Shown: piece by piece, positions 1-44,406 of the stretch | How the letters are laid out: each line of letters begins with the position of its first letter | Numbering within the stretch: the first letter of the stretch is position 1 | IMG/VR virus record: IMGVR_UViG_3300047408_000281 | Coordinates: 1 to 44,406 of that record | Length of the DNA: 44,406 nt | DNA from: a virus | Direction: 5' to 3' (one strand) | Notes under the pieces: model-generated | Told to the model about the DNA's origin: nothing | Databases searched by the model: none | The model's input: the letters and a program-made list of their open reading frames with translations, nothing else | Program-made: the position numbers and the translations under genes

Positions 1-11
1 GCGCCCAAGAC
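1..11. repeat. Left copy of 11-bp terminal direct repeat
   Basis: The 11 bases GCGCCCAAGAC at the left end are identical to the last 11 bases of the window (44396-44406). This fits either a cohesive-end or short assembly overlap of a circularised phage genome. The repeat lies just upstream of the small terminase gene, where cos or pac sites usually are. Bases 12-84 carry T-rich runs but no gene. Confidence 0.6.
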
Positions 12-84
12 CCCGATTTTTATCTAGTTTTTTTTCTGGCACTTTACTGATTCGGAGCGGTTCACAGGACCGGCCCACACGGCA

Positions 85-678
85 ATGACGACAGAGATCC
101 CCGACGAGATGACGCGCCATGACTACGCGCGCTATCGCGGCTGGTATCCCTCGTATCTCGTGCAGCTTGCCCAGGAAGGCCGGCTGGTGCTCACCGAGGA
201 CGGGAAGCGCGTTGTCGTGAAGGCGTCCGACGAGCTCATCGAGAAGACGCGCGACCCGAGCAAGGAAGGCGTGCGCGAGCGATGGGCGGCAGAACGCGCT
301 ACCACGCTCGCGACGCAGCTCGCGCTGGAAGCGGCAGGTGACGAGCCGCCGGCGCCGTCTGGGCAGGCGGGTGCCAGTGCAGTCCAGCCTCCGTCGCTCA
401 TGGACGTGCGCCGCGAGCTCATCACCGAGCAGGCGGCTGCATCGAAGCTGAAGCGCCTGGAGCTCGAGGGCCGCCTCATCGATCGCGAGACGGTGAGGCG
501 GACGGTGTTCGAGAAGACGCGGGTCGCGCGCAACGCGATCCTCGGCCTGGCCGAGCGGCTTCCGCCGCTCCTCGCCGCCGAGCCGTCCGAGGTGAAGATT
601 CGGGACATGCTGCAGGTCGAGTTCCGTCGCATCCTCGACGAGCTCGCCGACGGCGAAGAGCAAGCGACGAGGCAATAA
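85..678 (+). CDS. Terminase small subunit (putative)
   Basis: The 197-residue product lies directly before the large terminase, the usual place for the DNA-recognition subunit that docks the packaging motor on phage DNA. The N-terminal 60 residues (HDYARYRGWYPSYLVQLAQE region) look like a small DNA-binding winged-helix or Nu1-like domain. A linker rich in Ala and Pro follows, then a charged helical C-terminal half likely to oligomerise and contact the large subunit. It is the first gene of the late operon, and its stop is 3 bases before the next ATG. The assignment rests on position and domain pattern; the family is divergent. Confidence 0.75.
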   Translation: MTTEIPDEMTRHDYARYRGWYPSYLVQLAQEGRLVLTEDGKRVVVKASDELIEKTRDPSKEGVRERWAAERATTLATQLALEAAGDEPPAPSGQAGASAVQPPSLMDVRRELITEQAAASKLKRLELEGRLIDRETVRRTVFEKTRVARNAILGLAERLPPLLAAEPSEVKIRDMLQVEFRRILDELADGEEQATRQ

Positions 679-681
679 GCC

Positions 682-2661
682 ATGCTGGAAACTGCCGACC
701 AGGTCGTCGACGCGGCTTGGGCGGCAGGCTGGCGCCCAGACCCGATCCGCACCGTGAGCGATTGGGCCGACAAGCATCGCCGGCTTGCACCTGAAGGGTC
801 GTCCGAGCCCGGGCAGTGGCGCACGAGCCGCACGCCGTACCTGCGCGAGGTGATGGACTGCCTTTCGCCGCATCACCCGGCGCGCGAGGTCGTGATGATG
901 ACCTCGACGCAGATCGGCAAGACCGAGGTCGGGCTCAACTGGATCGGCTCCATGGTCGAGTGGAACCCGGGCCCGATGCTCGTGGTGCAGCCCACGTCGA
1001 ACGTGGCCAAGCGCTGGAGCAAGCAACGCCTGACCGGCATGATCCGCGAGACGCCGAGTCTGCGCAGGATCCTGGGCGAGAAGAGCAGGGACGCCGACAA
1101 CGCGACCTTCATGAAGGTCTTTCCCGGCGGCATGATCATCGTCGGGGGCGCCAACTCGGCGCCGGACCTATCGTCGATGCCGATCAAGTACCTCTTCCTG
1201 GACGAGGTCGATCGATACCCTGCCGACGTCGGCGCCGACAAGGAAGGCCGCGGCGAAGGCGACCCGGTGAAGCTCGCGGAACGGCGGACGTCGACCTTCC
1301 CGCAACGGAAGATCTTCAAGTGCTCGACGCCGACGATCGAGAGCCTGTCGGGCATCAACAAGGCCTGGCTCAACTCGGACCAGCGCCGCTACTTCGTCGC
1401 CTGTCCGCACTGCACCGAGCGCCAGGTGCTGCGCTGGGACAACCTGAAGTGGCCCGACGGGCGCCCGCAGGAGGCGCAGTACGTGTGCGAGCACTGCGGC
1501 GCCTTCATCGCCGAGCACCACAAGCCCGCGATGCTCGAGAACGGCGAATGGCGCGCGGCGGTGCCGGGGCGCGAGGTGGTGGGCTTCCACCTGAACGCGC
1601 TCTACACGCCGATCGGCCTCGGAGAATCGTGGGCCGAGCACGCGACGGAGTGGGAGCGCATCAAGAGCGATCCCGCGGCGCGCAAGGCCTTCACGAACAC
1701 GGTCCTCGGCGAATGCCACAAGGACCCGAACGAGAAGCTCGACTGGCAGCAGCTCCAGCAGCGCGCGGAATCGACGCCGATGCGCGTGCTGCCGAAGGGC
1801 TGCCTGGTGCTCACGCTGGGCGTGGACGTCCAGGGTAACCGCCTCGCGGTGCAGCTCGTCGGCTGGGGCCGCGAGGGGCGCAGCTGGGTGCTCGACTGGC
1901 TGGAGATCCCGGGAGACCCCACGCGGGACGACGTCTGGGAGAAGCTGGACGAGTACCGCCTGCAGCCGTTGGTGAACGCCTTCAACGTGCCGATGCGCGT
2001 GCTCGCGACCGCAGTGGACGCGGGATACCTGCAGGACCACGTGCTCAAGTACACGCGCACGCGCCGGCACGCCAACGTGTTCGCGGTGAAGGGTGTCGAC
2101 ACGGCGAGCAAGACGATCCTGTCGACGGCGACCAAGCCCGACAAGAACAAGCGCGGGCGGACCTCGAAGCGCAGCACGGACCTGTGGCTGGTGTCGAGCG
2201 GTGCCGCCAAGGAGCTCCTCTTCCTGCGCCTCAAGGGCGATGGGCAGACCGCGCACGCGCACGAGCGCATGGTGCGGTTTCCCGCGGGGCTGGGCGAGGA
2301 GTACTACACGCAGCTCACCGCCGAGATCTACGACCCGGTGAAGCGCCAGTGGGTCAAGCAGCAGGCGCGCAACGAAGCGCTCGACACGATGGTGTATGCG
2401 CTCGCGGCGACGTTCCACCCGAGCGTGCGGCTGCATGTCCTGCGCGAGCCCGACTGGGCGAAGCTGGAGAGCGTCCTCGAGCCGCAGGTGCGTGATCTCT
2501 TCAACCAGGTGCCGGCAGTGCCCGCGCCGCCCGCGCGGGAGGCCGAGCCGGTGCATACGCCTGCAGAACCCGAAGCGCCGGCCGAGAAGGCAGCCCCAAC
2601 CCCGAAGCCGGCCGCCGGCGGATGGATTTCGCCGCAGCGCAACTGGCTCAATCGTCGATAA
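682..2661 (+). CDS. Terminase large subunit, GpA family
   Basis: The 659-residue DNA-packaging ATPase/nuclease resembles lambda gpA (phage terminase GpA family). An adenine-binding and P-loop-like segment STQIGKTE is near residue 75. A Walker B-like YLFLDEVDRYP is near residue 175, followed by the coupling segment FKCSTPT. Two CxxC pairs (CPHC and CEHC, about residues 240-270) suggest a zinc-binding insert. The C-terminal half carries the acidic residues expected of an RNase H-like nuclease (LGVDVQGNRL, about residue 380). The Pro/Ala-rich tail is probably the portal-docking segment. Length is normal for the family. Confidence 0.95.
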   Translation: MLETADQVVDAAWAAGWRPDPIRTVSDWADKHRRLAPEGSSEPGQWRTSRTPYLREVMDCLSPHHPAREVVMMTSTQIGKTEVGLNWIGSMVEWNPGPMLVVQPTSNVAKRWSKQRLTGMIRETPSLRRILGEKSRDADNATFMKVFPGGMIIVGGANSAPDLSSMPIKYLFLDEVDRYPADVGADKEGRGEGDPVKLAERRTSTFPQRKIFKCSTPTIESLSGINKAWLNSDQRRYFVACPHCTERQVLRWDNLKWPDGRPQEAQYVCEHCGAFIAEHHKPAMLENGEWRAAVPGREVVGFHLNALYTPIGLGESWAEHATEWERIKSDPAARKAFTNTVLGECHKDPNEKLDWQQLQQRAESTPMRVLPKGCLVLTLGVDVQGNRLAVQLVGWGREGRSWVLDWLEIPGDPTRDDVWEKLDEYRLQPLVNAFNVPMRVLATAVDAGYLQDHVLKYTRTRRHANVFAVKGVDTASKTILSTATKPDKNKRGRTSKRSTDLWLVSSGAAKELLFLRLKGDGQTAHAHERMVRFPAGLGEEYYTQLTAEIYDPVKRQWVKQQARNEALDTMVYALAATFHPSVRLHVLREPDWAKLESVLEPQVRDLFNQVPAVPAPPAREAEPVHTPAEPEAPAEKAAPTPKPAAGGWISPQRNWLNRR

Positions 2662-2672
2662 GGGAGAAGCGA

Positions 2673-3257
2673 ATGGACCTGGGACGCCAGGAGCAGGAAA
2701 CCGCGATCAGGCTCAACCTGGGGTGCGGTCGGAACAAGGCGGAAGGCTTCGTGAACGTCGACAAATTCGGCGATCCGGACGTGCGCTGGGACCTGGAGCA
2801 GTTCCCGTGGCCCTGGCCGGACTCGAGCGTCGATGAAGTGAAGCTTATCCACGTTCTCGAGCACCTCGGGCAAGCTCCGGCGACCTTCATCGGGGTCATG
2901 CAGGAGCTCTACCGGGTGTGCCGCAACGGCGCCAGGGTGTTCGTGCACGTGCCGCACCCGCGCCACGACAACTTCCTCGGCGATCCCACGCACGTGCGCG
3001 TGGTAACGCCGCAGCTGCTGTCGCTCTTTTCGCGCAAGGAATGCGAGCGCTGGCAGGCCGAAGGGGCCGCGAACACGCCGCTCGCGCTCTACCACGGCGT
3101 CGATTTCGAGGTGCGCGACTGGGGTGTCGTGGTCGACCGCACGTACGAGGAGCTGCTCAGCCGCGGCGCCATGACGAAGGCACAGCTGCAGATCCTCATC
3201 CAGGAGCGCAACAACGTCGCGGTCGAGTATCACATCGAGCTCGAGGTGGTGAAATGA
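2673..3257 (+). CDS. SAM-dependent methyltransferase (type 11 like)
   Basis: The 194-residue protein has a class I SAM-binding motif LNLGCGRNK near residue 14. An acidic loop (NVDKFGDPDVRWD) and the post-motif VKLIHVLEHL follow, as in methyltransferase type 11 enzymes, which often act on sugars or small molecules. The ATG at 2673 is preceded by AGGGAGA; an upstream in-frame ATG lacks such a site. The stop overlaps the next ATG as ATGA, so the two genes are likely translationally coupled. It lies between terminase and head-tail genes, unusual for a packaging module, which points to a cargo cassette. The substrate is unknown. Confidence 0.8.
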   Translation: MDLGRQEQETAIRLNLGCGRNKAEGFVNVDKFGDPDVRWDLEQFPWPWPDSSVDEVKLIHVLEHLGQAPATFIGVMQELYRVCRNGARVFVHVPHPRHDNFLGDPTHVRVVTPQLLSLFSRKECERWQAEGAANTPLALYHGVDFEVRDWGVVVDRTYEELLSRGAMTKAQLQILIQERNNVAVEYHIELEVVK

Positions 3258-4849
3258 CCTGGCGGCCGGAAGTGCCCGCGGACTTCGCGGGCGAGGCCGC
3301 GAAGATCCGCTATCGGGCGATGCCGTACGCGAACGGCTGCGGCCTGGACGTTGCCTGCGGCCCCTGGAAGGTGTTCGCGAACGCGATCGGCATCGACGGC
3401 AACGCGTACGTCACGGCGGACAACCGCGGGCCCAGCCTCGCGATGGATTGCCGCACGCTGCCGTTCTTCGCGACAGGCGTCTTCGACTACGTGTTCAGCT
3501 CGCACTTCCTCGAGCACGTCGAGCACCCGCAGGCGGTACTGCGCGAGTGGTGGCGCGTCGTGAAGGAGGACGGGTACCTGATCCTGTACCTGCCGCACCG
3601 CGACCTCTATCCGCGGCGCGGGCAGCCCGGCGCCAATCCGGACCACAAGCACGATTTCGCGCCGGAGGACATCGTGCGCGCCATGCGCGGCGTGGGCGGC
3701 GGATGGATGCTGCTCGAGAACGAGGTGCGCGGCGAGGACGACGAGTACTCGTTCTTCCAGGTCTACCGCAAGAGAAGCGACCAGAACCAGATCGACGCCA
3801 GCGAGCGGCGTCGCCCGGAGAAGACCGCGGCCATCGTGCGGCCGGGCAACTTCGGCGACGCGATCTGGGCGGTGTCGATCGCGCGGCAGCTCAAGCTCGA
3901 GGGCTACCACGTGACCGCCTACGTCGAAGCGTTCGGCGAGGAGGTCCTGCGGCACGAGCCGGACATTGACCGCGTGATCTGCATGAACCGCGCCGCGGTG
4001 CCCGAGACCGAGTGGGGCAAGATGTGGGAGTCGGAGACGAAGCGCTACGACCGCTGGATCAACTTGACCCAGACCGTCGAGGTGCAGCTGCTCTCGGTGC
4101 CCGGGTCGCTCAACTACCACTTCCCGGATGCCACGCGGCGCTCCATCTGCAACCGCAACTACGTGGAGTTCATGCACGAGGTGGCGGGCGTGCCCTACGA
4201 GCTCGGCCAGCGCGTGTCGATGACATTCCCCGAGCGCCAATGGGCGCGCAGCGAGCGCGAGAAGCTGCGCGGCCGCGTCTTGGTGCTCTGCAACGGCGGC
4301 AGCACCGCGCCCAAGTGGTGGCCGTACGCGCCGGCGTTCGCGGGACTGCTCGCCGAGCTGGGCGTGCACGTCATGGTGATGGGCGACCTGAAGGGCCTCG
4401 AGTATCCGACAGGCCCGTTCGTGCACGTGTCAACCGGATGGACCATCCGGCAGTCGATCGCCTTCGCCCAGGAGGCCGATGCGGTCGTGGGGCAGGAGAC
4501 GGGGGTGCTCAACGCCGTGGCACTGGAGAACGTTGCCAAGGTCGTGATGCTCACGCACTCGACGGCGGAGAACCTCACGCGAGACTGGCACCGCACGATC
4601 GCGCTCCATGGTGACGTCGCGTGCTACCCGTGCCACCGGATCCACTACACGCACCAGCACTGCCCGCAGGACGAGACGACGAAGGCGGCGAAGTGCCAGG
4701 CGGCCATCCGCATCGAGACCGTCATGGAGGCGCTGCGGACCCTGGGTGTCGTCACGGACAGCGACATCGCAGCGCTCTCGGCACCGAGCGCGCCGGCCGT
4801 CGCCCAGACCGTCAAGATCATCCCGGCGCCCACGCGGGCGACGGCCTGA
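3254..4849 (+). CDS. Fused methyltransferase / GT9-like glycosyltransferase
   Basis: The 531-residue protein seems to join two enzymes. Residues 25-175 form a class I methyltransferase (GLDVACGPWKV motif I; FDYVFSSHFLEHVEHP as the motif II/III region). Residues 190-500 resemble glycosyltransferase family 9, the ADP-heptose:LPS heptosyltransferase group: the N-terminal VRPGNFGDAIW matches the GT9 nucleotide-binding start, and VVGQETGVLNAVA matches its C-terminal acceptor/donor loop. The last 40 residues are a low-complexity tail. It starts inside the stop codon of the preceding methyltransferase. A likely role is modification of a glycan on the host surface or on the virion; DNA-base modification is an alternative I cannot exclude. 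Confidence 0.75.
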   Translation: MTWRPEVPADFAGEAAKIRYRAMPYANGCGLDVACGPWKVFANAIGIDGNAYVTADNRGPSLAMDCRTLPFFATGVFDYVFSSHFLEHVEHPQAVLREWWRVVKEDGYLILYLPHRDLYPRRGQPGANPDHKHDFAPEDIVRAMRGVGGGWMLLENEVRGEDDEYSFFQVYRKRSDQNQIDASERRRPEKTAAIVRPGNFGDAIWAVSIARQLKLEGYHVTAYVEAFGEEVLRHEPDIDRVICMNRAAVPETEWGKMWESETKRYDRWINLTQTVEVQLLSVPGSLNYHFPDATRRSICNRNYVEFMHEVAGVPYELGQRVSMTFPERQWARSEREKLRGRVLVLCNGGSTAPKWWPYAPAFAGLLAELGVHVMVMGDLKGLEYPTGPFVHVSTGWTIRQSIAFAQEADAVVGQETGVLNAVALENVAKVVMLTHSTAENLTRDWHRTIALHGDVACYPCHRIHYTHQHCPQDETTKAAKCQAAIRIETVMEALRTLGVVTDSDIAALSAPSAPAVAQTVKIIPAPTRATA

Positions 4850-4869
4850 AGCCCCAAGGACCGGACGCC

Positions 4870-5079
4870 ATGGCCTTCAGCACCAGCGACCTTACCAACC
4901 TCGAGCAGGCGATCGTCAAGGGCGAGCTCGAGGTTGTGTTCGACGGCAAGAGCGTCAAGTACCAGAGCTTCGACGACCTGCGCAAGCGCTACGAATTCGT
5001 GCGCGACCAGCTCATCGCTACGGGTGCCATCGCCTCCAGCCGCAAGCGCGTCTCGTACGCGTCCTTCTCGAAGGATTGA
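4870..5079 (+). CDS. gpW-like head-tail joining protein
   Basis: The 69-residue protein resembles the lambda gpW family, which plugs the portal and forms the head-tail connector. Family-like features are the N-terminal helix (TSDLTNLEQAIVKGE), the beta hairpin (LEVVFDGKSVKYQSF) and the second helix ending with basic residues. It sits directly before the portal gene, as in many lambdoid phages. Its start follows a CAAGGACC stretch. Confidence 0.85.
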   Translation: MAFSTSDLTNLEQAIVKGELEVVFDGKSVKYQSFDDLRKRYEFVRDQLIATGAIASSRKRVSYASFSKD

Positions 5080-5081
5080 CC

Positions 5082-6647
5082 GTGAACCTCCTGGATCGCG
5101 CCATCGGCTGGGTTGCGCCGGAAGCGGGCCTGCGCCGGTCGCAGGCGCGCGCCACGCTGACACTCGTGCGCGCCTACGAGGGGGCCGCGATCGGCCGGCG
5201 CACGTCCGGCTGGAAGACCTCCAGCGCCTCGGGCAACATGGAGATCCTGTCGGCGGGGATGCGGCTGCGCGACCGGGCGCGCGACCTCGTGCGCAACAAC
5301 CCGTATGCGAAGCGCGCGATCGCGTGCATCGTCGGCAACTCGGTCGGTACCGGCATCACGCTGGGCATTGATGGGCAGATCGCGAAGATCTGGGACCTGT
5401 GGTGCGCCGAAAGCGACTACGCCGGCGAGCTGGACATCTACGGGCAGCAGGCGCTCGCCACGCGCGCCATGGTGGAGAGCGGCGGATCCCTCATCGTGCG
5501 CCGGCGCCTGGGCGGCAATGACGCGGCCAGCATGGCTTCGGGCGTGCCGTTGCAGATCCAGGTGCTCGAGATCGACCACCTCGACGCGCTCAAGTACGGC
5601 GTGGCCGCGAACGGCAATTTCATCGTCTCCGGCATCGAGGTCGACAAGTACGGCCGCCGGATCGCGTATTGGCTCTATCCGCAGCATCCCGGTGACGTGC
5701 CGTTCTTCGTGCGCTCGCTCACGAGCGAGCGGTTCCTGGCGGAGGACGTGATCCACCTCTTCGAGAAGGTGGAGAACCGGCCGGGCGTGCTCCAGGGAGT
5801 CCCGAAGCTGGGCGCCTCGATCATCAAGCTGCGCGACCTCGACGAGTACAACGAGGCGCTGCTGGTCAAGAAAAAGATCGAGGCCTGCTTCGCCGCCTTC
5901 GTCACCACGAACGACGAGTCGAAGACCATCAGCGACAAGGTCACCGACAACCCGGACGACGCCGCGGCGGGCGGCAGCACGCGCCAGGAGGAGCTCGCAC
6001 CCGGGCTCATCAACTACCTGCGCCCGGACGAGAGTGTCACCTTCGCGGACCCGAGTGCGATCGCCGCGGACTCGTTCACCGTCGACCAGCTGCACGCGAT
6101 TGCGGTGGGCGCGGGCGTCACCTACGAGCAGCTCACGGGGGACCTCTCGCGCGTCAACTACTCGTCCACGCGCTTCGGGCGGCAGGAATTCAAGATCCTG
6201 ATCGAGCAGATGCGCTGGCTCACGATCATCCCGATGGGCCTCGAGCGCGTGTACCGCTGGTTCGAGGAAGCGGCCAACATGGCCGGCAAGGTGCGCACGC
6301 GCGGCTATGACCACAAGTGGACGCCGCCGCGGTGGGAATACGTGAATCCGAAGGAGGACGTCGAGACGGACCTCCTCGAGCTGCGCGCGAAGCTGGCATC
6401 GCACTCCGAGAAGGTCCGCGAGCGGGGGCAGGATCCCGTGAAGGTCTATGCCGAGATCGCCGCGGACCAGGAGACCTTCGCCGAGCTCGACATCGAGCCG
6501 GACTATGGTTCGAAGATCCAGACGACGCCGCAGCCGGCGACGGCAGCGCCGGCCGCGACAACGGATTCGAATGCGGCCGACGCCGCGGATGCAAATGCGA
6601 CTGGTGGTGACGCAGGGGCAGGAGACGCAGCGGCAGGCGACGCATGA
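5082..6647 (+). CDS. Portal protein, lambda gpB family
   Basis: The 521-residue portal forms the dodecameric DNA channel at one capsid vertex. Family-like segments are NNPYAKRAIACIVGNSVGTG (about residues 70-90), the wing region (IQVLEIDHLD) and GVTYEQLTGDLSRVNYSS near residue 350, which is highly typical of lambda-type portals. It starts with GTG at 5082, preceded by AAGGA 7 bases upstream; no ATG is suitably placed. The last 50 residues are Ala/Asp-rich and low complexity. Its stop overlaps the next gene as ATGA. Confidence 0.95.
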   Translation: MNLLDRAIGWVAPEAGLRRSQARATLTLVRAYEGAAIGRRTSGWKTSSASGNMEILSAGMRLRDRARDLVRNNPYAKRAIACIVGNSVGTGITLGIDGQIAKIWDLWCAESDYAGELDIYGQQALATRAMVESGGSLIVRRRLGGNDAASMASGVPLQIQVLEIDHLDALKYGVAANGNFIVSGIEVDKYGRRIAYWLYPQHPGDVPFFVRSLTSERFLAEDVIHLFEKVENRPGVLQGVPKLGASIIKLRDLDEYNEALLVKKKIEACFAAFVTTNDESKTISDKVTDNPDDAAAGGSTRQEELAPGLINYLRPDESVTFADPSAIAADSFTVDQLHAIAVGAGVTYEQLTGDLSRVNYSSTRFGRQEFKILIEQMRWLTIIPMGLERVYRWFEEAANMAGKVRTRGYDHKWTPPRWEYVNPKEDVETDLLELRAKLASHSEKVRERGQDPVKVYAEIAADQETFAELDIEPDYGSKIQTTPQPATAAPAATTDSNAADAADANATGGDAGAGDAAAGDA

Positions 6648-7177
6648 GCCCGGTCCCGCGCAGCCACCTGCCGGAGCCCGCGCTCGTCGACCTGCTCGAG
6701 ATCGCGGTAGCCTGCCCGCCCGGGGCCTTCGCGGAGTTCGGCGTGTACCAGGGCGGCACCGCGTGGCACCTGATGGAGATCGCGCGGCGGCAAGCCCGGC
6801 GGCTCTACCTCTTCGATACGTTCAGCGGCATGCCCTTCTCGGGCCGGTACGACCGGCACCAGGTGGGCGAGTTCGGGGACACGAGCCTCGCCCTGGTCCG
6901 GGAGATCCTGCCGGAGGCGATCATCGTGCCGGGCGTCTTCCCGGAGAGTGCCGAAGGGGTCGGGATGGAACGCCTTGCCTTCGTGCACGTCGACGCGGAC
7001 CAGTACGCGAGCATCGCGGCCGCCACGCGCGTCTTTCCGCCGCTGATGGTGCCGGGCGGGGTCATCGTCTTCGACGACTACGGCCTGCTTCCCGGTGCCA
7101 CGTATGCGATCGACGACTGGGGCGAGCCCATCGAGTTCACGAGGACCAGCCGGGCCCTGTGGCGAAAGCCCGCCTGA
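6644..7177 (+). CDS. TylF/MacrocinOMT-like methyltransferase
   Basis: The 177-residue SAM-dependent O-methyltransferase resembles the TylF (macrocin O-methyltransferase) group. It has FAEFGVYQGGTA as motif I (about residue 29), LYLFDTFSGMP as motif II, and FVHVDADQY followed by GGVIVFDDYG as the C-terminal metal and catalytic loop. The family methylates sugar hydroxyls. It is coupled to the portal by an ATGA overlap and is the third methyltransferase in this late region. It may act with the 2673-4849 genes on a surface sugar; the substrate is inferred only from family. Confidence 0.8.
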   Translation: MSPVPRSHLPEPALVDLLEIAVACPPGAFAEFGVYQGGTAWHLMEIARRQARRLYLFDTFSGMPFSGRYDRHQVGEFGDTSLALVREILPEAIIVPGVFPESAEGVGMERLAFVHVDADQYASIAAATRVFPPLMVPGGVIVFDDYGLLPGATYAIDDWGEPIEFTRTSRALWRKPA

Positions 7178-7197
7178 GCCACGCCCTAAAACCACCC

Positions 7198-7223
7198 GAA
7201 GCCCGGGCGCATGTCCGGGCTTC
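7198..7223 (+). terminator. Hairpin between portal-region and next genes
   Basis: A perfect 9-bp inverted repeat (GAAGCCCGG / CCGGGCTTC) with an 8-base loop is followed by CCTCTT, so it may be a weak terminator or an RNA-processing hairpin. The intergenic space is 93 bases. A near copy occurs at 7966-7990. Confidence 0.5.
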
Positions 7224-7270
7224 CCTCTTGAAGCATCGAAGACGGACCCACCAAACCAAGGAGGTCTCAC

Positions 7271-7546
7271 GTGTCGTACTCATTTTCTGTGAGGAACGCA
7301 ACGAAGGAAGGCGCGATCGCCGCGGTCAAGGAGGAGCTGGAAAAGGTCGTCGCCTCGCAGCCGGTGCACGTCGAATGCCCCGCGGTGCTCGCCGCGGCCA
7401 GCGCATTCATCAACGCCCTCACCCACGACCCGCAGAAGGCCGTCGCGATCAACGTGAGCGGGTCGGTGAGCTGGAGCGGGACAAACCCACGCGTCATCGC
7501 GAGCGTGCAGACCAACATCTACGCGGCGCTGGTCGACCCGGGCTAA
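7271..7546 (+). CDS. Hypothetical phage protein, 91 aa
   Basis: I do not recognise the family. The start is GTG at 7271, strongly supported by AAGGAGG ending 6 bases upstream. The protein is compact: an N-terminal strand, a helix with KEGAIAAVKEELEKV, then a central Ala-rich helix and a C-terminal strand pair around SGSVSWSG. There is no signal peptide or membrane segment. Its position between portal and capsid genes, flanked by two similar hairpins, suggests a head-associated or cargo function. Confidence 0.7.
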   Translation: MSYSFSVRNATKEGAIAAVKEELEKVVASQPVHVECPAVLAAASAFINALTHDPQKAVAINVSGSVSWSGTNPRVIASVQTNIYAALVDPG

Positions 7547-7551
7547 GCACG

Positions 7552-7905
7552 ATGCCCATCGAAATCCACGTTTTCGTCCACGACGCCAGCGAGGACGATT
7601 TCGCGAGCACCCGAAGTGCGCTGGCAACCACCATTCACCACAGCACGGAGATCATCATGTCCGCCATCAGCGACTACGTAGCCAAGCAGCAGGCGTTCAA
7701 CGACCGCCAGTCCGCCGCCATCGACGGGATCACCGCCGACATCAAGTTCGTGAACGACAAGCTCAACGCCATCCAGAACTCGCCCGGCACCCTCTCCGCC
7801 GAGGACCAGCAGTCCCTCGACGAGGCGCTCGCGCGGCAGGAGGTCGTCACCACGAAGCTCGAGGCGCTCGACGCGCAGACGCCGCCCACGCCGCCCGCTG
7901 CGTGA
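7552..7905 (+). CDS. Hypothetical coiled-coil protein in head module
   Basis: The 117-residue protein begins MPIEIHVFVHD, an N-terminus that to my recollection is common in short phage proteins of this position. The C-terminal 75 residues (ISDYVAKQQAFNDRQS onward) are predicted by eye to form a coiled coil, ending in TPPTPPAA. An alternative start at 7657 (MSAISDYV), preceded by GGAG, would give the coiled coil alone. It could be a head fibre or trimerising accessory protein; the function is unknown. Confidence 0.65.
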   Translation: MPIEIHVFVHDASEDDFASTRSALATTIHHSTEIIMSAISDYVAKQQAFNDRQSAAIDGITADIKFVNDKLNAIQNSPGTLSAEDQQSLDEALARQEVVTTKLEALDAQTPPTPPAA

Positions 7906-7965
7906 GACAGGACACGGGAGCTGTCGTGGTGGTTCCTCGGGGTGGCTCCCGCCCATCGATCCATT

Positions 7966-7990
7966 GAAGCCCGGCCATGCGCCGGGCTTC
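7966..7990 (+). terminator. Hairpin upstream of protease-capsid gene
   Basis: A perfect 10-bp stem (GAAGCCCGGC / GCCGGGCTTC) with a 5-base loop is followed by CCTTTCC. It closely resembles the hairpin at 7198-7223. It ends 19 bases before the protease-capsid start, so it could attenuate or stabilise the capsid mRNA. Confidence 0.5.
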
Positions 7991-8008
7991 CCTTTCCTGG
8001 AGACCCCC

Positions 8009-10021
8009 ATGGATCACAGCGAGACCCGCAGGCTCGAACTCCCGATGCAGCTGCGGCTGGCCCCGGTCGGCAGCGTCGACGAGACGACCCGCACGGTCGA
8101 CGTCACCTGGTCGACGGGCGCCGGTGTGGCGCGCTTCGACTGGTGGACGGGCGAGCGCTACACCGAGGAGCTCGCGATGGACGCCGGGAGCATCCGGATG
8201 ACGCGGCTACAGACCGGCGCGCCTGTCCTCGCCGCCCACAACCAGTACGACCTGGGTGCGGTGATCGGCGTGGTCGAGCGGGCCTCGATCGAGCGCGGAC
8301 AGGGAATCGCGACGGTGCGCTTCGCCTCGGGCGACGAGTGCGCCGACATGGCGTGGAGCAAGGTCCGGCAAGGAATCCTGCGCAACGTCTCCGTGGGCTA
8401 CATCGTCCACCGCTACCAGAAGACCGAAGCGACGGACGGCACTCCGGCGGTCTGGCGCGCGATCGACTGGGAGCCCTGCGAGGTCTCGTTCGTGGCCGTG
8501 CCGGCGGATGCCGGCGCGCAAGTCCGCGCCGCGGTGCCGCCCGAGGTGCTCGCGAAGGTCCGCACCTTCCCCTGCGAATTCATCACCACCACAACGCCGG
8601 CGGCTGCCGGTTCCACGACCCCGACTCGAAAGGAGTCCCACATGACCGACCAGGTCACGCAAGGCGGCAATCCGGCGGCCGAGCACCACGCCGAAAACGA
8701 AGCTCCGCAGCAGATCGCGGAGCGTGCCGCCCAGGCCGAACGCGAGCGCATCGGCGATATCCAGCGCCGCTGCCGGGACGCCGGCATGACGGAAGCGTTC
8801 GCGGCGGCCCTCGTCGCCGACGGCAGGAGTGTCGATGCGGCGTGCCGCGCGATCGTGGACGAGGTCGCGAAGCTGAAGGCGGCCCCCGCGATCGTCGGCA
8901 CCCGCGCCACCATCGTCGAAGACGGGCGGGTGAAGCTGCGCCAGCTGGTCTCCGCGGCGATCGTGCACCGCATGGATCCCAGGGCGCAGCTGCCCGAGGG
9001 CGCCGGCGAATTCCGCTACATGTCGTTCGTGCGCCTCGCCGAGGAGGTGCTCGGACACGAAGGCGTGCACGTGCGCGGGCTTTCGCGCATGCAGATCTCC
9101 GAGCGCGCGCTGCACAGCACGAGCGACTTCCCGAACATCCTGGCAGACGCCTTCAACAAGCGCCTGCGCCAGTCCTACGTCGAGAACCAGCCGAGCTACA
9201 CGGTGTGGGCGCGCCGCGCCCCGAACGCGCCGGACTTCAAGACGATCAATGTCACGACGCTCTCCTCCGCGCCGGACCTGCAGAAGGTCCTGGAAGGCGG
9301 CGAGATCAAGTCGGGCAGCATGTCGGACGGCAAGGAAACCTACCAGGTCTTCACCTACGGGCGCATCGTCGGCATCTCGCGCCAGGCGCTGGTGAACGAC
9401 GACCTCTCCGCCTTCGACCGCATCCCGCGCCTCCTGGGCAACGCCGCACGCCGCCTCGAGAACCGCACCGTGTACGGCGTGCTGACCGCGAACGCGGCCC
9501 TCTCCGACACCGGCGCACTCTTCAACGTGACCGCGGTCACGACAGCCGGCGGCCACGCGAACTTCGCGACCGGCACCGGCTCCGTGCTCGGCACGGGCTC
9601 GCTCAAGAGCGGGCGCGCCGCGATGCGCGTCCAAAAGGGCCTCGCCGCCGAGGAGCTCAACGTGGCACCCGCCTACCTCATCGTGCCGGCCGCGCTCGAG
9701 CAGGACGCCTACCAGCTCACAAGCAACCTGTACACGCCGACCAAGCCCTCGGACGTGAACGAATTCCGCATCGGCGGGCGCACGGCGCTCGCACCGGTCG
9801 TGGAGGCGGTGCTCGATGCCACCAGCACCACGGCCTGGTACATCGCGGCGGACAGCACCCAGATCGACACGATCGAGTACTGCTTCCTCGACGGCAGCGA
9901 CGGCCTCTACCTCGAGAACCAGATCGGCTTCGACGTCGACGGCATGCGGATAAAGGCGCGCCTCGACTTCGCCGCCGCCGCGATCGATTTTCGGGGGCTC
10001 TACTCCGGCAAAGGATCGTAG
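8009..10021 (+). CDS. Prohead protease-major capsid protein fusion
   Basis: The 670-residue fusion has residues 1-175 resembling an HK97-type prohead protease (S78). Likely catalytic residues are His77 (VLAAHNQYD), Ser128 (LRNVSVGY) and Glu158 (WEPCEVSFVAVP). A Thr/Pro linker follows. Residues from about 212 form a scaffold-like helical delta region (ERAAQAERERIGDIQRRC) and then an HK97-fold capsid (QVFTYGRIVGISRQALVNDD; IEYCFLDG near the C-terminus). The ATG at 8009 is preceded by GGAG; the longer in-frame start at 7964 runs through a hairpin and is less likely. A strong internal start at 8642 may produce the capsid domain separately. Cleavage of the linker or delta region by the protease is expected from the family. 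Confidence 0.9.
   Translation: MDHSETRRLELPMQLRLAPVGSVDETTRTVDVTWSTGAGVARFDWWTGERYTEELAMDAGSIRMTRLQTGAPVLAAHNQYDLGAVIGVVERASIERGQGIATVRFASGDECADMAWSKVRQGILRNVSVGYIVHRYQKTEATDGTPAVWRAIDWEPCEVSFVAVPADAGAQVRAAVPPEVLAKVRTFPCEFITTTTPAAAGSTTPTRKESHMTDQVTQGGNPAAEHHAENEAPQQIAERAAQAERERIGDIQRRCRDAGMTEAFAAALVADGRSVDAACRAIVDEVAKLKAAPAIVGTRATIVEDGRVKLRQLVSAAIVHRMDPRAQLPEGAGEFRYMSFVRLAEEVLGHEGVHVRGLSRMQISERALHSTSDFPNILADAFNKRLRQSYVENQPSYTVWARRAPNAPDFKTINVTTLSSAPDLQKVLEGGEIKSGSMSDGKETYQVFTYGRIVGISRQALVNDDLSAFDRIPRLLGNAARRLENRTVYGVLTANAALSDTGALFNVTAVTTAGGHANFATGTGSVLGTGSLKSGRAAMRVQKGLAAEELNVAPAYLIVPAALEQDAYQLTSNLYTPTKPSDVNEFRIGGRTALAPVVEAVLDATSTTAWYIAADSTQIDTIEYCFLDGSDGLYLENQIGFDVDGMRIKARLDFAAAAIDFRGLYSGKGS
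8630..8644 (+). promoter_or_regulatory. Internal ribosome binding site and start of capsid domain
   Basis: AAGGAG at 8630-8635 lies 6 bases before an in-frame ATG at 8642 (MTDQVTQGG). This is among the best ribosome sites in the window and sits exactly at the protease/capsid boundary. It would give a 459-residue capsid precursor alongside the fusion. Confidence 0.65.
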
Positions 10022-10089
10022 CCCTGATCGGCGCGGCCCAGCCGCTCCGCCCCAAATCTCTCTTTCTCGACACCTGAAAGGAAGCTGCG

Positions 10090-10446
10090 ATGAACAACTT
10101 TATCGGCGCCGGCGGCAACGTGACCGTGGTGATGCCGTATGCCCGCACCGTCGGCCAAGTGGCCAAGGTCGGCTCGATCATTGGCGTGTCATACAACACC
10201 TACGCCTCCGGAGCCACGGGCGTGCTCACGCGCACCGGCATCTTCACGAACCTCGCCAAGGCGAGCGGCGCCACCGAAGTCTGGGCCCAGGGCGACGTCC
10301 TCTACTGGGACGACAGCGCCAAGAACCTCACCAAGAACTCGACCGGCAACACGCGGGCGGGCACGGTGATCGATGCGCTCGGCACCGGCGGCACCGGCGT
10401 CACGGTGTCGGGGCAGGTGCTGCTGGCACCCACCAACGGCGCCTAA
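10090..10446 (+). CDS. DUF2190 capsid-associated protein
   Basis: The 118-residue protein resembles DUF2190 family proteins, found directly after major capsid genes and thought to decorate or cement the capsid. The N-terminal FIGAGGNVTVVMPYARTVGQVAKVGSII and the central WAQGDVLYWDD are family-like. The Gly/Thr-rich beta composition fits a small beta-barrel. AAAGGAAG lies upstream of the ATG. Confidence 0.85.
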   Translation: MNNFIGAGGNVTVVMPYARTVGQVAKVGSIIGVSYNTYASGATGVLTRTGIFTNLAKASGATEVWAQGDVLYWDDSAKNLTKNSTGNTRAGTVIDALGTGGTGVTVSGQVLLAPTNGA

Positions 10447-10462
10447 AGCGCCCGAGCCGCGC

Positions 10463-10762
10463 ATGGATTGGCCTGGCCACATGATCCGCGTCCTCTCCGT
10501 CCTCGGGGAAGACGCGGTCTTCACGCACGCCACCGCCAACCCGGTCACTGTGCGCGGCGTCTTCTTCATGCCCTACCAGGCGGCCGATCTGGGCTTCAGC
10601 GGTGTCACCGGCACCAACCCCATGTTCGCCGTCATGGCGAGCGCCGTGGGTACCATCGCCGTCGACGACTTGCTCGTGCGCGCCGGCGTCACCTACAAGG
10701 TCAGGGTGAGGAGGCCGGACGACCCGTCCGGCATCACGGTCCTCGACCTGAAGCGGATCTGA
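10463..10762 (+). CDS. Head-tail joining protein (gpFII-like)
   Basis: The 99-residue protein is placed between the capsid decoration gene and a tail-terminator-like gene. Its beta-rich sequence (VTVRGVFF, VDDLLVRAGVTYKVRVRRPDD) resembles phage head-tail attachment proteins of the lambda gpFII type. It starts at ATG 10463 soon after the preceding stop. The assignment depends on both order and sequence character. Confidence 0.65.
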   Translation: MDWPGHMIRVLSVLGEDAVFTHATANPVTVRGVFFMPYQAADLGFSGVTGTNPMFAVMASAVGTIAVDDLLVRAGVTYKVRVRRPDDPSGITVLDLKRI

Positions 10763-10766
10763 AAGC

Positions 10767-11255
10767 ATGGCCGACCACGTCATCATCCAGGCGCGCGATC
10801 AACTGATCACGCTCCTCAAGGCGGGTGTTGCCGCCGTCTCGGGACGCGTCTACCGGCCCGACGAGGCGCCGAAGCCCGGAGAGGTGGACGAGACCCGAAC
10901 GCCCTACCTCATGGTGCAGGTGGGAGACGATTCCGACGAGCCTCTCGGCATCAACGGCGGCGCCGGCGAGCCGCAGCTGCTGGAATCGATCAACCAGGCG
11001 TTCTTCGTCCACGCGGTGGTGAAGCAGGACGGAGACGCCGAGCGCGCGGCGTACAACCTGCGCCGCGACGTCGAATCCACGCTGCTTGCCACCGCCAACG
11101 CGCTGACACTCGGCGGGCGCATCCAGATGCTCACGCGGCTCGCGGGTGCCAACAACCGCGACGACGCGATCGACCAGGGCGCCTACGCCGCGGTGGTGCA
11201 ACTGCAGGCCCGGATCTTCCACCTGCAGGGGAGCCCCGACAGCTTCACGTACTGA
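10767..11255 (+). CDS. Tail terminator / minor tail U-like protein
   Basis: The 162-residue protein directly precedes the tail tube gene, where the tail completion or terminator protein is usually encoded. The N-terminal helix (VIIQARDQLITLLKAG) followed by TPYLMVQVGDD and a long second helix (AERAAYNLRRDVESTLLA) matches the fold order of gpU-like and tail completion proteins. It should cap the tail tube and bind the connector. Confidence 0.7.
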   Translation: MADHVIIQARDQLITLLKAGVAAVSGRVYRPDEAPKPGEVDETRTPYLMVQVGDDSDEPLGINGGAGEPQLLESINQAFFVHAVVKQDGDAERAAYNLRRDVESTLLATANALTLGGRIQMLTRLAGANNRDDAIDQGAYAAVVQLQARIFHLQGSPDSFTY

Positions 11256-11318
11256 GGCCCTCGCGGGCCTCGCCCTCAACCGCAACGCCGCCAGCGCCGC
11301 CAAGGCCCGGCGGTTTTT
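11254..11318 (+). terminator. Tandem hairpins with T-run after tail terminator gene
   Basis: Two hairpins occur in the 81-base gap: GAGGCCC-TCGC-GGGCCTC (11254-11271) beginning in the stop codon, and CCGCC-N7-GGCGG (11297-11313) followed by five T. The second is a good intrinsic terminator on the plus strand and would attenuate read-through from head genes into tail genes unless antiterminated. Confidence 0.6.
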
Positions 11319-11336
11319 CTTATCCAGGAGACCGTC

Positions 11337-12536
11337 ATGCCCTTGGCCCAATCCGACCGCGAAACCCTGCGGTTCAAGCCGGAGGCGAGCTTCGGCGTCG
11401 TGAGCTCGACCGGCAACCACTACGCGCTGCGCATGAACGGCGAGCAGCTCGAGTACAACCCCAAGACCGACAAGTCGAAGGAGATCCGCAATTCCCGGGG
11501 CGTCGCCGACTTGATCCTGGTCGACGCCGATGCGGGCGGGCAGGTGCCGGTGGAGCTCTCGTACGGCGAGTACGACTCGCTCATCGCGGCGGCACTGTGC
11601 ACGGCGCCGTCCAACGTGGTCGGCGCCAACGGGGCCGCCACCGGCACCGCGACCTTCAGCAGCACGGGCGTGCAGTTCTCCACCGGCACGCCGTTCGCGG
11701 CCGTGGAGTCCGGCCAGTACATCCGCGTTACGGGTGCGGTGAACACCGGCAACAACGGCATCTTCGGGCCTGCGGTGGCCCTCCTCGGTACCGGCGCCGG
11801 GATCCAGTTCGGCACCGGCACCTTCACCGCCGAGACCGGCACGGCCGCCGTCGTGGTGTACGGCGCGCGCTTCAAGAACAGCACGTCGAAGATCACCCAC
11901 ACGATCGAGCGCGTGAACAACGACCTCACGGGAGCCCGCTTCGAGGCATTCCGCGGCCAGGCCATCGACAAGTGGACGCTCGACTGGAAGCCCGGCTCGA
12001 TCGTGGACCAGGGCTACACCTTCATGGGCCGCGATGCGCTGCCGATGTCCACCGGGACCGCGCTGCCGGGGACGACCACGGCGTCGCTTACGAACCCGAT
12101 CGTGAACGCGGTGAACAACGTGGGCACGATCCTCGAGGGCGGGGTCGCGCTCTCCAACACCTTCTGCCGCGGCCTGACACTCTCGGTCAGCAACAACATC
12201 GAGATGCTGAAGGCGATCGGCAACCTGGGCGCCGTCGACTTCCGCCTGGGGGAATTCAACGTGCAGCTGCAGATGCAGCTCTACCTCGCCGACGCGACGT
12301 ACTACAACAAGTTCATCAACAACACGAACACGAGCTGGTCGTGGCGCGTGACGGATGCCCTGGGGAACGTCTACATGTTCACCGTGCCCTCGGCCGACTA
12401 TTCCGCCGGCAAGCGGCCGAACCCGGGGCGCAACAACGCGATCATCGTCGACCTCACCGCCGAGGGGCTCGAAGACTCGCTCGGCCGGGTCCTCATCATC
12501 GACCGGCTTGGCGCGGCAGTCACGCCCTGGGCCTAA
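11337..12536 (+). CDS. Major tail tube protein
   Basis: The 399-residue protein fits the phage tail tube family with an extra domain. The N-terminal segment (SDRETLRFKPEASFG...KSKEIRNSRGVADLILVDADAGG) is typical of tail tube proteins of phages with a lambda-like tail order. Thr/Gly-rich stretches around residues 95-175 (ATGTATFSSTGVQFSTG) look like an inserted Ig-like or beta domain that would protrude from the tube. CAGGAG lies 8 bases before the ATG. Confidence 0.85.
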   Translation: MPLAQSDRETLRFKPEASFGVVSSTGNHYALRMNGEQLEYNPKTDKSKEIRNSRGVADLILVDADAGGQVPVELSYGEYDSLIAAALCTAPSNVVGANGAATGTATFSSTGVQFSTGTPFAAVESGQYIRVTGAVNTGNNGIFGPAVALLGTGAGIQFGTGTFTAETGTAAVVVYGARFKNSTSKITHTIERVNNDLTGARFEAFRGQAIDKWTLDWKPGSIVDQGYTFMGRDALPMSTGTALPGTTTASLTNPIVNAVNNVGTILEGGVALSNTFCRGLTLSVSNNIEMLKAIGNLGAVDFRLGEFNVQLQMQLYLADATYYNKFINNTNTSWSWRVTDALGNVYMFTVPSADYSAGKRPNPGRNNAIIVDLTAEGLEDSLGRVLIIDRLGAAVTPWA

Positions 12537-12545
12537 AGCCGGCAG

Positions 12546-12573
12546 CGACGGCGCCCGGACGCGGGCGCCGTCG
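12546..12573 (+). terminator. Strong hairpin after tail tube gene
   Basis: A perfect 11-bp GC-rich inverted repeat (CGACGGCGCCC / GGGCGCCGTCG) with a 6-base loop begins 10 bases after the tail tube stop. There is no clear T-run, so it is probably an mRNA-stabilising hairpin for the highly expressed upstream gene rather than a full terminator. Confidence 0.5.
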
Positions 12574-12629
12574 GCACTTCCACCGGCCCCGTCGACGGAC
12601 GGTGTGCCGCTTTTTACAAGGGAAAATCC

Positions 12630-13028
12630 ATGGACATCCTGACCGCATTCGGCACCAACAAGAAGAAGGAAGAGGAGGGCGTGTGGGTGGAAGGGGCGGA
12701 CGGCACAGAATTCCTGGTCGCCCGAATGGGAAACAAGCAGTCGACCGCGCTCGCGGAGAAGCTCATGCGGCCGCATCGCACCGCGCAGCGCAAGGGCGCG
12801 CTCGATAACAGCGTCCTCACCAAGATCACGCACAAGGTGATGGCCCACCACGTGCTGCTCGACTGGAAAGGCGTGAAGGTCGGCGGCCAGCTGGTCGACT
12901 ACACGCCCGAGCTCGGCGAGCGCCTGTTTGCCGAAGTGCCGGACTTCGCCGAGTTCATCTCGGACTTCGCGTCGCAGATCAAGCTCTTCCAGGACGAGGA
13001 GCAGCAGGAGAGCGAAAAAAACTCCTAG
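12630..13028 (+). CDS. Tail assembly chaperone (gpG-like)
   Basis: The 132-residue acidic protein lies between tail tube and tape measure, the canonical place for the tail assembly chaperone. The zero-frame product ends at TAG 13026-13028 right after a slippery A7C run. Charged helices (KKKEEEGVW; LFQDEEQQESEK) fit chaperones that coat the tape measure before tube assembly. Confidence 0.8.
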   Translation: MDILTAFGTNKKKEEEGVWVEGADGTEFLVARMGNKQSTALAEKLMRPHRTAQRKGALDNSVLTKITHKVMAHHVLLDWKGVKVGGQLVDYTPELGERLFAEVPDFAEFISDFASQIKLFQDEEQQESEKNS

Positions 13029-13381
13029 CCCGGCTCGCCTGGGACCTGGAATGGGGCGCGGAGGAAGAGGCGCTCGCGGATTCGGTCGACGGTGCGGCGG
13101 TGCTCGCGGATCGGCCCCATCTGTGGGACGAGAACGTGCCCTTCTACAACGCGTACTGGTTCCTCGCGCCCGACCGCGTCATCCACCTGGGCGGACCGGG
13201 ATACATCCCGCTGCCGAACATCGTGACCGCCGCGGCGCTCCTGGACCTGGACACCGAGACCCTCGTGCGCCTCGTGCGCCTTTGCGATCGGCAATACCTC
13301 CACTGGCACGGCGAGCGCGAGAAGGAGAAGGAACGTGCTAGGAATCAGCGTCAGAAGCAACGCCCAAGAGGTCATCGCTGA
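12630..13381 (+). CDS. Tail assembly chaperone frameshift product (gpGT-like)
   Basis: Slipping back one base at A AAA AAC (13016-13022) bypasses the TAG and continues in the -1 frame as KKLLARLAWDLEWG..., through PHLWDENVPFYNAYWFLAP to a stop at 13379-13381. The -1 frame has no convincing start of its own near the junction, supporting production only by frameshifting. Its C-terminus overlaps the next gene by 47 bases. The extended protein should bind the tape measure, as shown for lambda gpGT. Confidence 0.8.
13016..13022 (+). promoter_or_regulatory. Programmed -1 ribosomal frameshift site
   Basis: The heptamer A AAA AAC is in the correct register for a canonical X XXY YYZ slip, four bases before the zero-frame TAG at 13026-13028. 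GC-rich sequence follows (CCCGGCTCGCC...), which may fold as a stimulator. Confidence 0.8.
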
Positions 13382-13892
13382 AATCGACGGCATCACCGGC
13401 GGCGGACAGCGCAAGGCGATCGCGCGCGCGCTCAATAGCGCCGGCGATACGGCGCGCATCGAAGCGAGCCGCGCCATCCGGGCGGCCTACAAGCTCAAGG
13501 TCGCGACGATCAATGGTGCCTTCAGCTTCCAGCGCGCCAGCACGGACAACCTCGCCGTCACCGTGCAGGTGCGCGGATACCCCCTGTCACTCGCCGGATT
13601 CTCCGCGCGCCAGACGAAGCGTGGTGTCACCGTGGATATCAAGGGCACCCGGAAGCTCATCCCCGGGGCCTTCATCCAACGGTTGAAGACGAACAAGGGC
13701 GACGAGTACGAGGTGGTCTTCATACGCCAGGGGCGCGCCCGCTATCCCATCAAGGCGCTCAAGACCGTCGACGTGCCCGGGCTCTTTGCCAAAGACGATG
13801 TCCAGGTGGTCGTGGATGACGCGGCCTATCGAGAATTCGCGGTCGAGCTGCAACGCCAGATCGCCCTCATGCTGAAGCTCAAAAATGGCTGA
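13335..13892 (+). CDS. Minor tail protein Z-like
   Basis: The 185-residue protein resembles prophage minor tail protein Z (lambda gpZ family). It has an N-terminal basic region and helix (QRKAIARALNSAGDTARIEASRAI), a beta region with DIKGTRKLIPGAFIQ, and a C-terminal segment ending ELQRQIALMLK. It starts at GTG 13335 with AAGGA just upstream, overlapping the gpGT end, and its own end overlaps the tape measure start by 8 bases. Confidence 0.75.
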   Translation: MLGISVRSNAQEVIAEIDGITGGGQRKAIARALNSAGDTARIEASRAIRAAYKLKVATINGAFSFQRASTDNLAVTVQVRGYPLSLAGFSARQTKRGVTVDIKGTRKLIPGAFIQRLKTNKGDEYEVVFIRQGRARYPIKALKTVDVPGLFAKDDVQVVVDDAAYREFAVELQRQIALMLKLKNG

Positions 13893-16800
13893 CAAGAAAA
13901 GCGTCGACTACAAGATCGCGGCCGAAGACGGCTTTACCGCCGTCTTCGACAAGCTCAAGTCCAAGATCACCGACACCGAGTCTCACTTCGAGCACCTGAA
14001 AGGCATGGTCGCCGGGGCCTTCGCGGGCTTCAGCGCCGCCGGCATGGTCGAGATGGTCAAGAGCGTCGTCGAGGCCGGCGACGAGGCCCTCAAGATGGCC
14101 CAGAAGGTCGGCATCGGCGTGGAGGCATGGCAGCAGCTCGCCTACGCCGCGAAGCTCTCCAACGTCGACCAGGAGGCGCTGGGCAAGGGGATCAAGACGC
14201 TCTCGGTGAACCTCCTCGCCGCTGCCGACAACAGCACGAAGGCTCAGGACATGTTCAGTCGCCTGGGCATCTCGATCAAGGACGTGAACGGGAACGTTAA
14301 GCCCACCGAGCAGATCCTGCTCGACCTGGCGGAGCGGTTCAAGACCATGCCGGACGGCATGCAGAAGACGGCCATCGCGACACAGGTTTTCGGGAAGGCG
14401 GGCATGGAGCTCATCCCGATGCTGAACCAGGGCCGCGCCGGCATGGAAGACCTCATGAAGGAAGCGGTTCGCCTCGGGCTCGTGATGGACGACAAGACGG
14501 CGGCCTCGGCCGAGTCGCTGAACGACAACTTGACCCGGCTCACCGCCGCAAGCCGCGGTGTCGTGATCCAGGGTGTGGCCCCCCTCATCCCCTTCATGGA
14601 AAAGATGAGCGCCGCGATGGTGAAATCGCGCACGGAGGGAGACCGCCTCGCGGACAGCTCGAAGATCCTCGAGACGGGGTTGAAGCTCGTGGGCTCGGTC
14701 GTGCTCATCATGAAGGGAACGTTCGAATCCCTCGGACAACTGATCGGGGGTGTGGCCGCGGCACTCGTGCAGCTCTTCTCCGGCCAATTCGCGGCCGCCT
14801 GGGCCACCACCAAGCAGACCTTCGCCGACGTGGCCACCGTGGCCGACAAGAACAAGAAGGTGCTGGGCGAGCTGTGGAACGGTGTCGCGGACAACGCCGA
14901 GCACGCCGCCGTGAAGACGCGTGGGCTCGGCGCGGCGACTGACGATGCCGCCAAGAAGTCCGAGAACGCGTACAAGAGCGAGCTCGCGAACCTCGACAAG
15001 GAAATCGCGAAACTCAAGGGTGTGGGCGAGATGGATGCCTACATCATGAAGCTCGATGAGGAGCGCTTCGCCAATCTCACGCCGAAGCAACGACAGATGC
15101 TGATAGACAAGGAGCAGGAGCTGCTGAACTACCAACACGAGAAGGAGATCAAGCAAGCGATCCTCGCGAGCGACAAGCTGCTCCTCGAGGCCGAGCAGAA
15201 GCTCTTCGACCTGAGGCGCGACTACACGCTCAGCCTCAACGACCAGATCGCCCAGGAGAAGTTCGACCTCGAGCTCATCGGCAAGACGTCGGTCGAGGCG
15301 GAGAAGCTCACCAAGTTCAGGCAAATGGACCTCGATCTCAAGCGCCAGATCGAGCAGTTGCCGCAGGACGAGCTGGGGTACGACGTGAAGGTGGCCGAGC
15401 AGCTCCAGCTGCAGAACGATCGCGCCAAGGAAAAGATCGGCCTCTACATCGACGCGAAGGCCCGCGCGCTCGACGAGCTGAACGTGCTCGCCCAGCAAAC
15501 CGCCCTGTGGACCGAGATCGCCGACCGGGGCTCCCAGTTCTTCACCGACCTCGTGACGCACGGCCAAAGTGCCTTCGGCCGGCTGAAGGAGATGCTGAAG
15601 CAGTTCCTGTCGGAGATGATCGCGCTCTTCGCCAAGCGCTGGATCCTGCAGCTCGGCGCGAGTGCCACGGGGAGCTCGTCGCTTTCCGCGGCGGCGAACT
15701 CCGGCTTCGGCAGCAGCCTCGTCGGCAACGTTGGCGGCGCGGCCTTCGCCGGCGGCGCGGAATTCGCCACGGCCGCCACGGGCAGCTTCATGGGACCCAC
15801 GATGGCCGGCACCGCGGCGGGCTACGGCACGGCGGTCTACGGTGCACTCGCGGCCATGGGGCCGGTCGGATGGGTCATTGCGGGCGTCGCGGCGATCGCC
15901 GCCCTCGCCTACGCGTTCCGCGACAAGGGCGAGAACTGGCAGGCGACACTGGGCTTCGGGCCCAACGCGCAGGCCTACACCTCGACCGGGCCCTTCGGGA
16001 CGCAGGGCTTCCAGTCGATCCAGGGCAACGACGCGCTGAACACCCAGATCCAGGCGTTCATGGCCAGCACTATCCCGCTCGACCAGATGCTGGCGAGGGG
16101 CATGTCCCAGTCGCAGATCGACCGCGTGACCGCCAACCTCGGCGGCCCGTACACGACGCGCAACGATGGCCAGCCGTCGCAGTTCGCCTTCGGCAAGGGC
16201 GACGACACCGCCGCGCAGCAGCTCACGCTGGAATTCCTGCAGAAGAAGTACGGGACCATCTTCGACGAGATCGACACGACCTTCGCCAAGTACATCCGCG
16301 ACTACACCGGCAAGGCCGAGGACCTCCTGAAGGAAATCATTGACCACGCGGCGCTGCTGGACACCCTCTCGCAAGGCGTGGGCCTGCGCGGCCTCGACGT
16401 GAACGCCTTGAGAGCTTTCCAGCTGCAGGGAGAAACGCTCGCCCAGACGCTGCAACGGATCCTGACCACGGTCTCGCAGTTCGACGACGCCTTCATGAGC
16501 GACGCGCAAAAGCTCGCGCGCTCGCAGAAGCAGGTGACGGACACCTTCGCGGATCTCGGCATCGCGGTGCCGGAATCGAAAGAGGCGTTCTACAACCTCG
16601 TGCACGGCCTGGACCTGTCGACCGAGTCCGGACGGCGCATGTTCACGATGCTGATGCAGGTGGCACCGGCCTTCCTCGACGTCTCCAACGCAGCCGACCA
16701 GGCAGCGGCGGCGCTCGCGGCGAGCCTCGACTCGTTCGACCAGCTCATGGGGCGCCTCAGGCCCGGCTACTCGACCTCGCTCGCCGGCAGCCAGCTCAAC

Positions 16801-17598
16801 GATGCGGTGTCCCAGTTCATGGGCTCGAACCAGTGGACCCACGGCATGTCGGTCGCGGACTTCCTCACGCAGATCCGCACCATCACGCGCGACGACTTCA
16901 GCCACTACAGTGCCGCCAACCAGGCGCTCATCCTGCACATCCTCGACCTCGACAACACGGTGAACGGCAATACGGTCGCCACCAACACCAACACCCAGGC
17001 GGTGATCACGACGGCGCCGGGCGCGTCGGCGAGCGGCAAGAGCCCGGAGGAGCAGGCTTTCGAGGACTTTTACGGGACGGCCGGACGCGCCGCGCGCGAC
17101 GCGGCGGCGAATGCCGCGGCACAGAAGCTCGGCGCGGACACCAACCTCAATAGCTACCTGAATAGCCTCCTCACGGGGAACCTGTCGCCGCTTGCCCCCG
17201 ATGCGCAGCTCGAGGTCGCGCGCCAGCAGTACCAAGACGTCTTGAAGCGCGCGCAGGGCGGCGACATCGCGGCCGAGGGGCAGCTACAGGGTGCGGGCCA
17301 GTCGTACCTCGACCTCGCCCGCGGCGCCTACGCCTCGAGCCCGCAGTTCGTGGACATCTTCCAGCGGGTCTTCAGCGAGATCGCGGGGGTCGCGGGCACC
17401 AAGGACTACAACGCGCGCATGGAGGAGATCCAGACGAAGCAGCTCACCGAGCAGCAGTCGCAGACCACGGAGCTGCGCGAGATCCGCGAGCTCCTGCTCA
17501 GCATCCGCGACGGCCAGGGCGACCTGGTCGACGCAACGACCGACGGCTCGGACAAGGTCGCGAGCTCGGTGGCGCCGTCCACCTGGCAGCCGCGCTAA
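13885..17598 (+). CDS. Tape measure protein
   Basis: This 1237-residue protein, the longest in the window, sets tail length. Residues 1-450 hold a tape-measure N-terminal domain (FDKLKSKITDTESHFEHLKG; VGIGVEAWQQLAYAAK; LAERFKTMPDGMQKTAIATQVFGKAGMELIPML), as in phage tail tape measure domains. Long coiled coils cover about 350-560. Hydrophobic Ala/Gly-rich stretches at about 590-680 (AAMGPVGWVIAGVAAIAALAYAF) may insert into the host membrane during DNA ejection. The C-terminal part is helical with Gln-rich stretches. Length suggests a tail of well over 100 nm by the usual residue-to-length rule. Confidence 0.95.
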   Translation: MADKKSVDYKIAAEDGFTAVFDKLKSKITDTESHFEHLKGMVAGAFAGFSAAGMVEMVKSVVEAGDEALKMAQKVGIGVEAWQQLAYAAKLSNVDQEALGKGIKTLSVNLLAAADNSTKAQDMFSRLGISIKDVNGNVKPTEQILLDLAERFKTMPDGMQKTAIATQVFGKAGMELIPMLNQGRAGMEDLMKEAVRLGLVMDDKTAASAESLNDNLTRLTAASRGVVIQGVAPLIPFMEKMSAAMVKSRTEGDRLADSSKILETGLKLVGSVVLIMKGTFESLGQLIGGVAAALVQLFSGQFAAAWATTKQTFADVATVADKNKKVLGELWNGVADNAEHAAVKTRGLGAATDDAAKKSENAYKSELANLDKEIAKLKGVGEMDAYIMKLDEERFANLTPKQRQMLIDKEQELLNYQHEKEIKQAILASDKLLLEAEQKLFDLRRDYTLSLNDQIAQEKFDLELIGKTSVEAEKLTKFRQMDLDLKRQIEQLPQDELGYDVKVAEQLQLQNDRAKEKIGLYIDAKARALDELNVLAQQTALWTEIADRGSQFFTDLVTHGQSAFGRLKEMLKQFLSEMIALFAKRWILQLGASATGSSSLSAAANSGFGSSLVGNVGGAAFAGGAEFATAATGSFMGPTMAGTAAGYGTAVYGALAAMGPVGWVIAGVAAIAALAYAFRDKGENWQATLGFGPNAQAYTSTGPFGTQGFQSIQGNDALNTQIQAFMASTIPLDQMLARGMSQSQIDRVTANLGGPYTTRNDGQPSQFAFGKGDDTAAQQLTLEFLQKKYGTIFDEIDTTFAKYIRDYTGKAEDLLKEIIDHAALLDTLSQGVGLRGLDVNALRAFQLQGETLAQTLQRILTTVSQFDDAFMSDAQKLARSQKQVTDTFADLGIAVPESKEAFYNLVHGLDLSTESGRRMFTMLMQVAPAFLDVSNAADQAAAALAASLDSFDQLMGRLRPGYSTSLAGSQLNDAVSQFMGSNQWTHGMSVADFLTQIRTITRDDFSHYSAANQALILHILDLDNTVNGNTVATNTNTQAVITTAPGASASGKSPEEQAFEDFYGTAGRAARDAAANAAAQKLGADTNLNSYLNSLLTGNLSPLAPDAQLEVARQQYQDVLKRAQGGDIAAEGQLQGAGQSYLDLARGAYASSPQFVDIFQRVFSEIAGVAGTKDYNARMEEIQTKQLTEQQSQTTELREIRELLLSIRDGQGDLVDATTDGSDKVASSVAPSTWQPR

Positions 17599-17602
17599 GC
17601 CC

Positions 17603-19558
17603 ATGCCCATCAGCGACGCACAGTTCAAGCGCTTCCTGCGGGGCAAGTCCGGCGCACGGTTGCGCGTGCTGGCCGAGATCAAGTTCGCGTACCAGACAGG
17701 GTCCGGCCCCGCCGAAGCGGCCATCTACCTCGCCGACGGCGTGTACACCACGCAGCCAACCGATTCGCCGCCCAACGTGCGCTATCGCGATGCGATCGCG
17801 AGCTCGCCCAGCTTCTCGCGCGCGATCGATCTCGCCAAGCTGGGCGGGAGGATGACAACGGGGCTGGGCTCGCTCGTGCTGCACAACCTGGACGGGCAAC
17901 TCGATTTCCTGCTGGACGTCATCGTCGACGGGCGCGACATCTCGTTCTTCGTGGGCGACGGTGGAGACGCCGCCGCCGGAATCGCGCCGTGGGCGCGATC
18001 GGACTTCCGGCTCGTGGGGATGGCCACGATCGGCGCCGTCAAGAGCGACGACAACCAGGCCACGATCGAGCTGCGCGACCGGAATTTCAAGCTGGATGTC
18101 ACGTTGGTCGGGGCGACAATCGCCTCCGGCCCGAACGCCGGCAAACCCAAGCCGATCAACGTCGGCTACATCAACAACTTCGACCTCACGCCGTACCTGC
18201 TCGATGCCACGACGCTCAAGTACTACCTGAACGACTTTCCCATGGCTGGCACGATGATCGCCACGACGAGTGGCGTGATCGACGTGCGCGACTCGGGGGC
18301 TTCGCTCGGCCCCGCTATCGTTGTGTTGTTCGGGTCAGGCTCTCTGAATACCCTGACCGCGAATGCGGCGACCGACACGCTCACACTAGCGCCCGCGGCG
18401 CACGGGCTCGCCGACGACGACGTCGTGTGGTTCACAAATCACACCGGCGCGCAGTTTCCTGCCTCCCAGACATTGGTCGCGCCGATCACCAACTTCACCC
18501 AGTACTGGGTGATTGCGAGCGGCCTCACCGCGAACAACTTCAAGTTGAGCCTCACGCGGGGCGGTGCCGCGATCGACATCACGAGCTCCTCCGTCGATTC
18601 CGGCGCGTGGGACATCTACCGCAACCGATTCTTCATCGATGGCACGAACGCGACGCTCCAGCTCTCGTCGGCGCCCGCCGGCCGCGTCACCATGGACACG
18701 TATGTGATCGCGTCTTCAGGACTCGTTGCAGGCACGACGCCGCACGACGCGTTCCTGTACTACCTGCAGAACTATGCTCCGCGGCTCGCCGCGTCCGACT
18801 ACGACCAGGCGGCGATCGTCGCCCTGGCTGCGGCCGAGGCCTCGACGGGGACGCTGTATGGGCGCTCCATCCTCGACCGCATGAACCTGCTCGAGATCCT
18901 CGACGAGATCGCGCTCGGCACGCAGAGCTGGTACGGATCGCGCGCGGACGGCGTGCTCACGGTCGGCAAGCTGGACCTTGCGAACCTCGACGGCGTGTCG
19001 CCCATCGACGCGATCGACGCGAACGACATCGATGGCACACTGGAATGCGCCAACCTGCCGTTGCCGTGGGGACGGGTCGTCGTCGACGCCGACGTGAACG
19101 TGGTGCAGCAGACCGACGGCCTCGTGAATAGCGTCTCCGCCACCAACCGCTCGCGGTGGGCGCAGAAGTTCGCCACGCGCACGACCACGACCGACCCGGC
19201 CGGCACCGACTACGCGGGCAACTGGTGGGACTACCACAAGAGCGCGATCGACTCCGCGCCCATCGAGCTCGCCTGCATCACCGGCGGCAACGGCTCAGTC
19301 CCCGCGAACATCCAGCCCGAGTGCGATGCCATCACGGCGCTCTTTCGGCCATGGACGCGTTCCTATCGCTGCACGGTCGGGTTGGACAAGTACGCGCTCA
19401 ACCCGGGCGACTGCGTGACACTCACCTATCCGCGCTTCGGCCTGGCTGCCGGGAAGAGAGTGCGGGTCATATCGGTGCAGCCGCGGTTCTCCGATCAAGC
19501 CGTCGACCTGGTGCTCGTGCGCCAGGCCACTCCCGACTTCCTGTCCACCACCCACTAA
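17603..19558 (+). CDS. Tail tip / baseplate hub protein (putative)
   Basis: The 651-residue protein immediately follows the tape measure. Beta-rich N-terminal sequence (ARLRVLAEIKFAYQTGSGP...YTTQPTDSPPNVRYRDAI; FSRAIDLAKLGGRMTTGLGSLVLHN) and a C-terminal WTRSYRCTVGLDKYALNPGDCVTLTYPR resemble siphovirus distal tail or hub proteins. The region 300-400 has an Ig-like Thr-rich insert. It starts at ATG 17603, five bases after the tape measure stop. It should form part of the tail tip that contacts fibres. Confidence 0.6.
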   Translation: MPISDAQFKRFLRGKSGARLRVLAEIKFAYQTGSGPAEAAIYLADGVYTTQPTDSPPNVRYRDAIASSPSFSRAIDLAKLGGRMTTGLGSLVLHNLDGQLDFLLDVIVDGRDISFFVGDGGDAAAGIAPWARSDFRLVGMATIGAVKSDDNQATIELRDRNFKLDVTLVGATIASGPNAGKPKPINVGYINNFDLTPYLLDATTLKYYLNDFPMAGTMIATTSGVIDVRDSGASLGPAIVVLFGSGSLNTLTANAATDTLTLAPAAHGLADDDVVWFTNHTGAQFPASQTLVAPITNFTQYWVIASGLTANNFKLSLTRGGAAIDITSSSVDSGAWDIYRNRFFIDGTNATLQLSSAPAGRVTMDTYVIASSGLVAGTTPHDAFLYYLQNYAPRLAASDYDQAAIVALAAAEASTGTLYGRSILDRMNLLEILDEIALGTQSWYGSRADGVLTVGKLDLANLDGVSPIDAIDANDIDGTLECANLPLPWGRVVVDADVNVVQQTDGLVNSVSATNRSRWAQKFATRTTTTDPAGTDYAGNWWDYHKSAIDSAPIELACITGGNGSVPANIQPECDAITALFRPWTRSYRCTVGLDKYALNPGDCVTLTYPRFGLAAGKRVRVISVQPRFSDQAVDLVLVRQATPDFLSTTH

Positions 19559-19611
19559 GGAAGATTCCCGGTGAAAAAACTCGTCGCCCTTGGGGCGCCG
19601 TAGGAGCACTC

Positions 19612-20466
19612 GTGCCGAACCTGCGCATCCTGCCGGCCAACTTCCTCGACGCCAGCGCGGACCTCGCCGTCGATCGCACGGCCGCGCTGCCGGTCACGAA
19701 CCTGCAGAACCTGCTGCGGGGGGACTGCTGGCGCTCGTCCTCCACGGCACCGCAAGTGATCACAGGGACGTGGGGCGGCAACGTGCGCGTGATCTCGTCG
19801 TTCGGCGTGTGGCCGAGCGGAGGCGCGTCGTCGCTCATCGGTTCGGCGTGGCGGCTCGAGCTCTTCGGGGACACCGCGATGTCGGTGTCCCTCTTCGACC
19901 AGACCTTCGCCTTCTTTCCGCCGGCGGGCGAGGTGTGGGGCACCTTCGCATGGGGCGCCACTCCCTGGGGCGTCGAGAAGGGCGACCTCACGGCGCGCCT
20001 CGCACCGCTCCTCAAGTACTTCTCGCCGGTGAACGCGTCGGCCTTCCGCATCACCGTGACCAACCTGGGCCACGTCGACACGCCGTACTTCGAGTCGCGC
20101 CGCGTGTGGCTCGCCGACTACATCGAGGCGCCCTACAACCCGAAGTATGGCGCGGCGCCGAAGTGGAACAGCGCCTCGTCGCACAAGCGAACCGTTGGTG
20201 GGTCGCTCCCGCGCCAGGCACGTGCCCGGTGGCGCGAGATGCGGATCGACACGATGTTCGTCGCCGAGAGCGACCGCGCGAAGTGGTCCGACCTCATGTA
20301 CCTCGCCGACCCGGCGGCGGAGATCGTGCTCTCGGCTTTCCCGCAGGACGCGACCGCGAGGCGCGAGCGTGACTACACGGTGATGGGATCGCTCGATGTC
20401 CTGAACCCGTTCGTGTTCGAGAACTTCAGTTTCCACACCCTGCAACTGGCCATCGTGGAGAGCTAA
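19612..20466 (+). CDS. Minor tail / tail tip protein (putative)
   Basis: The 284-residue beta-rich protein starts at GTG 19612 after TAGGAG. Aromatic-rich motifs (PPAGEVWGTFAWGATPWG; TPYFESRRVWLADYIEAPYN) and the C-terminal FENFSFHTLQLAIVES look like a structural tip protein. I do not recognise a named family. It is packed between the putative hub and a fibre gene, so a tip function is inferred from order. Confidence 0.6.
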   Translation: MPNLRILPANFLDASADLAVDRTAALPVTNLQNLLRGDCWRSSSTAPQVITGTWGGNVRVISSFGVWPSGGASSLIGSAWRLELFGDTAMSVSLFDQTFAFFPPAGEVWGTFAWGATPWGVEKGDLTARLAPLLKYFSPVNASAFRITVTNLGHVDTPYFESRRVWLADYIEAPYNPKYGAAPKWNSASSHKRTVGGSLPRQARARWREMRIDTMFVAESDRAKWSDLMYLADPAAEIVLSAFPQDATARRERDYTVMGSLDVLNPFVFENFSFHTLQLAIVES

Positions 20467-20467
20467 A

Positions 20468-21025
20468 TTGCCGTCCCTTCTCAAGCCGACCAACGGCGTC
20501 AACACCGATTACCAGGCACGCATCGGCGCACTGTTCGACGCCTTCAACAACGGGAACTATAACTTCCCGGCCGTGCAGGTCCCGAGCGCGGATCCGAACA
20601 CGCTCGACGATTACGAGGAAGGCACGTGGACGCCGTCCCTCACATTCGTCACGCCGGGCGACCTCGCTGTCGCCTACTCGGTGCGTTCAGCCGATTACAC
20701 GAAGATCGGGCGATCCCTGGACGCCAGCTTCGTCCTCGTGACATCGAGCTTCACCAAGACGACTGCATCAGGGAATGCGCAGATCAGCGGCCTGCCCTTC
20801 GTCGCCAACCCGGCATCCAACACGCAGTATCCAGGCCCTCTCCTATGGGCTGGCATCACCAAGGCCGGCTATACGAGCTTCGTCTGTCGCGCCGTGCAGA
20901 ACGTCAGCACGCTGGACCTTGCCGGTAGCGGATCAGGCGTCGCGTTTTCACTTGTGGCCGCGGGCGACATGCCCTCGGGCGGCGCCCCGACGTTCGCCGG
21001 CTCTGTTACCTACTTCACCGTTTAG
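20468..21025 (+). CDS. Tail fibre or spike protein, short
   Basis: The 185-residue protein contains LDDYEEGTWTPSLTF near residue 45, a motif common at the junction of phage and prophage tail-fibre domains with a C-terminal beta domain. The remaining 120 residues are Ser/Thr/Gly-rich beta sequence, likely a receptor-binding or trimerising head. The start is TTG at 20468, one base after the previous stop, suggesting re-initiation. Confidence 0.65.
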   Translation: MPSLLKPTNGVNTDYQARIGALFDAFNNGNYNFPAVQVPSADPNTLDDYEEGTWTPSLTFVTPGDLAVAYSVRSADYTKIGRSLDASFVLVTSSFTKTTASGNAQISGLPFVANPASNTQYPGPLLWAGITKAGYTSFVCRAVQNVSTLDLAGSGSGVAFSLVAAGDMPSGGAPTFAGSVTYFTV

Positions 21026-21045
21026 CAGCCTGGGAGATCAATTCA

Positions 21046-21375
21046 ATGCTCGCCAAATGCACCGCCCTGAGCCAGATCGAATGCACGCCCTCCGGCGCCG
21101 TGCAGCTGCGCCTGGACAAGCAGATCGTCGATGGCGACAACATTGTGGCGTCGTCCTATCACCGGACAGTTTTCCTGCCCGGTGGCGATCTCGACGCACA
21201 GGTCTCGCTCGTGAACGAGCATCTGTCGGAAATGGGCTATCCGGCGATGCCGGACGCCGTGATCGAGCGCCTGCGACGCATCATTGCGGTCGAGCACACG
21301 CCCGCAGTCGTCGCTGCCTATGCCGCTGCGCAAGAAGAGCGCGCGGACGCAGCGATACAGCCGCGCGCGCCTTAA
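21046..21375 (+). CDS. Hypothetical protein, 109 aa
   Basis: The family is not recognised. There are two CxxC-less Cys near the N-terminus (MLAKCTALSQIECTP), then a beta region (VQLRLDKQIVDGDNIVASSYHRTVFLPGGDLDAQ) and a helical C-terminal half (VIERLRRIIAVEHTPAVVAAYAAA). The length and position after a fibre gene match small tail-fibre assembly or accessory proteins. AGGGAG-like GGGAGA precedes the ATG. Confidence 0.65.
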   Translation: MLAKCTALSQIECTPSGAVQLRLDKQIVDGDNIVASSYHRTVFLPGGDLDAQVSLVNEHLSEMGYPAMPDAVIERLRRIIAVEHTPAVVAAYAAAQEERADAAIQPRAP

Positions 21376-21392
21376 AGGGCGGCGACCCGGGC

Positions 21393-21860
21393 ATGTTCCA
21401 CAAACGCAATTGCGTGCGCATTGCGGGGTTGAATCTCCTGCTCGCCGGCGCGTGCTTCAGCGCTGTGGGTGCCGCGCTCGCCGTGCAATCCAGCATGCCG
21501 ATGGACCAGGCGAGCTGGGGCGGCATGAAGCTGCTGCACCTCATCCTCGGCACGATGGGCGCCGGGGTGAGCCTCGTCTTCCTGCCGCAGTTCTCCAACA
21601 TCGCGCTGGCCCGCACCATGTTCGCCGGAATCTTCTGCGCCACGATCGTGACACCGCTCCTGGTGGCGCTCTACGCCCGGTATGTGGGCGATCCCCTGCC
21701 CGGCGTGGAGAACGTGCTGGCGGCGATCCTGGGCATCCTGGGCGTGTATCTCATCCCGGGCGCGCAGGCGCTCGCCAGCACGTTCAGGGACGACCCACGG
21801 GGCTTCATCGCCCGCCTGCGGGGACGTGGCGGCCCCCCCCGCGCGGGGGGGCAGCCATGA
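21393..21860 (+). CDS. Integral membrane protein, holin candidate
   Basis: The 155-residue protein has about four hydrophobic segments (IAGLNLLLAGACFSAVGAAL; MKLLHLILGTMGAGVSLVFL; FAGIFCATIVTPLLVALYA; VLAAILGILGVYLIPGA). The C-terminal tail is basic (ARLRGRGG), consistent with a cytoplasmic end. It starts the lysis region and overlaps the next membrane-protein gene as ATGA. It could be a holin or a membrane-embedded cargo protein; the family is not recognised. Confidence 0.65.
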   Translation: MFHKRNCVRIAGLNLLLAGACFSAVGAALAVQSSMPMDQASWGGMKLLHLILGTMGAGVSLVFLPQFSNIALARTMFAGIFCATIVTPLLVALYARYVGDPLPGVENVLAAILGILGVYLIPGAQALASTFRDDPRGFIARLRGRGGPPRAGGQP

Positions 21861-22186
21861 CCGAAATGGTGCTCAGCATCGCGGCATCCCTCGTCGTGCT
21901 CGTGGGTGCCATCTACCGACTGAACGTCATCAAGTACGCGCACCTCAGGCTCTCGCTCGACGGCATGTTCAATACCCTCGAGGCGCTTGGGCTCGCCGCG
22001 ATCGCCGGGGGCTGTGCCGGCGAGATCGGCGAATGGTTCCTGCCCCGTGCGGAGATCCACGCCGAGACGATCGTGCTCACGGGGCTCGCGATCTTCGTGG
22101 TCGGCGTCTCGCGCGGACGCGTCTGCCAGATGGTGGTGCGGATGCAGGGATGGGACGGCACCGATCGACGCTGGAGGCACCCATGA
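21857..22186 (+). CDS. Membrane protein, holin-like
   Basis: The 109-residue protein has three apparent transmembrane segments (MVLSIAASLVVLVGAIY; EALGLAAIAGGCAGEIG; IVLTGLAIFVVGVSRG), with the charged C-terminus MQGWDGTDRRWRHP in the cytoplasm. The size and topology fit class I holins, and the immediate downstream gene, overlapping as ATGA, encodes a putative lysin. The family is not identified, so the role rests on topology and order. Confidence 0.65.
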   Translation: MTEMVLSIAASLVVLVGAIYRLNVIKYAHLRLSLDGMFNTLEALGLAAIAGGCAGEIGEWFLPRAEIHAETIVLTGLAIFVVGVSRGRVCQMVVRMQGWDGTDRRWRHP

Positions 22187-22659
22187 CCATCGAATACGTT
22201 CACAGCGCCATCATTCCAGCCGCGTTCTCGATGCTGCCGGGGCGCATGGATTCGCCGGAGGCCGAGGCGATGATCCTGGCGATCGGCGCGCAAGAGTCGG
22301 GATTCACCGATCGCGAGCAGATGCAAAGCGGTCCCGCCAGAGGCTTCTGGCAATTCGAGCGCGGGGCGGTTAACCGCGTGCTCGCGCATGAAACCCTGGG
22401 GCCGATCATCAAGGCGATCCTGCCGCAGATGGCGTACAAGCCGTGGGACTGCTACGACGCGATCCAGCACAACGACGTGCTCGCTTGCATCTTCGCTCGC
22501 CTGCTGCTCTGGACGCACCCTGCGAAGCTTACGGAGAAGGATGGTCCGGGCGAAGGGTGGGCGCAGTACCTCGAGACGTGGCGCCCCGGGAAGCCGCGCG
22601 TAGTCGACTGGCCCGAGAATTTCGGGCGCGCCTGGCAACTGGTGGAAGGCGCCGCGTGA
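22183..22659 (+). CDS. Putative endolysin (lysozyme/transglycosylase-like)
   Basis: The 158-residue protein has AIGAQESGFTDREQMQSGPARGFWQFE near residue 35, resembling the catalytic Glu region (xESGF) and Gly-rich substrate loop of lytic transglycosylases and phage lysozymes. No signal peptide is visible, so release through a holin would be required. It overlaps the preceding membrane-protein gene (ATGA) and the following gene (GTGA). It may instead be a virion-associated muramidase. Confidence 0.65.
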   Translation: MTIEYVHSAIIPAAFSMLPGRMDSPEAEAMILAIGAQESGFTDREQMQSGPARGFWQFERGAVNRVLAHETLGPIIKAILPQMAYKPWDCYDAIQHNDVLACIFARLLLWTHPAKLTEKDGPGEGWAQYLETWRPGKPRVVDWPENFGRAWQLVEGAA

Positions 22660-23024
22660 TCGCGCTCGCCGCCATCCTCACGGGAACGATCGTCTGGGTG
22701 AAGGTGAGCGAGCCCATGAGCGAGTGGGTGTGGGCGCAGGTCGAGACGCCTGCATTCATCGAGGACAGTTGCAAGTCGGACCTCGCGTTCCCGCGCGTCT
22801 GCTTATACCGATGGAAAGGCAAGTGTCGGATCATCACGCTCGTGCCGCCCAAGACGCTTGAGCCCGTGGTCATCGACCAACTGAACCGCATGTGCAGCGG
22901 CTACTTCCCCGAGATGCCGCAGGGCGGCGTGCCGTTCAGGCGCCACTTCTCGGACCCCAACTATTTGCCGAACCAATCGCCGCCCGCGGTCGATCCTGCG
23001 TGGCAGTACCAGAGTAAGCCATGA
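22656..23024 (+). CDS. Membrane-anchored small protein, lysis region
   Basis: The 122-residue protein starts with GTG overlapping the lysin stop. An N-terminal hydrophobic segment (IALAAILTGTIVWVKV) is a signal anchor. Four Cys are outside the anchor (CKSDLAFPRVC, GKC, RMC), so disulfides are possible in the periplasm. It is a candidate for a spanin-like role by position only, since the length of helical coil expected of i-spanins is not seen. Confidence 0.55.
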   Translation: MIALAAILTGTIVWVKVSEPMSEWVWAQVETPAFIEDSCKSDLAFPRVCLYRWKGKCRIITLVPPKTLEPVVIDQLNRMCSGYFPEMPQGGVPFRRHFSDPNYLPNQSPPAVDPAWQYQSKP

Positions 23025-23164
23025 AGTGGTCGCACATTTTCAGGACGTGCAAGAACTGCGGCGCGACCGAGCTCGTCGCGCGAACAGCCGAGCGGTGTCC
23101 GCGGTGCAAGTGGAAATATCCGCCGCTGCCGCCACCAAGGGAGCGCAAAAAGGGGGAAGCATGA
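23021..23164 (+). CDS. Small zinc-ribbon protein, 47 aa
   Basis: This short gene has two CxxC knuckles (CKNC and CPRC, residues 10-29), followed by a proline-rich stretch and a basic tail (RERKKGEA). It begins at ATG 23021 overlapping the preceding stop (ATGA) and ends overlapping the next ATG (23161), so it is held in place by coupling on both sides. Zinc binding is inferred from the four Cys; the function is unknown. Confidence 0.7.
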   Translation: MKWSHIFRTCKNCGATELVARTAERCPRCKWKYPPLPPPRERKKGEA

Positions 23165-23571
23165 ACGCGAACGATCCGAACACACAGGCGGTGCTAACCG
23201 CCGTAAGAGCGGTCCTGATCGCGATGGGTGGATTCATCGTGCAGCGCGGCTACATGACCGACTCGGCATGGCAGGAAGTAGTCGGGGCGCTGATGGCGAT
23301 CCTGCCTACGATCTGGGGCGCTATCGAGCACTACCGCGTCGACGCGAATAAGAAGGCCGAGGTTGCTCAGGCGATCAACGTTGGCATTGCCGTGGCGGAT
23401 CGCACCCCCGGTATCACTCCGCCCGTGCCGGCCGACAAGGCGCCCGCCGTCATCGAGGCATTCAAGCCCGTCGTCCCAGCGCCAGATTCCCCAGCGCAGA
23501 ACCCGACAGGCCTCGCCATCCAGCCGAGCTCACCCATCCTCACAGACCAACCGAAAGGATCCACGCCATGA
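23161..23571 (+). CDS. Holin (Pam3 gp28-like, putative)
   Basis: The 136-residue protein has an N-terminal hydrophobic helix (AVRAVLIAMGGFIVQRG) and a second one (VVGALMAILPTIWGAIEHYRVD), resembling short phage holins of the gp28-like type. The C-terminal 60 residues are Pro-rich and hydrophilic, an unusually long tail. It lies between a zinc-ribbon and a lipoprotein gene, with overlaps at both ends. GGGGGAAGC is immediately upstream of the ATG. Confidence 0.7.
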   Translation: MNANDPNTQAVLTAVRAVLIAMGGFIVQRGYMTDSAWQEVVGALMAILPTIWGAIEHYRVDANKKAEVAQAINVGIAVADRTPGITPPVPADKAPAVIEAFKPVVPAPDSPAQNPTGLAIQPSSPILTDQPKGSTP

Positions 23572-23939
23572 AGCTGATCGTCGCCGTCCTGCTCATCACG
23601 CTCGCTGCCTGCGCTACTGCGCCGGCCGGGCAATCCCTCACTCCGCAGCAACAGGTCTTCCAGATCGAGAGCAACTACAAGGTTGCTCTGGACATCGCGA
23701 ACGCCTACGTGGCGCTCCCGCGGTGCGGACAGCCGACATCGCCGCCGTTGTGCTCCAAGAGCGAGACGATCGTCGCCCTGCAAAAGGCGAACGCCACCGT
23801 CATGCCGCTACTGGCCGCGGCGCAAAAGACGGTCACTGATCCGACCGTATCTGCCGGAGGCGCGCAGGCCGCTGTTACTGCTGCCGCGAACGCGCAAGTG
23901 GCGCTTTCGCAGATCACCTCAACGCTCACCGTCAAATAA
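23568..23939 (+). CDS. Lipoprotein
   Basis: The 123-residue protein has a signal peptide ending in a lipobox (LITLAAC, Cys at about residue 15) and an Ala/Gln-rich mature part with a CGQPTSPPLC disulfide-like pair. It could be the outer-membrane partner of a two-component spanin or a phage surface-exclusion lipoprotein. It overlaps the holin gene by 4 bases. It is longer than typical u-spanins, which weakens the spanin reading. Confidence 0.7.
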   Translation: MKLIVAVLLITLAACATAPAGQSLTPQQQVFQIESNYKVALDIANAYVALPRCGQPTSPPLCSKSETIVALQKANATVMPLLAAAQKTVTDPTVSAGGAQAAVTAAANAQVALSQITSTLTVK

Positions 23940-23949
23940 GGAGGCACCC

Positions 23950-24159
23950 ATGCCCGCAGCCCTTGCTGCATTGCAGGTCATCAACATGATTCTCGCGGAA
24001 GTGCCCATGATCGCGTCCATGTACGCCAACATCTCGGCGCGGAGAGGCATGCTGGAGCAGATGATCGCCGCCAAACGAGATCCCACACCGCAGGAGTGGC
24101 AAGACCTCACCGCGTCAATTGCCGCCGCTTCCGCAACCCTGATGGCCGCGCAACCCTGA
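23950..24159 (+). CDS. Hypothetical protein, 69 aa
   Basis: The small protein has an excellent AAGGAGG 6 bases before its ATG. The N-terminal half is hydrophobic (LAALQVINMILAEVPMIASMYA), followed by an amphipathic helix (MLEQMIAAKRDPTPQEWQDL) and an Ala-rich end. It may be a membrane-associated accessory of the lysis cassette. The family is not recognised. Confidence 0.65.
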   Translation: MPAALAALQVINMILAEVPMIASMYANISARRGMLEQMIAAKRDPTPQEWQDLTASIAAASATLMAAQP

Positions 24160-24178
24160 AACACGCGGTCCTCTTGAA

Positions 24179-24904
24179 ATGAACGGAGAAGAGGGGTCGA
24201 GGCCGAACCCGGACCCGACGCTGCTGACGACGGCGCAGCTCCTTCGCGAGATTGCCACGCTGAAGGAGCACATGAACAGCGAAACCTCGGCGCTGCGGGC
24301 GATCCTTGACGCGCGCATGGATGGCATGGACCGGGTTATCCAGAGCCTACAGCGTGAATCCGCCAGGTCACAGGAGAAGACAGACGCGACGGTTGACCAC
24401 CTGAAGGTGCTCCACGAGGAGAAGTTCAAGTCGATCCAGACGCAATTCGTGGAACGCGACACGCGCACGGAGCAGACAGCCAAGGACAGCAAGGTCGCGG
24501 TTGACGCAGCCCTGCAAGCGGCGAAAGAGGCCGTGGGCGAGCAGAACAAGTCGAGCGCACTCGCCATTGCCAAGAGCGAGGCGGCGACCACGAAGCAGAT
24601 CGACCTCCTGGGCGAGACGATAGGGACGCAGACCAAGAACCTAAACGACAAGATCGACGACCTGAAGGAGCGGCTCGGAAACATCGAAAGCCGCAAGCTG
24701 GGCGGGGCCGAGGCCCACGCCGCCGGCATCACAAATGCGCAGCTGGCCGTCGCCGTGTTCAGCGTACTGGTCGGAATCGCGGCCGTCGTCATATCTGTAA
24801 GGACCGGAGGATCTGACTCGAAGCCGCCGCAGGTCCTTGTCGTCCCGCAGGCGTCACAGCCTGTACAACCCTCCACGACGACGACGACGAGAAGCCAGCC
24901 ATGA
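24179..24904 (+). CDS. Coiled-coil protein with C-terminal membrane anchor
   Basis: The 241-residue protein carries a long coiled coil (about residues 15-180; TTAQLLREIATLKEHM through LNDKIDDLKERLGNIE), then one transmembrane segment (LAVAVFSVLVGIAAVVISV, about 185-205) and a low-complexity Pro/Ser/Thr tail. The topology suggests a large inner-membrane-anchored coiled coil. By location it might act in lysis, superinfection exclusion or tail function. No catalytic motif is seen. Confidence 0.65.
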   Translation: MNGEEGSRPNPDPTLLTTAQLLREIATLKEHMNSETSALRAILDARMDGMDRVIQSLQRESARSQEKTDATVDHLKVLHEEKFKSIQTQFVERDTRTEQTAKDSKVAVDAALQAAKEAVGEQNKSSALAIAKSEAATTKQIDLLGETIGTQTKNLNDKIDDLKERLGNIESRKLGGAEAHAAGITNAQLAVAVFSVLVGIAAVVISVRTGGSDSKPPQVLVVPQASQPVQPSTTTTTRSQP

Positions 24905-24930
24905 CCACAACCACCACTTAGGAGTCCGCC

Positions 24931-25092
24931 ATGAACCCTCTTTTCATCGTGGTCATCATCATCCTCGTCGTGCTGGCGATCGCCGGCGCCCCGAACTGGG
25001 GTTACCACAACTACGGATATGTCCCCAGCATCTCGCTCGGTGGAGTCCTGATCATCCTTTTGATCTTGTACCTGCTGGGGGTTTTCCGTTGA
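24931..25092 (+). CDS. DUF3309-like small membrane protein, 53 aa
   Basis: The small protein has two hydrophobic segments (IVVIIILVVLAIAGA and GGVLIILLILYLLGVF) separated by a Trp/Tyr/Asn-rich loop (PNWGYHNYGYVPS). This arrangement matches the DUF3309 family, small membrane proteins common in Proteobacteria. TAGGAG lies 6 bases before the ATG. The function is unknown. Confidence 0.7.
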   Translation: MNPLFIVVIIILVVLAIAGAPNWGYHNYGYVPSISLGGVLIILLILYLLGVFR

Positions 25093-25126
25093 ACGCCTAC
25101 ATCGACGTACAGGAAATTCCCGACAA

Positions 25127-25210
25127 ATGAATCGCAACCTCGCACTGCTCGCGGTGATCCTGCTATCCATCGCAGCCGTGGTCGCCGTGCTGCTCCTCAC
25201 CAAGACATAA
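25127..25210 (+). CDS. 27-aa membrane peptide
   Basis: A very short open frame encodes MNRNLALLAVILLSIAAVV, then LLL and a basic end (TKT), a single transmembrane helix. CAGGAAA is about 11 bases upstream. It fits in the 127-base gap between the DUF3309-like and Acb2-like genes. It could be a real micro-protein; the evidence is only composition and spacing. Confidence 0.4.
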   Translation: MNRNLALLAVILLSIAAVVAVLLLTKT

Positions 25211-25219
25211 AGGGAAAAC

Positions 25220-25444
25220 ATGGACAACCAGCATCGCCAGATCAAGGGGTACCGCGAGCTCGACGCGGCCGAGATCACGCTCATGAACGAGATCAAGACC
25301 CTGGGCGTCGACCTGGGCGACCTCGTTGCCAAGCTGCGCGCCGTGGAAGGGCTGGACCAACGCTGGGTGAGCATCGGCGCAACCGACTTGCAGACCGGCC
25401 TCATGGCGCTCACGCGTGCGGTCGCGAAACCGACGTTTTTCTAA
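25220..25444 (+). CDS. acb2: Acb2/Tad1-like anti-CBASS protein (DUF7681)
   Basis: The 74-residue protein matches, from family knowledge, the Acb2/Tad1 hairpin domain: YRELDAAEITLMNEIKTLG in the first helix, LGDLVAKLR, then DQRWVSIGATDLQTGLMALTRAVAKP at the end. Acb2 proteins form hexamers that bind cyclic di- and trinucleotide signals, disarming CBASS and Thoeris-like defence. AAGGGAAA is upstream of the ATG. It lies in a cluster of very small genes between lysis and fibre genes, a typical accessory site. Confidence 0.85.
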   Translation: MDNQHRQIKGYRELDAAEITLMNEIKTLGVDLGDLVAKLRAVEGLDQRWVSIGATDLQTGLMALTRAVAKPTFF

Positions 25445-25467
25445 ACGCACACAGGAAAGGCATCAAG

Positions 25468-25989
25468 ATGAACTACACCGCATCGCAAGGCCAGATCGAC
25501 CAGCTCAACGCGACGCTGAATTCGGCGCTGTCGCAGGTCGCCGCCATTACGGGGCAGCCCGTGCAGCCTCCCGTCGAGCAACCTCCCGCCGGCGGAACGA
25601 TCCCGCCCAGCGGCACGAACCCGGCTCCTCCCGGCGTGCAGGTCGGGACCGAGTGGTTCGATTGGGATCGCCCCAACCAGATGATCACGAGCCAGTACCC
25701 GCAAGGCGTCGTGCTGGCCATCCCGTTCAACGTCCCGGCGGGGTTTACCGGCACGGTGCACCACGAGCTTGTGGCGAACAAGGGCACCGACTTCGACATC
25801 AAGATCTGGATTTCGATGTGGACGCCGGGTGGCGACCCGATCCCCGGGACCGTGTACGAGGGCTCGCTCATCTCTGGAGTGATGCCCGCCGGCGAGGACT
25901 TCCACGCCCAACCGGGCAACTACTACTTCAACGGCCTGGTGAAGAACAAGTCCTGCGAGCTGGGCGGGCAGCAGCGCCACAATCCCTAA
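25468..25989 (+). CDS. Putative fibre-associated beta-rich protein
   Basis: The 173-residue protein has a short N-terminal helix (QIDQLNATLNSALSQVAAI), a Pro-rich linker (QPPVEQPPAGGTIPPSG) and a beta-sandwich-like C-terminal domain (PFNVPAGFTGTVHHELVANKG...YYFNGLV). A coil, linker and beta-head order suits a small fibre or adsorption protein. AGGAAAGG is upstream. The family is not recognised. Confidence 0.6.
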   Translation: MNYTASQGQIDQLNATLNSALSQVAAITGQPVQPPVEQPPAGGTIPPSGTNPAPPGVQVGTEWFDWDRPNQMITSQYPQGVVLAIPFNVPAGFTGTVHHELVANKGTDFDIKIWISMWTPGGDPIPGTVYEGSLISGVMPAGEDFHAQPGNYYFNGLVKNKSCELGGQQRHNP

Positions 25990-25999
25990 AGGATTCGAA

Positions 26000-27574
26000 A
26001 TGCAAGTCGTCGCTGACCGCGTCAAGGAATCGAGCCTCTCCACCGGGACGGGAAACCTCCTGCTGGCTGGGGCCGTGGCTGGCTTCCGTGCGTTTGCCTC
26101 GCAGTGCGCCGTGGGTGATGCGTTCTACTACGCGATCGAGGCACAAACCGGCACGGGCATGCCGTCCGGCGAATGGGAAGTCGGCAGCGGCACCTACTCG
26201 GCGGCGAATACCTTGACGCGCTCACAAGTGCTGTCCTCGAGCAACGCGGGCGCGCTCGTGAATTTTTCGGCGGGCACGAAGCACGTCTGGATCGACGTAC
26301 CCGCTTACCAGCTAGCGGCATTGTCCAACAAGAACAGGCAAACCCTTGCTGTGCTCGGGGATTCGTTCATCCAGCGCAACATGGCGTCGCTCGCTTCCAA
26401 CGTCTACTCGACCCCAACTTGGGGAATCATCCTCCTCACCAACATGCTCCTGGGCAACGCCTTCGACATCGTGAACATCGATGGCGTGAGCGGCACCACG
26501 AGCGCATCGTTCCTGTCGCGCCTCGCCGCCTCCGTGCTCGCGTTCCGCCCGCGCTACGCGTACATCCAAGGCACGGTGAACGACATCCTCTCGGGAACGC
26601 CGCAGACGCTGGCGCAGTCGATCGCCAACTATTCGGCCATGTTCGCGCAGTGCAACGCGGCCGGGATCACGGTCATCACGAACACGGTCACGCCCTTCGC
26701 TGGATTGAACACTGCGGCCAAGAGGACGCAGTGGCTGCGATTCAATGCCTGGCTTATGAACGTTGCGCCAAGCTTGTACGACGTCATTGTCCTGAGGAAC
26801 GATTACCAGTACCTCGATCCGGCTGGGGTAACTTGCCAACCTAATGCGGCCTTCCTCGCGATTGATCCGACTCATCCTGCGGTTAGGGATTCGTTCACGC
26901 TGGCGCAAAGTAACGCGGCGACTCTTCGTGCCCTTGGCATCGGGGCGACTCTTCCGTCTCCGTTCTTGTCCGGCATTGGCGTTACTGGGTCCGAGGATGA
27001 TGCCATCCATCCCAATCCGATCAACTTCGGGGCGGCCGGCGTCAAGCAGGGCGCAGGCACCACCGGTACCGTTGCGACGACGATGTCGGTCGGGACCACC
27101 AGCAGCCTCGGGACAGCTGTGTGCAGCAAGGTGCCGCGCTCTGACGGGCCCGGCGAGTGGCAGCAGGTCGTCTACACGCCGTCAGCGGCTAACCAGATCT
27201 GCACGTACCAGAATTTCGGCGCGGCCATCGGGCTCGGCAACGCGCAGCCCGGCGACGTGGTTTCGTTCTTCCAGGAGTTTGAGATCGATTCGTCCACGCC
27301 TGCCGCGAATTTCCGCTGGGTGGGTGCCCAGATCACCTTTGTGGGCGGCGCGTACAACGCCGCGGCCTTCCCGATCAACTCCGGGTTCGATAATCTCGGC
27401 GGCCTCAGCGGCGTGAACCTGCGAGGCGTCATTCGGACGCCGCCCGTGGCGATCCCGGCCGGGACCACGGGCATGTTCCTGCTAGCCAACCTGCATGGCG
27501 GCGGTGCCGGGCTCCCGATTACCGCGCGCTACGGGCAGGCAGCGTTCCGGAACCTTTCTCGTCAAGGGTCGTAA
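26000..27574 (+). CDS. Tail fibre with SGNH/GDSL hydrolase domain
   Basis: The 524-residue protein starts like many tail fibres (ADRVKESSLSTGTGNLLLAGA...FYYAIEAQTGTGMPSGEWEVG). From about residue 113 it carries an SGNH hydrolase: block I GDSFIQRN (Ser122), block III GTVNDI (Asn194) and block V DPTHP (Asp289, His292). Residues 350-524 form a Thr/Gly-rich beta domain. Such enzymes remove acetyl groups from capsule or O-antigen during adsorption; that activity is inferred from the family. AAAGGA lies before the ATG. Confidence 0.85.
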   Translation: MQVVADRVKESSLSTGTGNLLLAGAVAGFRAFASQCAVGDAFYYAIEAQTGTGMPSGEWEVGSGTYSAANTLTRSQVLSSSNAGALVNFSAGTKHVWIDVPAYQLAALSNKNRQTLAVLGDSFIQRNMASLASNVYSTPTWGIILLTNMLLGNAFDIVNIDGVSGTTSASFLSRLAASVLAFRPRYAYIQGTVNDILSGTPQTLAQSIANYSAMFAQCNAAGITVITNTVTPFAGLNTAAKRTQWLRFNAWLMNVAPSLYDVIVLRNDYQYLDPAGVTCQPNAAFLAIDPTHPAVRDSFTLAQSNAATLRALGIGATLPSPFLSGIGVTGSEDDAIHPNPINFGAAGVKQGAGTTGTVATTMSVGTTSSLGTAVCSKVPRSDGPGEWQQVVYTPSAANQICTYQNFGAAIGLGNAQPGDVVSFFQEFEIDSSTPAANFRWVGAQITFVGGAYNAAAFPINSGFDNLGGLSGVNLRGVIRTPPVAIPAGTTGMFLLANLHGGGAGLPITARYGQAAFRNLSRQGS

Positions 27575-27576
27575 GG

Positions 27577-27744
27577 ATGCTCGGTAACTACCCGATATCT
27601 TCGGCAGCCATCGCGGCGCAAGTGGACTTAGCCAGGCCGGCCCCGCGCATGTGCGTGTCCATCGTGGGCGCGACACTCACGGTCGTCATCGCGGGGCACG
27701 ATCTCATCCCTGAGACAGTCGTCGGAAAGGCGGATTGCTCGTGA
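27577..27744 (+). CDS. Small hypothetical protein, 55 aa
   Basis: This short gene starts 2 bases after the fibre stop (sequence GTAAGGATG, so the ribosome site lies in the fibre end) and overlaps the next start as GTGA. The product MLGNYPISSAAIAAQV... has a C-terminal beta-like part (RMCVSIVGATLTVVIAGHDL). Tight coupling on both sides and no better frame support it as real. It probably belongs to the fibre or tip set. Confidence 0.6.
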   Translation: MLGNYPISSAAIAAQVDLARPAPRMCVSIVGATLTVVIAGHDLIPETVVGKADCS

Positions 27745-28097
27745 GCACCATCACCATCAATCGGGGCGAATGGACCGCGGTCCAGTTTTCGATCACGGAC
27801 AGCACGAGCGGACTTGCCGGCAAGCGGGTCACGTGGAGCGTTGGGCCGCGCGGGGATGCGCCCGCGTTGCACAAGGTGTCGGCGCTTCCCGGTTCGTCGG
27901 CCGACGTGACCATCACGTCGCAAACGCCGGGCGCCATCAGCGGGGTGATCAACCTCGCGGTCGCCGATTTCGCGGCGCTGCCCAACGACAGCTACGACGC
28001 CTCGCTCTGGGTCGACAGCGGGGCCGCGGACGACCGGTGCGTCACCCCCGGCGGGGTGGATATGCTTGTCATCACGCGCCCGGTGGCGCGCGCGTGA
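27741..28097 (+). CDS. Beta-rich protein, last late gene
   Basis: The 118-residue protein starts at GTG 27741 overlapping the preceding stop; GGAAAGG is upstream. The sequence TITINRGEWTAVQFSITDSTSGLAGKRVTWSVG...VITSQTPGAISGVINL resembles an N-terminal baseplate (BppU-like) or Ig-like domain. It ends the rightward late block, convergent with the leftward operon only 18 bases away. No terminator is visible between them, so transcripts may overlap. Confidence 0.6.
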   Translation: MSTITINRGEWTAVQFSITDSTSGLAGKRVTWSVGPRGDAPALHKVSALPGSSADVTITSQTPGAISGVINLAVADFAALPNDSYDASLWVDSGAADDRCVTPGGVDMLVITRPVARA

Positions 28098-28115
28098 TGC
28101 TACGCCTCCAATTCG

Positions 28116-28622
28116 CTACTTGCCGCCCAGCAGCTGCACCAGGGCGCGCGCGCCGGCGAGATCCGCGCCGTCCTGGCACTCCTGAGTCTCGGTCAGGGAC
28201 ACGGGCTTCGCGGTCTGCGGGTCGAGGCCGATCCACTCAAGGGTCATCGAGCACTTCGCCGTCGGCTCGGTGGCATTGTTAGCCGCGTTCCGCTGGTCCG
28301 GGTAATCGCAGCGGCCGAGATCCACGCGCCAGACGTAGCCGGCGATGCAGGCGGGCGAAGACGACGAGCTGCTCGAGGTGGCCGGATCGGCCGGCCTCGA
28401 CGGCAGCGGTGCGAAGCACGCGACCCCACCGCCCTCCATGGGCTTCGACGTGGTGCCAGGTGGGCAGCTCGCGGCGACACAGGTGCCCGATAGGACATTC
28501 GGGATGCCGGCCGGGCATTCGACGTCACGGCACACCGGGCCTCGCGACGTGGCAGCGCAGGTGTAGATGGCTTGGGCTTCGAAAGACAGCGATAGGGCAA
28601 ATACGGCGCACAGCATCTTCAT
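28116..28622 (-). CDS. Secreted Cys-rich protein coupled to integrase
   Basis: The 168-residue protein has a signal peptide (MLCAVFALSLSFEAQA, cut about residue 18) and about a dozen Cys, including CRDVECPAG and CVAASCPPGT, then a Ser-rich linker and another Cys-containing part (CDYPDQRN...CSMTLEWIGLD). Its ATG overlaps the integrase stop (ATGA); GGGGAG is upstream. As the last gene of the leftward operon it may be a lysogenic-conversion protein acting in the periplasm or cell surface. No family is recognised. Confidence 0.65.
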   Translation of the reverse strand: MKMLCAVFALSLSFEAQAIYTCAATSRGPVCRDVECPAGIPNVLSGTCVAASCPPGTTSKPMEGGGVACFAPLPSRPADPATSSSSSSSPACIAGYVWRVDLGRCDYPDQRNAANNATEPTAKCSMTLEWIGLDPQTAKPVSLTETQECQDGADLAGARALVQLLGGK

Positions 28623-30205
28623 GGTGTTGTTCTCCCCTTGTGTTGGCATATGGTTCCAGGCGGTCGACGCAAACGGAGCCGCGGCACGACGAGCTCGGCC
28701 CCGTCCGCCCAGAATTTGTCCGGGTTAGCGTCTTGTCCCTGTGGGGACGCCACCTTAACCCGGCTAAGCGTCAGCCGGTACGTGATCCGGCCGCTTCTGG
28801 TGGCCGGATCGAGCTCGATCCGGCCTATCCAGGCGCGCAGGACGTCCTTCAGGGCGTCGCGATCGAGCTCGCCCATGTCCGAGGCCATCCGCTGCAGTAG
28901 CGCGGCTACAGCGGCCTCGTCGACGGCCTCAAGCACCTTCACGCGCTCGCCGGCGTCTTCGGCGCGCATGACCCTCTCGGCGGCGTCCTGCCGCTCGATC
29001 TCGAGCTCGTCCAGCCTGGCCAGCAGCGGCCGGGGCTCGCGGGCGTGCTCGACCAATCCCATCAGCTTCCTGATCCGCTTCTCCACGTCGGCCAAGGCAG
29101 CGCGAGCCGCCTCGAGCTCGCTCCGGTCCTGCAGGTTCTCCTGCAGGGCGCGGATTTCGCGCACAAACGCCTGCACGATCTCCGGCGAGCCCAGATCGAC
29201 CGGGAGCTGCTCCAGCACGGAGCGTTCGAGCAATGCCGCGTCGATCGAGCCGCCACGCGTGGTGTAGCAGTCGCGGTCGCCCCACCACGGCTTGCCGTCC
29301 GGGCGCACGAGCAGGCCCGAGAGCAGGTAGGTGCCGCCGCGGTTGCGCCGGGCCGCGTGGGCGCCCTTTTCAAGCCGGGTGAGAATGGCCTCTGCCTCCG
29401 CGTCGCTCACGAGCGCCTGGTGCGTCCCGCGCTGAATTTGCCATTCCGAACGAGGGCGCCGGCTGCCGCTGGCCTGGCTGTCCTTCGGGCGGCGCGTGTT
29501 CCAGGTGGTGTGGCCAGCGTAGGTTAGCGCGTTCCATTCGACATCGACAAGGCCGGTCCGGGTGATAGGCAGGCGCAATTGCCGCGCGATCGCGGAGCCG
29601 GCCTGGCCCGCAGATCGGGCGCGCAGGTAGGTGGCGATCGCCGGTGCTAGCGCCTCGTCGGGGACCAGGCGCGACTTCTCGACGGCGGCACCATTACGCA
29701 CCGCCGCGGTCGCCACGCGCTCGAAGCGATAGCCGATCGGCGCCCGCCCGCCGGCGCGGAAGCCGCGGCGCACGTTCTCGGCCATGCCGGCCAAGCCCTT
29801 CTCCCGGCTCATGAGGCTGTGCACCTCGTCCATGGCCTGGAAGGTGTTCTGCAGGATCACGGATGTGATCGGGTCGCTCTCCGGGATCCTCACGTAGAGG
29901 ATCGACACGCCGCGCTTCTTCGCCTCGTGCTGCAACGACTGGGCGATGTAGGTGCGCCTTGCGATGCGGCTTGTGTCGTAGGCGAGGATCACGTTCCATG
30001 CGCGGCCGCGGGCGGACAGGTCGCGCAGGAGCCGCTGGTAGCCGGGGCGTTGGTCGTCCTTGCCGGACTCGACGGCGTCGGCGTACTCACCGATGATCGG
30101 GAGGTTCTTCGCCTGGGCGAGCTCGGCCAACGCCCGCCGCTGGGCGTCGAGGGACACGTCTGCGCGGTCCTTGCTCGACCGTAGGTACAGGACTGCTGCT
30201 CGCAT
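28619..30205 (-). CDS. Large serine recombinase (integrase)
   Basis: The 528-residue protein has an N-terminal resolvase domain (YLRSSKD with catalytic Ser11; DQRPGYQRLLRDL; VILAYDTSRIAR), a recombinase domain (about 150-260; GGRAPIGYRF) and a C-terminal coiled coil (about 350-420, LEAARAALADVEKRI). It should catalyse integration and, with a directionality factor, excision. In the zinc-ribbon segment (YLLSGLLVRPDGKPWWGDRDCYTTRGG) the usual CxxC knuckle is missing, with only one Cys. GGAG is 8 bases before the ATG. No att core could be identified. Confidence 0.9.
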   Translation of the reverse strand: MRAAVLYLRSSKDRADVSLDAQRRALAELAQAKNLPIIGEYADAVESGKDDQRPGYQRLLRDLSARGRAWNVILAYDTSRIARRTYIAQSLQHEAKKRGVSILYVRIPESDPITSVILQNTFQAMDEVHSLMSREKGLAGMAENVRRGFRAGGRAPIGYRFERVATAAVRNGAAVEKSRLVPDEALAPAIATYLRARSAGQAGSAIARQLRLPITRTGLVDVEWNALTYAGHTTWNTRRPKDSQASGSRRPRSEWQIQRGTHQALVSDAEAEAILTRLEKGAHAARRNRGGTYLLSGLLVRPDGKPWWGDRDCYTTRGGSIDAALLERSVLEQLPVDLGSPEIVQAFVREIRALQENLQDRSELEAARAALADVEKRIRKLMGLVEHAREPRPLLARLDELEIERQDAAERVMRAEDAGERVKVLEAVDEAAVAALLQRMASDMGELDRDALKDVLRAWIGRIELDPATRSGRITYRLTLSRVKVASPQGQDANPDKFWADGAELVVPRLRLRRPPGTICQHKGRTTP

Positions 30206-30305
30206 TGAAGAGCTCCAGGAGGAACGCCGCGCCGGCCTTCGCGATCGCGTCGGCGTCGAGCTCGGTCGCGTTAACGCTCGTGATTGTGACCGTCAGTTTT
30301 TTCAT
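30087..30305 (-). CDS. Small hypothetical protein overlapping integrase start
   Basis: The frame begins MKKLTVTITSVNATELDADAIAKAGAAFLLELFNA, a credible start of a small alpha/beta protein, and then overlaps the first 119 bases of the integrase gene. The C-terminal part (QGPRRRVPRRPAAGVG) has the look of an out-of-frame reading of the integrase, so either the gene truly ends in an overlap or it has lost its original end. Another ATG lies two codons upstream. Confidence 0.4.
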   Translation of the reverse strand: MKKLTVTITSVNATELDADAIAKAGAAFLLELFNASSSPVPTVEQGPRRRVPRRPAAGVGRARPGEEPPDHR

Positions 30306-30320
30306 GGTCAAACCGGCGCC

Positions 30321-30551
30321 CTAGATGCCGTCCATCCGCTCATCCCACAGGCGGGCGCGCTCGGCGACCTCGCCGGGATCGAGGCTCGTGCGGTCGGCGA
30401 TCGCGAGGGCGCCCTGCAGGCCGTAGTGCGCCACCGTGAGACGCCGAATGGTTTCCGCGGCCTCGGCTAACAGTTCGCGATGCTGCGGCGCGCAGCGGCT
30501 GTCGTTCGCGGCCTCGACCAGGCGCTCGTTGAGAGGGGCTTTGCGTGCCAT
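30321..30551 (-). CDS. Hypothetical protein, 76 aa
   Basis: This helical protein starts MARKAPLNERLVEAAND, with a predicted helix (HRELLAEAAETIRRLTVAH) and an acidic end (PGEVAERARLWDERMDG). It fits between neighbours with gaps of 4 and 15 bases in the leftward operon. The family is not recognised; a DNA-binding or excision-related role is possible because of proximity to the integrase. Confidence 0.65.
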   Translation of the reverse strand: MARKAPLNERLVEAANDSRCAPQHRELLAEAAETIRRLTVAHYGLQGALAIADRTSLDPGEVAERARLWDERMDGI

Positions 30552-30555
30552 GGGG

Positions 30556-30828
30556 CTAAGCGTCGCGACGAGCGTCGGCCACTTGCCGCGCGCGTTGCAG
30601 GACGTCGCGAATATGTTTCCATCGCCGCTCGCGGGCGGCTCTCACGTACCGCTCCAGAAATTCGGGAGGAGGTGGCGGGATACGAAACCCCCGGTGCGAG
30701 GCGCCGCAGCGGCGACACTTCTCCGGGCCGCACCAACGGCCCCGGCCACCGAAGTCGCCGAAGTATGAGACGCCTGGCTCGCGCGGCAGCGGCTCGTAGT
30801 CGTGACCGAAGAAGCATAGCCAACTCAC
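30556..30828 (-). CDS. Small Cys-containing protein, 90 aa
   Basis: The GTG at 30828 overlaps the preceding stop (GTGA), with AGGGAG upstream. Beginning at SWLCFFGHDYEPLPREPGVSYFGD, the product has CGPEKCRRCG (residues 32-41), a zinc-knuckle-like site, and a basic helix at the end (RYVRAARERRWKHIRDVLQRAR). It may bind nucleic acid. A longer in-frame ATG at 30948 would overlap the neighbour heavily and is rejected. Confidence 0.65.
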   Translation of the reverse strand: MSWLCFFGHDYEPLPREPGVSYFGDFGGRGRWCGPEKCRRCGASHRGFRIPPPPPEFLERYVRAARERRWKHIRDVLQRARQVADARRDA

Positions 30829-31037
30829 CGCGAATCTCCCTGTGTATCGCACGGGTAGCGACAATCCGGGTGGATGCAGCGCGATGTCCCGAGGATGATC
30901 CACGGTCGCACCATCGAGCTTCCACACTTCGGGCAGATGCGTCCGCACCCTTCTCGGATCAGTCTCCCAAGTGGCGGCGCTGGCGGCGGCGGTGGTCGGC
31001 CGCCTTGGGGGAGTTCACCCGGTAGTTTCTGACTCAT
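30825..31037 (-). CDS. Zinc-ribbon protein, 70 aa
   Basis: Small protein with Cys pairs (CGRICPKC and CIHPDC, residues 31-60) typical of a zinc ribbon, preceded by a Pro-rich segment (PQGGRPPPPPAPP). It is the first gene after the reverse transcriptase in the leftward operon, with a 39-base gap. The function is not known. Confidence 0.65.
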   Translation of the reverse strand: MSQKLPGELPQGGRPPPPPAPPLGRLIREGCGRICPKCGSSMVRPWIILGTSRCIHPDCRYPCDTQGDSR

Positions 31038-31076
31038 GGCTTAAACGCCTTGCTCATAATTTCTCTTTTGTCCTCG

Positions 31077-32141
31077 TCAGCGAAATACCTTGGTGAGCGT
31101 GCGGTTTACAGCGTGCCCGCGGCGGCGCACCAGGCGCGCGAGCAGCTCGCGATCGTGGCGGTTGGCGGTGGCCTGGCGCATCAGGCCGAAGTAGCTATTC
31201 GCCGTCGCGAAGACGTCCGCCGGCGAGGCCTCGGCGGTGCGTCGCAGCGCCTCGCTGAACGTGCGCCGGCGGATGCGCCGGTGCCAAGGCTTGAGGACCT
31301 GGCCCACGAAGTCGATGCCGCGCGCGATCGGTTGCAGCACCGTCTTGCGGGGATTCAATTCGACCGCGAGCTCGCGCGGCAGGAAGGCCTCGATCTCCGC
31401 GAGGGTTGCCCGCAGCCACGCCGGCGACTCGTGCAGGAGCACGAAGTCATCTACATAGCGGACATAGCGACGCACGTGCAGCTGGTGCTTGGCGAACTGG
31501 TCGAGCCTGTCGAGGTAGATGTTGGCGAAGAACTGGCTCGATAGGTTGCCGATCGGAAGCCCCAAGTGCGCGGGTTGGTTCGTGAGGCGTTTGTGAGCGG
31601 GCACCAGGCGCAACTGCGACGCCGGGCAGCGCATCTCGACATCGGTCCGTGGATCGTGGAAGAGTATCTGCAGCGTGAGCTCGCGCCACCACGGCTCGTG
31701 GATCCGTGGCTCGAGGAGGCCGGCGAGGATGCGCTTGTCGATCGCCACGAAGAAGTTGGCGACGTCGCACTTCAGGTACCAGCCCGCGCGCGACCAGTTG
31801 GCGGTGAGGCTGCGCACGTGGTGCTCCAGGCGGTGCGCCGCGTAGAGCGTCCCGCGGCCGCGGATGCATGCACACGTGTCGACGCTGAACGAGCGCTCGA
31901 AGCGCGGCCCGATGCGGTTGTAGAGCATGTGATGCACGATGCGATCGCGGAAGGCGGCCGCCCACACCTCGCGCGGCTTGGGCCGCGTGACCACGAAGCA
32001 GATCGACCGGCCCGGCGTGTAGCTGCCGCTGGCCAGCTCGTCGAAGAGCCCGACCAGGTTGCGCTCGAGGTGCATCTCGAAGGCGAGCGCGCTCTTCGTG
32101 TTGCGCTTGTTGCGGCGGCAGTCGTAGTACGCCGCCACCAA
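31077..32141 (-). CDS. DGR reverse transcriptase (RT), start uncertain
   Basis: Retroelement RT with motifs in order: DRIVHHMLYNRIG (domain 2a type), WYLKCDVANFFVAIDK (domain 3, first catalytic Asp), GLPIGNLSSQFFANIYLDRLD (the DGR-type IGxxxSQ signature, about 31532-31552) and RYVDDFVLLHE (YVDD active site, about 31446-31457), then the domain 5-7 segment ARGIDFVGQVLKP. The conserved part begins at FDELVAAYYD. I give TTG 32141 as the nearest usable start; the frame is open to ATG 32495, running through the template repeat. There is no Shine-Dalgarno match for 32141, so the true start is unresolved. Its role is adenine-mutagenising cDNA synthesis from the TR RNA, with Avd. Confidence 0.9.
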   Translation of the reverse strand: MVAAYYDCRRNKRNTKSALAFEMHLERNLVGLFDELASGSYTPGRSICFVVTRPKPREVWAAAFRDRIVHHMLYNRIGPRFERSFSVDTCACIRGRGTLYAAHRLEHHVRSLTANWSRAGWYLKCDVANFFVAIDKRILAGLLEPRIHEPWWRELTLQILFHDPRTDVEMRCPASQLRLVPAHKRLTNQPAHLGLPIGNLSSQFFANIYLDRLDQFAKHQLHVRRYVRYVDDFVLLHESPAWLRATLAEIEAFLPRELAVELNPRKTVLQPIARGIDFVGQVLKPWHRRIRRRTFSEALRRTAEASPADVFATANSYFGLMRQATANRHDRELLARLVRRRGHAVNRTLTKVFR

Positions 32142-32180
32142 CTCATCGAAGGAAGGTCCAGCATGGTCTACCGCGTCTCG

Positions 32181-32289
32181 ATCTGCGGACGGCCCGGGCC
32201 CGGAGCTCGTTGTCCTTGTGGTTGTTGTTCTGGTTGCCGTTGTTGAAGTTCTGGTACCAGGCGTAGGCCTCGTTGCCGGCGTACTGCGT
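32181..32289 (-). repeat. DGR template repeat (TR)
   Basis: The 109-bp TR lies between RT and Avd. On the coding sense (minus strand) it contains 33 adenines and nine AAC codons, and would read as TQYAGNEAYAWYQNFNNG and on to NELRARAVRR in the VR frame. Its 3' end (sense) is the GC-rich CTCCGGGCCCGGGCCGTCCG, identical in both VRs and the candidate initiation-of-mutagenic-homing region. The TR is expected to be transcribed with the flanking 32142-32458 sequence as the DGR RNA. Confidence 0.95.
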
Positions 32290-32458
32290 CCATTCGTGCT
32301 ATCCACGTCGACCCGCCGAAGGCCTCGGCCGATCAGCGGATCGACTGCGCCGGACCGGGCGCGGCCGGAGCCGCCGATGTCCGTGGCGCGCATGGCGGTG
32401 GCCTCGTGGGCCAGCGGCACGACCAGATTGTTTCCCACGGGCATGATCGCCTTGACGG
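32290..32458 (-). other. Spacer between Avd and TR
   Basis: The 169 bases on the upstream side of the TR hold no clear gene. The RT frame stays open through them (Arg/Thr/Gly-rich reading from ATG 32495), but composition suggests this is the 5' part of the DGR template RNA, not protein. No terminator is seen. Confidence 0.5.
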
Positions 32459-32815
32459 TCATGCGGCAGGGGACTTCGCGGAGTACTTGCGCCACCCGGT
32501 GGCCTGCTTGCCGATCACGGCCGTGAGCTCGATTGCGCGTGCGTGATGCTTCACGGCGATGAGGCTCATGTCCTTCGCGAGCCTGAAAAGCAGCTCAGCG
32601 ACCTGGAGGCGCTCGAGCAGTCGATCGAGGTGCGGCACCTTGTCCGCAGCAGCGTTCGCGCGGTAGATGAGCACCACGAGCTCGAGGCACTCCTCGCGTA
32701 CCTTGGCGCCCATGCTGGCCTTGAAGTCGCGCGGCATGTGTCGCGTGATCTCCGTGGCCAGCACGAGCAGCTGGTACGTGACCTGGTAGATCGGCAGGGT
32801 GGAGTGAAGCGCCAT
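32459..32815 (-). CDS. avd: Avd-like DGR accessory protein
   Basis: The 118-residue basic protein is the right size for Avd, the pentameric four-helix-bundle partner that binds RT and the template RNA. Its sequence is all helix (PIYQVTYQLLVLATEITRHM; MGAKVREECLELVVLIYRAN; HLDRLLERLQVAELLFRLAKDM; HARAIELTAVIGKQATGWRK), with the family-like YDLLxxIxRxxxxFPRxxK pattern seen here as TYQLLVLATEITRHMPRDFK. It lies between VR target gene and TR as in classical DGRs. Confidence 0.9.
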   Translation of the reverse strand: MALHSTLPIYQVTYQLLVLATEITRHMPRDFKASMGAKVREECLELVVLIYRANAAADKVPHLDRLLERLQVAELLFRLAKDMSLIAVKHHARAIELTAVIGKQATGWRKYSAKSPAA

Positions 32816-32843
32816 GCTGGAAAAGGGCTAAATCACTGAATGG

Positions 32844-33239
32844 TCAAATGGGCAATCTGCGGACGGCCCGGGCCCGGAGCACGCTGCCCTTGCGGCCGTA
32901 GTACTGGGTGCCGTTGGTGAAGTACTGGAACCAGGCGTAGGCCGCGTAGCCGGCGACGCTCTCGGCGCTCCAGTACCACTCCTTTTCGAAGAGCTCGGGG
33001 ACGTTGGCGAAGCACAGCGCGAGATCGCGGCGTGTCGGCAGCTCGCCGCCCACGGACTCGGCCCACTGCCGCGCTTCTTCCCACGTCATGCGTTCCTTCG
33101 GCGGCTCCTGCTCGAGCACCTCGAGGGCGTAGTCGTCGCCGTCCTCGGGCCCGCGGCCGATGCCCGCGTAGATGCCGTGCAGACCGAGCGCGCCGATCGC
33201 ATCCCGCTCCTTCGTGAGCGAATCGCCTTGCACTTTCAT
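32844..33239 (-). CDS. DGR variable protein 2 (DUF1566-like)
   Basis: The 131-residue protein starts at ATG 33239 with AAGGAGG upstream (spacing 6); longer in-frame starts are in the neighbouring gene. WEEARQWAESVGGELPTRRDLALCF and the C-terminal WYWSAESVAGYAAYAWFQYF are typical of DUF1566/C-type-lectin-like proteins. The last 34 or so residues lie in VR2, ending RARAVRRLPI. Variable side chains are exposed on the ligand-binding face in this fold. It lacks a visible signal peptide. It is the second of two adjacent DGR targets. Confidence 0.9.
   Translation of the reverse strand: MKVQGDSLTKERDAIGALGLHGIYAGIGRGPEDGDDYALEVLEQEPPKERMTWEEARQWAESVGGELPTRRDLALCFANVPELFEKEWYWSAESVAGYAAYAWFQYFTNGTQYYGRKGSVLRARAVRRLPI
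32855..32956 (-). repeat. DGR variable repeat 2 (VR2)
   Basis: The 102-bp repeat aligns without gaps to TR 32181-32282. I count 15 differences, all at TR adenines (T on the plus strand). The next base mismatch on the upstream side is not adenine-linked, marking the end of the repeat. Mutated codons change Asn to Tyr, Thr, Gly or Ser. Confidence 0.95.
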
Positions 33240-33277
33240 GGACTGCCTCCTTGCGAAATGGGTGAATGGATGAAGGG

Positions 33278-33880
33278 TCAAATCTTCAATCTGCGGACGG
33301 CCCGGGCCCGGAGCTCGCCGTCCTTGCGGGCGTTGCTCTGGCCGCCGCTGAAGAAGCCCTGGCACCAGGCGTAGGCCCCGCCGCCGGCGGACTGCGTGGA
33401 ACTCCAGTACCACTCGGCCTCGAAGGCTTCGGCGCCGCGCGCGCGGAACGCGTCGTGCGTGGTCTGCCCGGGCGAGTCGGGCATGTAGGCGTAGCCCACC
33501 GGCACGCTGCTGGGGTTGTCGCCGCGGTAGCAGTAGTTCTCGGCGGTGGTCGGCTTGAATGCGCGGTAGAGGATCTCCAGCTCGTCGCGCGAGGGCAGGT
33601 ACCAGTCGTCGAAGCCGCCGATGCGCAGGCCTCGCGCCCACTTGGCGAGGTCGCTGCCCGCCGTGTCGAACGCAAGCGTGTTCGCATAGCCGTCGCAGAA
33701 GCTGAGCGCATCGGCCACGCGGCCGCCGCTTTCGTTCAGCTGCTCCTCCGCCTCGCCCTCACTCTTCGGCGCCACGATGAGCACGTGCTCGATGCCGCCT
33801 ACGAGGATGCGACCGGCATAGAAGCCGCCGGCGAACGCGGTGCCGGGAATGGTGGGGATTTCGGTGGTCGTGGTGTCCAT
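33278..33880 (-). CDS. DGR variable protein 1 (DUF1566-like)
   Basis: The 200-residue protein has AAGGAG 7 bases before ATG 33880; an in-frame ATG at 33904 forms an ATGA overlap with the upstream gene and is an alternative. After a Thr-rich start it has GTAFAGGFYAGRILVGG, then a DUF1566 segment (FCDGYANTLAFDTAGSD...FDDWYLPSRDELEILYRAF) and ends in AYAWCQGFFSGGQSNARKDG, ELRARAVRRLKI within VR1. The C-terminal C-type-lectin fold is the known display scaffold of DGR targets. No signal peptide is seen. Confidence 0.92.
   Translation of the reverse strand: MDTTTTEIPTIPGTAFAGGFYAGRILVGGIEHVLIVAPKSEGEAEEQLNESGGRVADALSFCDGYANTLAFDTAGSDLAKWARGLRIGGFDDWYLPSRDELEILYRAFKPTTAENYCYRGDNPSSVPVGYAYMPDSPGQTTHDAFRARGAEAFEAEWYWSSTQSAGGGAYAWCQGFFSGGQSNARKDGELRARAVRRLKI
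33289..33397 (-). repeat. DGR variable repeat 1 (VR1)
   Basis: The 109-bp repeat aligns gap-free to TR 32181-32289. I count 18 differences, all 18 at TR adenines. The changes differ from those in VR2, so the two repeats were mutagenised separately. Examples: TR Asn codons become Gly, Phe, Ser and Ala; one TR Tyr becomes Cys. Confidence 0.95.
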
Positions 33881-33900
33881 TGATGCTCCTTGATAGGTGG

Positions 33901-34098
33901 TCATGCCAGGCCTTTCAACGTCGCGAGCACCGCGCGCATGCTGGCGATCTCGCGATCGGCGAGCTTTTGCGTCATGCGCTTCTCCGCTACCCACTTGGGA
34001 TAGCATTTCTCGCGGAACACGAGCTCGCGCTCAACGCACGCAATCTGTGCCTCGATGGAAACGGGAGCATCGGCCTCGGTGAAGAGCCCGTTCGTCAA
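33901..34098 (-). CDS. Hypothetical protein, 65 aa
   Basis: The small helical protein (EAQIACVERELVFREKCYPKWVAEKRMTQKLADREIASMRAVLATL) resembles short phage proteins with a charged antiparallel helix pair. To my recollection, similar KWVAxxxMTQxxADREIAxM sequences are widespread in phages. It overlaps the upstream gene as ATGA and is followed by the VR1 gene. The function is unknown. Confidence 0.75.
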   Translation of the reverse strand: MTNGLFTEADAPVSIEAQIACVERELVFREKCYPKWVAEKRMTQKLADREIASMRAVLATLKGLA

Positions 34099-34307
34099 CG
34101 CTTACCCCTTGACTGGTTGTTCATGTTGGCGCGGAGGATCGCGGCGAACTGCGCGTTGTTGGCCTCCTCGATCGCGACCTTTGCGACAGCGAGAGCCGCA
34201 ACCTTCTCCAGCGGAGTCGACGCCGTATCTGCGTCGAGGAAATCGATCAGTTTCCCGGCGATGACCATGATTGAATTTGGATCTGATTCGTTGTCGTTGA
34301 TGCTCAA
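34095..34307 (-). CDS. Hypothetical protein, 70 aa
   Basis: Small protein with an acidic N-terminus (MSINDNESDP) and a helical middle (VIAGKLIDFLDAD; LEKVAALAVAKVAIEEANNAQFAAIL), ending basic (NNQSRGKR). The start is preceded by AAGGAA. It overlaps the next gene by 4 bases. I do not recognise a family. Confidence 0.65.
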   Translation of the reverse strand: MSINDNESDPNSIMVIAGKLIDFLDADTASTPLEKVAALAVAKVAIEEANNAQFAAILRANMNNQSRGKR

Positions 34308-34332
34308 TTGGGTTCCTTAGAATGGGCCGGTG

Positions 34333-35208
34333 TTACTCCGGTGTCCCGAGCAGGATGTCGCGCTGCGTGCCGTCGCCGATCTCGGTCCACAGGTCGAGGA
34401 ACGCCTGCTCGAGCACCTTGTGCGGGCGCACGAGCTCGAACCACAGCTTCAGCCCCTCGCTCTTCAGCCGGTACCGGAAGCGCGCGTCGACCTTGTAGAG
34501 GTGCGATTCCACGCCGGCGAACACCGGGATCTCGATGCGGAAGAGCTCGGGAATGCGGATCTTGCCGGCCGCCGTGCTCGATGAGCCTTCGACCACGTTC
34601 TGGAACGCGACTTCTAGGTGCCCGTCCTGCAGGCGTTGCGCCGCGCTATAACGCACGTCTTGGTTCACGCGGAAGTTGAGCGCCACCTCCATCAGCTCGG
34701 CGCCGTTCGGCTCGATCACGTCCGGCAGGTTGTCCTCGAGGAAGTAGGCGAACTTCTCGGTCGAATCGAACGGCTGGCGGTCGTGGCTCTTCCACGTCAT
34801 CCACTCCGGCGAAAGTTGCGGGCTGAACTCGGCGCGGAATTGACGCCAGTTCGGCTCCTGGTCCCCCGCCGCCGCGGTGGCGGGGTGCTCGTCGATCACG
34901 GCCACGAACCTGGCCGGCCTCTGCTGCGCGTAGATGGCCGTGTCCCCGGTCGCGTGGCGCTCGACGTAGGCAATGAAGCTCTTGCCGTCGTCCAGCTTGA
35001 CCGTGCCCTTGCGGAATGTGGGACGGAGGAACTGCTCCGACAGGCACTCCACGCGCTCTGCGCCGTTTTCATCGCGCAGCACGATGTAGGGCATGCCGTG
35101 CAGGACGTCGGCGCGCTTGGGCGTCGCGCGATGGCGCTCGATGGCTCGTCCAGCATCGAGGATGACGGCGGACTCGGCTTCACGAGCGGGCGTTTCCGGC
35201 GGGGGCAT
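34333..35208 (-). CDS. DUF2303 family protein (YfdQ-like)
   Basis: The 291-residue protein resembles the DUF2303 (YfdQ) family, common in early operons of temperate phages: AGRAIERHRATPKRADVLHGMPYIVLRDENGAERVE, DDGKSFIAYVERHATGDTAIYA, and the central HDRQPFDSTEKFAYFLEDNLPDVIEPNGAELMEVALNF. The usual order with a ParB-like gene on the upstream side is seen. The function is not established. GGAGA is 5 bases before ATG 35208. Confidence 0.85.
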   Translation of the reverse strand: MPPPETPAREAESAVILDAGRAIERHRATPKRADVLHGMPYIVLRDENGAERVECLSEQFLRPTFRKGTVKLDDGKSFIAYVERHATGDTAIYAQQRPARFVAVIDEHPATAAAGDQEPNWRQFRAEFSPQLSPEWMTWKSHDRQPFDSTEKFAYFLEDNLPDVIEPNGAELMEVALNFRVNQDVRYSAAQRLQDGHLEVAFQNVVEGSSSTAAGKIRIPELFRIEIPVFAGVESHLYKVDARFRYRLKSEGLKLWFELVRPHKVLEQAFLDLWTEIGDGTQRDILLGTPE

Positions 35209-35211
35209 GGA

Positions 35212-35556
35212 TCAGTCTCCTTGTGCGTTGTTGATGGGCGCCACGCTGAAGGGCATTTCGCGCTGGCGCACGGGCGAGCGTTGCGGGTTGCCGTCCTCGC
35301 CGATGAAAAAGAGCGTCGACGGCGGCACTTCCTTGGGAAGCTTCTTCTCGACCTCGACCGTCATCGTGATGGCAGGCTCGGCGAGGTTCTGCTTCGTGAA
35401 CGGCTTGATCTTGATGCGCACGATCACCACGGCATCCTTGCCGTGCTCGTGCACCGCGGCGAGCGCGTCGTGGATCGCGCCCGACATTTCGGTCACGACC
35501 TGGCCCTCGCGCAGCTCGGCCAGGATGGAAAGGGCGCTGCGGATATTCGTGTCCAT
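35212..35556 (-). CDS. Hypothetical early phage protein, 114 aa
   Basis: The 114-residue protein has a helical N-terminus (IRSALSILAELREGQVVTEMSGAIHDALAAV) and a beta-rich middle (KDAVVIVRIKIKPFTKQ; ITMTVEVEKKLP), then a turn (FFIGEDGNPQR). GGAGG is 6 bases before ATG 35556. It is often found next to DUF2303 genes, to my recollection. The function is unknown. Confidence 0.7.
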   Translation of the reverse strand: MDTNIRSALSILAELREGQVVTEMSGAIHDALAAVHEHGKDAVVIVRIKIKPFTKQNLAEPAITMTVEVEKKLPKEVPPSTLFFIGEDGNPQRSPVRQREMPFSVAPINNAQGD

Positions 35557-35644
35557 GCAACCTCCACTTGAATAAGGTCCCGGTGCTGGTCAACCCCTGG
35601 CCGGGGCTCACGGTCAGGGCAGCGCGCCAGCCACGCCGATGGAA

Positions 35645-37504
35645 TCAGGACGCGGTCGGATCCTTGCTCGGCTTCACGCCGCGGTTTTTCGCGCGCTGGG
35701 TCTTCACCTGGCGCGCGACGGCCTTGCGATCCACGCCGCGGGCCTTCGCGAGCTCGATCCACGGCTCCTCGTCGCGCTCCATGTTCGTGAAGACAGTGTC
35801 GAGCAGCATCGGCACGAGCTCGGAGGTCGCGGCGTTCCTCACGACCTCGCCGAGGTCGACGCCCGCGCCGATCTGCTCGTCGGAGAGACCCCACAGCTTG
35901 AGGACGCGCTCGCTCGGCTCGCCGCCCAGGTAATCGTTGGCCTGGTAAAGCATGGCGCGCACTTCCTCGGGGCCGAGCCCGTCCATCGCGATGGCGGCGC
36001 GCCAGCAGCAGTACATGCCGAAGCGGATGTCGCGCTCGATCTCCTGCTTCTCGCGCAGCTTCTTCGACTCGGCGCCGTCGTACTCGTCATCATGGCGACT
36101 GTCGGCCGCGATTTCAGACGTCTCGACCTTGATGCCCTTCTTCTCGAGCGCGGCCTGTGCCTCGCCGATCGCCAGCGCCTTCACGAACTCGCCGGGCCTG
36201 TCGGGCTTCTCCACCAGTGTGTGATCGGCCGCGGCCTTGCCGAGCACCGCGGACCAGGTGCGCTTTTTCTCGTCGGCCGGGCAACAGTCGTCCAGGCGGA
36301 CGTAGCCCGAGGGCGCCTGCCATTCGTACGGGTAGATCTTCTTCGCGTCCTTCCCGACGATCACCGGATGGCCGCTATCGCGCGCCTTCGTGCGCTGGAT
36401 GTCGACGAACGCCTTGCACTTGGCCTCGAAGCAGTCCGGGTCCGTGCACACGTCCGCATTCGCGATGTCGACAAAGAGCTCGGGCTCGTTGCCGGTGCGC
36501 TTCGGGCAGTCGGTGCACGCGCCGGCCCCGGGCACCAGGCCCGCGTCAGCCGGACGGAACGGCGCCTCCTTCAGCCGCAGCATGTAGCGGCGCTCGATGT
36601 GTTCCTTGGCTTCCCGGTACGACATCGGCTCGTCGAAGCCGTCGTTCGAGGCAATCTCCCCGAGGCACTTCTCCTGCAGCGCCTGCACCGGGATGCGCGC
36701 CACGAGGAGTGCGATCGAGGCGGAGATCGCGCCCTTGTACAGCGCCTCGCGCCCCGCCGCGCACAGCGCCAGGAGCTTCAAGCGCGCGTAGACGTAGGCC
36801 TTGCTCTTGCCGACCTTGGCCGCGACATCGTCGACGGCGTACGTCGCCCCGTCGGCCTGCTTGCACTGCATGAGCGCCTCGTAGCCCTCCGCCTCCTCGA
36901 GCGGGTGCACATCGACGCGCTGGTTGTTCTCGATCACCTGCAGCTCGAGCGCCTCGGCGTCGGTCAAGTCGCGCACGATGGCCGGGATCTCGGCCAGGCC
37001 GGCTGCACGAGCGGCCCGCGAGCGGCGCTCGCCGGCGACGATCTCGTACATCCCCTCGCCGAGCGGCCGCGCGATGATGGGCACGATCACGCCCTGGACG
37101 CGCACGTTGTCCGTGAGCTCGGCCATCTTCTCGGGGTCGAAGTACTTGCGGTGATTGAGCGGCGAGGGCTCGAGGTTCGCGAGCGCGATCCACTGGTGAT
37201 GGCCGGGGCCCGCGGCGGCTGGCGAGGCGGTGGTCGCGACGGTGTCGGCGGCGGGTGTCGTGGTGGCTGCATCCATGGTTTGCGTGTCCTCGCAGGTGCG
37301 CCGATCGAGCTCGGCCTGGATCATCTCGATGAACATGGGCCGGCAGTCCTTCGCCTGCATCTCGGCAGCGAACGCGGCGACGAGGACCTCCGTGGGATAC
37401 CCGGGCAGGGCCTTCGCGGTCTTCGGCCCGGGTTTCAGCGCACGCACCACGTCCCAGGGCGTCGCGATGAGCGGCACGATGACTGGTTCGACGGTGTCGG
37501 TCAC
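35645..37504 (-). CDS. ParB-like protein (ParB/Srx nuclease-like and KorB-type HTH)
   Basis: The 619-residue protein starts at GTG 37504, overlapping the upstream stop (GTGA), with GGAGG 8 bases before. A 76-residue N-terminal extension precedes MDAATTT (37276, alternative start). The ParB/Sulfiredoxin-like domain (about 105-200) has GVIVPIIARPLGEGMYEIVAGERRSRAA and the family box GERR. An HTH (GKSKAYVYARLKLL) follows, then Cys pairs (CTDCPKRTG; CTDPDCFEAK) that could bind zinc. The C-terminal 200 residues are helical. Phage ParB-like proteins may bind and organise phage DNA or act as CTPase switches; there is no ParA here, so simple partition is unlikely. Confidence 0.85.
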   Translation of the reverse strand: MTDTVEPVIVPLIATPWDVVRALKPGPKTAKALPGYPTEVLVAAFAAEMQAKDCRPMFIEMIQAELDRRTCEDTQTMDAATTTPAADTVATTASPAAAGPGHHQWIALANLEPSPLNHRKYFDPEKMAELTDNVRVQGVIVPIIARPLGEGMYEIVAGERRSRAARAAGLAEIPAIVRDLTDAEALELQVIENNQRVDVHPLEEAEGYEALMQCKQADGATYAVDDVAAKVGKSKAYVYARLKLLALCAAGREALYKGAISASIALLVARIPVQALQEKCLGEIASNDGFDEPMSYREAKEHIERRYMLRLKEAPFRPADAGLVPGAGACTDCPKRTGNEPELFVDIANADVCTDPDCFEAKCKAFVDIQRTKARDSGHPVIVGKDAKKIYPYEWQAPSGYVRLDDCCPADEKKRTWSAVLGKAAADHTLVEKPDRPGEFVKALAIGEAQAALEKKGIKVETSEIAADSRHDDEYDGAESKKLREKQEIERDIRFGMYCCWRAAIAMDGLGPEEVRAMLYQANDYLGGEPSERVLKLWGLSDEQIGAGVDLGEVVRNAATSELVPMLLDTVFTNMERDEEPWIELAKARGVDRKAVARQVKTQRAKNRGVKPSKDPTAS

Positions 37505-38457
37505 GGCGCGGTCCTCCACAGCAGCTGCGTCTTCTCGAGGAAGCCCACGCCGTACTCGCAATCCGCCGGCGAGAGCTTGATGGTCTGGTCGCCGTCCTTG
37601 ATCGCGACCGTGCCCGTGTCGGTGATGGCCCACTCGATCCTCCCGGCCTTCGACGGCACCGCGGGCAGGTGCCGCGGCTGTGCAGGCTCCTCCGGCTCGA
37701 CCGATTTGCGCGCGTGCCGACTCGTGCCAGCCGCGCGCGCTTCGGTCTTCTCGCCCTTGCGGGCCTTCGCGGCGTGGTTCGAGGCGGCTGCCGTAACACC
37801 GAGCGCCGCGTAGCGACGGCCCGAAGTGTTGCCGCACGTCTGGATCGCGCCCAGTGTCGCGAGCTCGCGCAACCTGGTCCCGATCACCGCCTTGTGCTCA
37901 AGCAGGATGCCGACCACCTCGGCGACCGACATCCACGTGTGGCGGTTCTCCAGCAGCTCGACGTACTTGTTGAAAGGCCGCGCCGCCGCGGTCTTCTGCT
38001 GTCCGTGGCTTCCCTTGGGCATAGCCTCCTCCTTGGTGGTGACGAGGTCGCCCTTCGCGTCGGGTGCCACGAATGGGCGGATCTCGAGTTGCGGCGCACC
38101 ATTGGCACCGAGCTGGGCCTCTTCCGCGTCGTCGTCCTCCAGCACGTGCATGCGGCGCGCGGGCGGCCGCGGATGGATGTCACGCGCCTGCACGTTCTCG
38201 ACGGCAGAAGCGATCACGCCCACCCTGGCGGCATTGCCGCGGTGCGCTTCGTAGATGAACTCCTCGCCGCGCTTGCTGCGGACGAGCCGGCCGTCGGCCA
38301 CCAGGCGGCCCAGCGTCTTCGCGCACTGCGTCTCGTCGTCGAAATCGGCATCGACGCGCGCGTAGATCTCGCCGCGAGGCAGCGGCGAACCTACGGCCGC
38401 GAGGATCGCGACCAGCCGGGCCTCGCGATCCAACATCTTCAGTGGGCGCGCGCTCAT
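37501..38457 (-). CDS. Putative winged-helix DNA-binding protein
   Basis: The 318-residue protein (ATG 38457) has two helical DNA-binding-like parts: residues 1-70 (REARLVAILAAVGSPLPRGEIYARVDADF...TLGRLVADGRLVRSKRGE) look like a winged helix, and residues 155-220 (YVELLENRHTWMSVAEVVGILLEHK...RLRELATLGAIQ) like a second. A low-complexity linker with KARKGEKTEARAAG follows. The C-terminal domain (EWAITDTGTVAIKDGDQTIKLSPAD) is a small beta unit. It is a probable early regulator. An internal ATG (MPKGSHG) has AAGGAGG but too close. Confidence 0.65.
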   Translation of the reverse strand: MSARPLKMLDREARLVAILAAVGSPLPRGEIYARVDADFDDETQCAKTLGRLVADGRLVRSKRGEEFIYEAHRGNAARVGVIASAVENVQARDIHPRPPARRMHVLEDDDAEEAQLGANGAPQLEIRPFVAPDAKGDLVTTKEEAMPKGSHGQQKTAAARPFNKYVELLENRHTWMSVAEVVGILLEHKAVIGTRLRELATLGAIQTCGNTSGRRYAALGVTAAASNHAAKARKGEKTEARAAGTSRHARKSVEPEEPAQPRHLPAVPSKAGRIEWAITDTGTVAIKDGDQTIKLSPADCEYGVGFLEKTQLLWRTAP

Positions 38458-38462
38458 GGGCG

Positions 38463-39119
38463 TCACTCCCCGGTGCGCAGCGGCCCGAGGCCGTTGTCGC
38501 GGTCGAGCTTGATCACGGCCATGGCGATGTACACCATGGCGCCGAGCATTTCGCTGCGCGCATAGGCGTACGGCAGGGCGAGGGACTCGCGCAGCTTTTT
38601 CTCGGCCTGGCCGGTGAGGAACGCGGGGCCGTGCACGTTGGCCGTCTCCAGCCATGTCTGCTTCATGAACTCGCGGCCGAGGCCGTGGCGGGCATCGCCC
38701 TTGCCCTTGCGCGCCTGATCGACGGCGTCGCGGAAAATGACCTCGAGCGGGTGCTCGATGCGCAGGCTCGGGACTTCATGCGCGCCAAGCGTTGCTGCTA
38801 CCAGGACGCGTTCCTCGTGCATCACCGCGCCCGCATCGGTGGTCTTCATGTTCTCCCCTTTCGTCGTGTGGTCCTCCACTGGTTCCCCCTGGTTGATCAA
38901 CCTGTCGTAGAACTGCTGCCAGAACTCGACTTCCGCACGTGCCTGCCGGGCCTCCTCGAGTGCCACGACGAGACGGCCGAACGTCACGAGGAGCGCCAGG
39001 CCCAGCACGGCCACGAGCACGGTGAGCAGCTCGAGCGTCCAGCTGGGCTGCTCGATGCAGATCGATGGATTGCCGTAGGCGAGGCGGGCGTTGCGGGACG
39101 CGGCGGCGGGCACGTTCAT
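38463..39119 (-). CDS. Membrane-anchored early protein, possibly two in one
   Basis: The 218-residue frame has one transmembrane segment (LLTVLVAVLGLALLVTFGRLVVAL, about 30-54), then a coiled part. After residue 90 (GEN-MKTTDAG) comes a helical soluble domain (EHPLEVIFRDAVDQARKGKGDARHGLGREFM). The ATG overlaps the upstream stop by one base (TGATG). An internal ATG with GGGGAG directly upstream could start the soluble part on its own. The family is not recognised. Confidence 0.6.
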   Translation of the reverse strand: MNVPAAASRNARLAYGNPSICIEQPSWTLELLTVLVAVLGLALLVTFGRLVVALEEARQARAEVEFWQQFYDRLINQGEPVEDHTTKGENMKTTDAGAVMHEERVLVAATLGAHEVPSLRIEHPLEVIFRDAVDQARKGKGDARHGLGREFMKQTWLETANVHGPAFLTGQAEKKLRESLALPYAYARSEMLGAMVYIAMAVIKLDRDNGLGPLRTGE

Positions 39120-39238
39120 CAGCGCATCCAGATGTACGTGAGCAGCAGCGTCAGAAAGACGAGTTCCACGAGGAAGGCGCGACGGATGAAAGACTTCTCG
39201 AAGAGCCTGGCTTCCCCTTGGGGATCAATGGTGCGCAT
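39119..39238 (-). CDS. 39-aa membrane protein, first gene of leftward operon
   Basis: This short gene encodes MRTIDPQGEARLFEKSFIRR followed by a transmembrane helix (AFLVELVFLTLLLTYIWMR). AGGGGCAAAGG is upstream of ATG 39238. The stop overlaps the next ATG (TGATG), a coupling signal supporting both starts. As the first gene behind the leftward promoter it will be made early and perhaps in lysogens; exclusion is one possibility, with no direct evidence. Confidence 0.65.
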   Translation of the reverse strand: MRTIDPQGEARLFEKSFIRRAFLVELVFLTLLLTYIWMR

Positions 39239-39250
39239 CCTTTGCCCCTC

Positions 39251-39271
39251 TCGTTGATTGCAAATCAACGA
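39251..39271. promoter_or_regulatory. 21-bp inverted repeat in leftward leader
   Basis: TCGTTGATT-GCA-AATCAACGA is a perfect 9-bp inverted repeat with a 3-base loop, between the leftward -10 and the first start codon. It could be an operator half-site pair, or an RNA hairpin for antitermination. Confidence 0.5.
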
Positions 39272-39273
39272 TC

Positions 39274-39303
39274 ACGATAAACAATTGCTTTATTGACTGT
39301 CAA
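39274..39303 (-). promoter_or_regulatory. Leftward early promoter (PL-like)
   Basis: On the minus strand TTGACA (39298-39303) is 18 bases before TATCGT (39274-39279). The sequence is AT-rich, unlike the surroundings. It would drive the whole leftward operon from 39238 down to 28116 with a leader of about 30 bases. Two repressor-operator-like 15-mers overlap it. Confidence 0.7.
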
Positions 39304-39314
39304 GCAATTCTTTA
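39278..39314. promoter_or_regulatory. Two operator-like 15-mers at leftward promoter
   Basis: TAAACAATTGCTTTA at 39278-39292 overlaps the -10 and spacer; the opposite-strand match TAAAGAATTGCTTGA at 39300-39314 overlaps the -35. The pair forms a dyad (AATTGCTT / AAGCAATT). A third copy lies at 40414-40428. Each 15-mer is a pseudo-palindrome, suitable for a dimeric XRE repressor. Confidence 0.65.
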
Positions 39315-39326
39315 CCAGAGGCGCAT

Positions 39327-39349
39327 AAAAAAACCCGCCGCAGCGGGCT
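39327..39349 (-). terminator. Intrinsic terminator after repressor transcript
   Basis: On the minus strand the stem CCCGC-TGCG-GCGGG is followed by seven T, about 20 bases past the exported-protein stop. It separates repressor transcription from the leftward promoter just beyond. Confidence 0.8.
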
Positions 39350-39368
39350 GGCAGGTGTGCCCCGAGGT

Positions 39369-39722
39369 TTACGGGAAGGGCATGCGCCTCCAAGTCGAGC
39401 GATCGCAAGATTCCGGAGGTGTGCCTCTCGTAGCACAAGCGCCGGCCGCCTTCGTGTACTCCTCTCCTGACGCCCCAACCGGATCCGCCAGCGGCGCGCA
39501 CTTGCCGCGTTCCATCAGATGCAGATTGATCTGGATGCTCAGCAACTCGTTCGTCATGCGCGCCAAGTGCACGGTTTCCGTAGACCGGTCCATCGAGCCA
39601 CGTACGAGATCGTCGGCGATGTTCTTTTCCGAGGCGTCGATGGCGGCAGCGAGCTCTTTGCAACCGGCGAATGCCTGCGAGCAGGCTAGCAGTGTTGCCG
39701 CAGCGATGATGGCTCGCTTCAT
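39369..39722 (-). CDS. Exported protein coupled to repressor
   Basis: The 117-residue protein has a signal peptide (MKRAIIAAATLLACSQAFAG, cut after Ala-Phe-Ala) and a helical mature part with four Cys (GCKELAAAIDASEKN; ERGKCAPLAD; GACATRG; ESCDR). The ATG overlaps the repressor stop (ATGA) and has AAGGA upstream. Being co-transcribed with the repressor, it should be made in lysogens, so it is a candidate lysogenic-conversion or exclusion factor. The alternative start at 39806 lies within the repressor and is rejected. No family is recognised. Confidence 0.7.
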   Translation of the reverse strand: MKRAIIAAATLLACSQAFAGCKELAAAIDASEKNIADDLVRGSMDRSTETVHLARMTNELLSIQINLHLMERGKCAPLADPVGASGEEYTKAAGACATRGTPPESCDRSTWRRMPFP

Positions 39723-40333
39723 TTGTCGTCGTCCTTTCCGGTGCGCACGGGTACAGCCGCGAGAAACGGGTGCGCCGTGCTCGGGGTCTTCAACTGCAGA
39801 TGCCATGCGGTGGCGGTGGTGAGTAGCAGTTCCTGTTGATCAGGATTCAGGTCGCGGAAGGCCTGGAGAAGCTGGTGTTCAGGCCATTCCAGCGCGCGCT
39901 GGGGGCGAGGATCGTCGGATTCCCCGAGTAAGTACTCTGCGTTCGTGTTGAGCGCGTCGGCGCAGCGCAGCAGCGGTTTCGCATCGACCGTCTCCTGGGC
40001 TTCATAAAGCCATGACTTGAACTGCTGTACCGAGATGCCGAGAATTCCCTCGGCGAACTCGTCGTGGTTCACCACGTTGTTCGCCACCATGAACGCGATG
40101 ATCCGCTCTCCCATGAGCGTCGGCTTGCTGCTCGGCTGCTGCGGTGCGATCGCGTTATCCGCGCCCTCCATGAGCCACCCTAGGTCGGACTGCGTCTCTC
40201 GCGCGAACGCCGCGAGGTTGCGCTTTTGGATGGTGCCGGTTTTGAACCAGCCGTTCACGGCCTGTGGGGTTATGCCGAGACGGCGGGCGATCTCCGCTTT
40301 GGAAATCCCGCTTCGTTTCAACGCAATAAGCAT
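39719..40333 (-). CDS. XRE-family phage repressor (CI-like)
   Basis: The 204-residue protein (from ATG 40333) starts with an XRE HTH (MLIALKRSGISKAEIARRLGITPQAVNGWFKTG). A second HTH-like unit appears around residues 80-140 (IIAFMVANNVVNHDEFAEGILGISVQQFKSWLYE), so it may have tandem HTH domains. No S24 peptidase motif is visible, so induction by RecA autocleavage is doubtful. The frame is open to TTG 40420, which has GGAAG upstream and would include the extra PTR helix residues; the start is uncertain. It is divergent from the YdaS-like gene, with operator-like sites between and beyond. Confidence 0.8.
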   Translation of the reverse strand: MLIALKRSGISKAEIARRLGITPQAVNGWFKTGTIQKRNLAAFARETQSDLGWLMEGADNAIAPQQPSSKPTLMGERIIAFMVANNVVNHDEFAEGILGISVQQFKSWLYEAQETVDAKPLLRCADALNTNAEYLLGESDDPRPQRALEWPEHQLLQAFRDLNPDQQELLLTTATAWHLQLKTPSTAHPFLAAVPVRTGKDDDK

Positions 40334-40402
40334 GCGGGTAGGAAGGCTCAATCTGATCTTGATTTTCCATGGGGACGTCGTTCGCGGCCAATTCAGAAAT
40401 AC

Positions 40403-40432
40403 TTGACTTTGTGTAAACAATTACTTTATCTT
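40403..40432 (+). promoter_or_regulatory. Rightward early promoter (PR-like) with operator
   Basis: TTGACT (40403-40408) lies 18 bases before TATCTT (40427-40432). The 15-mer TAAACAATTACTTTA at 40414-40428 differs from the copy at 39278 by one base and overlaps the spacer and -10. Transcription would start near 40439, right at the ATG at 40440. Confidence 0.7.
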
Positions 40433-40439
40433 CCAGCTC

Positions 40440-40721
40440 ATGATCGGAGTTACACGTGGCAGTTTCCTAGGCGCGGGGGCCACCGAGCCCAGCGCGCTCG
40501 ATCTGGCGATCTTGAAGCTGGGCGGACAAATCCGCTTGGCGCGCGTCTGCGACGTCACTCCGCAGGCCGTTAGCCAGTGGGTTCGCAATCGCAAAGCGCC
40601 TTCCAAACACATCCTCGCGATCGAGGCTGCGACCGGCGTGTCGCGCCACGATCTCCGGCCTGATATTTTCGGCCCGCCATCGACAAATCCCGCGGCAGGG
40701 CAGGGAAGCGCGGCAGTTTGA
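40440..40721 (+). CDS. Cro-like / YdaS-type regulator
   Basis: The 93-residue protein has a short HTH with family-like AILKLGGQIRLARVCDVTPQAVSQWVRNRKAP and a C-terminal IEAATGVSRHDLRPDIFGP, typical of YdaS-like Cro repressors of temperate phages (also called putative antitoxin YdaS). Position directly behind PR and divergent to an XRE repressor supports Cro. The ATG is predicted to lie within a few bases of the transcription start, so the mRNA may be leaderless; no Shine-Dalgarno can be present upstream. Confidence 0.85.
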   Translation: MIGVTRGSFLGAGATEPSALDLAILKLGGQIRLARVCDVTPQAVSQWVRNRKAPSKHILAIEAATGVSRHDLRPDIFGPPSTNPAAGQGSAAV

Positions 40722-40723
40722 AG

Positions 40724-40786
40724 ATGAAACGCACACTACCGCCACTGCCCTGCGCGCAGATGGCAATACACCGCAACGCGCGATGA
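40724..40786 (+). CDS. 20-codon possible leader peptide
   Basis: ATG 40724 opens a frame MKRTLPPLPCAQMAIHRNAR ending in a TGA that overlaps the next ATG (40783). It lies 2 bases after the Cro stop. It may couple translation of the CII-like gene to Cro. It is very short and could be chance. Confidence 0.25.
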   Translation: MKRTLPPLPCAQMAIHRNAR

Positions 40787-41157
40787 CCATGTCGCAATTG
40801 ACCCTCAGTCTCCAGCCATCGCTTCCTGAGCGCTGGTCCACGCTGCGGGCTTTCATAGGGCATCGCGTCGAGGTGCAGGCCAAGCCCGCGAAGACGATCG
40901 CGGCCGAGATGGACATGGCCCCATCGACGCTCTCGCGAAAGCTGCACCCTGCGGACGGGGACACGCAGCGCTTCAACGTGGACGACCTGGAGCGCTATCT
41001 CGAACGCACGGGCGACGTGGCAGCAGTAATCGAATACCTCGCCGCGAAGTACATGGCCGGCGGCAACGAAGGTCGCAGGGCACGACTTGTGGCCCAAGCC
41101 GAAGCGGCGGCTGCGATGCTTGCGCGCGCCGTGGCGGATCTCAAAGAGGCAAAGTGA
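40783..41157 (+). CDS. CII-like phage regulatory protein
   Basis: The 124-residue protein has LPERWSTLRAFIGHRVEVQAKPAKTIAAEMDMAPSTLSRKL...QRFNVDDLERYLERTGD, which resembles phage regulatory CII-like proteins (CP76 type) found just after Cro in phages of beta-proteobacteria. An HTH lies at about residues 38-52. The C-terminal helix (RARLVAQAEAAAAMLARAVADLKEAK) would oligomerise. A second ATG six bases on (MSQL) is equally possible. Confidence 0.75.
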   Translation: MTMSQLTLSLQPSLPERWSTLRAFIGHRVEVQAKPAKTIAAEMDMAPSTLSRKLHPADGDTQRFNVDDLERYLERTGDVAAVIEYLAAKYMAGGNEGRRARLVAQAEAAAAMLARAVADLKEAK

Positions 41158-41190
41158 ACGGTCACCAGCCCGTGGGGAGGGGCTGACAAC

Positions 41191-41589
41191 ATGCGCGCCA
41201 TCTCAGCCGTCTTCAATCCCGAGGAGCGCAGCACGCGCGAACGCAAGCGCTCCCTCGATCGCCTGGCCAACGAGCTCGCCCTCTATGTGCGCGCTCGCCG
41301 TTGCTGTGTATCGGTGATTCTGCAAAGAGGCAATCGCCTCGCGTACGCCAAGCCAGGCACTGCGCAATTCCAGCAGCTCACCGGCGACCGCGGGGCCATT
41401 CTCATCGGCACGTACCTGCTCTGCGGCCTCTCCCAGGAGGACTGGCTCGTCGTCGAGGACCGCATGAAGGCGGACCTCGAGGTGGCGATCTCCGAGTACT
41501 ACGAAGGCCGCCTCACGTCGCCTGGCGAGCCTGGGCAGTACGTGACGCAGCCACCCGAGCATCCGGCCGTCTTTCGGCGCAAGCGCTGA
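41191..41589 (+). CDS. Hypothetical early protein, 132 aa
   Basis: The basic N-terminus (NPEERSTRERKRSLDRLANELALYVRARR) is followed by VSVILQRGNRLAY and a helical middle (AILIGTYLLCGLSQEDWLVVEDRMKADLEVAISEYYEGR). GGGGAGGGG is 7-10 bases before the ATG. It may bind DNA through the basic helix, but no family is recognised. It lies between the CII-like gene and the replication genes. Confidence 0.65.
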   Translation: MRAISAVFNPEERSTRERKRSLDRLANELALYVRARRCCVSVILQRGNRLAYAKPGTAQFQQLTGDRGAILIGTYLLCGLSQEDWLVVEDRMKADLEVAISEYYEGRLTSPGEPGQYVTQPPEHPAVFRRKR

Positions 41590-41681
41590 GGACAACTTGA
41601 TCTACTACGCGCGCGTCACCTGCTGGGCCAGCGGTCGTGAAGGCTGGTTGCGCCTTGGGGTTCCCATGCCGCGGCGCAAGC

Positions 41682-41822
41682 ATGCGACGCCCTTTTCCTC
41701 ACCTTCGGCCGCGCGCGGCGCTGGACAGGTTCCAGAAGAAAAACGGGCACGCCATCTTCGTGCTGGACGTGGTCGACGGAAAAAACGGGGCCGTGGTGCA
41801 GGTCGTGCCGCGCGGGCCATGA
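41682..41822 (+). CDS. Small hypothetical protein, 46 aa
   Basis: The product ends with DRFQKKNGHAIFVLDVVDGKNGAVVQVVPRGP, a beta-strand pair typical of small conserved phage proteins. Its stop overlaps the next ATG (ATGA). It starts at ATG 41682 or GTG 41637. About 90 bases upstream (41590-41681) carry no other convincing gene. Confidence 0.5.
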   Translation: MRRPFPHLRPRAALDRFQKKNGHAIFVLDVVDGKNGAVVQVVPRGP

Positions 41823-42202
41823 GCAGGCTGCCGGCCTACGGCCGCGAGCTGTTGACCGCGCGGCTCTCGGGCTTCTCGCCGTCGCCGCTACCCTGGGCGC
41901 GGCCAGGCTCGCCGGGATTCGTGCTCGTGACGGACTCATGGCTCGTTGCCAGGATGCAGCGCGAGCTCGAGCGCGCGGTCGTCGTCATCGAGCCTGGAGC
42001 GCCATACGACTGGGTCTTCGTGAAAGGCCTCATCGTGTGGCTCGCCACGAGCTGCGAAATGCCAGGGCTGCTCGAGGACATCCGCCGGGAGCGGCCGGCC
42101 GAGGCCGGCGACTACCTGGGCCGTTCCGGTTACACACGTTTGCTGAACGCTGCAAGGTCATATTTCGCTGAACATGATGCGAGGCCGACATGCGCCTCGT
42201 AA
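41819..42202 (+). CDS. Hypothetical early protein, 127 aa
   Basis: Starting at ATG 41819, it overlaps the preceding stop. The product has LLTARLSGFSPSPLPWARPGSPGFVLVTDSWLVARMQRELERAVVVIEPGAPYDWVFVKGLIVWLA and a helical C-terminus. The frame is open upstream to TTG 41597, but that part is Arg-rich and looks non-coding. It overlaps the helicase start by 13 bases. The function is unknown. Confidence 0.6.
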   Translation: MSRLPAYGRELLTARLSGFSPSPLPWARPGSPGFVLVTDSWLVARMQRELERAVVVIEPGAPYDWVFVKGLIVWLATSCEMPGLLEDIRRERPAEAGDYLGRSGYTRLLNAARSYFAEHDARPTCAS

Positions 42203-43497
42203 AGGACGGCGGCGAATTCGCCCAGGAGAACCTCTGGCGCAAAAAGCTGGTGGTGAGCGGTGAGAAGAAGAAGATCGTCGAGTGCTACCAGAATGTCGCG
42301 AGATTTCTCGAATGCCACCCGCGATGGAAGGGCTGCCTCGCATTCGACGAGTTCCGCGAGGCGATCGTGCTACGCAAGGAGCCCGACGGCATCGATGGAT
42401 TCCCGGTTGGAGAATGGGCCGACATCCACAACCTGCGGCTGGGAACCTGGCTGTCGGACGAGGAAAACCTCACATGCCGCGGGCAGGATGCGATCTACCA
42501 CGGCCTCGTGCTCGCCGCGCGCGAGCGTGATTTCCACCCGGTGCGCGAATGGCTCGAGAAGCTGGTGTGGGACCAAGTGCCGCGCATGGATACGTGGCTC
42601 ACGGACTTCGCCGGTGTCGAGGGCTGCCGCAACCTCGACGGCGACGCTGCCAGGAAATACGTTGCTTGCGTCGGCCGTTTCTTCCTCAAGGCCATGGTCG
42701 CGCGCATCTTCGAGCCGGGCTGCATCATGCGATCCGTGCCGATCATCGAGGGCGAGCAGGAGCGAGGGAAGTCGACGCTGCTGAGGATCCTCGCGGATCC
42801 GTGGTTCTCGGACACGCCGATCATGATCGGCGACAAGGACGCCTACCTGGCGCTCAAGGGCAAATGGCTCATGGAGATTGCCGAGCTGCAAGCCTTCAAC
42901 CGTGCGGAGGCCACCTGGGTGAAGGCGTTCATCTCGTCACCCGAGGATCACTACCGGGCCCCCTACGAGCGCAAGCCCAATGACCACAAGCGCCAGATCG
43001 TCTTCGCCGCGACCACCAACGAGTATGCCTACCTGAAGGATCCCAGCGGCCACAGCCGCTTCTGGCCACTGCTGTCAAGCGGAGACATCAAGCTCGACGA
43101 GCTGCGAGCTGTGCGCGAGCAGCTCTTCGCCGAGGCTCTGGCAGCTTACCTTGCCGGTGGTCGCCGCCACCCGGATCGCGATGAGCAACGCGACCTATTC
43201 GCCCATGAGCAGGATGCGCGCGAGATCGAGGATCCCTGGCGCACGAATATCCGCTCCTTCCTCGAGATCGAGGCAGGATCGCGGTGCACGATGCGAGAGC
43301 TCATGAAGGCCGTGGGCGTCGACATGGAGAAGGCGGACTCGGCACGTTCGATCTCACAGCGACTAGGCCGCTACGTGGCCGAGGCTGGATGGATCCGACG
43401 GCAGGGAACGAACCAGCAGTACTTCTACGAGCGACCCAAGCTAGTGGTTGCGCCAGCGGCTAAGGGGGAGGACGACTACAGTGACGTCCCGTTTTAG
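42190..43497 (+). CDS. VirE-family replication ATPase/helicase
   Basis: The 435-residue protein resembles virulence-associated E (VirE) family proteins, an SF3-like helicase group replacing DnaB in many phages. It has Walker A EGEQERGKSTLL (Lys194, Ser195), Walker B-like KGKWLMEIAEL, sensor-like DHKRQIVFAATTN and the C-terminal arginine finger region SRFWPLL. The C-terminal part (from about 360) is a winged-helix-like domain (TMRELMKAVGVDMEKADSA). A primase N-terminal domain is not seen, so primer synthesis must come from elsewhere. The origin candidate is directly downstream. Confidence 0.85.
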   Translation: MRLVKDGGEFAQENLWRKKLVVSGEKKKIVECYQNVARFLECHPRWKGCLAFDEFREAIVLRKEPDGIDGFPVGEWADIHNLRLGTWLSDEENLTCRGQDAIYHGLVLAARERDFHPVREWLEKLVWDQVPRMDTWLTDFAGVEGCRNLDGDAARKYVACVGRFFLKAMVARIFEPGCIMRSVPIIEGEQERGKSTLLRILADPWFSDTPIMIGDKDAYLALKGKWLMEIAELQAFNRAEATWVKAFISSPEDHYRAPYERKPNDHKRQIVFAATTNEYAYLKDPSGHSRFWPLLSSGDIKLDELRAVREQLFAEALAAYLAGGRRHPDRDEQRDLFAHEQDAREIEDPWRTNIRSFLEIEAGSRCTMRELMKAVGVDMEKADSARSISQRLGRYVAEAGWIRRQGTNQQYFYERPKLVVAPAAKGEDDYSDVPF

Positions 43498-43511
43498 GGC
43501 TATTCGACCCC

Positions 43512-43625
43512 ATCCTCCACCATCCAACCATCCAAACCATCCATTGCGTTCTATGTATTTTAACGCGCGCGCGAAATTCCCGTTTCCAGCAACTCTCCTA
43601 ATATTCAATGGATGGTTTGGATGGT
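43512..43625. repeat. Inverted repeat with iteron-like CCATCC units, origin candidate
   Basis: Perfect 20-bp arms (ACCATCCAAACCATCCATTG at 43527-43546 and its reverse complement at 43606-43625) flank 59 bases, which include an AT-rich stretch and a CGCGCGCG run. CCATCC occurs four times in 43511-43542. The site follows the helicase gene in a 136-base gap with no gene, so I propose a replication origin or other protein-binding structure. Confidence 0.6.
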
Positions 43626-43633
43626 AGACGCGG

Positions 43634-43861
43634 ATGATCACCATGCGAGAAGCCATGCCGACCGTGACCGCCCTCATCGATGACCTGCGCCTCAGGTTCG
43701 GGCGCAACGAGATCAACCAGGCGATCCGCGAGGGTCTAGCCGATAGGCACTTCTACGCTGCCGAGGGTGGCCGCGTGGTCGGCGTGCCATTGCCGGACGA
43801 CGGCGATCGCGCTGTGAGGCTATGCGATTGTTCCCCGTGGAACGACAAGGTGAGGTTGTGA
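43634..43861 (+). CDS. Hypothetical protein, 75 aa
   Basis: The 75-residue protein has MREAMPTVTALIDDLRLRFGRNEINQAIREGLADRHFYAAEGGRVVGVPLPDD. The FGRNEINQAIREG segment looks like a small HTH-type or coiled helix. Starts at 43634, 43643 or 43655 are possible; no clear Shine-Dalgarno is seen. Its stop overlaps the antiterminator start (TGATG). Confidence 0.6.
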   Translation: MITMREAMPTVTALIDDLRLRFGRNEINQAIREGLADRHFYAAEGGRVVGVPLPDDGDRAVRLCDCSPWNDKVRL

Positions 43862-44235
43862 TGACGATGGACGTGAGCGCACTCATGAAGGCGGAGATCG
43901 GGAGGCGCATGGCCAACTGGGGCTATGCCCAAGCGGACGGCGGCTCGCTCACCGCACCCGGCTTCAGCATGTTCGTCTCGAACGACGTACGAGCTGGCCC
44001 CTCGATCCCGGTCCTGCAGGGCGAGGCCGAGGAGACCGACCAGGTGCTGAGGCAGCTGCGAGAGCCGCAACGCGTGGCGCTCGTGCTGCAGCACGTTTCC
44101 CAGCCGCCTATTGCCGACCGCCACCGCAAGTTGGGGCTGACCAACGGCGCGTACTACCGGTTGGTCACGTCCGCACACCGTATGTTTTGGAATGAACTCA
44201 AGGAGTTAAGGGGTAAACCGTGGTTGTCCCGTTGA
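43861..44235 (+). CDS. Q-like antitermination / sigma-region-4-like protein
   Basis: The 124-residue protein (ATG 43861; GAGG upstream) ends the early operon, where phage Q antiterminators lie. The C-terminal half (DQVLRQLREPQRVALVLQHVSQPPIADRHRKLGLTNGAYYRLVTSAHRMFWNEL) is an HTH of the sigma region 4 type seen in Q-like and ArpU-like late regulators. The stop codon TGA overlaps a promoter -35 that should start late transcription. Function is inferred from position and HTH. Confidence 0.7.
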   Translation: MTMDVSALMKAEIGRRMANWGYAQADGGSLTAPGFSMFVSNDVRAGPSIPVLQGEAEETDQVLRQLREPQRVALVLQHVSQPPIADRHRKLGLTNGAYYRLVTSAHRMFWNELKELRGKPWLSR

Positions 44236-44260
44236 CAGCGTGGGAAAAAAACACTCAAAT
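44232..44260 (+). promoter_or_regulatory. Late promoter (PR'-like)
   Basis: TTGACA (44232-44237) lies inside the end of the Q-like gene, with 17 bases to TCAAAT (44255-44260). It would transcribe rightward through 44261-44406 and, on a circular molecule, into the terminase at 85. A-rich sequence (AAAAAAACAC) lies in the spacer. Confidence 0.65.
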
Positions 44261-44305
44261 CTCGCCATGCTGCGGCAGTTGCGCGGTGCGGGATCGGGAC
44301 CTTCG

Positions 44306-44337
44306 ACGGCCCGGGTTGCGAGAGCGGCTCGGGCCGT
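44306..44337 (+). terminator. Hairpin downstream of late promoter
   Basis: ACGGCCCG / CGGGCCGT form an 8-bp stem with a 16-base loop about 45 bases past the late -10. There is no adjacent T-run, but T-runs appear at 16-20 and 27-34 after joining the ends. It may be a pause or tR'-like site, or part of the packaging region. The rest of 44236-44406 has no gene. Confidence 0.4.
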
Positions 44338-44395
44338 TGCACGTGAGGGAAGCGACAGGCTGCGCGCCGGGTCCTTCCGGGGCCCTCCGTAAGCG

Positions 44396-44406
44396 GCGCC
44401 CAAGAC
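44396..44406. repeat. Right copy of 11-bp terminal direct repeat
   Basis: The last 11 bases equal the first 11. See the entry at 1-11. Confidence 0.6.

What the first reader, a model, noticed from the sequence alone, without database searches (positions are those of the whole stretch)
2673..4849. Methyltransferase plus methyltransferase-GT9 fusion inside the packaging/head module
Two coupled genes between terminase and gpW encode a methyltransferase and a two-domain protein with a second methyltransferase and a GT9-like heptosyltransferase domain. Such a fusion in the terminase-portal interval is unusual. Inference: it remodels host LPS (receptor masking, conversion) or modifies virion glycans.
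Basis: partly seen in the sequence, partly recalled or inferred. Interest (0 to 1): 0.7.

Follow-up and report, generated by a model that had tools for sequence, protein, structure and literature searches.

The report
Phage head-module methyltransferase–heptosyltransferase-like fusion enzyme
This phage carries, inside the block of genes that builds its head, a two-in-one enzyme that probably attaches a sugar and methylates it, and hundreds of uncultured phages of at least three head types keep the same enzyme beside their head genes, which suggests that they sugar-coat their own particles rather than the host.

Summary
Gene A (2673-3257, 194 aa) is a class I methyltransferase. Gene B (3254-4849, 531 aa, ATGA overlap) is a methyltransferase fused to a GT9-fold domain (model pLDDT 90.5; Z 22.8 to a GT9 enzyme, 21.6 to WaaF). 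It is no artefact: 206 IMG/VR stretches encode relatives, and the 80 kept match over most of the protein at 40-59% identity, one at 100%. Apart from four weak methyltransferase-domain matches, none was found in 50,697 phage records. In 91 of 98 loci holding the fusion it follows a major capsid gene. In one SU10-like podovirus group, fetched by capsid sequence alone, all 39 contigs with a complete capsid-to-neck interval contain it there. Its tree splits exactly by virion lineage. Unfused GT9 genes occupy the same slot in two Thermodesulfobacteriota prophages. The slot also holds GT2 glycosyltransferases, TylF-type sugar O-methyltransferases and fibre-like genes. I favour glycosylation plus methylation of virion proteins (0.55) over LPS remodelling (0.2). 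Donor, acceptor and activity are unproven.

The parts
85..678 (+). terminase small subunit (context)
   Evidence: phrog_57 E 5.7e-24
682..2661 (+). terminase large subunit, gpA type (context)
   Evidence: PF05876, PF20454
2673..3257 (+). gene A: class I SAM-dependent methyltransferase, 194 aa
   Evidence: PF08241 21.2 bits at cut-off 21.2; phrog_6636 E 4.8e-11; model pLDDT 74 with methyltransferase matches
3254..4849 (+). gene B: methyltransferase-GT9 fusion, 531 aa; ATGA overlap with gene A
3254..3787 (+). gene B, methyltransferase domain (residues 1-178)
   Evidence: PF08241 E 1.4e-12; Z about 15 to class I methyltransferases
3812..4765 (+). gene B, GT9-fold domain (residues 187-504)
   Evidence: Z 22.8 to 3tov, 21.6 to WaaF 1psw
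3857..3859 (+). Asp202 of the GD motif, lines up with the GD of 3tov/WaaF; WaaC catalytic base is D13
   Evidence: 56 of 56; alignment; PMC5713226
4313..4315 (+). Lys354, lines up with the conserved Lys of WaaF; WaaC K192
   Evidence: 56 of 56; alignment
4496..4498 (+). Glu415, at the place of the Asp of 3tov/WaaF (WaaC D261): Glu in all 56 phage proteins
4622..4696 (+). four invariant cysteines CxxC-x9-C-x10-C (C457, C460, C470, C481), putative metal finger
   Evidence: 56 of 56; a CxPC..C..C motif is in 50 of 60 sampled GT9-type ORFs
4870..5079 (+). gpW-like head-tail adaptor Ad1 (context)
   Evidence: phrog_2545 E 5.2e-16
5082..6647 (+). portal protein (context)
   Evidence: PF05136 E 7e-96
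6644..7177 (+). TylF-type O-methyltransferase, 177 aa; probable member of the same glycan module
   Evidence: phrog_6608 E 1.9e-10; TylF profile (includes this sequence) E 2e-79; 34% to mycobacteriophage GT/MT proteins
8009..10021 (+). protease-major head protein fusion (candidate acceptor)
   Evidence: phrog_4523 E 6.9e-214 over ORF 7964-10021
10090..10446 (+). phage cement (decoration) protein (candidate acceptor)
   Evidence: PF09956 E 1.6e-16

Best explanation
Gene B makes a soluble two-domain enzyme of the late (head) operon. Its GT9 domain transfers a sugar, probably heptose from the host's ADP-heptose pool, onto a protein of the assembling virion (major head protein, cement/decoration protein or a head-borne fibre), and its methyltransferase domain methylates that sugar. 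Gene A and the TylF-type gene at 6644-7177 would add further methyl groups. The particle thus carries a methylated glycan. Shown by computation: folds, conserved catalytic positions, fusion, co-occurrence and synteny with capsid genes. Inferred: activity, donor, acceptor, order of steps and benefit (shielding of the particle, stability, or adhesion).
For: GT9 fold and catalytic positions conserved. 91 of 98 fusion loci follow a capsid gene, at 4-300 bp in most of the siphovirus type. Contigs fetched by the SU10-like capsid alone: 39 of 39 complete MCP-to-neck intervals hold the gene there, behaviour of a core late gene. Tree of 56 fusions: three fully supported clades, one per virion lineage, no switch between them. 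Unfused tandem GT9s in the same slot in two Thermodesulfobacteriota prophages and split MT + GT ORFs in others. Same slot also holds GT2 (PF00535), TylF O-methyltransferase (PF05711) and fibre/spike or virion structural proteins. TylF found in 13 of 107 fusion contigs and 0 of 94 relatives without it, in all three lineages, the window included. The window's TylF-type protein matches mycobacteriophage gp108-type GT/MT proteins, next to two more glycosyltransferase genes; related cluster F phage Che8 has its capsid glycosylated by its own GT (PMC12363180).
Against: No biochemical or mass data. In the window's own lineage the pair sits between TerL and gpW, a junction that in relatives is empty or carries unrelated cargo. 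Siphovirus capsid relatives mostly lack it (52 of 61 complete intervals), so it is not needed by that capsid type. GT9 enzymes with known function mostly act on LPS core. The capsid probes were built from loci that have the gene, so 39 of 39 holds for close capsid relatives; isolated Vibrio and E. coli phages with 50% identical capsids lack it. Contigs are not independent samples.
Confidence: 0.55

Rival explanations
1. Late LPS remodelling: the enzyme adds and methylates a heptose (or like sugar) on the host LPS core during infection or lysogeny, to mask the receptor, exclude other phages or free progeny from debris.
For: GT9 enzymes WaaC/WaaF/WaaQ are LPS core heptosyltransferases and the domain is closest in fold to them. 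Carriers with intact copies lie mostly in Gram-negative bacteria. GT2 genes in the slot weakly match GtrB-like phrog_841. The annotators of P. aeruginosa prophages with adjacent GT9 + MT genes suggested O-antigen or DNA modification (PMC10449497).
Against: Genes for lysogenic conversion are usually accessory and lie outside the head operon; here the gene is in every complete interval of one podovirus group and its tree follows virion type. No GtrA or GT2 gene in the window. One relative lies on a contig binned to Conexibacter, a Gram-positive (L100), though binning may be wrong.
Confidence: 0.2
2. Modification of the tail, neck or receptor-binding fibre rather than the capsid: the glycan tunes adhesion.
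For: In the podovirus slot fibre/spike-like genes lie between capsid gene and fusion gene; head-closure genes follow it.
Against: No fibre gene lies next to the fusion in most siphovirus-type loci or in the window; the constant neighbour is the capsid gene.
Confidence: 0.12
3. DNA or nucleotide modification of phage DNA against restriction.
For: Phage GT-B enzymes that glucosylate DNA exist (T4; from general knowledge); position next to the terminase in the window.
Against: No thymidylate synthase/dCMP hydroxymethylase-like gene in the record. GT9 and small-molecule methyltransferase signatures, TylF partner. Position next to capsid, not replication, genes.
Confidence: 0.05
4. Fusion protein is a chance join or a sequencing artefact of two host genes.
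For: Window protein alone has no PF01075 hit.
Against: 206 related stretches, full-length open fusions in many contigs, invariant catalytic residues.
Confidence: 0.01

Closest known systems
GT9 LPS heptosyltransferases WaaF / WaaC and Veillonella GT9 (1psw, 2h1h, 3tov)
   Same: GT-B fold of the C-terminal half, GD motif, conserved Lys, four-cysteine motif common in cellular GT9s
   Different: fused to a methyltransferase, Glu in place of the conserved Asp (WaaC D261), encoded in phage head operons, 13-18% identity
TibC/AAH autotransporter O-heptosyltransferases (BAHT, TIGR04414)
   Same: GT9-like fold (Z 18.7); four-cysteine finger at a like place; precedent that GT9-like enzymes put heptose on proteins
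   Different: no TIGR04414 match; no N-terminal beta-barrel; the finger is shared by most GT9s so is no special link
Mycobacteriophage virion glycosylation (Che8 gp110, Corndog gp38, Llama gp108-110 island)
   Same: phage-encoded glycosyltransferases; a GT joined to a TylF-type methyltransferase (Llama gp108); TylF part related to window 6644-7177
   Different: GT is GT2-like, not GT9; island lies at the right end of the genome, not in the head operon
P. aeruginosa prophage vB_PaeS-D14C GT9 + methyltransferase pair (BK061477, 23423-24818)
   Same: GT9 and methyltransferase genes side by side within the head-to-tail gene block
   Different: two separate genes, only remotely similar; function untested, authors suggested DNA or O-antigen

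Membership tests
GT9 (CAZy GT9 / PF01075) | GT-B fold like WaaC/WaaF | tested here: met
   model residues 187-504, Z 22.8 (3tov), 21.6 (1psw), 19.9 (WaaC)
GT9 (CAZy GT9 / PF01075) | catalytic Asp (WaaC D13) and Lys (K192) | tested here: met
   D202 and K354 in 56 of 56; aligned with 3tov/1psw by HMMER
GT9 (CAZy GT9 / PF01075) | third residue D261 | tested here: inconclusive
   Glu415 in 56 of 56 where 3tov/1psw have Asp: conservative change
GT9 (CAZy GT9 / PF01075) | match to the PF01075 model | tested here: inconclusive
   no hit for the window protein; 30 of 56 relatives hit at E<=0.1, best 6.8e-8
GT9 (CAZy GT9 / PF01075) | uses ADP-heptose | not testable with these tools
   needs enzymology
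Class I SAM methyltransferase (PF08241) | model match and Rossmann fold | tested here: met
   gene B 48.5 bits (cut-off 21.2), Z about 15; gene A 21.2 bits at cut-off, methyltransferase-only fold matches
TibC/AAH BAHT | TIGR04414 match | tested here: not met
   not among NCBIfam hits up to E 10
TibC/AAH BAHT | N-terminal beta-barrel before the GT domain | tested here: not met
   N-terminal half is a methyltransferase
Gtr-type O-antigen conversion cassette | GtrA flippase and GtrB (GT2) | tested here: not met
   no PF04138 or PF00535 in the 44-kb record; record may be incomplete
Phage virion self-glycosylation | phage-encoded glycosyltransferase tied to the virion gene module | tested here: met
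Phage virion self-glycosylation | structural protein carries the glycan and loses it without the gene | not testable with these tools
   needs mass spectrometry and a deletion

The most novel reading that the evidence does not exclude
A bifunctional GT9-methyltransferase installs a methylated heptose on the capsid as a fixed, core step of particle maturation in a large uncultured phage group of Gram-negative hosts: a protein-glycosylation system of phage heads unrelated to the mycobacteriophage one, spread over three virion lineages.
Probability: 0.3. Interest if true: 0.8.

Novelty: new variant of a known kind. Interest (0 to 1): 0.6.

Why it matters
Glycosylated phage particles are documented mainly in mycobacteriophages. 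If this reading holds, head glycosylation with a methylated heptose-type sugar is common in environmental phages of Gram-negative bacteria and was overlooked because none of the isolated phages held here carries the fusion. It would affect capsid stability, particle adhesion and recognition, and it can be tested in carrier prophages of culturable soil bacteria (Paraburkholderia, Aromatoleum).

Tried and rejected
(1) I first took the four invariant cysteines as a link to the TibC iron finger and so to protein heptosylation; a sample of GT9-type ORFs from cellular genomes showed the motif in 50 of 60, so it supports GT9 membership only. (2) A tblastn of the GT domain and of an unfused GT against 50,697 phage records found nothing; the P. 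aeruginosa GT9 + MT pair was found through the literature and is too remote to be called homologous at domain level beyond a weak GT9 score. (3) Prevalence in Burkholderiales genomes: 1 of 399, the query genome itself, so no host-side conclusion. (4) Gene A has too few relatives for a confident model (4 sequences, pLDDT 74). (5) TerL-gpW junction cargo in relatives was checked for other glycan genes: none obvious; one carries an ATPase/DUF3732 gene. (6) The mycobacteriophage virion glycosylation paper itself (Freeman 2023) is not held; cited through PMC12363180.

Full report
What is there. The window opens with a packaging/head module on the + strand: terminase small subunit (85-678), large subunit (682-2661), gene A (2673-3257), gene B (3254-4849), a gpW-like adaptor (4870-5079), portal (5082-6647). 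Gene B starts inside the stop of gene A (ATGA). Gene A scores at the Methyltransf_11 cut-off and matches phrog_6636; gene B has a clear Methyltransf_11 domain at residues 28-111. The rest of gene B has no Pfam hit of its own, but 30 of 56 relatives hit PF01075 (GT9).

Fold. An alignment of 56 relatives gave a confident model of gene B (mean pLDDT 90.5, pTM 0.88). Foldseek and VIA-align place residues 187-504 on GT9 enzymes (Veillonella GT9 Z 22.8, WaaF 21.6, WaaC 19.9, TibC 18.7) and the N-terminal half on class I methyltransferases (Z up to 15.7). The GD-motif Asp (D202) and Lys354 are in all 56 sequences and line up with 3tov and WaaF in a sequence profile alignment; in WaaC the equivalents D13 and K192 are the proposed catalytic base and a residue needed for chemistry (PMC5713226). 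The third residue, Asp in 3tov and WaaF, is Glu415 in all 56. The model of gene A rests on four sequences (pLDDT 74) and matches only methyltransferases.

Reality and spread. 206 stretches of IMG/VR encode relatives of gene B; the best 80 were kept, nearly all over residues 1 to about 494, at 40-59% identity, plus one at 100%. Seventeen loci with matches over most of the protein lie in bacterial genome contigs, mostly Betaproteobacteria, and include cultured isolates (Paraburkholderia sp. C35, P. rhynchosiae, Aromatoleum anaerobium). Among 50,697 phage records there are only four weak matches, all to the methyltransferase half, and none to the GT half. A sample of 399 Burkholderiales species genomes held it only in the reference genome.

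Where it sits. I clustered genes around the fusion and annotated the clusters. Three arrangements emerge. Siphovirus type: lambda-type portal, protease-capsid fusion, MT-GT9, head closure Hc1, tail terminator, tape measure. Podovirus type: SU10-like portal, scaffold-like gene, capsid, small gene, MT-GT9, neck genes. Window type (with L003 and L004): TerL, gene A, MT-GT9, gpW, portal. In 91 of 98 loci the fusion follows a capsid gene. A tree of 56 fusions gives three fully supported groups, one per arrangement, with the least possible number of label changes. So the enzyme has been inherited with the virion module.

Tests fetched without using the enzyme. Contigs fetched by the SU10-like capsid: all 39 in which the interval from capsid to the next neck gene is complete hold the fusion (in two cases as separate MT and GT ORFs); none lacks it. 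The probe came from carriers, so this describes close capsid relatives; isolated Vibrio and E. coli phages with about 50% identical capsids lack the gene. Contigs fetched by the protease-capsid protein: 9 of 61 complete intervals hold it and 52 do not, most with a gap of a few hundred bases. Contigs fetched by the window's TerL: 68 TerL-portal intervals without it against the 3 known with it; several of the 68 carry other cargo at the same junction.

Neighbours. The podovirus slot also holds GT2 glycosyltransferases (PF00535), TylF-type O-methyltransferases (PF05711), a spike-like protein with a pectate-lyase-like fold and a virion structural protein family. A TylF profile finds the gene in 13 of 107 fusion contigs of 8 kb or more and 0 of 94 related contigs without it (Fisher p 2e-4, not corrected for relatedness); hits occur in all three lineages and include the window at 6644-7177, between portal and capsid (the profile includes the window sequence). 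In isolated phages that protein matches only cluster F mycobacteriophage proteins annotated glycosyltransferase/methyltransferase, for example Llama gp108, which is followed by two more glycosyltransferase genes. In the related phage Che8 a glycosyltransferase is needed for capsid glycosylation, and glycosylation shields particles from antibodies (PMC12363180). Prophages L238/L239 of Thermodesulfobacteriota carry unfused GT9 genes in the same slot; L239 has two in tandem, and L238 has one with a second cut by the contig end.

Mechanism. I infer that gene B adds a sugar, most likely heptose given the GT9 fold and Gram-negative hosts, to a virion protein and methylates it, with gene A and the TylF-type enzyme adding methyl groups. 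The head protein (8009-10021) and cement protein (10090-10446) are the candidate acceptors in the window. Donor, acceptor and activity are not shown. LPS remodelling remains possible, because known GT9 enzymes mostly act there.

Correction made on the way. The four invariant cysteines recall the iron finger of TibC, a protein heptosyltransferase (PMC4358343), but 50 of 60 sampled GT9-type ORFs carry a like motif. They support GT9 membership only, and the TibC family model does not match.

Noticed in passing
window 31077-32495 (-), 32178-32289, 32852-32963, 33286-33397: Probable diversity-generating retroelement: reverse transcriptase (phrog_1423 E 7e-118, PF00078) with one template-like repeat and two variable-like repeats. 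18 of 23 and 18 of 19 mismatches fall on T of the first copy (A on the RT strand). The two variable copies lie at the 3' ends of minus-strand ORFs 32844-33641 and 33278-34006.
   Followed up: partly
   Followed up: yes
L090:8115-8399 and L242:14734-15061: Group I introns (RF00028) interrupt the SU10-like capsid gene in two prophages, in Aromatoleum and a Thermodesulfobacteriota MAG.
   Followed up: partly
L443:3692-7370 and L428:2343-5313 (TerL-gpW junction of relatives): The TerL-gpW/portal junction of window-like phages is a cargo site: other contigs carry unrelated genes there, including an AAA/DUF3732 protein that looks like a defence gene.
   Followed up: no
window 28619-30205 (-) and 26000-27574 (+): Serine-recombinase-type integrase (phrog_95) and a GDSL lipase/acylhydrolase-like protein (PF13472) in the late region.
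   Followed up: no
model of gene B, residues 187-500: The GT9 half also matches a subunit of the plant chloroplast NDH supercomplex (7wff_a, Z 19.3), which hints that this subunit has a GT9-like fold.
   Followed up: no

Follow-up and report, generated by a model that had tools for sequence, protein, structure and literature searches.

A short-hairpin Acb2 gene, most likely encoding a sponge for CBASS cyclic oligonucleotides, in an uncultivated phage

What does the small gene at positions 25220-25444 (+ strand) of this viral contig encode, and what could its product do for the phage? In a first-pass annotation of the window (by which we mean the whole stretch of 44,406 nucleotides analysed here) a 74-residue ORF had been placed at these positions. 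This ORF is real: the gene is intact, begins with an ATG, ends with a TAA and gives a product of 74 aa. A Shine-Dalgarno-like AAGGGA can be read from the sequence at 25210-25215 (+), 4 nt 5' of the ATG; a 27-codon ORF (25127-25210) stops just 5' of the gene, and the next ORF on the 3' side begins at 25468. A scan for promoters and terminators gave nothing usable. We compared the gene with 61 distinct 74-codon relatives and counted 900, 697 and 2528 differences at codon positions 1, 2 and 3, respectively. Wherever dS was finite, dN/dS lay between 0.06 and 0.19 against the 25 nearest relatives among the matches listed, and its median was 0.28 across 129 pairs of relatives with lower divergence (dS 0.1-1.0). 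The gene is under purifying selection, dN/dS being well below 1. The distribution of changes over the codon positions favours the reading frame on the + strand, and for this reason the antisense ORF at 25163-25450 was ruled out as the real gene.

The product has a single Pfam match, PF24729 (Acb2_Tad1_hairpin), which covers profile positions 1-58 of 58 and scores 60.4 bits, well over the cut-off of 27; the family-model search that had been proposed as a check on the annotation thus comes out in its favour. We take this Pfam family to be the one formerly called DUF7681. Together with the codon-position and dN/dS pattern, the same score rules out a chance ORF. Among the PHROGs the product matches phrog_717 (E 3.2e-20), a group which contains homologues of T4 Vs.4 (PMC10097602), and PADLOC and NCBIfam returned no family for it. 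A sequence search of the PDB gave two Acb2 entries, both named p26, with 8h2j as the best match (E 5.9e-16) and 8ixz as the second (2.9e-15), followed by noise. Two strings had been put forward earlier as sequence hallmarks, and both are present: ITLMNEIKTLG forms residues 19-29 and DQRWVSIGATDLQTGLMALTRAV forms residues 46-68. The latter had been described as the end of the protein, which is not exact, since AKPTFF comes after it.

The predicted fold agrees with this assignment. An AlphaFold2 model built from 76 aligned sequences (pLDDT 89.1) has helices at residues 4-7, 16-41 and 47-69, and a review gives Acb2 the same layout, a short N-terminal helix and two long antiparallel helices (PMC12043709). 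In a Foldseek search of the PDB the highest ranks went to Acb2 chains (best E 3.0e-5), followed by Vs.4. With VIA-align, 8h2j (Acb2-cGAMP) reached Z 9.1, with 73 of the 74 residues aligned at an rmsd of 2.2 A, 7uq2 (T4 Vs.4-cGAMP) reached Z 8.7, with 72 residues at 2.4 A, and unrelated helical folds reached Z 6.8 and lower, it being understood that Z values below about 13 may reflect an arrangement common in helical bundles. A small helical hairpin gets middling Z values against many folds; hence the structural match supports the assignment and the sequence match decides it. We concluded that the product is almost certainly a member of the Acb2 family, a membership which, as we read the evidence, is settled by the sequence match more than by the structure. 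The Acb2-like reading of the first-pass annotation is borne out by the agreement of the PF24729, PHROG 717 and 8h2j matches with the fold, and the anti-CBASS activity that went with it would follow from the family.

Two solved proteins serve for comparison. The Acb2 of the Pseudomonas phage PaP2 (PDB 8h2j/8h2x, "p26") has the same family and fold and is 47% identical to our product over 73 aligned residues; both have Y11, L14, K26, an R-W pair after the loop, an R (66 in our product, 85 in PaP2), an A (69 and 88, respectively) and a C-terminal F, but the PaP2 protein is longer (93 aa) and carries about 19 extra residues at the tip of the hairpin. R67 of PaP2 Acb2 presumably takes part in cA3 binding. 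T4 Vs.4/Acb2 (7uq2) also has the same fold, and its Y8, K23, R79 and T68 correspond to Y11, K26, R66 and T55 of our product, although identity in the structural alignment is 28%. In T4 Vs.4, Y8 and F82 stack on cGAMP while Y8, H11, K23 and R79 make polar contacts (PMC10097602). In the alignment, the base-stacking tyrosine is retained as Y11 (codon 25250-25252, +; Y in 93 of 95 sequences), and two of the other cGAMP contacts are retained as K26 (25295-25297, +) and R66 (25415-25417, +), each present in 95/95 sequences. The structural alignment suggested earlier as a further check is thus passed with these three residues in place. The stacking F82 and the contact H11, which are features of the T4 subtype, are replaced by A69 and L14, as they are in PaP2 Acb2 (A88 and L14), a protein solved with cGAMP. 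Changes at the T4 interface residues L29, A66, A73 and A77 abolish binding (PMC10097602); these positions align with L32, G53, G60 and L64 of our product. Replacement of T68 of T4 Acb2 by Met reportedly weakens binding (PMC12657230).

Conservation was counted over the query and 94 distinct homologs from 111 loci, after removal of L009 (which stops after 20 codons in frame), of the window's own locus L030 and of identical proteins; for loci whose match does not begin at a start codon, an upstream ATG was chosen by script. L14 and A69 are found in all 95 sequences, W49 in 94, G60 in 93, F74 in 92, T55 in 91 and R48 in 90. As the homologs were retrieved with query-derived patterns and the best 80 viral loci were retained, this sample favours close, short forms. 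Close relatives have the same length and the same residues: the 74-aa product of Acinetobacter phage Ac42 is 67.6% identical, and many 74-aa relatives in IMG/VR contigs reach identities of up to 82%. In the records that we opened, relatives of the Ac42 type are annotated only as hypothetical. The relatives in OR577172.1 (L117) and MT104468.1 are annotated as "NAD/FAD-utilizing enzyme", which is probably a mis-annotation.

These residues bear on the alternative that survives best, in which the Acb2 fold is kept and the ligand is shifted: the protein would chiefly bind a different cyclic oligonucleotide or some housekeeping signal, or would have lost the trinucleotide site. A hairpin tip some 19 residues shorter than that of the solved PaP2 protein and the replacement of T4 contacts F82 and H11 could both be understood in this way, and Acb2 homologs do differ in ligand range according to the review (PMC12043709). 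We nevertheless consider a shifted ligand unlikely, given that Y11, K26, R66 and the R48-W49 pair are kept in nearly all aligned sequences, in the short forms and in the long ones.

The shortened tip is itself variable. According to phmmer and MAFFT alignments, and to the limits of the two long helices in the model, it comprises residues 40-46 (25337-25357, +), and it is at this tip that the extra residues of the long forms sit in the alignment. Among the near relatives, a sample biased to close ones, 79 of 94 have a length of 72-76 aa, against 81-99 aa in the other 15; the 74-aa short-hairpin form is the usual one among them. On a tree built from 68 end columns, with 80 rows for the short forms (72-76 aa) and 16 rows for the long ones (81-99 aa), we counted 5 changes, compared to 15.0 when shuffled, most forks of this tree being poorly resolved. 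It is conceivable, if rather doubtful, that the 74-aa short-hairpin Acb2s make up a distinct and widespread subtype, a near-minimal sponge in which the dinucleotide pocket is kept while the shortened hairpin alters the central channel and, through it, the specificity for trinucleotides or larger rings. Some Acb2 relatives have a second type of N-terminus, in which MET(F/M)xQPK(I/V)TGYRQL replaces M(D/E)NQH(R/K)xIKGYRxL (loci L007, L008, L010, L016, L017, L023, L101, L108, L111 and L112).

How is the gene distributed, and what surrounds it? By tblastn, relatives were found in 226 of 50,697 phage records. A pattern scan of genomes gave 29 loci from 413 matched stretches, and pattern scans of viral contigs gave stretches encoding a relative in 235 cases out of 276 and in 389 out of 435. 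In the window, a holin-family gene (PF23987, 23161-23571) lies upstream, and shortly upstream, among several small ORFs, there is a DUF3309 gene for a membrane-type protein of 53 aa (24931-25092, +). On the 3' side there are an ORF of 173 aa and a gene for a GDSL-lipase (26000-27574). The context described earlier, between lysis and fibre genes, holds in part: the holin-family gene is there, but the putative lysin (22183-22659) matches only a PHROG of unknown function and the GDSL-lipase has no demonstrated fibre domain. A tblastn search of 16 flanking ORFs against the 111 acb2 loci found no relative at E 1e-4, and megablast of window positions 20000-44406 against phages found no match. Around the other loci, the most frequent neighbour PHROG occurs in at most 3 of 88 downstream and at most 3 of 91 upstream ORFs, a neighbour being the longest + strand ORF beginning or ending within 400 nt, so that a wrong frame may sometimes have been taken. 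The acb2-like gene is common to phages with unrelated surroundings. An anti-defence cassette which is transferable and carried in late operons would be in keeping with this, late expression being our supposition.

It would also be possible to think of a virion or head-assembly accessory protein, since relatives are often found in the company of head and tail genes and the neighbours include portal, sheath and head families: in Ab9 and LS06-2018-MD04 the relative is flanked by head-tail adaptor or portal genes on one side and by head genes on the other, and in PB119 it precedes the terminase genes. The lack of a recurrent neighbour family suits a late-operon cassette better than a virion part, and the nucleotide-pocket residues are retained, which makes a structural role very improbable. 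Least credible of all is a Tad1-type sponge which would bind gcADPR, block Thoeris and be recognised here by the common hairpin: PF24729 does span the hairpin of Acb2 and Tad1 alike, but Tad1 has a four-strand N-terminal part ahead of it (PMC12043709), for which a product of 74 aa with helices only in the predicted structure has no room, and it is Acb2 and Vs.4 that match best. Tad1 as the full identity was hence ruled out, our product corresponding to the hairpin part alone and, without the N-terminal beta domain, to Acb2; no Tad1 chain is among the Foldseek or VIA-align matches listed, though the hairpins may be akin.

The remainder of the window tells us something about the phage itself. 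A large serine recombinase/integrase gene (28619-30205, -; Resolvase and Recombinase domains, phrog_95) indicates that the phage is probably temperate. We searched the lysogen genomes of 24 of the 29 genome loci (that is, all except L018, L021, L023, L027 and L029) for a SMODS nucleotidyltransferase and found one weak match and none over the cut-off, so the sampled lysogens themselves provide no link to CBASS. Positions 31077-34006 (-) probably constitute a diversity-generating retroelement. It has a reverse transcriptase gene (31077-32495, -; phrog_1423, E 7.3e-118) and a template-like repeat (32178-32289, -), while two neighbouring ORFs of the Lcl_C type (32844-33641, -, below the cut-off, and 33278-34006, -, over it) carry the two variable-repeat copies at their ends (32852-32963 and 33286-33397, -). 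Relative to the first copy of the repeat, 18 of 23 mismatches in one of the other copies and 18 of 19 in the other fall at its A positions. The template-like repeat is inside the called reverse transcriptase frame, ahead of the match to the reverse transcriptase model; therefore the true start of that gene probably comes after the repeat. An ORF of 730 aa (35645-37837, -) has ParB N-terminal and HTH domains, and is long for a ParB-type protein.

Which function can then be expected of the short-hairpin Acb2 encoded at 25220-25444? Very probably it is a hexameric sponge for CBASS cyclic oligonucleotides which blocks the activation of the effector; we infer the hexamer, the ligands and the inhibition of CBASS from characterised relatives, the mechanism being modelled on the T4 and PaP2 proteins (PMC10097602, PMC12043709, PMC10419184). 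The protein would be made during infection or after induction of the prophage and would most likely assemble as the Acb2 homohexamer. Three cyclic dinucleotides (3',3'-cGAMP and related ones) would be held in pockets between two protomers, and possibly two cyclic trinucleotides would be bound at the two ends of the central channel. The CBASS effector would be left inactive, and the cell would not die ahead of phage release. Like T4 Acb2, which triggers Panoptes (PMC12657218, PMC12657230), the protein might also trip defences of this type, which sense the loss of decoy nucleotides.

Finally we must note that the novelty is limited: the sponge family and its biology are established, and the gene is a further member, not a new system. 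With this gene, an uncultivated and probably temperate phage would be equipped with a counter-defence against CBASS. Short Acb2 is common in environmental viral contigs and absent from the PDB Acb2 sequences found here; such a short natural variant lends itself well to finding out which stretch of the hairpin hexamer formation and trinucleotide capture depend on.

Follow-up and report, generated by a model that had tools for sequence, protein, structure and literature searches.

Diversity-generating retroelements (DGRs) couple a reverse transcriptase (RT) to a template repeat (TR), whose copies, altered at adenines, end up in the variable repeats (VRs) of target genes. The phage locus described here raises two questions, since a single TR accompanies two VRs in adjacent genes and 170 nt separate the avd gene from the TR: whether both targets are being diversified, and what the RNA encoded in that gap does. 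The evidence came from a phage record in IMG/VR, analysed over its whole length of 44,406 bp (the window), and from its relatives.

The Cassette and Its Phage

The window encodes a lambda-like terminase, portal and head decoration protein and a tape measure protein, as well as a serine integrase, a ParB-like protein and a replicative helicase/primase. The DGR cassette is found in the integrase/ParB arm of the genome, away from the tail genes, and occupies 33880 to 31077 of the minus strand, where it reads target 1 (VR1), target 2 (VR2), avd, TR and RT. Gene starts were refined to 33880 for the VR1 gene and to 33239 for the VR2 gene. Its genes and repeats are the following:

33278..33880, minus strand: target gene 1 (200 aa, Lcl_C/DUF1566, predicted C-type lectin fold); Pfam PF07603, 2.8e-11, above cut-off
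33289..33397, minus strand: VR1, at the 3' end of target gene 1
32844..33239, minus strand: target gene 2 (131 aa, Lcl_C-like, predicted C-type lectin fold); Pfam Lcl_C, 2.8e-6, below cut-off, with an agreeing predicted fold
32855..32956, minus strand: VR2 (102 bp, 31 A), at the 3' end of target gene 2
32459..32815, minus strand: avd (118 aa); Pfam bAvd, 7e-14; PHROG 3206, 4.2e-32
32181..32289, minus strand: TR (109 bp, 33 A)
31077..32141, minus strand: conserved core of the DGR RT (354 aa); PHROG 1423, E 7e-118; BPP-1 bRT, PDB 8ub7, E 3e-36

A previous reading of this DNA, made from the sequence only, had pointed to an RT with IGxxxSQ and YVDD motifs and to an Avd-like gene, Avd being an accessory protein that most phage DGRs possess. 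Both were recovered: the RT translation contains IGNLSSQ and YVDD, which are DGR-type signatures, and the PHROG, Pfam and PDB 8ub7 matches listed above establish homology for the two proteins.

One Template and Two Variable Repeats

When the alignment of the repeats was repeated, VR1 differed from the TR by 18 substitutions and VR2 by 15, and all 33 fell at template adenines, exactly as the sequence-only reading had counted them. With substitutions placed randomly in the repeat, such an outcome would be expected by chance with a probability of about 6e-12 for VR1 (18 of 18) and of the order of 5e-10 for VR2 (15 of 15). No substitution at any other base was found within either pair of repeats; the sole nearby difference of that kind lies just beyond the 3' edge of the TR, at 32180, which is C next to the TR and T next to both VRs. 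The same bias was seen across the relatives, in which VRs departed from their TRs at 2128 of 5034 adenine sites versus 145 of 11,434 other sites. The 3' ends of TR and VRs carry a GC-rich run and a CAGAT(T/C) hexamer, and inspection by eye of the VR 3' ends noted no stem-loop (inverted repeat). A search of the whole window yielded three matches to the TR, counting the TR itself, and thus no additional VR. The cassette, as it stands in this phage genome, supports the view that it is a DGR with one template and two variable repeats.

Evidence for Recent Diversification

A direct view of the element at work came from L004, another contig of this phage (4,182 bp, the only other one found in IMG/VR), which covers window positions 29530-33711. 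The two sequences differ at 14 positions in 4,182 bp, every one of them in VR1 and at a template adenine (by chance, and considering VR1 alone, 5e-9), while the TR, VR2, avd, the RT and the flanks are identical. At several of these 14 sites the base in the second contig is absent from both the TR and the VR1 of the window. Because the contigs differ solely at the template adenines of VR1, this comparison shows that VR1 was diversified recently, in the wild.

The earlier proposal that the phage diversifies two binding proteins from one template was thus upheld by observation for VR1, while for VR2, identical in both contigs, we infer activity from its pattern of differences from the TR and from relatives in which both VRs vary. 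It could be argued that in this phage VR1 alone is active, with VR2 a copy that is fixed or changes slowly, given that the contigs differ 14 times in the former and never in the latter. However, this is a single comparison of one pair of contigs, the VR2 gene is intact, and all 15 changes that separate VR2 from the TR are at adenines. Moreover, VR2 changes about as much as VR1 in two relatives with identical TRs and RTs that are 4% divergent (L030 and L033), which differ at 15 adenine sites and no other site in VR1, and at 13 adenine sites and one other site in VR2. An inactive VR2 was consequently deemed fairly unlikely. That the differences between the contigs stem merely from faulty assembly or from mixed reads collapsed into one sequence is very improbable: both contigs do come from metagenomes or virus collections and short repeats are prone to mis-assembly, but the rest of the 4,182 bp is identical, the 14 positions are confined to template adenines, and several of the new bases occur in neither the TR nor the window VR1.

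The Target Proteins

The sequence-only reading described the targets as adjacent DUF1566-like genes with repeats at their 3' ends, a description that agrees with the Lcl_C matches, the predicted folds and the position of the VRs. The AlphaFold2 model of the VR1 protein (pLDDT 91) had as its top PDB match the C-terminal domain of Legionella Lcl (8q4e, E 1e-4), with a poor global superposition (TM 0.44). The model of the VR2 protein (pLDDT 88) retrieved the same structure first (E 9e-5), and its further structure matches were mostly C-type lectins. The predicted C-type lectin fold supports the notion that both targets are binding proteins, and they would presumably bind host structures.

Relatives of the Cassette

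About 100 close relatives were drawn from IMG/VR and GTDB genomes; where their hosts are known, almost all are Burkholderiales and Pseudomonas. Among the 77 loci whose RT identity is at least 60%, two VRs are present in about 60 and three in 13, so that, judging from these sequences, two VRs per TR is the rule in this clade. More distant RTs (46-51% identity; L079, L080 and L081-L083) are accompanied by one target each. DGRs with multiple VRs, as well as DUF1566 targets, have long been known from surveys (DiGReF, PMC3521204; MetaCSST, PMC6642488), and DGRs whose TR overlaps the RT frame at its 5' end form an existing class (DiGReF group 3, PMC3521204). A two-target cassette with DUF1566/Lcl_C proteins therefore belongs to a known kind, and taken by itself the retroelement is ordinary.

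A Structured RNA Leads into the Template

A structured RNA occupies the 170-nt gap that separates avd from the TR, and one of its strands, judging from covariation in relatives, forms a long-range helix with the end of the TR:

32287..32475, minus strand: RT-15 RNA (RF03018), a putative leader at the 5' end of the template RNA, which begins within the last avd codons and ends at the 5' boundary of the TR; E 1.6e-41 (166.5 bits, against a gathering threshold of 82)
32424..32430, minus strand: RT-15 arm of the long-range helix, 5'-CAAUCUG-3', covarying in relatives
32179..32185, minus strand: arm at the TR 3' end, 5'-CAGAUCG-3', partner of 32424-32430

The Rfam entry RF03018, "RT-15 RNA", describes it only as an RT-associated sRNA, and DGRs appear in neither its name nor its description. 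A literature search for either RT-15 RNA or RF03018 returned no paper containing these terms, the presumed source description being outside that search. The family was reportedly described by Weinberg in 2017 (NAR), and an earlier link between RT-15 and DGRs in the literature is possible.

In the window, RT-15 is full length (model positions 1-192) and nearly all of its pairs are kept. It was found in all 11 clade loci tested and in none of three outgroup loci, as well as in 50 of 50 further viral records. A search with the RNA model only, over some 790 Burkholderiales and Pseudomonadales genomes plus six known ones, gave 17 matches above threshold, 10 of them new relative to the RT search. 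Each of the 17 was preceded by avd, was followed by a TR whose start lay no more than about 7 nt from the RT-15 3' end, and was accompanied by one or more VRs and a DGR RT, whereas none of the four sub-threshold matches had avd, a TR, a VR or a DGR RT. RNAalifold, applied to 27 relatives, returned 50 pairs, 37 of which showed compensatory changes.

The alifold z-score of RT-15 was -15, whereas the region 3' of the TR scored -2.6 and a coding control taken from the RT scored -3.9. On the 3' side of the TR there is thus no conserved structure beyond that of coding sequence, and the idea of a 3' spacer RNA concealed within the RT gene was rejected on these grounds. Divergence at four-fold sites was slightly lower at the RT 5' end (0.26-0.27, versus 0.27-0.40 elsewhere), a difference that is not decisive.

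The structured segment could in principle belong to a longer RT protein. From the TR to the conserved RT core the only start codons are TTG and GTG, at core codons 1 and 2, and ahead of these the next in-frame starts occur only beyond the TR, on its upstream side; the frame remains open through the TR as far as an ATG at 32462, which overlaps the avd stop codon (ATGA), and in many loci it is open through both the TR and RT-15. However, substitutions upstream of the TR are spread evenly over codon positions (29/36/35%), in contrast to the 65% third-position share of the RT core, and inside the TR the third-position excess fits the frame of the VRs, so that an RT protein extended through the TR was rejected. 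The lack of codon periodicity indicates that upstream of the TR it is RNA, not protein, that is conserved.

Evidence for Pairing between the RNA Leader and the Template End

Within RT-15, the strand AAUCUG is highly conserved and is left unpaired in the Rfam structure. When all ungapped RT-15 hexamer columns were screened against the TR 3' end and the linker (9,230 column-by-offset combinations), the pairing of AAUCUG with the TR-terminal CAGAUU ranked first, and neighbouring registers extended the helix outward. In the window itself the helix is weak, with six of seven positions paired (five pairs, a mismatch and one more pair). Across 63 dereplicated loci, helix positions 2, 6 and 7 scored above all 2,000 shuffles and position 9 above all but one, although, as these shuffle tests ignore relatedness, their values are inflated by it. 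With the same reservation, 86.9% of cells were paired versus 75.8% when shuffled, and covariation was 0.299 versus 0.098, with none of 500 shuffles reaching the observed level. Seven of the nine pairs showed double changes. Position 7, just outside the TR, is paired in 92% of loci (43% when shuffled) and is occupied by GC, UA, CG and AU pairs. That diverse phages fill the same positions with several different pair types argues for real pairing.

A further observation complicates the picture: 40 of 106 loci have an imperfect TR hexamer, and of the 86 VRs in those loci 70 match RT-15 exactly, so that RT-15 might pair with the VR instead of, or besides, the TR. That VRs share the hexamer, and often fit RT-15 better than the TR does, would also be expected if the complementarity, only 6 nt long, reflected a conserved 3'-terminal DNA element of TR and VRs (an analogue of the IMH) or the coding of V-R-R, with no RNA pairing involved. 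Yet the helix extends past the TR into the linker, where position 7 covaries through all four pair types, and the signal collapses when the partner is slid by one to three columns; an explanation in terms of DNA or coding was considered unlikely.

These results bear on a second alternative, in which RT-15 would regulate translation or transcription of the RT within the operon mRNA and play no role in the template RNA. The position of RT-15 between avd and the RT would suit such a regulator, and the scarcity of start codons ahead of the RT core makes control by RNA structure conceivable. Nevertheless, the 3' end of RT-15 coincides with the 5' edge of the TR in all 17 matches of the RNA-model search, and the strand left free in RT-15 shows covariation with the TR 3' end. 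In addition, in two loci (L074 and L110) a PAPS-reductase-like gene splits the RT from RT-15 and the TR, which stay together. A purely regulatory RT-15 was judged quite unlikely and, because in these two loci RT-15 and the TR are kept together and apart from the RT, RT-15 and the TR, rather than the TR and the RT, appear to form the functional unit.

Comparison with Known Systems

The reference system, the DGR of Bordetella phage BPP-1 (mtd-avd-TR-brt), shares with the window the order target-avd-TR-RT, proteins of the bRT and Avd types, and a C-type lectin target with its VR at the 3' end of the gene and adenine-specific change. It differs in having one target, the tail protein Mtd, and in the placement of its RNA. 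With the same tools, avd was found to abut the TR (2887-3020) in BPP-1, and RF03022 (Phage_DGR RNA) was located at 2750-2882, between TR and brt; in the window, by contrast, RF03022 gave no match, the RT core begins about 37 nt beyond the TR, and the structured RNA is 5' of the TR. On present evidence, drawn from sequence comparison, the RNA layout is a variant DGR layout, the inverse of that of BPP-1. The BPP-1 spacer 3' of the TR reportedly recruits bRT-Avd and primes cDNA synthesis (PMC12875486). As a separate observation, a Paenibacillus DGR (L114) had a borderline match to another family, RT-14 RNA, directly 3' of its TR.

A closer counterpart is Burkholderia phage Magia (PMC7883833), whose RT is 68% identical and which has the same order, two VRs beside avd, an RT-15 RNA and an RT frame that runs through the TR. 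It carries a tyrosine integrase, in contrast to the serine integrase of the window phage. The paper on Magia gives genes 47 and 57 as targets and mentions neither the second VR adjacent to avd (gene 46 by position) nor an RT-15 RNA. The multi-VR surveys likewise present one TR with several VRs in DUF1566 genes, and the portions consulted describe neither an RNA leader nor TR pairing (PMC3521204; PMC6642488). As for Rfam RF03018 itself, the RNA family is here tied to the TR, Avd and the VRs, and the AAUCUG strand that its model leaves unpaired to a long-range helix.

A Model for the Template RNA

All these observations could be integrated by assuming that the window carries the functional DGR of a temperate, lambda-like phage, with an RT-15-led template, a long-range helix and two lectin-fold targets, a reading that we consider highly probable. 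In this model, a transcript spanning avd, RT-15, the TR and the RT would supply the template. RT-15 would fold into a multi-helix RNA, whose joining strand AAUCUG would pair with CAGAU... at the 3' end of the TR; the TR would thereby become a closed loop, with the presumed start point of the cDNA brought beside the folded RNA. The RT and Avd would then copy the TR, misincorporating opposite adenines, and the cDNA would replace VR1 or VR2 at the ends of the two adjacent lectin-fold genes. By analogy with the 3' spacer RNA of BPP-1, RT-15 and the helix probably act in template recognition or priming.

A bolder version, which we put forward tentatively and regard as possible rather than probable, is that cDNA synthesis starts from the 5' leader: once annealed to the TR 3' end, the RT-15 strand would prime, or would position the primer, on a template that is a closed loop, with the recognition RNA at its 5' side and RT-15 as the defining RNA. 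If this were true, the exact match between VR and RT-15 in loci whose TR does not match would represent sequence written from, or recognised by, RT-15.

The biochemistry of DGRs is known mainly from BPP-1. The present findings point to a likely function for RT-15, an Rfam family whose entry makes no link to DGRs, and to a large clade of proteobacterial phage DGRs that have their structured RNA 5', and not 3', of the template. A second layout with a covarying contact at the template end makes the general requirements for RNA contacts testable, and the annotation rule avd - RT-15 - TR, an improvement on existing practice, allows these DGRs to be detected without the RT.

Cassette number and gene content

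Two RT-15/DGR cassettes, about 31.5 kb apart and on opposite strands, appear to coexist in a single phage genome, as judged from the viral record that contains locus L078 (IMGVR 2609459740_000002) and from a prophage of Polaromonas sp. OV174 (loci L105 and L123). The second cassette of the OV174 prophage (L123) holds an RT, avd, a template repeat (TR) and a variable repeat (VR), and that of the L078 record is represented by an RT-15 match only. A VR whose differences from its template are confined to adenines was also found in a gene adjoining avd in Burkholderia phage Magia:

L084 3888-4352, Magia gene 46

This gene is annotated as hypothetical, and it is absent from the DGR targets named in the phage announcement (PMC7883833).

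In the window, the RT frame (31077-32495, minus strand) continues in frame across the TR and RT-15, as far as an ATG that overlaps the stop codon of avd; of 105 loci, about half have the nearest ATG within the TR. In L074 and L110, the TR and the RT are separated by a gene (5165-5929) recognised by eye as PAPS-reductase-like, and the DGR is apparently intact, with three VRs. The window also encodes, after the tail genes and before the integrase:

26000-27574, plus strand, lipase-like protein (PHROG match, 4.5e-26)

Finally, an RT-14 RNA (RF02921; L114, 2084-2216) of borderline score was located directly 3' of the TR of a Paenibacillus DGR, and, because of this position, further Rfam RT-n families besides RT-15 may be DGR RNAs.
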